Assembly: GCA_030620115.1 (NCBI GenBank)
Contig: JAUXFG010000067.1
Span: 1-19,817, forward strand
Reading direction: 5' to 3'
DNA: 19,817 bases
DNA from: Candidatus Fermentibacterota bacterium
GTDB taxonomy: Bacteria; JAFGKV01
Shown here: piece by piece, positions 1 through 19,817 of the stretch
Numbering within the stretch: position 1 is the stretch's first letter
How the letters are laid out: every line of letters begins with the position of its first letter
Notes under the pieces: generated by a model
Told to the model about the DNA's origin: nothing
The model's database searches: none
Seen by the model: only the letters and a program-made list of their open reading frames with translations
Program-made: the position numbers and the translations under genes

Positions 1-300
1 AGTGAGCAAGATTCTCTCTTCAAAACGAGCAGCCTGAGTGCTGACAGCGGTGAATTGAGGCGCGCAACGGGTGATATGCGAGTTTGGAGCAGCGTAGTGG
101 TCACCACGTCGGAGGGATCCCGGCTTCTGACAGGATGGCTCCAGTGGAGCAAGAAGGCTGAGTTGGTATCTACCACGGACACAGTACTCATCGTGCGTGA
201 AGATGGTATCATGAGGGGAATTGGATTGGAGAGCGATCCCGAACTGGAACATGTTCGAATTCTGGAGGATGTCACGGGAACGTTAGGTGGTTTTTCCTGA
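1..300 (+). CDS. lptC: LPS export protein LptC, C-terminal part (5' end outside window)
   Basis: The reading frame is open from the first base to TGA at 298-300, giving about 99 residues with no N-terminus in the window. The C-terminal half resembles LptC: a stretch beginning VVVTTSEGSRLLTG, then an LQW segment, a TTDTVLIVREDG beta-strand pair, and a closing GIGLESDPELEHVRI motif typical of the family end. LptC is the bitopic inner-membrane protein that passes LPS from the LptBFG transporter to periplasmic LptA. The stop overlaps the lptB start by one base, so the two are probably translationally coupled. In E. coli lptA lies between lptC and lptB; here it is absent from that position. A possible internal TTG start at 55 is not needed because the frame continues upstream. 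The family call rests on the C-terminal motif and the adjacent lptB. Confidence 0.78.
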   Translation, partial: SEQDSLFKTSSLSADSGELRRATGDMRVWSSVVVTTSEGSRLLTGWLQWSKKAELVSTTDTVLIVREDGIMRGIGLESDPELEHVRILEDVTGTLGGFS

Positions 301-1118
301 TGCTGGAAGCGCAGGGACTGGTCAAAGCATACAAGAGACGAAGAGTGGTGGACGAGGTCGATCTCAAGGTGGCGCCGGGCAAGATAGTTGGATTGCTGGG
401 TCCAAACGGCGCGGGGAAGACCACGACCTTCTACATGATTGTAGGGCTCATCGCCGCTGATCATGGCGTGGTGAAGGTGGAGAACAGAGCTATTGGCCAT
501 CTTCCGGTGTATAAGAGAGCTCGCCTAGGGATCGGATATCTGAGCCAGGAGCCATCTGTTTTCAGAAGGCTCACCGTGGCCCAAAACATTGCCTCTGTCC
601 TAGAGACACTTCGAATCGAAGGTCCTGAACAAGAGACGAGGTTGAGCGAATACACTGAGTCCGGCGAGGGACCGGCGTGGTTCGTCAAGCGACGCGCGGA
701 ATTCAGGAGCAGGCGGCTCTCACGTGGCGAAATAAGGGATCGTGTAGACTCCCTGCTTCAGGAACTCGGCCTGGAGCATGTGGCGAATCAGCCCGCATAT
801 ACCTTGTCTGGAGGGGAGCGAAGGAGGGTAGAGATTGCCAGAGCGCTCTCCACTCGACCACGCTACATGCTCTTGGATGAGCCGTTCAGTGGCATTGATC
901 CGATCGCCGTCTCGGAGCTCCAGAGCATTGTCGAGGGTCTTCGTGAAAAAGGGCTCGGCGTGCTCATCACTGATCACAACGTGAGAGAAACCTTGGCCAT
1001 TACCAATTTTGCATATATCATGTTCGAGGGAAGGATTATGAGGGCTGGTTCTGCCGAGGAACTCGCCGATGATCCGGAAGCAAGAAAACTGTATCTTGGC
1101 CATAGATTTAGGCTATAG
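300..1118 (+). CDS. lptB: LPS export ABC transporter ATP-binding protein LptB
   Basis: Cytoplasmic ATPase that powers LPS extraction by LptFG. All ABC motifs are present: Walker A GPNGAGKT (residues 34-41), Q-loop glutamine at 83 in GYLSQEPSVFRRLTV (an LptB-typical sequence), signature LSGGERRRVEIARAL (169-183), Walker B YMLLDEP (189-195) and H-loop His226 in ITDHNVRETL. At 272 aa it is about 30 residues longer than the usual ~240. The excess lies at about residues 107-141, in the helical domain between the Q-loop and the signature, and is rich in charged residues (Glu/Arg). The ATG at 300 shares its A with the lptC TGA. The stop is at 1116-1118. Confidence is high because the signature and the lptC/rpoN neighbours agree. 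Confidence 0.96.
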   Translation: MLEAQGLVKAYKRRRVVDEVDLKVAPGKIVGLLGPNGAGKTTTFYMIVGLIAADHGVVKVENRAIGHLPVYKRARLGIGYLSQEPSVFRRLTVAQNIASVLETLRIEGPEQETRLSEYTESGEGPAWFVKRRAEFRSRRLSRGEIRDRVDSLLQELGLEHVANQPAYTLSGGERRRVEIARALSTRPRYMLLDEPFSGIDPIAVSELQSIVEGLREKGLGVLITDHNVRETLAITNFAYIMFEGRIMRAGSAEELADDPEARKLYLGHRFRL

Positions 1119-1284
1119 GGTTCGATCAGGAATGAATTTGCAGTTTGGGCGCCCAAATTCGTCGCAGCTGTGGTCTCCCCGAGAAAGCGAAACCGGAGGA
1201 ATAGTCCCGCCGATGGCGGGATGAAGATGGGATGCCCAAATGGGAAGTTGTTTCTGAGCGAGCTCTTTGCCCGGGAGTGAGCTG
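1119..1284. promoter_or_regulatory. lptB-rpoN intergenic with palindrome and hairpin
   Basis: This 166-base gap contains a perfect 14-base palindrome TTTGGGCGCCCAAA (1144-1157). A hairpin follows: TCCCGCC, loop GAT, GGCGGGA (1205-1221). Between them, 1171-1199 matches 16170-16198 at 26 of 29 positions, so it holds a short dispersed repeat. A Shine-Dalgarno-like GGGAG (1273-1277) sits 7 bases before the ATG at 1285 and supports that start for rpoN. The palindrome could be an operator, but no binding protein can be named. Confidence 0.45.
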
Positions 1285-2730
1285 ATGTCGGCGTTCGAGA
1301 TGGGTTTCGAACTGGGTCTGCGACAGGTTCAGAAGCTGGTGATGACTCCCCGGCTTCAGCAAGCCCTCCAGCTCCTCCAGATGCCCATGATGCAGCTCGA
1401 GGCGCTTATCGAACAGGAAGTTATGGCCAATCCTATCCTCGAAGTCACCCAGGAATCAGGGGCGGGGCAGGACGAGCGATCGACCAGTGAGGCCCAAGAT
1501 TCGGTACCCACTCAGCCTGACAAGGTCAAGTCCGCGGAGGAGCAGGAACGAAATGAGATAGACTGGAATCGTCTATTTGATCTCGATCAGATGAAGGGGG
1601 GGCGCTGGGAAAGGGAACGACGCCCCGCTGACGAGCGCGCACCCGAGATTGTGCAACAGACAGGAATGCGTGAATATTTTCTGGAAGAGCTGAGAATGAG
1701 CTCTCTCACGCCGATGCAGTTCGCAATCGGGGAGTATTTGGTGGGGAGCCTTGATGATGACGGCTACCTTCGGAGCACCACACCGGAAGAACTTGCCGAG
1801 AGGCTTGGTGTTTCCCTGGATGAGGTGGAGACGGTCAGAGAAACGTTGAAAGGGCTCGAGCCCGCCGGGATCGGATCCGTGGACCTGAGGGAATGCCTCC
1901 TTTCTCAGCTTGATGCCAGTGAAGAACGGAACTCCCCGGCATGGCGTGTGGTAGACGAGTTTCTGGATGACTTCATGCACAAGCGATTTCCGAAGCTTGC
2001 CAGTGCGCTGGATTGTACGGTGGAAGATGTTCAGAGCATCGCGGAACGGATCTCGCGGCTCGACCCGAAGCCCGGCGTGCGATACTCCACGGAAGACCCG
2101 GGTTATATCATCCCGGATCTGATCGTGGACAAGATCGAGGGCGAATATGTGGTGTATGCCAATGATCGGTATCTGCCCAGACTGAGGATCAGCCCCGTGT
2201 ATCAGGGAATCTTGGCACAGAGAGGAGACAGTGAAGCAAAGACATACCTTGGCGAACGGTTGAATGCGGCTCGGTGGCTCATCAAGACGATCGAGCAACG
2301 CCGACGGACCATGATCAAGGTGATGAGCCACATTGTCGACATTCAACGGGAATTCTTCGAGAAGGGAGAGCGGTATCTCAAACCACTGACCCTTCAGGAC
2401 GTAGCTGATGCGGTGGGCATGCACGAATCTACTATCAGCAGGGTGACTTCAGGGAAGTATGCACAGACACCAAGAGGAGTATATGAGCTCAAGTATTTCT
2501 TTGGCGGTGGGCTCCAGAAAAGGGGTGGCGAGCCGGTAAGCGTCCGCGCGGTCAGGAGGATCATCAAGGAGCTCATAGAAGATGAAGACCCCGACGATCC
2601 TCTCAGCGATGAGCGGATCGCATCCGAACTCAAGAGGAGAGGCTACAAGATTGCTCGGAGGACGGTAAGCAAGTACCGGGAACAGATGAATACCCTGCCG
2701 GCTCGACTGCGTTTGTACAAGATGGTGTGA
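1285..2730 (+). CDS. rpoN: RNA polymerase sigma-54 factor RpoN
   Basis: Sigma-54 directs polymerase to -24/-12 promoters and needs AAA+ activators. The protein opens with the glutamine/leucine-rich region I (RQVQKLVMTPRLQQALQLLQ), continues through the core-binding domain (around PMQFAIGEYLVGSLDDDGYL) and the DNA-binding part (ADAVGMHESTISRVTSGKY), and ends with the RpoN box ARRTVSKYRE at residues 457-466 of 481. Length fits the family. The ATG at 1285 is chosen because GGGAG lies 7 bases upstream and MSAFEMGFELGLRQ is a normal N-terminus; an in-frame TTG at 1267 would add six residues. An acidic linker, roughly residues 60-95, separates region I from the core-binding domain, as is common. 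The lptB-rpoN-hpf order is the conserved one. Confidence 0.97.
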   Translation: MSAFEMGFELGLRQVQKLVMTPRLQQALQLLQMPMMQLEALIEQEVMANPILEVTQESGAGQDERSTSEAQDSVPTQPDKVKSAEEQERNEIDWNRLFDLDQMKGGRWERERRPADERAPEIVQQTGMREYFLEELRMSSLTPMQFAIGEYLVGSLDDDGYLRSTTPEELAERLGVSLDEVETVRETLKGLEPAGIGSVDLRECLLSQLDASEERNSPAWRVVDEFLDDFMHKRFPKLASALDCTVEDVQSIAERISRLDPKPGVRYSTEDPGYIIPDLIVDKIEGEYVVYANDRYLPRLRISPVYQGILAQRGDSEAKTYLGERLNAARWLIKTIEQRRRTMIKVMSHIVDIQREFFEKGERYLKPLTLQDVADAVGMHESTISRVTSGKYAQTPRGVYELKYFFGGGLQKRGGEPVSVRAVRRIIKELIEDEDPDDPLSDERIASELKRRGYKIARRTVSKYREQMNTLPARLRLYKMV

Positions 2731-2872
2731 TGGTCTTGGTTGGCCCGCGTTTCTCATCAGCTCTCGTCGCCAAGCGGTCCCGCGCAGGCGCGGGATGGAA
2801 GAGTCCGATCTGCAGTTCCGCGAAGGACGAGGGAGTGAGATATGCGGGTAAGGGATCGAAAGGAGGACTCAT
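2731..2872. promoter_or_regulatory. rpoN-hpf spacer with strong hairpin
   Basis: Contains a perfect GC-rich inverted repeat: TCCCGCGC (2778-2785), AG, GCGCGGGA (2788-2795), followed by TGGAAGAG. No T-tract follows, so it is not a classical intrinsic terminator. It resembles the TCCCGCC/GGCGGGA hairpin in front of rpoN in its outer bases (TCCCGC...GCGGGATG). A strong AGGAGG (2861-2866) lies 6 bases before the hpf ATG. Confidence 0.45.
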
Positions 2873-3232
2873 ATGAGGGTCACGATCACGGGGAGACATT
2901 TGGAACTATCCGAGGCATTGAAGAATCACATCCAAGAGAAGATGAGCAAATTGGAGCGTTACTCGATGCGTATCCCCGAGGCCAATGTAACCCTTGATGT
3001 TGAGAAGTATCGGCATAGGGCGGAGGTGAATCTCCATGTCAACCATTCGATTCTCACCTCCAAGGAAGAATCGGACGACATGTATGTGTCGGTTGACGCT
3101 GCCATAGACAAGGTCGAGCGAATGCTTCGACGTTACAAGACCAAGCACAGTCGGAAACATCAGAAGGTTCTTCCGGAATCTCCCCCGGAGCAGGAGGAGG
3201 AGTTCGAGGAGGATATCGAGGAGGAGTTTTAA
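2873..3232 (+). CDS. hpf: Ribosome hibernation-promoting factor, HPF/YfiA family (short form)
   Basis: Binds the 30S decoding centre and stabilises idle ribosomes in stationary phase or stress. The N-terminus MRVTITGRHLELSEALKNHIQEKMSKLERY is diagnostic for the S30AE fold, followed by the NVTLDVEKYRHRAEVNLHVN strand pair and the DDMYVSVDAAIDKVERMLRRYK helix. At 119 aa it is a short or medium form: the long form's C-terminal dimerisation domain is absent. Instead there is an acidic tail (residues ~100-119, EQEEEFEEDIEEEF). AGGAGG at 2861-2866 with 6-base spacing fixes the start. Position directly after rpoN is the classical one. Confidence 0.95.
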   Translation: MRVTITGRHLELSEALKNHIQEKMSKLERYSMRIPEANVTLDVEKYRHRAEVNLHVNHSILTSKEESDDMYVSVDAAIDKVERMLRRYKTKHSRKHQKVLPESPPEQEEEFEEDIEEEF

Positions 3233-3448
3233 CCGCCTATCCCGGACTTCTCACCGGGTTTCGAAGCGAAACAGCCGAAATGGTTCTGAATACGAGGCTT
3301 CCAGCAACAGACCCACTCCCGGCCATCACCGAGTGTCCGGAGCCGTAGGTTGAAATCGAGAAAGACGTTCATTCTGATTGGCACGAGACTGCCGAAAGGC
3401 CTGGAACCCGAAACCCAAAACCTGTGAATACATTCAAGGGAAGATAGT
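3233..3448. other. hpf-hprK spacer with small hairpins
   Basis: A 216-base non-coding gap. Just after hpf are CCCGG (3241-3245) / CCGGG (3254-3258) and, next to it, GTTTCG AAG CGAAAC (3258-3272); both are weak stems without a U-tract. A Shine-Dalgarno-like AAGGGAAG (3436-3443) precedes the hprK ATG by 5 bases. No gene is seen. Confidence 0.4.
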
Positions 3449-4414
3449 ATGCCACAAGTCGCCTCCAGCTCACTCTTCAATGCCAAGAAGGACGATCTTC
3501 AGTTAGAGACACTGACTGGTGTGGAATCTCTGGATACGCTCCTGTTTTCCAGCGAGGTCAATCGACTGGGGTTGTGTCTGGCCGGTTACACGGGCGAGTT
3601 CCTCGAAGGAGGTGTGCAGATTCTCGGTCAGACGGAGGCGGCCTACCTCGAAAGACTATCCGCTGAGAGCGCGCAAGGGGCATTGCATGAGATATTGCAG
3701 TATAAGATACCCCTCTTGGTCTTGACGCGTGCTCTTGATCCGCCGGAAGGGCTTCTCGAGCTTGCGAAGGAGCGGGGTGTTCCTGTCCTGCGCACCAAGA
3801 TGGCCACGGGGGAGTTTATTCGCAGGCTTTGCGCATACCTGGAATATATGCTTTCACCGAGGGTCTCGAAGCATGGAACGCTGGTGGATGTGTATGGGGT
3901 TGGTCTCCTTTACACCGGTCGTGCGGCCATAGGAAAGAGCGAATGTGCGCTGGATCTCATTGAGAGAGGGCACCGACTTGTGGCAGACGATATTGTGACC
4001 ATATTCAGGAAGGGGCAGGTCCTCATCGGCCAGGCGAACGAGCTCACCGGGTACCATATGGAGATCAGAGGGGTCGGGATTATCAATATCGAGACATTGT
4101 TCGGCGTGCGTGCGGTGCGGTTGCAGAAGCGAGTAGAGGTAGTAGTCAATCTCGCGGAGTGGGATGGCCAGGGGGACTACGAGCGGCTCGGTATGGAGTA
4201 CGAGACAACAACGATTCTTGGCGTCGAAGTACCGAGAGTGACGATTCCAATATTTCCGGGGAAGAACATCACCGTGATCGGGGAGGTGGTGGCGATGAAT
4301 CACATACTTCGTGTGTGTGGCTGCAATCCTGCCGCAGAGTTTGGGAGCCGACTGGTCCAACTCCTTCGCCAAAAACGGTCGGCCGGCTCATATCTGGAAG
4401 AGGATGAGGAATAG
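3449..4414 (+). CDS. hprK: HPr kinase/phosphorylase
   Basis: Bifunctional enzyme that phosphorylates HPr on Ser46 with ATP and also removes that phosphate. Domain order is as expected: an N-terminal regulatory domain (about 1-130), catalytic His142 in KHGTLVDVYG, P-loop GRAAIGKS (157-164), paired aspartates in LVADDIV (180-181) and the HprK signature EIRGVGIINIETLFGV (205-220). Length 321 aa is normal. The P-loop keeps GxxxxGKS but has Ala where most HprK have Gly (GxSGIGKS), and the usual PVRPGRN segment reads PIFPGKN here. Both are noticeable but conservative. The 3' end runs into the HPr gene, which starts immediately after its stop or within its last codons. The partner (HPr with Ser46) is encoded next door, so the pair is self-consistent. 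Confidence 0.95.
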   Translation: MPQVASSSLFNAKKDDLQLETLTGVESLDTLLFSSEVNRLGLCLAGYTGEFLEGGVQILGQTEAAYLERLSAESAQGALHEILQYKIPLLVLTRALDPPEGLLELAKERGVPVLRTKMATGEFIRRLCAYLEYMLSPRVSKHGTLVDVYGVGLLYTGRAAIGKSECALDLIERGHRLVADDIVTIFRKGQVLIGQANELTGYHMEIRGVGIINIETLFGVRAVRLQKRVEVVVNLAEWDGQGDYERLGMEYETTTILGVEVPRVTIPIFPGKNITVIGEVVAMNHILRVCGCNPAAEFGSRLVQLLRQKRSAGSYLEEDEE

Positions 4415-4418
4415 AACG

Positions 4419-4688
4419 GTGACCGAGATAACGGTAACCATCAAGAATAGCCTGGGCATCCATGCCCGTCCTGCAGCGCTTTTTGTCAAAGTAGCCGCAC
4501 AGTTCAAGTCAAACATCACCGTTTCGCGAGATGGGATGGACGTGAATGGCAAGAGTATCATGGGTATCCTTATGCTTGCGGCAGAACAGGGGGCCCGTCT
4601 CATCGTGCGTGTGGAAGGGGACGATGCGGACGAGGCTCTCGATGCGGTCGTGGATCTTGTTGAGAGAAGAACGTTTGACGAGGAATAG
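4419..4688 (+). CDS. ptsH: Phosphocarrier protein HPr
   Basis: Small phosphocarrier of the PTS and substrate of HprK. With the GTG start at 4419 the protein is 89 aa, and the two hallmark residues fall exactly at classical numbering: His15 in LGIHARPAA (Enzyme I site) and Ser46 in NGKSIMGILML (HprK site). GAGGA (4406-4410) precedes the GTG by 8 bases. An upstream in-frame ATG at 4404 would add five residues, overlap hprK by 11 bases and have a poorly spaced ribosome-binding site. Transcription with hprK is almost certain. Neither Enzyme I nor any EII gene follows in the window, so HPr here may serve mainly as an HprK-controlled regulator; that is inference, since ptsI could be elsewhere. Confidence 0.93.
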   Translation: MTEITVTIKNSLGIHARPAALFVKVAAQFKSNITVSRDGMDVNGKSIMGILMLAAEQGARLIVRVEGDDADEALDAVVDLVERRTFDEE

Positions 4689-4729
4689 CTTCCCGCGTTT
4701 TCCTCTCTGTTTGGAAGGAGCATAATCTC

Positions 4730-5710
4730 ATGAATCTGGCTGCCGAATACATGGGGATGAAACTCAAGAATCCGATCATCGTCGCAAGCTCCGGCCTTAC
4801 GAATTCGGCAGAGGCCGTTCTCAAGTGTGCCGAGGCAGGCGCGGGGGCCGTGGTGCTCAAGTCGCTTTTCGAAGAACAGATTCAAGTGGAAACACGCGCC
4901 ATCGAACAAACGCAGGTGGATTCATGGCACCCGGAAGCGTTCGAGTACGTGTCTCGGATGGTGAAGGATCTGGGTCCCACTCACTATGTCTCCCTTGTGA
5001 AGAAGGCGAAGGAGGCGGTTTCCATTCCCGTCATTGCGAGCCTGAATTGCATTTCCAACGATTGGTGGCCCGACTATGCCGCCAGAATTGCCGATGCCGG
5101 CGCAGATGCCATCGAACTCAACATGGCGATCATGCCCACGGATATCCAACGAAGCACACAGGATATCGAGGCCACCTATCTGGGAATCGTTGATGAGGTA
5201 AAGAAACGTGTCAGCATCCCCGTGGCGGTGAAGATCGGTCCCTACTTCACGTCTCTGACGCGGTTCGCAAGCCAGTTGGATGACCATGGCGTGGCCGGGC
5301 TCGTTCTTTTTAACCGCTTCTATCAGATTGATATCGACATCGAACGGTTACAGATCAAACCGGGCAGCAGGATGAGCAGTCCCCGGGAACTCAGCGTTCC
5401 ACTCCGATGGGTGAGCATACTCGCGGGGAAGTTTGATTGTGATCTTGTGGGAGCCACGGGAATTCACGAGGGCGTCGGTGTCATAAAGCACCTTCTTGCC
5501 GGGGCCGCCGCTGTGCAACTGTGTACTACGCTCTACCTCAATGGCTTGGAGAAGATTGGCGAGATCTTGAATGACATGTCCGCATGGATGAACACCAAAG
5601 GATTCGATTCCATAGACGACTTCCGGGGAAGGCTGAGCCAGGAGAGGAGCCCCGTTCCTGAGACCTATGAGCGGCTGCAGTATATCAAGGCCATAGTGGG
5701 AATCGAATAG
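4730..5710 (+). CDS. Dihydroorotate dehydrogenase-like flavoprotein, probably not a true PyrD
   Basis: TIM-barrel protein of the dihydroorotate dehydrogenase superfamily, 326 aa. The FMN side is preserved: N-terminal MGMKLKNPIIVASSG, Lys44 in GAVVLKSLFEE, Lys168 in PVAVKIGP, and the phosphate-binding GATGIHEG (241-248) and GAAAVQLCT (258-266) loops. The segment that normally reads N-x-SCPN, with the catalytic Cys or Ser, is NMAIMP (131-136), so the usual catalytic base is missing. This matches the DHOD-like subgroup described as retaining the FMN site but lacking catalytic residues. The substrate is unknown. GGAAGGAG about 9 bases upstream of the ATG supports the start. It follows HPr by 41 bases and may share its transcript. 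Confidence 0.85.
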   Translation: MNLAAEYMGMKLKNPIIVASSGLTNSAEAVLKCAEAGAGAVVLKSLFEEQIQVETRAIEQTQVDSWHPEAFEYVSRMVKDLGPTHYVSLVKKAKEAVSIPVIASLNCISNDWWPDYAARIADAGADAIELNMAIMPTDIQRSTQDIEATYLGIVDEVKKRVSIPVAVKIGPYFTSLTRFASQLDDHGVAGLVLFNRFYQIDIDIERLQIKPGSRMSSPRELSVPLRWVSILAGKFDCDLVGATGIHEGVGVIKHLLAGAAAVQLCTTLYLNGLEKIGEILNDMSAWMNTKGFDSIDDFRGRLSQERSPVPETYERLQYIKAIVGIE

Positions 5711-5745
5711 GAGCTGATTCAGGACTGGCTTTCAGTTATCAGCTC
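5711..5745 (+). terminator. Stem-loop immediately after the DHOD-like gene
   Basis: GAGCTGAT (5711-5718) and ATCAGCTC (5738-5745) form a perfect 8-base stem with a 19-base loop starting one base after the TAG. There is no U-tract, so it may be a 3'-end stabiliser or part of the repeat block rather than an intrinsic terminator. It lies between convergent genes, where termination would be expected. Confidence 0.35.
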
Positions 5746-5748
5746 TCC

Positions 5749-5833
5749 GCTCCCTCAGAATGACAGGCGGCACCACGCCCTTCTATATACGACCACTGTC
5801 ATTCTGAGCGACTCGCAGGGAGCGAAGAATCTT
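5749..5833. repeat. Dispersed repeat A, inverted pair (CTGTCATTCTGAG)
   Basis: CTCAGAATGACAG (5754-5766) and CTGTCATTCTGAG (5796-5808) are perfect 13-base inverted arms around a 29-base loop. The right arm continues as GCGACTCGCAGGGAGCGAAGAATCT. The same unit recurs at 8713-8749, 16031-16076 and 18407-18452. It is a non-coding dispersed repeat with possible MITE-like fold-back structure. Confidence 0.75.
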
Positions 5834-5914
5834 TCTTCATTTCTTCATTCCCGCAATTCAGCATTCAAGCATCTCCGTCTTCCCTTGCCCCCGATTACCA
5901 GATTCTTCATCGGG

Positions 5915-5952
5915 CGTTCGACGTTGAATGTTCGATGTTCGATGTTCAATCC
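5915..5952. repeat. Dispersed repeat B (GATGTTCGATGTTC units)
   Basis: Short imperfect tandem units around GTTCGAYGTT / TTCGATG end in TTCAATCC. Related copies lie at 8659-8694, 9062-9085, 15941-15976 and 18342-18370. They are followed here by several spaced AGATT words (5954-5980). Spurious ORFs in these places read as repeated MFDVR-like peptides. Confidence 0.7.
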
Positions 5953-5980
5953 CCAGATTGCAGATTATAGATTCAAGATT

Positions 5981-7099
5981 TCACATCCCACATTCCTTCC
6001 CCTTCCTCGGTGATGCCATGCAACAGCCCACGCAGCCCGGGAAGGCGCCGGCTTTCTTCAGCGATCGGCGAAATTTCCGATAGGCCTCTCCGTTCCAGAC
6101 GGCTGAGAGTGATTCGTTTCGGATATTCCCCATGGAATAGCTGAAGCAAGGGAATAGATCGCCATATGGCCCGATGTGGGCAGTAGTCCAGGTGGCGTGG
6201 CAGTCGAGGCAGGAAGGCGTCAGCCTTCCTGCGTAGTGGGCGATGATGGAATCCAGTGGGATGGATGGGGTAAAACGAATCTTGCCGGGGCTCTTTGCAC
6301 CCTCTCGCGTGAGGGTTTCTAGGGTTGTACGGAGATCATCCGTTGGTATCTCGGGTACAGGGGGCGGCAGCACCGCATGTGCGGAATGCGTATCGCTGGG
6401 AATTCCGTAGGCCGAGACTTGGTTGTTCTGGATTTGAACTGTCACGAGATCCACTCCCAATTCTTGGAGTTGTCTGCGGAACCCAGGAAGCACTGCCCAA
6501 TTATCTTTGCTGAGCACTATCTTGACATCAACCAGCGGGAGATTCTTGCCACGAGATGCGCGCAAGGAGATGAGCCGGGCGATAAATGACATGGTCTTCT
6601 CATAACTCCCCTGTACACCGACGAGTCTATTGTGAAGCTCAGAAGGCCCCTCCACGGAGACACCGACCGTCGCCAGCCCGCGGCCCCATAGGGAGCCGGC
6701 TCCATGATCCACCAACCAGGTGATCTGTTCATCGGTGATGAGGGTTGCATTGGTCACAAGATGTGTGGGCCTCCGTCGGCTTACACGATCCAGGATCTCC
6801 ATGAGGTCTGGGCGGACAAACGGCTCGCCACCGGTAATGGTGATCATGCAATATCGGGGGGTCTGTTGCGTCACGTGTTCGATTTCAACCGGGCTGAGCT
6901 CTTGGGCTGCATTCCAGGTTTTCCTCGTGTCCGGATGCGTGACCATGCACCAGGCGCACCGCAGATTACACCGGTGTGTGATCACAAAGGCCAGCCTGAT
7001 GGGAGGGAGGGCGTTTCCACCTCCCATGGCCTTTGGAACCGAGGCATAGGCTCTCTGCAAGGCCGGGTACGCTTTGGGGAGTAAGGAGACGAGTCTCAT
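5981..7099 (-). CDS. Radical SAM / SPASM domain protein
   Basis: Radical SAM enzyme, 372 aa. The cluster motif is CNLRCAWC (Cys44, Cys48, Cys51), followed by the SAM-binding GGEP at 90-93. The C-terminus is a SPASM-type auxiliary-cluster region with Cys297, Cys300, Cys318, Cys356, Cys359, Cys360 and Cys370, including the GDLFPCF stretch. SPASM enzymes modify peptides, proteins or small molecules; the substrate cannot be told, and no precursor-peptide gene is visible beside it. The ATG (7097-7099) overlaps the upstream gene's TGA by one base, so the two radical SAM genes are translationally coupled and likely act in one pathway. Confidence 0.88.
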   Translation of the reverse strand: MRLVSLLPKAYPALQRAYASVPKAMGGGNALPPIRLAFVITHRCNLRCAWCMVTHPDTRKTWNAAQELSPVEIEHVTQQTPRYCMITITGGEPFVRPDLMEILDRVSRRRPTHLVTNATLITDEQITWLVDHGAGSLWGRGLATVGVSVEGPSELHNRLVGVQGSYEKTMSFIARLISLRASRGKNLPLVDVKIVLSKDNWAVLPGFRRQLQELGVDLVTVQIQNNQVSAYGIPSDTHSAHAVLPPPVPEIPTDDLRTTLETLTREGAKSPGKIRFTPSIPLDSIIAHYAGRLTPSCLDCHATWTTAHIGPYGDLFPCFSYSMGNIRNESLSAVWNGEAYRKFRRSLKKAGAFPGCVGCCMASPRKGKECGM

Positions 7100-8529
7100 C
7101 AGCTCAGTATTGCCCGCGCCGCTTCGAAGAGCAATCGAAGGTCAGCCATGGTTTTTGTCTGCGAGAGAATAGCCCACAATTGCCTTGGCCTCAGGTAGAA
7201 CTCCTTCATGGACCGCCGTTGCCACCGCTTCATCTCCTCACCGGTTCTTCCTTTTGGCGTGAAGAGAGGCTCATACGAGGAGAATCCGACCATTGAGCTC
7301 GCGCGTGACCAGTCGTGGCTTGTGAGAAGCCCCTGTTCTTCAGCAATCTTGCAGAGTTCGGTGCCGGGATAGGGTGTGGCGAGACTGAATTTCGCGAAAT
7401 CCGCACCCAGGTTCTTCGCAAACTCCACAGTGGCTCTTGTCTCATCTTCAGTCTCGGTGGGCAGTCCGATGATGAGCGTGGTGCGAACACGCATGCCGGC
7501 ACGTTTCGCCCACCGAACCGCGTTTACGCTGTCTTTGAGGGTGATCTCCTTCTTGATCATTTTCAGGAGCCGAGCCACGCCCGTCTCCACTCCAAATGAA
7601 ATCAGGCGGCAACCGGCTTCGTACATGCGGGCAAGCATGTCTGGATCTACCTCGTCCACCCGCCCATTGCATGCCCAGATGAGTCGTTTCGAGAGGCCTG
7701 TCTCCAAGAGAGAATCGCATATGCTCATGACACGTTTTCGGTTGACGATGAAGTTGTCATCGAGGAAGACAACCTCTCGCGCGTCGAACTGCCGTACAAG
7801 ATCCTCCACCTCCGAAACGACCCTCTCGTGCCTGTGGAAGCGGTATCTCCGTCCGGAAAGGAGCCGGGCAGAGCAGAAGATGCATTGATACGGGCAGCCC
7901 CGCGACGTGATGAGTGACTGGATCTTGCGCGGGTTGGTCATGGTGATTTCCGGTGCGGGGCGATAGAGATCGTTCTTGAGAAGATGCCTGGCGGGCCGAG
8001 GGAGAGAATCGAGTTCATCCACCACAGGAATCGGTGGGGCATGGATCACGTCTCCGTCGGCGCGTAGACTCACACCAGCGATCTGCGTCACCCCTCCGCC
8101 CTCTGACACCGTACGGGCCAATTCGGCAATGATTGTTTCGGCTTCGCCGCGCACTGCGACATCGATGCCGGGCAGATCAAGCATTTCCTCAGGCAACACC
8201 GTAGGGTGAATCCCGCCTGCGATGACTGTTGCGTCAGGTAATAACTCATGCGTGAGTTTCGCCACGGCTTTTACTTGCGCAAGCATGGGGCTATAGACCG
8301 TGATACCAACGACTGTGGGCTGAAACGAACGAAGCTCTGCCTCCAGGGACGCGAGACCAGCAGGCTCGACTTGGCCATCCCAAATGGATACCGGAATCCC
8401 CTCCAGCTCCAGGGCGGCAGCGAGATAGGTGGATCCCACGGGTAAAAGGGAAGGCCCTGCCTTGGCCAGCCGGCCGAAGTGCGCCTCGAGATCAAAACTC
8501 GGATTGATGAGCAGAACTCGTGTGTTCAT
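7099..8529 (-). CDS. B12-binding-domain radical SAM protein (class B type)
   Basis: 476 aa. The N-terminal cobalamin-binding domain (about 1-165) shows MNTRVLLINPS, VGITVYSPM and the VIAGGIHPTVLPEEML-VAVRGEAE segment characteristic of this family. The radical SAM domain carries CPYQCIFCS (Cys212, Cys216, Cys219), preceded by SLITSRG, and later VVFLDDNF and FGVETGV. Members include methyltransferases and ring-forming enzymes such as those of the BchE group; the reaction here cannot be assigned. The start (CAT at 8527-8529) has only a weak AGGAA about 9 bases upstream. It is the promoter-proximal gene of a two-gene minus-strand operon. Confidence 0.88.
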   Translation of the reverse strand: MNTRVLLINPSFDLEAHFGRLAKAGPSLLPVGSTYLAAALELEGIPVSIWDGQVEPAGLASLEAELRSFQPTVVGITVYSPMLAQVKAVAKLTHELLPDATVIAGGIHPTVLPEEMLDLPGIDVAVRGEAETIIAELARTVSEGGGVTQIAGVSLRADGDVIHAPPIPVVDELDSLPRPARHLLKNDLYRPAPEITMTNPRKIQSLITSRGCPYQCIFCSARLLSGRRYRFHRHERVVSEVEDLVRQFDAREVVFLDDNFIVNRKRVMSICDSLLETGLSKRLIWACNGRVDEVDPDMLARMYEAGCRLISFGVETGVARLLKMIKKEITLKDSVNAVRWAKRAGMRVRTTLIIGLPTETEDETRATVEFAKNLGADFAKFSLATPYPGTELCKIAEEQGLLTSHDWSRASSMVGFSSYEPLFTPKGRTGEEMKRWQRRSMKEFYLRPRQLWAILSQTKTMADLRLLFEAARAILS

Positions 8530-8612
8530 TTGGATTGATTCCTGAAATTCATGTCCCAGTATTCCGGCATCCAGGTGATGCTCGGACCCAGATTCATCGG
8601 TGGCTCCACTCC

Positions 8613-8749
8613 CTCAGAATGACACCCATTCCCCCTTCTCGAAATCCCCTCGGTCTCATTCGACGTTGGACGTTCGATGTTGGATGTTCAATCCCGCATT
8701 CTCCCATTTCCCCTGTCATTCTGAGCGACTGGAAGGAACGAAGAATCTC
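8613..8749. repeat. Repeat A inverted pair enclosing repeat B
   Basis: CTCAGAATGACA (8613-8624) is the reverse complement of TGTCATTCTGAG (8714-8725). The right arm continues as GCGACTGGAAGGAACGAAGAATCT to 8749. Between the arms lies a repeat B unit (8659-8694). The arrangement parallels the 5749-5833 copy. Confidence 0.7.
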
Positions 8750-9007
8750 TCTTGCATCCTTCCTCCATCATCTGCACGCTCTCTTCTCCCCAATCCCCCA
8801 ATCACCCATCCCCAATCGCTTAGCAATCATATCTATTCCGAAGGAGCCTGCGTTCACGAATATCATCGAGTACGGATGGTTCTTGCACTGGCGTCACAAG
8901 CAAAGGATATTGACCACGTTTGCAAGCAAACCCGGAATGTGCCATTTCACCGGCCGTTCCGGCCGGGAGGACCGAAGACGGAAGACAGTGGACAGAGGAC
9001 AGCCATA

Positions 9008-9031
9008 TGGAGTGCGGCGACATGTCGCCGC
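9008..9031. repeat. REP-like palindrome introduced by TGGAGTGCG
   Basis: TGGAGTGCG (9008-9016) runs into the perfect 18-base palindrome GCGGCGACATGTCGCCGC (9014-9031). The same nonamer leads into a GC-rich palindrome at 18646-18670, so both belong to one dispersed palindromic family. Confidence 0.65.
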
Positions 9032-9148
9032 CAACGCCCACCGTCGAAGAGGGGCTTCTCCATTGGATGTTCGATGTTCAATTCCTCAAGGTTGCAAATG
9101 GACAACGAATTGTCTACTTCGCTTCTGTAAGCGGATAGGGGAAGCTCT

Positions 9149-10804
9149 ATGGGATGTAGTCAAATCCTTTGCTTATTCGCGATTCTGAGCGGAGGAACCA
9201 TCTCGCCCAGTGATGTTGAACCGGGGATGACCGGCTGGGGTTCCACCGTGTTCAAGGGTGTTGAACCTGATACATTCGGGGTCACGATCCTTGGGGTCAC
9301 CCAGAGAGGTTCCACTCCCGGGGGGCAGCGGATATTGGTTCGACTCACTGGGGCGCAGATTGAGAGTACCGGTGTTGCCGCTGGGATGAGCGGGAGCCCG
9401 ATCTTCATGAATGGACATCTGCTTGGCGCCCTGTCCGCCTCCTTCCCATTCTCCAGCGAGCCCATGGCCCTGGTGACTCCGATTGCGGGCATGCTGCAGG
9501 AATCCACTAGGGGAGGGAAGCGCATTGTCTCCATGCCTGGAGCCCGGCTTCCATTGGCGGGTTCAGGGCCCGGCTTTACCCCTGAGGCGCTTTCAATCAT
9601 TTCGGGACAACTAGGAACAGGGTGCATGATCCTCACCAGTGGGGGCGCCGAAGTCCCGGCGGGAACTGCGGGAGAGCTGGCCCCGGGGCAGCCGGCATCG
9701 GTGGTTCTCGTTGATGGTGATTGGAATCTTGCGGTCACGGGCACGGTCACATGGAGAGATGGTCAAGACCTCGCGGCTTTCGGTCATCCATTCCTTGGGT
9801 TAGGCGAGGTTGATCTTCCATTGGCTGGAGGCAGTGTCACGGCGGTGGTGCCCAGTAGAGCGCTCTCATTCAAGATCGGGAGCACAGGACCCATCGTTGG
9901 TCGTGTTCGCTTCGACGGATCCAACGGGATTCGCGGTGAGGTTGGTGATCCTCCGCCCATGCTTCCCCTGCACGTGGAAGTCGGCACACCGGCAAGGAAG
10001 CATTTCGATCTTCGCCTTGCCCTTCATCAGTCGGTCACGCCGATACTCTTGCGGACCTGTGTGGCGAACTCCATGGGCGCCGTTGAAGGGGCCATGGCAA
10101 GCAATGTCAGCGCTCGGCTTCAGTTGTTCCTGAACGGCGGAAACGAGCGCGGCGTCACGAGCATAAGGAGAGGTCTCGGCGCAGTGCAGGCAGTGGCAGA
10201 GGAGATGAGCGGGTTGCTGAACGGTGTGTTGAACTGTCCCCTCGGACCCATCACCGTGGATTCGCTTCACGTGAAAATGACCGTGACGCCGATGCCACAG
10301 GAATTCTTTCTCCATAGCATCGCCCTCGCCCCACCTGGAGTCGTGCCTGGCGCAGACCATCTTTCGGTGCGCGTGGAACTCTTGACCAATACCGGCGAGA
10401 TGTTTTCCACGCGTGTCAAACTGGATCTTCCTCCAGGTCTGTCGGGGAAGAGGCTTACTATCCGAGCCGGAGACTACGAGGCCATGAACCGATGGGAGAA
10501 GGAGCGATCGCCGCTCCTCCACGTGCCAGGCTCCATGGAGGAGTATCTGGATGAGCTTCTTCCCTCGTGGATGCCCGATCGGCTTTATCTTGTATTGTAT
10601 TCGGCCACCGAAGGTTGGAGCAGGAGGGGGGGAGAAGTTTCCCGGCTGCCAAGGAGCTTTGCGAAGATCCTGGGTCGGGCGAACCAGATGGGTGAATTTG
10701 ATCTTCCAAGACAGAGTGTGCTCTCGAGGACCGAGTTGGGGTTCGATGGGCGTGTCTATGGAAGCGCCGTTATCGAATTGCCGTCAACCAGGGGGAAACA
10801 GTGA
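9149..10804 (+). CDS. SpoIVB S55-type peptidase-domain protein, secreted or membrane-associated
   Basis: 551 aa. The N-terminus has a hydrophobic stretch (ILCLFAIL, residues 6-13) without a positively charged n-region. The S55 signatures follow: DVEPGMTGWGSTVFKG (22-37), the Ser motif GMSGSP (79-84, putative nucleophile Ser81) and FGHPFLG (211-217) with His213. Catalysis is predicted only by resemblance to Bacillus SpoIVB, the protease that triggers the sigma-K checkpoint. Here the Ser motif precedes the His motif, whereas SpoIVB as I know it has His first. The C-terminal half (about 300-551) is unassigned. AGGGG lies 7 bases before the ATG, and a TAA stands just upstream in frame. The GTG of the next gene overlaps its TGA, so it is the first gene of a long operon. 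Confidence 0.82.
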   Translation: MGCSQILCLFAILSGGTISPSDVEPGMTGWGSTVFKGVEPDTFGVTILGVTQRGSTPGGQRILVRLTGAQIESTGVAAGMSGSPIFMNGHLLGALSASFPFSSEPMALVTPIAGMLQESTRGGKRIVSMPGARLPLAGSGPGFTPEALSIISGQLGTGCMILTSGGAEVPAGTAGELAPGQPASVVLVDGDWNLAVTGTVTWRDGQDLAAFGHPFLGLGEVDLPLAGGSVTAVVPSRALSFKIGSTGPIVGRVRFDGSNGIRGEVGDPPPMLPLHVEVGTPARKHFDLRLALHQSVTPILLRTCVANSMGAVEGAMASNVSARLQLFLNGGNERGVTSIRRGLGAVQAVAEEMSGLLNGVLNCPLGPITVDSLHVKMTVTPMPQEFFLHSIALAPPGVVPGADHLSVRVELLTNTGEMFSTRVKLDLPPGLSGKRLTIRAGDYEAMNRWEKERSPLLHVPGSMEEYLDELLPSWMPDRLYLVLYSATEGWSRRGGEVSRLPRSFAKILGRANQMGEFDLPRQSVLSRTELGFDGRVYGSAVIELPSTRGKQ

Positions 10805-12816
10805 TTCGTCTTATCCTGGTCTTGTTGTTTTTGCCCCAATTAGTGCTATCGGCTGGGAGCAGATATTTTACCATTTCGAGCTTTTTTGATTGGACATCCG
10901 GACATGGCGTGGGCGTGCAGATGTGGTCCCCAGGGGGCATCTCTCCCGCCGCTCGTCTTGATTCTGTGGTTTTGGCCGATGAGGAGTATGTCTGGTCGCT
11001 CTGTCCCGTGCGGGAAGGGGGAGTATTCGTGGGAACCGGGGGAGGGGGACGGATCTATCGGCTGTCAGGTGGAGAGCTCTCCTTGTTCTTCGATTCACCG
11101 GAGAGCGACATCCTCTGCCTCCTGGAGGAGAATGATGGGTGGCTATGGGCTGGTTGTTCCCCAGACGGTCTTGTGTACAGAATCAGTCCGGACGGTACTT
11201 CAGTGGAGGAATTCAGAACGGATCAAGGATCGATCTGGAGCATGGCACGCTTCGAGGGTGGTGTGGTGGCTGGCACGGGACCGGAAGGCAAGCTTTTCTT
11301 GTGTGAACCGGGAGAGGAAGCACGGGAGCTCGCCTCGATCTCTGCGGCCAATGTCATGTCGCTGGTGGTCCTGCCGGATGGTGACATCCTCGCGGGGGGA
11401 GAATCGCCGGGCTTGGTGCAGAGAATCGACAAGAAAGGGCATGTGTTCACCATCGCGCGACTCGACTATCAGGAGGTTCGAAGCCTGCACATCGTTGGGG
11501 ACGACTCGCTGGCGCTTATTGCGCTCACCCCCACATCATCAATTCTAGGACCGCAAGCATCCGTGCTTACGGGCACGTTATGGGGTCCCTTGGAGGGGTT
11601 CTGGGCCTCGCCTGATTCACTGCTTCTTGATATGGTGACCTGGGAAGGCTGCTTGACCGTGGTGGGGGGATGGCCCGGCAGAGTCTATTGCCTGGAAGAC
11701 CGTCGCTCCTTCAGACGCGCGGTGGCGACGGGGCGCGCGCAGATCCTTTGTGCCACGGTAGGAGAGGAGAATCGTCTCTACTTGGGGGCAGGGAGCCCGG
11801 CATGCGTCTATTGGGTGGACAAGAAGGCTTCAGAGGAGGCAACGTGGCGATCTCTTCCTCTCGATGCCCGCACTACTGCCACGTGGGGGCGTGTCGAGGT
11901 GATGACTGCAGGGAACTCCAAACCCCAGATCTGGGCGCGGTCAGGCAATCTTGGTGAGCCGGATGACGGGTGGAGCTCGTGGACCAAGGCCGACCGCTCG
12001 AATGGCGGGTGGAACCTTAAGATCCCGGCTGCCCGGTTTGCCCAGGTGAAGCTCGTGCTCTCGCCAGGATCAACGAGGCAATCCCCGGATGTCGATTGGC
12101 TGCAAATCAGCTACCTGCCTGCCAATCAGGCGCCAAAAGTGACCAAATTTGAGCTCCTGGCAAAAGGAAAGAAACCCCGTGGCGTCTATCGTCCCATCAC
12201 AAGCATATCCTCCTCCACACTCAAGCTTTCCACAAAGAAAAATCAGAAGGCGGAGAGCATAAAACCCGAGAGCAGCACCGGCAATGATGATCGATATCTC
12301 TCCTGGGAGGCACGGGATCCGGACGGGGATGAGCTCCTGTACTCCATTGAGTTCAAGCAGTACCCGGGAAGCTCCTGGATCGTCTTGGACAAGGATCTGG
12401 AGACCCGATATGTACGCCTTTCGCGGGGAAGGCTTGCGGATGGATGGTATACCTTTCGGCTCATAGCCAGCGATCTACCGGTTAATCCACCGGAGCGTGC
12501 GCGCGAATCGACTCGCGATTTGGGCCCGGTGCTGGTTGATGAGTCGCCCCCCCTCGTTGCGAAGCTTTCGTGGAGTATGTCACAGGGGATTCGTTTTGCA
12601 GAGGTCGTGGTAGAGGATAAAGGCAGCGGCGTGGTACAGGCGGCTATCTCAGTGGATGGAGCGCCCTGGCATATTGTCGATCCCGAGGACAAAGTGGCGG
12701 ACTCCAAGCGGGAGAGATTTCGGTTGCCGGTGGGTCATGCTCGGGCGAGCGTATCTCTCAGGCTCAAGGATCGTGCGGGGAATGTGGCGGCCATAGCCTT
12801 GGGTCTGCCCAAGTAA
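10801..12816 (+). CDS. Exported beta-propeller protein with C-terminal Ig-like region
   Basis: 671 aa with a clear signal peptide (MIRLILVLLFLPQLVLSAGS). At least four blades recur every ~40 residues with the pattern hydrophobic-x-GTG-xx-G-x-hydrophobic-Y-R: about residues 64-91, 104-132, 145-171 and 185-213. A further related unit lies near 312-340 (YLGAGSPACVYWVD). A discoidin/sheet-like stretch follows (about 365-440, WARSGNLGEPDDGWSSW) and then an Ig/cadherin-like region containing DPDGDELLYSIEF. The function is likely extracellular or periplasmic binding; no enzyme motif is seen. The GTG start overlaps the S55 gene stop by four bases (GTGA), implying coupling. The sigma-factor gene follows after 30 bases. 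The exact family is not recognised. Confidence 0.82.
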   Translation: MIRLILVLLFLPQLVLSAGSRYFTISSFFDWTSGHGVGVQMWSPGGISPAARLDSVVLADEEYVWSLCPVREGGVFVGTGGGGRIYRLSGGELSLFFDSPESDILCLLEENDGWLWAGCSPDGLVYRISPDGTSVEEFRTDQGSIWSMARFEGGVVAGTGPEGKLFLCEPGEEARELASISAANVMSLVVLPDGDILAGGESPGLVQRIDKKGHVFTIARLDYQEVRSLHIVGDDSLALIALTPTSSILGPQASVLTGTLWGPLEGFWASPDSLLLDMVTWEGCLTVVGGWPGRVYCLEDRRSFRRAVATGRAQILCATVGEENRLYLGAGSPACVYWVDKKASEEATWRSLPLDARTTATWGRVEVMTAGNSKPQIWARSGNLGEPDDGWSSWTKADRSNGGWNLKIPAARFAQVKLVLSPGSTRQSPDVDWLQISYLPANQAPKVTKFELLAKGKKPRGVYRPITSISSSTLKLSTKKNQKAESIKPESSTGNDDRYLSWEARDPDGDELLYSIEFKQYPGSSWIVLDKDLETRYVRLSRGRLADGWYTFRLIASDLPVNPPERARESTRDLGPVLVDESPPLVAKLSWSMSQGIRFAEVVVEDKGSGVVQAAISVDGAPWHIVDPEDKVADSKRERFRLPVGHARASVSLRLKDRAGNVAAIALGLPK

Positions 12817-12846
12817 ACCTGATCTCCATCAGTGCGTCCTATTCCA

Positions 12847-13446
12847 ATGAAACAACTGGAGGATGCAGATGATACGCTCCTGATTGAGAAGTCACGTCAG
12901 GGGAACACCAAGGCTTTTGATGAGTTCATGAGGCGTCACCGTGCGCGAGTGATCCGTATTGCACGAGGCATGGTGTCGGATGAAGAAGACGCGCTGGACA
13001 TGGCTCAAGAGGCATTCATGAAGGCTTTTGATTCCATAGGGAAATTCAGGGGTGATTGCTCGCCTCGCACATGGATCGACCGCATCGTGGTGAACAGATG
13101 TGTTGATTGGCAGAGACGACGGAAGGTCAAGCGCAGACTCCTGGTGCTCGTCGGAAAACGTGATGAAGGCGCCAGTCTGGAAGAGATGGCGCCGGATACG
13201 TCATGGGAGGCTGACCCGATCACCACCATGGATCGTGAGAAGATCAGGAAGGCAGTGAACCAGGTTCTCGCCTCTCTGCCCGCGAAACAGAAAGCGGCAT
13301 TCATTCTGCGGCATTGGGAAGGGCGCTCCACCAAGGAAGTCGCGCTCGTGCTTGAGTGTGCCGAAGGCACGGCGAAGGTGCATCTTCACCGGGCCACCGA
13401 GAGAATGCGTGCGGTACTGAAGCCGTTTCTGGAGGAAGAAGCATGA
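12847..13446 (+). CDS. ECF-type RNA polymerase sigma factor
   Basis: 199 aa, sigma-70 family group 4. Region 2 includes AFDEFMRRHRARVIRIARGM, the DALDMAQEAFMKAF helix and FRGDCSPRTWIDRIVVNRCVDW. Region 4 is LPAKQKAAFILRHWEGRSTKEVALVLECAEGTAKVHLHRA. Such factors are held by a cognate anti-sigma and released by an envelope signal. The ATG at 12847 was preferred; an in-frame GTG at 12832 would add five residues and neither has a good ribosome-binding site, so the start is uncertain. The stop (TGA 13444-13446) overlaps the anti-sigma ATG by four bases, the standard coupled arrangement. Confidence 0.94.
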   Translation: MKQLEDADDTLLIEKSRQGNTKAFDEFMRRHRARVIRIARGMVSDEEDALDMAQEAFMKAFDSIGKFRGDCSPRTWIDRIVVNRCVDWQRRRKVKRRLLVLVGKRDEGASLEEMAPDTSWEADPITTMDREKIRKAVNQVLASLPAKQKAAFILRHWEGRSTKEVALVLECAEGTAKVHLHRATERMRAVLKPFLEEEA

Positions 13447-13901
13447 TCGACCCACGGCAAGGATGCCCCAGCGAACAGGTCTTGACCGAGTTTGTGCACG
13501 GTGTGCTCACCGAGGGGGAACGTCAAAAGGTGCGCCATCATCTCGAGACATGCGTGGACTGTCGGCGTGTCGTGGGGGAACTGAACAGCCTTCTGACCCT
13601 GGGCGAAGCGCCTGAACTGTCCGATCCCGGAGATGCCTTCAATCGGGCCGTGTGGAGGCGCATGGAGAGCCGGAAAGCGAGAAGACGGATGGGAGTCGCC
13701 CTTTTGCCCGCGCTGGCTGCCGCGGTGGCGCTCTTTATTATTCTTCCGCTTGGAAACGAGGGCAAGATGGCGCTGGAAGAGGAGCTTGTGGAGCGGCTCG
13801 ACCTCTACCAGAACATGGAGCTCATCGAGAACCTCGATCTTCTGGAGCAGTTCCAGGTTCTGATGGAATTCGAAGGCGACGACGAATCGTTGGATCTATG
13901 A
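13443..13901 (+). CDS. Anti-sigma factor with zinc-binding ZAS domain, single membrane span
   Basis: 152 aa. The N-terminal cytoplasmic domain has HLETCVDC (His33, Cys37, Cys40), the HxxxCxxC motif of zinc-finger anti-sigma factors. One transmembrane helix lies at about 83-103 (GVALLPALAAAVALFIILPLG). The remaining ~48 residues would be periplasmic and acidic/leucine-rich: MELIENLDLLEQFQVLMEF, then EGDDESLDL. It should sequester the preceding ECF factor. The ATG (13443) lies in ATGA with the sigma stop, and its own TGA (13899-13901) forms ATGA with the next gene. The tail motif recurs in that neighbour. Confidence 0.93.
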   Translation: MIDPRQGCPSEQVLTEFVHGVLTEGERQKVRHHLETCVDCRRVVGELNSLLTLGEAPELSDPGDAFNRAVWRRMESRKARRRMGVALLPALAAAVALFIILPLGNEGKMALEEELVERLDLYQNMELIENLDLLEQFQVLMEFEGDDESLDL

Positions 13902-14209
13902 CGGTCATACAACTATCAGTGGGTCTTGTTGCCATGCCGCTGATGCTGTCTCTCCTTTTTGGTGTGATGCTTGGTGCACAGGCCGTATCCGACAGCAGCA
14001 AGAGCGAGCCGAAATCGCCCCCTCAGGAGGGCGACAAGGAGTCTCGTGCTGCGCATGCGGAGCCTGACAGTGCCGATTTGGAACTGTTGCAGGAACTCGA
14101 CATTCTTATGGATCTGGAGTTGCTCCAACTGTTTGATCTTGTGGGAGAGGCTGACCTCGATATCGGGCTCCCCCTGCCTGAGGAGGCGCGAAGTGAGAGC
14201 ACAAACTAG
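13898..14209 (+). CDS. Small exported leucine/acidic protein, unknown function
   Basis: 103 aa, start ATG in ATGA overlap with the anti-sigma gene. The N-terminus is a signal peptide or anchor (LMLSLLFGVMLGAQA, ending near residue 29), followed by a low-complexity polar linker (DSSKSEPKSPPQEGDKESRA). The mature part has LELLQELDILMDLELLQLFDL, then an acidic end. That leucine pattern aligns with the anti-sigma tail (MELIENLDLLEQFQVLMEF). I do not recognise a named family. A role as interaction partner or competitor of the anti-sigma periplasmic tail is inference. Its 3' end overlaps the DUF3106 gene by 17 bases. Confidence 0.75.
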   Translation: MTVIQLSVGLVAMPLMLSLLFGVMLGAQAVSDSSKSEPKSPPQEGDKESRAAHAEPDSADLELLQELDILMDLELLQLFDLVGEADLDIGLPLPEEARSESTN

Positions 14210-14777
14210 AAGAGACAGGGCTCGCGTGTGGTGTGCCGCCTCGTGGCTCAGCAGTTTGATAGTCGCCTGTGTCTTGCTCATGGCCACGGTGACTGGTCGA
14301 GTCTATGCCTCCACAGAATCTCCGGATTCGGCCGTGCGGACACATCCTGATTCATCCTCCCTTCAGGTACGCTGGGAGGAGCTGAGCCCGGATGAAAAGG
14401 AACGACTCCTTGACGCCTATGCACGATGGAAGAGCCTTCCTGAAGAACAACAGGCGAGGATCAGAGAGAATCTCACCCTTTGGCGATCGCTTTCGCCGGA
14501 GGCTCGGGAACGGCTGAGAGAGGCGAAGCATCGTTTTGATGGCCTGAGTGCGGAACGAAAGAAGATTGTGCTAAGGAATTGGGTGCGGTGGAGAAGCCTT
14601 CCGGACAATCGCCGGCGGACTCTCAAGAGGATTTGGACAAGATTGAGGACATTTCCCCCTGTTACGCGACGCAGGCTCGCCAGGGGGTTGCGGAACTGGG
14701 GTCGGCTCACGCCAACCCAGCGCAACCGGCTTCTTCAGGTTTGGAGACAAGGCTCTCGACCAGCAGATCACGAGTGA
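14193..14777 (+). CDS. DUF3106-type exported helical repeat protein
   Basis: 194 aa from the GTG at 14193. AGGAGG (14181-14186) lies 6 bases upstream and is the best ribosome-binding site in the cluster, so this start is favoured although it overlaps the previous gene by 17 bases. The signal or anchor is about residues 17-39 (WLSSLIVACVLLMATVTGRVYA). Then come roughly 20-24-residue repeats of the W-x-x-L-S-P-x-E-R-x-R-L type (WEELSPDEKERLLDAYARW, LWRSLSPEARERLREAK, WGRLTPTQRNRLLQVW), the DUF3106 pattern. DUF3106 proteins are found beside ECF/anti-sigma genes in other bacteria. The mature part is strongly basic (Arg-rich), opposite to its acidic neighbour. Its molecular role is unknown. Confidence 0.85.
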   Translation: MRAQTRRDRARVWCAASWLSSLIVACVLLMATVTGRVYASTESPDSAVRTHPDSSSLQVRWEELSPDEKERLLDAYARWKSLPEEQQARIRENLTLWRSLSPEARERLREAKHRFDGLSAERKKIVLRNWVRWRSLPDNRRRTLKRIWTRLRTFPPVTRRRLARGLRNWGRLTPTQRNRLLQVWRQGSRPADHE

Positions 14778-15745
14778 GCGAAACGCCCGGTCTGTCCGTC
14801 ATAATCCCCGTCAAAGATGGGGCGGAACTGCTGAGGGGATGTCTCGAGAGCCTGTGGGCCATGGATTTCCCGCGGGAGTGCTTGGAAATCCTTGTGGTGG
14901 ACAACGGCTCCACTGACGCCAGCGCTGAGGTGGCACGCGCTCATGGCGCCCGGGTAATTCGGGAAGATCGGCCCGGACCCTACGCGGCCCGAAACGCGGG
15001 AGTCGGCGCGGCTCGAGAAACCATTATCGCATTCACCGATGCTGATTGCCGCGTTGACAAGGGATGGGCTCGGGCGATTCAGGCGGCCATGAAGAAGTTC
15101 GATGCGGTCTGCGGCCTGAGCTTAGGGAGTGAGGGAGGAGCAGTAGCGAGGCTGATCCAGGAAAGATATGAGAAGAATCTTGTGGGCCGAGCACGAGCAA
15201 CTCCGCGCATGCCGGTGTTTGATACGCGGAACGCAGCCACGACTAGAGCAGCCTTCCTGGCAGCCGGCGGTTTTGATTCCAGGCTCGAGGATATCGCCGA
15301 TGATCTCTACGGCATCGCCCTGGCTCGCCGCGGCACACGGGTTGGCTTTTTCCCTTCCATGGTGGTTTACCACATTCACCCCGAATCCCTCTCCGACGTA
15401 CTCAGAAGACAGAAGCGACACGGCCGGTTCATACCATTGGTACGGCAGCTCTATGGCCCGGAGATGGCGGAGTATTTCCCCGGCATTCTCAAGTATGGAT
15501 TCGTGGACAGGAAAGGAATTGCCGGCAAAGCCCCCAGCGCCCTGCTGTTGCTTGGGGCTGCCGTTGCCGCCACCTTCTTGCGGTTGAAGCTCCTGATCTT
15601 CATGCACGTTGGTCTCGCGGGAATCAGAACTCTCCTCTTCGATTGGTTCTGCCGCTTCGGAACCGTCTGGGGAATCTCCGAGATAGGCCTCTCAGGCGTA
15701 GCCCACCACGTGGCCACGCTCGGCGAGCGCCTTCCCCTGGAGTAG
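14774..15745 (+). CDS. Family 2 glycosyltransferase
   Basis: 323 aa, GTG start overlapping the DUF3106 stop (GTGA). The GT-A fold is clear: LSVIIPVKDGAELLRGCLESL (7-27), ILVVDNGSTDAS (39-50), RNAGVGAAR and the metal-binding DAD (89-91) in AFTDADC. A later HIHPESLSDVLRRQKRHGRF fits the C-terminal part of GT2 enzymes. A hydrophobic segment (ALLLLGAAVAATFL, then KLLIFMHVGLAG) suggests membrane association, so a lipid-linked or envelope glycan acceptor is plausible. The substrate is unknown. Its last 117 bases (15629-15745) are repeated at 18063-18179. A longer upstream frame exists but would overlap DUF3106 extensively. Confidence 0.9.
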   Translation: MSETPGLSVIIPVKDGAELLRGCLESLWAMDFPRECLEILVVDNGSTDASAEVARAHGARVIREDRPGPYAARNAGVGAARETIIAFTDADCRVDKGWARAIQAAMKKFDAVCGLSLGSEGGAVARLIQERYEKNLVGRARATPRMPVFDTRNAATTRAAFLAAGGFDSRLEDIADDLYGIALARRGTRVGFFPSMVVYHIHPESLSDVLRRQKRHGRFIPLVRQLYGPEMAEYFPGILKYGFVDRKGIAGKAPSALLLLGAAVAATFLRLKLLIFMHVGLAGIRTLLFDWFCRFGTVWGISEIGLSGVAHHVATLGERLPLE

Positions 15746-16076
15746 CCTATCCCAAAACCTCATCGGGAGATTCCCCCACCACCTCCCCAAACCTCGTCTC
15801 GAACTCTGCTTGCCACGCCGAAGCCATCCGACGAAGGCGGGTCCCGAACTTCCCCTCCTCATCCCAGAACTTCGTCGGGAGCTTCATCGGGAGCCTTGTC
15901 CCAGTCTCCGTCCCAATTCCTCCCTTCCCTCTCCCAACCTTGGATGTTTCCGCCAGCTGGCGGATTGGATGTTCGTCTCCGTTCTTCCAGCTCACCAGCT
16001 CAAGAGCTCATCAGCTTAGCAGCTCAACAACTGTCATTCTGAGTGAGTGAAAGGAGCGAAGAATCTCTCCGGGATT
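15629..16076. repeat. Long direct repeat, copy 1 (GT2 3' end plus downstream)
   Basis: Matches 18063-18452. Over the first ~177 bases I count four differences, all transitions (about 98% identity). This copy carries extras absent from copy 2: about 35 bases at 15806-15840, a 16-base palindrome TCCGCCAGCTGGCGGA (15949-15964) inside repeat B, and short additions around 15989-16030. It ends with repeat A at CCGGGATT. Internal TCATCGGGAG / TCGTCGGGAG words recur. Confidence 0.92.
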
Positions 16077-16397
16077 GAAGGAGATTGGAGTTCGCGCAAG
16101 AATAAGCTGCATCGAGTCCCGCGTACTGCGTGGGGTTCGGAGTCTTGCGCCTCATATTTGTCTCAGATTTGGTCTCCCCGAGGGAGTGAAACCGGAGGCG
16201 TTGCTCAGACTTGGAAAGGAGGGGTACCGATACCGCGTCGGTGTACAAATCGATGATGCGTCGGACAGCACCGTACTATGCGACAAAAATGTGGCGGCTC
16301 TAACTCCTGCCGGCACTCCCAAGCGTACACCGCTCATACAGCGGGTGGGAAATGAGCAACGTATTGGGCGAAAGGGAAAGCCCGCTCATCCCGGCTC
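16077..16397. other. Non-coding gap upstream of the toxin 3' end
   Basis: About 320 bases between direct repeat copy 1 and the minus-strand toxin stop. It holds the second copy of the lptB-rpoN spacer repeat (16170-16198). A 112-codon frame crosses the region but lacks any recognisable motif and overlaps the repeats, so it is not called. No terminator for the toxin operon is obvious. Confidence 0.5.
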
Positions 16398-16730
16398 TCA
16401 GAACCACAAGTGACGATCGAGCGCCACCCGCAACTTCCCGATCAGCTCCTCGGGAAGTGATCCGACGAACTGGATCAACCTTGCACGGGAAACCGTTCTG
16501 ATTTGTTCGCAGAGCGCCTTGCTATTGCGATCGAGGCCTCCTTCGCTGGCAGGAATGAGAATCTGGAAGGGGTAAATCCTATCCACCCGAGACGTGAGCG
16601 GAATCACGGTAACGGTAGCGCTTGTACGATTGGCGAGTTCATTCTGGAGCACGATCGCAGGACGGCGCTTTCCGACCTCCGATCCCACCACAGGATCGAG
16701 GTTCACCATGTACACGTCTCCGCGTTTCAC
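16398..16730 (-). CDS. mazF: MazF/PemK-type endoribonuclease toxin
   Basis: 110 aa from GTG (16728-16730), which overlaps the antitoxin TGA by four bases (GTGA). On the minus strand GGAAGG lies 6 bases upstream. The MazF fold is plain: KRGDVYMVNLDPVVGSEVGKRRPAIVLQNE at the start, then TVIPLTS and the EQIRTVSRARL segment. The Arg in KRRP and Thr in PLTS match residues needed for RNA cleavage in the family. It should cut mRNA when released from its antitoxin. An ATG at 16760 would give ten extra residues overlapping the antitoxin in another frame and is disfavoured. Confidence 0.94.
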   Translation of the reverse strand: MKRGDVYMVNLDPVVGSEVGKRRPAIVLQNELANRTSATVTVIPLTSRVDRIYPFQILIPASEGGLDRNSKALCEQIRTVSRARLIQFVGSLPEELIGKLRVALDRHLWF

Positions 16731-16951
16731 GTGAGGCCTTCCACTTCGGTGACCTCCCACTCAGGGTCCAGCGATGGAGCCTCCGCCTCTTGTCGGTAGC
16801 CTTTCTCCATAGCCAGAGCCAAACATTCGCGCTCCAGGCGAGAGAGTCTCTCAGCAATCGCATTACGCACAAAAGCACTCAGGGAGCTGTTGGGGGAGGC
16901 ACGCCGGGCTTTTTGGACTAGATCATCGGGCAAAATGACTGTGGTGCGCAT
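16727..16951 (-). CDS. mazE: Ribbon-helix-helix antitoxin, MazE type
   Basis: 74 aa. The N-terminal RHH DNA-binding region is MRTTVILPDDLVQKARRAS plus the helix SSLSAFVRNAIAERLSRLE. The C-terminal EWEVTEVEGLT matches the usual toxin-binding tail (W...GL). The ATG (16949-16951) has AGGAG about 7-8 bases upstream. A longer frame to 16999 begins inside the promoter and is unlikely. It precedes the toxin gene in a coupled pair. It should repress its own promoter with the toxin as co-repressor. Confidence 0.92.
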   Translation of the reverse strand: MRTTVILPDDLVQKARRASPNSSLSAFVRNAIAERLSRLERECLALAMEKGYRQEAEAPSLDPEWEVTEVEGLT

Positions 16952-17044
16952 GTAGACACTCCTTTCATAACACCAATTCGCATAACTTCGCCCGGCCAAA
17001 AGGCATTGTCAAGTGATGCGCGTTATGAATACGGTCGCGCATCA
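16952..17044 (-). promoter_or_regulatory. Candidate promoter/operator of the toxin-antitoxin pair
   Basis: A perfect inverted repeat, TGATGCGCG (17014-17022) and CGCGCATCA (17036-17044) with a 13-base spacer, lies immediately upstream of a minus-strand TTGACA (17012-17007). GTTATG occurs twice further downstream on that strand and once inverted. The -10 is not convincing. RHH antitoxins typically bind such symmetrical sites, so autoregulation is plausible. Confidence 0.5.
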
Positions 17045-17300
17045 TGTGTCCCTGGCGAGTCTGGTGCAGAGAGCCGGTGAGTTGCAGCGCTGGTGAGCTC
17101 GAGGCGGTAGGGGACGTTCATGATATTATAACATTCGAGATTGAACGGGCTATTCTTGGAGTCTTCTCAATCGAATGGTTCATCAGGTATTCTTGGGCCA
17201 CCTGCAAAACCATGGGTAACGAGTAGAGGGGGTTCCACTGCTTTGTCCGCACAAAGGACGGCTCTGGTAAACGGGGAACCAGTAGATCGCTCATAGACCA
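17045..17300. other. Spacer between kinase-like gene and antitoxin
   Basis: 256 bases. A minus-strand frame of 58 codons (ATG at 17294, TGA at 17118-17120) begins MSDLLVPRLPEPSF. It has no clear ribosome-binding site and no recognisable family, and is left uncalled. A plus-strand 60-codon frame (17044-17226) is no better. Confidence 0.35.
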
Positions 17301-17873
17301 TCACGTCTTTGGCGTTGCGAATGCGTCCTGCCCATAGGCGATTTCGAGGGTGTGCTTGACCTTCTCAGCTGCCTGATCAGGGGAAAGCCCCGCGATGTCT
17401 ACCTCCAGGTCGGCTCGCTTGTAGCTGTTCCGGTAGTAGGAGATATCAGCTCTGATCTCACGAAGATAGAGGCCCTTCTCATGTTCAGTGAGCTGTTTCT
17501 CGATCCTGACCGAGTCTACGTCGTAGAACGTGATCCGTTCCAGGATGTTTTTCGGGGTATCTCGGAGAACCACGGTCTTACCCGATGCTTTCCTCACGGT
17601 CTTCAGATATCCGGCGCACAGCCCGGAGGGGGGCAATGCAATCACACAATCACGGCTCTCAGGTTGCGAGAGGAGATGCTGCAATGCTTTGACCGCGACG
17701 AGTCGAAATGAGTAGGATGTCCAGTACTTGTGTCGCAGCCTCTCGATGGACGTCCCGAAGAAACTCTCGATCTCCGTATCTAAGTCGAAGAAGTGATGGG
17801 AAAGCTTGGACGCAAGTATCTCTCCGATCGTTGTCTTCCCGACGCAAGCAACACCTGTGATGAAAATCCTCAT
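17301..17873 (-). CDS. P-loop kinase, divergent shikimate-kinase-like
   Basis: 190 aa from ATG 17871-17873. The start MRIFITGVACVGKTTIGEILA gives Walker A GVACVGKT, and FFDLDTEIESFFGTSIERL matches the shikimate-kinase DxD/helix region. The middle reads VIALPPSGLC where true shikimate kinases have a GGG substrate loop, so the shikimate-binding site appears lost. The later VVLRDTPKNILERITFYD and EIRADISYYRNSYKRADLEVDI fit the LID/base region of a nucleoside or small-molecule kinase. Substrate unknown. A longer start at 17897 (MRKAESST...) is possible. It is transcribed in the same direction as the toxin-antitoxin pair but about 350 bases upstream of it. Confidence 0.8.
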   Translation of the reverse strand: MRIFITGVACVGKTTIGEILASKLSHHFFDLDTEIESFFGTSIERLRHKYWTSYSFRLVAVKALQHLLSQPESRDCVIALPPSGLCAGYLKTVRKASGKTVVLRDTPKNILERITFYDVDSVRIEKQLTEHEKGLYLREIRADISYYRNSYKRADLEVDIAGLSPDQAAEKVKHTLEIAYGQDAFATPKT

Positions 17874-18062
17874 AGTGGAGCTTTCCGCCTTTCTCATGCG
17901 ATCCTGTCAGCGTCTCGAGGAGAGGGCTCCCCGGGTAAAGGGACTTGCAGGGAAAGTGGCGATGTTATTGCGGAGTCGCAATCCCAGCGATGGCCCCGGC
18001 AACGAAGGCACGGATTCCAACTACGTCGGCGAAGAGGACCATTCCATGGGTGATGGCAGAGC
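17874..18062. other. Spacer upstream of the kinase-like gene
   Basis: About 190 bases ending exactly where direct repeat copy 2 begins. On the minus strand, 17965-18062 reads as a short hydrophobic peptide (AITHGMVLFADVVGIRAF, then VAGAIAGIATPQ, stop). It could be the tail of a lost membrane-protein gene, but 30 residues is too little to name. Confidence 0.3.
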
Positions 18063-18179
18063 ACTCTCCTCTTCGATTGGTTCTGCCGCTTCGGAACCGT
18101 CTGGGGAATCTCCGAGACAGGCCTCTCAGGCGTAGCCCACCACGTGGCCACGCTCGGCGAGCGCCCTCCCCTGGAATAG
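18063..18179 (+). pseudogene. 3' fragment of the GT2 glycosyltransferase gene
   Basis: Encodes the last 38 residues of the glycosyltransferase (from LLFDWFCRFGTVWGISE on) with the same stop position (TAG 18177-18179). One codon changes Ile to Thr (SEIGL to SETGL) and another Leu to Pro (GERLPLE to GERPPLE). A TGA at 18051-18053 lies in frame just upstream and no start codon is available, so it is a non-functional remnant produced by the duplication. Confidence 0.88.
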
Positions 18180-18452
18180 TCTATCCCAAAACCTCATCGG
18201 GAGATTCCCCCACCACCTCCCCAAACCTCGTCTCGAACTTCGTCCCGAACTTCCCCTCCTCCTCCCAGAGAACCTCGTCGGGAGCCTCATCGGGAGCCTT
18301 GTCCCAGTCTCCGTCCCAATTCCTCCCTTCCCTCTCCCAACCTTGGATGTTCGATGTTCGATGTTCGCCTCCGTTCTTCCAGCTCAAGAGCTCATCAGCC
18401 CAACCACTGTCATTCTGAGTGACTGGAAGGAGCGAAGAATCTTTCCGGGATT
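18063..18452. repeat. Long direct repeat, copy 2
   Basis: Matches 15629-16076 in the same orientation, offset 2434 bases at its start. It lacks the ~35-base and 16-base palindromic additions present in copy 1 and is thus shorter (390 versus 448 bases). It ends with repeat A (18407-18452) and the same CCGGGATT boundary. Confidence 0.92.
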
Positions 18453-18774
18453 ACACCAGAACTGATTAAGTATATGCGCAGAAACTTAATCAGTTTCATC
18501 GGCACGGAAAATGCTGCTATGCAAGGGCTTGTAGAATATCAGATACAAGGTCTTCGACACACAGACTTGACGATGCTCGTCATCCACGTGATTTGGCGAC
18601 GATCACCAGGTCTTATGAGACAAGTATCATGGCATCAAGCATTTTTGGAGTGCGCAAGCCATGCTTGCGCTTTCGAAGGCGGGAGCCATGCTCCCGCACA
18701 CGAGAGATCCAGGGTAAAGATGGGATGTCGGAATGTGGAGTTATTCTCGCGCAAACCCCAAGAAAGAGTCATTC
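18453..18774. other. Palindrome-rich gap upstream of the VCBS gene
   Basis: Contains an 11-base inverted repeat AACTGATTAAG (18460-18470) / CTTAATCAGTT (18485-18495) with a 14-base loop. Two tandem GC-rich hairpins follow at 18652-18697. An AAAGAG about 6 bases before 18775 may serve as ribosome-binding site. A 144-codon frame (18474-18908) crosses the palindromes and the VCBS start and is rejected. Confidence 0.6.
18646..18697. repeat. Tandem REP-like hairpin pair
   Basis: TGGAGTGCG leads into GCGCAAGC-CAT-GCTTGCGC (18652-18670). After 8 bases (TTTCGAAG) comes GCGGGAGC-CAT-GCTCCCGC (18679-18697). The two share the CAT loop and the AGCCATGCT centre but differ in outer stem bases, i.e. paired changes preserve folding. 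Related to 9008-9031. Confidence 0.75.
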
Positions 18775-19817
18775 ATGGCAAGACTCATCCTATCACTCCT
18801 CATACTCCTGCTCGTTTCTCACGGGAACGCGTGGTGCGAGTCCGATTCCGCGCCGCTCTACGCATTCCAACTGATAACCGTTCATTCTGGTCCTTGCTGG
18901 AGGGTTGAGATCCCTGTTGACCTCGACATGGATGGGGAGGATGAGATCCTCCTTTGGAGCGATCAGCGACGCGGCGGCCATGAGATCACGTTCATTCAAT
19001 TGCACGACAGCGATGACAACTTCATTGTCGGTCCGTATCTGCCGGGCGGTGACATACAAAGCATCGCGGATTTTGACCTGGATCATGATGGACTGAGAGA
19101 GATCGTCATCTGCGTTGAAGACCCGTTGACGCTCCATGTTGTCAGCTCCCAGTTGGACACGCTAGAGATCCATCAACTCAGCGAATTCGACCGGCAACAA
19201 GGCACAACTGCCACAATCGAAGGCGCTGTTGATGCGAACGGCACAGGCCCCCTGGAGGTGCTTCTCGCCCTGACTACAAAGCGTGCTCCATTTTTCACCA
19301 GATTGGTCACCGTGGATTGGATTTCAGGAGAGGTTTGTTGGAATGTGGATTTGCCGGGCATTCTACACGCCCCGATCCTTCGCTGTGTCCATGAGGGGGT
19401 GACCTGTTTGGTCGCACCATTCGCGGGCCATGCGGGCGCAGGATTCTCCATCATCGGGGCTGATGGAAAGGTCCTGCGACAGGTCGTTCTTGAACCCGAA
19501 GGCCCTGTTGAGATGAGCGCTTCACTCCTTGATGACCCGCTCCGTGATCCGGCATTGATCACTCTGACTACTCCTTCCGGGCCTGCCGACACTCCGGCAA
19601 TCCTAACCATCTGGTATGGTATGGGGGCCGGGGTGCTTCACCGGGCGGAGATACCCGAGGCCGGCCAGCCGGTCATGCTCTGCGAACACGAAGGCGAGAG
19701 CAGGATTGTGTTGAGCACCACACAAGGAGAAGTGCTCTTGCTGGACCACGAATTGGCTGAACGGGGGCGCTACCGTGTTGCTCCAGGATCTATCACGTTG
19801 GCCGTGATCGAAGATAT
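18775..19817 (+). CDS. Exported VCBS/FG-GAP repeat protein (3' end outside window)
   Basis: A frame opens at ATG 18775 and is still open at the window end, so at least 347 residues are present. The signal peptide is MARLILSLLILLLVSHGNA. Two calcium-binding FG-GAP/VCBS motifs are visible: VDLDMDGEDEILL (48-60) with Asp49, Asp51, Asp53 and Gly54; and ADFDLDHDGLREIVI (98-112) with Asp101, Asp103, Asp105 and Gly106. The rest looks like further propeller strands (LVTVDWISGEVCWNVDL, LSTTQGEVLLLDHEL). It is probably an extracellular or periplasmic beta-propeller. What its C-terminus holds (sensor, anchor or enzyme) cannot be known here. The small minus-strand frames opposite it are shadows. Confidence 0.82.
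   Translation, partial: MARLILSLLILLLVSHGNAWCESDSAPLYAFQLITVHSGPCWRVEIPVDLDMDGEDEILLWSDQRRGGHEITFIQLHDSDDNFIVGPYLPGGDIQSIADFDLDHDGLREIVICVEDPLTLHVVSSQLDTLEIHQLSEFDRQQGTTATIEGAVDANGTGPLEVLLALTTKRAPFFTRLVTVDWISGEVCWNVDLPGILHAPILRCVHEGVTCLVAPFAGHAGAGFSIIGADGKVLRQVVLEPEGPVEMSASLLDDPLRDPALITLTTPSGPADTPAILTIWYGMGAGVLHRAEIPEAGQPVMLCEHEGESRIVLSTTQGEVLLLDHELAERGRYRVAPGSITLAVIED

Follow-up and report, generated by a model that had tools for sequence, protein, structure and literature searches.

A seven-gene cluster in a Candidatus Fermentibacterota genome is the union of two modules that also exist separately. Module A pairs an S55-type serine protease homologue with a beta-propeller protein, and module B comprises an ECF sigma factor, a ZAS anti-sigma factor, a small Leu-rich protein and a DUF3106 protein. 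The protease domain is likely a circular permutation of the SpoIVB domain, and the attachment of module A to ECF–ZAS genes has recurred in a second lineage, the acidobacterial class Terriglobia.

The cluster and its two modules

The cluster occupies positions 9149–15745 of the window, by which we mean the whole 19,817-nt stretch of DNA analysed (contig JAUXFG010000067.1). As the initial annotation had described, it consists of seven plus-strand genes, joined by five overlaps (4, 4, 4, 17 and 4 nt) and interrupted by a single gap of 30 nt; coordinates and junctions agree throughout. The genes and the anti-sigma tail are as follows.

9149–10804, plus strand: S55-type (SpoIVB-like) serine protease homologue, apparently exported, with an apparently circularly permuted domain
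10801–12816, plus strand: exported beta-propeller protein (Reg_prop), whose gene almost always follows the S55 gene (Pfam, synteny)
12847–13446, plus strand: ECF sigma factor (Pfam Sigma70_r2/r4)
13443–13901, plus strand: ZAS anti-sigma factor (zf-HC2) with a single predicted TM segment followed by a periplasmic tail of ~48 residues (Pfam; TM and topology from sequence)
13755–13898, plus strand: periplasmic tail of the anti-sigma factor, with the Leu/acidic motif ELVERLDLYQNMELIENLDLLEQF
13898–14209, plus strand: small Leu-rich protein, exported, with a putative tail motif at about 14072–14143 (profile and shuffles in three orthologues)
14193–14777, plus strand: DUF3106 helical-repeat protein, exported, a frequent partner of ZAS genes (Pfam)
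14774–15745, plus strand: GT2 glycosyltransferase, the seventh gene (Pfam Glycos_transf_2; kept in the relative G001)

GTGA overlaps of 4 nt join the S55 gene to the propeller gene and the DUF3106 gene to the GT2 gene, ATGA overlaps are found at the ECF/ZAS and ZAS/Leu-rich junctions, and the Leu-rich and DUF3106 genes share 17 nt. The gap separates the propeller and ECF genes, where an alternative in-frame GTG start for the ECF gene is possible at 12832. For the GT2 gene, the overlapping GTG at 14774 is a likelier start than the TTG at 14579 of the mechanically called ORF.

Pfam agreed with the family assignments made at first reading, with the qualification that the S55 protein matches only half a domain, just below threshold (PF05580, profile positions 128–191 of 210; 24.9 bits, cut-off 25). 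The propeller protein matched Reg_prop, the anti-sigma factor zf-HC2 and the seventh product Glycos_transf_2. The ECF protein carries Sigma70_r2 and Sigma70_r4 without r3, and the adjoining anti-sigma factor has an H-x3-C-x2-C motif and one TM segment, the latter predicted from its sequence. DUF3106 (PF11304) was matched at 82.4 bits against a gathering cut-off of 24.3, and the small Leu-rich protein had zero Pfam matches.

The phylum sample comprises three genomes, namely the source genome and the relatives G001 and G002, deposited as Candidatus Fermentibacteria and Candidatus Eisenbacteria. A survey of gene order, which the initial annotation had recommended, found the order conserved in both relatives: G001 carries all seven genes in identical order (L042/L111), and G002 keeps the S55 gene through the Leu-rich gene up to the contig end (L043/L112). 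Because the source and G001 proteins are only about 45% (S55) and 59% (ECF) identical, the order has outlasted real divergence, and, given its recurrence in G001 and G002, the seven-gene arrangement exceeds chance.

Each module is also found on its own. Of the 67 named loci that could be assayed, 63 have a propeller gene directly 3' of the S55 gene; they span many phyla, including Latescibacterota, Gemmatimonadota, Acidobacteriota, Eisenbacteria, KSB1, WOR-3, Krumholzibacteria, Poribacteria, Calditrichota and Myxococcota, among others. An adjoining ECF gene is absent from most of these loci, with a co-directional neighbouring ECF in only five named loci, so that the pair must have an ECF-independent job. 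One acidobacterial contig (L170) carries two divergently oriented S55–propeller pairs, at 1755–3530 and 8001–9722. DUF3106 genes, for their part, adjoin ZAS genes in several unrelated genomes, with no S55 gene in the stretches read. Such clusters (e.g. G094, G077 and G066) resemble the source cluster in having an ECF gene, a ZAS gene with the same tail motif and DUF3106 downstream; they differ in that no S55, propeller or GT gene occurs in the stretches read and no separate Leu-rich exported protein was identified. Where ECF–ZAS–DUF3106 genes stand without S55 alongside, activation would proceed through other proteases or none.

The DNA flanking the cluster has features of its own. A 180-nt direct repeat (15626–15805 and 18060–18239, 97% identity), with further blocks extending to about 16076 and 18452, duplicates, 2.43 kb away, the 3'-terminal part of the GT gene together with the intergenic DNA that follows it. 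A dispersed intergenic element containing CATTCTGAGTGAGTGAAAGGAGCGAAGAATCTC occurs in three copies (8687–8758, 16005–16076 and 18381–18452; 63–100% identity). By reading of ORF translations, positions 300–4688, upstream of the operon, resemble lptB, rpoN, hprK and HPr genes, and a minus-strand ORF at 16398–16760 resembles the PemK/MazF-type toxin of a toxin–antitoxin pair.

Linkage of the S55–propeller pair to ECF–ZAS genes

In Terriglobia, the 30 propeller hits closest to the query include 28 assayable loci, of which 24 show the order S55–propeller–ECF–ZAS on one strand; this sample is biased towards the query's lineage and does not give a class-wide rate. These loci, which continue into a DUF4097 gene, share with the source cluster the first four gene types, their strand and their order. 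They differ in belonging to another ECF lineage, in having a longer ZAS, in the replacement of the Leu-rich, DUF3106 and GT genes by DUF4097, and in carrying separate promoter-like motifs before their two halves. Synteny of the S55 and propeller genes with the ECF/anti-sigma pair, on which the initial annotation had made its proposal depend, thus holds in all three phylum genomes and independently in Terriglobia.

In the S55 tree, co-directional linkage needs at least two label changes, and the starred branches force at least two origins. The ECF tree, whose backbone is unresolved, contains three ECF groups that are each monophyletic and do not group together; the source-phylum and Terriglobia ECFs form separate lineages with 28–31% identity. 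A single ancestral origin of the S55–ECF link was considered and is unlikely, given the changes in the S55 tree and the separate ECF lineages. A third acidobacterial clade (L118, L145 and L183) has ECF–ZAS genes convergent with the S55–propeller pair, showing that adjacency need not imply co-expression.

Sigma genes, counted by region 4 matches, number 14–42 per genome in the eight genomes checked (≥3.5 Mb), or about 3–8 per Mb, a density at which a same-strand neighbour within 1 kb would arise by chance in <1% of loci. On the basis of the repeated linkage and this low density, we argue that the association is probably functional; the recurrence does not itself give the direction of information flow. 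The modules might instead be mere neighbours, the S55–propeller pair serving some unrelated purpose in the envelope or in secretion and the ECF–ZAS–Leu–DUF3106 genes forming an independent stress switch that landed downstream. This agrees with the occurrence of each module alone in many genomes and with the convergent third clade, but it must accommodate two independent co-directional linkages, each kept over large divergence (propeller identity across linked loci falls to about 38%), and a sigma-gene density of merely a few per Mb. We regard it as unlikely, though a serious competitor.

Promoter-like motifs were compared between the two lineages. In 17 of 20 Terriglobia loci, the sigma-70-like pattern TTGACG-N16/18-TAGACT finds its best match immediately upstream of S55, and in 17 of 20 the ECF-type pattern ACAACT-N14/16-CGCATC finds its own 61–81 nt ahead of the ECF gene (L247–L266); since the hexamers were picked by eye from the same loci, these counts express conservation and position and are not an independent test. 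The ECF-type motif was not seen before S55 in Terriglobia. This distribution suggests that the two halves there are under separate promoters and that the ECF is self-regulating, so that a single transcript is not general. The ECF-type motif overlaps an inverted repeat, CCGCATCTCA ... TGAGGTGCGG, which may form a leader hairpin.

The source cluster is organized otherwise. Its 30-nt propeller/ECF gap is too small for such promoters, which would have to lie within the propeller gene; neither of the two motifs was recognised in the window. Upstream of 9149, no sigma-70-like promoter was found and no Terriglobia-like ECF-type motif was recognised, leaving the shared ECF-type promoter that the initial annotation had suggested looking for at this position without a candidate. 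It is from the gene overlaps only that one transcript may be suggested for the source cluster.

Anti-sigma tail and a proposed signalling route

ZAS proteins adjoining DUF3106 in unrelated genomes share a C-terminal Leu/acidic motif, and the source ZAS tail scored 27.1 bits against a profile built from six DUF3106-linked ZAS tails only. Three orthologues of the Leu-rich protein scored 10.5–11.1 bits against the same six-tail profile, with 2, 2 and 0 of 5000 composition shuffles scoring as high; their E-values were 0.2–0.3, the case consisting of the agreement of three mutually related orthologues together with the shuffle control. These matches suggest that the small exported protein and the periplasmic tail of the anti-sigma factor have this motif in common.

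We lean, at a little short of even confidence, towards a fused two-module operon in which the S55–propeller protease is a site-1-type cutter of the ZAS tail. The propeller would assist the protease in sensing or binding an envelope signal or substrate, and the active S55 protease would open the cascade with a site-1-type cut in the tail. A site-2 protease of the M50 type, which the source genome does encode, would then release the ECF, and the freed ECF would drive its own regulon. DUF3106 may bind the ZAS tail motif, and the Leu-rich protein, presenting the same motif, would compete for DUF3106 and so set the threshold, the two together controlling how accessible the tail is. What we infer in this scheme is that the genes are transcribed together, that the S55 protein is proteolytically active, that the ZAS tail is its substrate and that the Leu-rich protein acts as a decoy.

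The proposed route resembles regulated intramembrane proteolysis of the RseA/DegS/RseP type in combining an ECF, a single-TM anti-sigma factor, an exported chymotrypsin-fold serine protease and M50 proteases in the genome. In contrast to that system, the site-1 candidate is operon-encoded, S55-like and accompanied by a propeller instead of a PDZ domain, and the ZAS tail is short, at ~48 residues, and bears a Leu/acidic motif. An envelope-sensing circuit that comes with its own protease and sensor, as the initial annotation had envisaged, is plausible, with partial support: synteny, a conserved triad, export and the M50 genes favour it, whereas the usually ECF-free state of the pair and the separate motifs in Terriglobia weaken it.

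Information could also flow in the opposite direction, with the S55–propeller pair as an output of the ECF, that is, a target within an envelope-maintenance operon whose anti-sigma factor is released by an HtrA-type protease or by DUF3106/Leu ligand sensing. The wide occurrence of the pair without an ECF, pointing to an autonomous envelope role, the overlapping genes, which would place the pair in the ECF–ZAS transcript, and the existence of DUF3106 systems without S55 all fit this account. However, the Terriglobia pair is preceded by a sigma-70-like and not an ECF-type motif, and no Terriglobia-like ECF-type promoter stands before 9149. We consider it improbable to about the same degree as mere neighbourhood, and retain cleavage of the ZAS tail by the S55–propeller protease as the preferred reading.

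Newly seen here are the likely permuted S55 domain and the apparent repetition of the anti-sigma tail motif in the Leu-rich protein. More broadly, and with more doubt than the cleavage scheme itself, these data could reflect a large undescribed family of exported, permuted SpoIVB-type proteases that act with a propeller in many phyla and have been recruited at least twice to ECF anti-sigma factors, with a tail-mimic competitor in the present cluster. If true, a permuted protease with a near-fixed propeller in many uncultured phyla would amount to an envelope protease system that has so far gone unrecognised. Having been attached repeatedly to ECF/anti-sigma genes, it would be a testable candidate for the first-acting protease that is still missing from many ECF systems, and the tail-mimic protein would offer a simple, testable means of setting the threshold of such a switch. 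Terriglobia include cultivable Acidobacteriota, in which testing may be feasible.

Lobe order in the S55 protease domain

Two lobes can be delimited in the S55 protein.

9206–9496, plus strand: Ser lobe, residues 20–116, containing GMSGSP with the candidate catalytic Ser81 (codon 9389–9391) (PF05580 positions 128–191; VIA-align)
9662–10003, plus strand: His/Asp lobe, residues 172–285, containing His213 (9785–9787) and Asp256 (9914–9916), downstream of the Ser lobe (hhalign; Foldseek)

The GMSGSP serine motif is invariant in 59 of 59 homologues and lies in a lobe that corresponds to the C-terminal one in proteases of the chymotrypsin fold. PF05580 matches 58 of these 59, the matched half being the Ser half. 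Ser81, His213 and Asp256 are likewise invariant in all 59. A GH motif follows the Ser motif by about 130 residues and is also downstream in the homologues read. In the relative G041, both PF05580 halves were matched but with their order inverted, the match to the His half being weak (E 0.07). The canonical SpoIVB His-lobe profile aligned with the downstream region at 27.5 bits, His on His (hhalign); none of 300 column shuffles reached this score (maximum 22.4), and the reversed control gave 13.1.

In VIA-align, residues 14–113 of the full-length model (pLDDT 87.6, pTM 0.89) matched HtrA and norovirus proteases in their C-terminal lobe, at Z 7–8. The His lobe was not placed specifically on the N-terminal barrel by VIA-align, because the two barrels are alike. 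Modelled in isolation (AF2, pLDDT 91), it retrieved SpoIVB (9lnf) as the first Foldseek match among 350,542 chains, with a probability of 0.99 and a weak E of 0.16. A Foldseek search with the whole model returned mostly unrelated beta-rich proteins and HtrA, with weak E-values, and the case for permutation leaned on the VIA-align ranges and the isolated-lobe search. The VIA-align and Foldseek matches are each weak alone; together with the PF05580 half-matches and the His-lobe profile, they make it likely that the domain is a circular permutation of the SpoIVB domain, in the order Ser lobe, linker, His/Asp lobe. As read from the strand list of the model, Asp256 appears to come after strand five of the His barrel, which is where Asp102 stands in chymotrypsin.

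A non-permuted protein, in which a SpoIVB Ser lobe only is fused to an unrelated beta-domain, would explain why Pfam and PDB sequence searches detect the Ser lobe alone and why the isolated His lobe has weak Foldseek E-values (0.16 for SpoIVB), but it is very improbable in the face of the invariant His213 and Asp256, the profile match with aligned histidines that no shuffle equalled, the family member with inverted PF05580 halves (weak as its His half is) and the first rank of SpoIVB for the isolated lobe. The S55 protein looks exported and is probably a secreted, active protease, as predicted from its sequence. No PDZ match was found by Pfam in the protein or its 59 homologues at E 0.01. A literature search, with most subscription journals outside its coverage, returned no paper on S55 domains or a permuted S55 protease, nothing on DUF3106 and, judged by title, nothing on chymotrypsin-like proteases that are circularly permuted in nature.

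Comparison with SpoIVB of Bacillus subtilis (MEROPS S55; PDB 9lnf) separates what is shared from what is not. The Ser lobe, with GMSGSP, shares 33% identity with a canonical SpoIVB (L063) across 86 columns, the His-lobe profile matches, and both proteins are exported and tied to sigma-factor control. In canonical SpoIVB, however, the His lobe stands ahead of the Ser lobe, whereas the order is reversed here, and the S55 protein has a long beta-rich C-terminal region and lacks a PDZ match. SpoIVB itself works in the processing of pro-sigma-K and not on an anti-sigma factor (PMC12502668). The S55 protein is therefore not an orthologue or functional equivalent of SpoIVB, and is instead a relative with a differently arranged domain; of the analogy first drawn with SpoIVB, the retained Ser, His and Asp residues and the related lobes stand, and equivalence of arrangement and function does not.

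The third catalytic residue of SpoIVB is debated, Asp363 lying about 24 Å from His236 in the crystal structure (PMC12502668). Equivalents of SpoIVB Asp363 and Thr393 are not conserved in the S55 homologues. Asp256, invariant in the S55 family, corresponds to an Asn in 20 of 20 canonical SpoIVB sequences in an alignment anchored on the G-I-x-G motif, an equivalence that depends on this anchor, since hhalign places a gap in that stretch.
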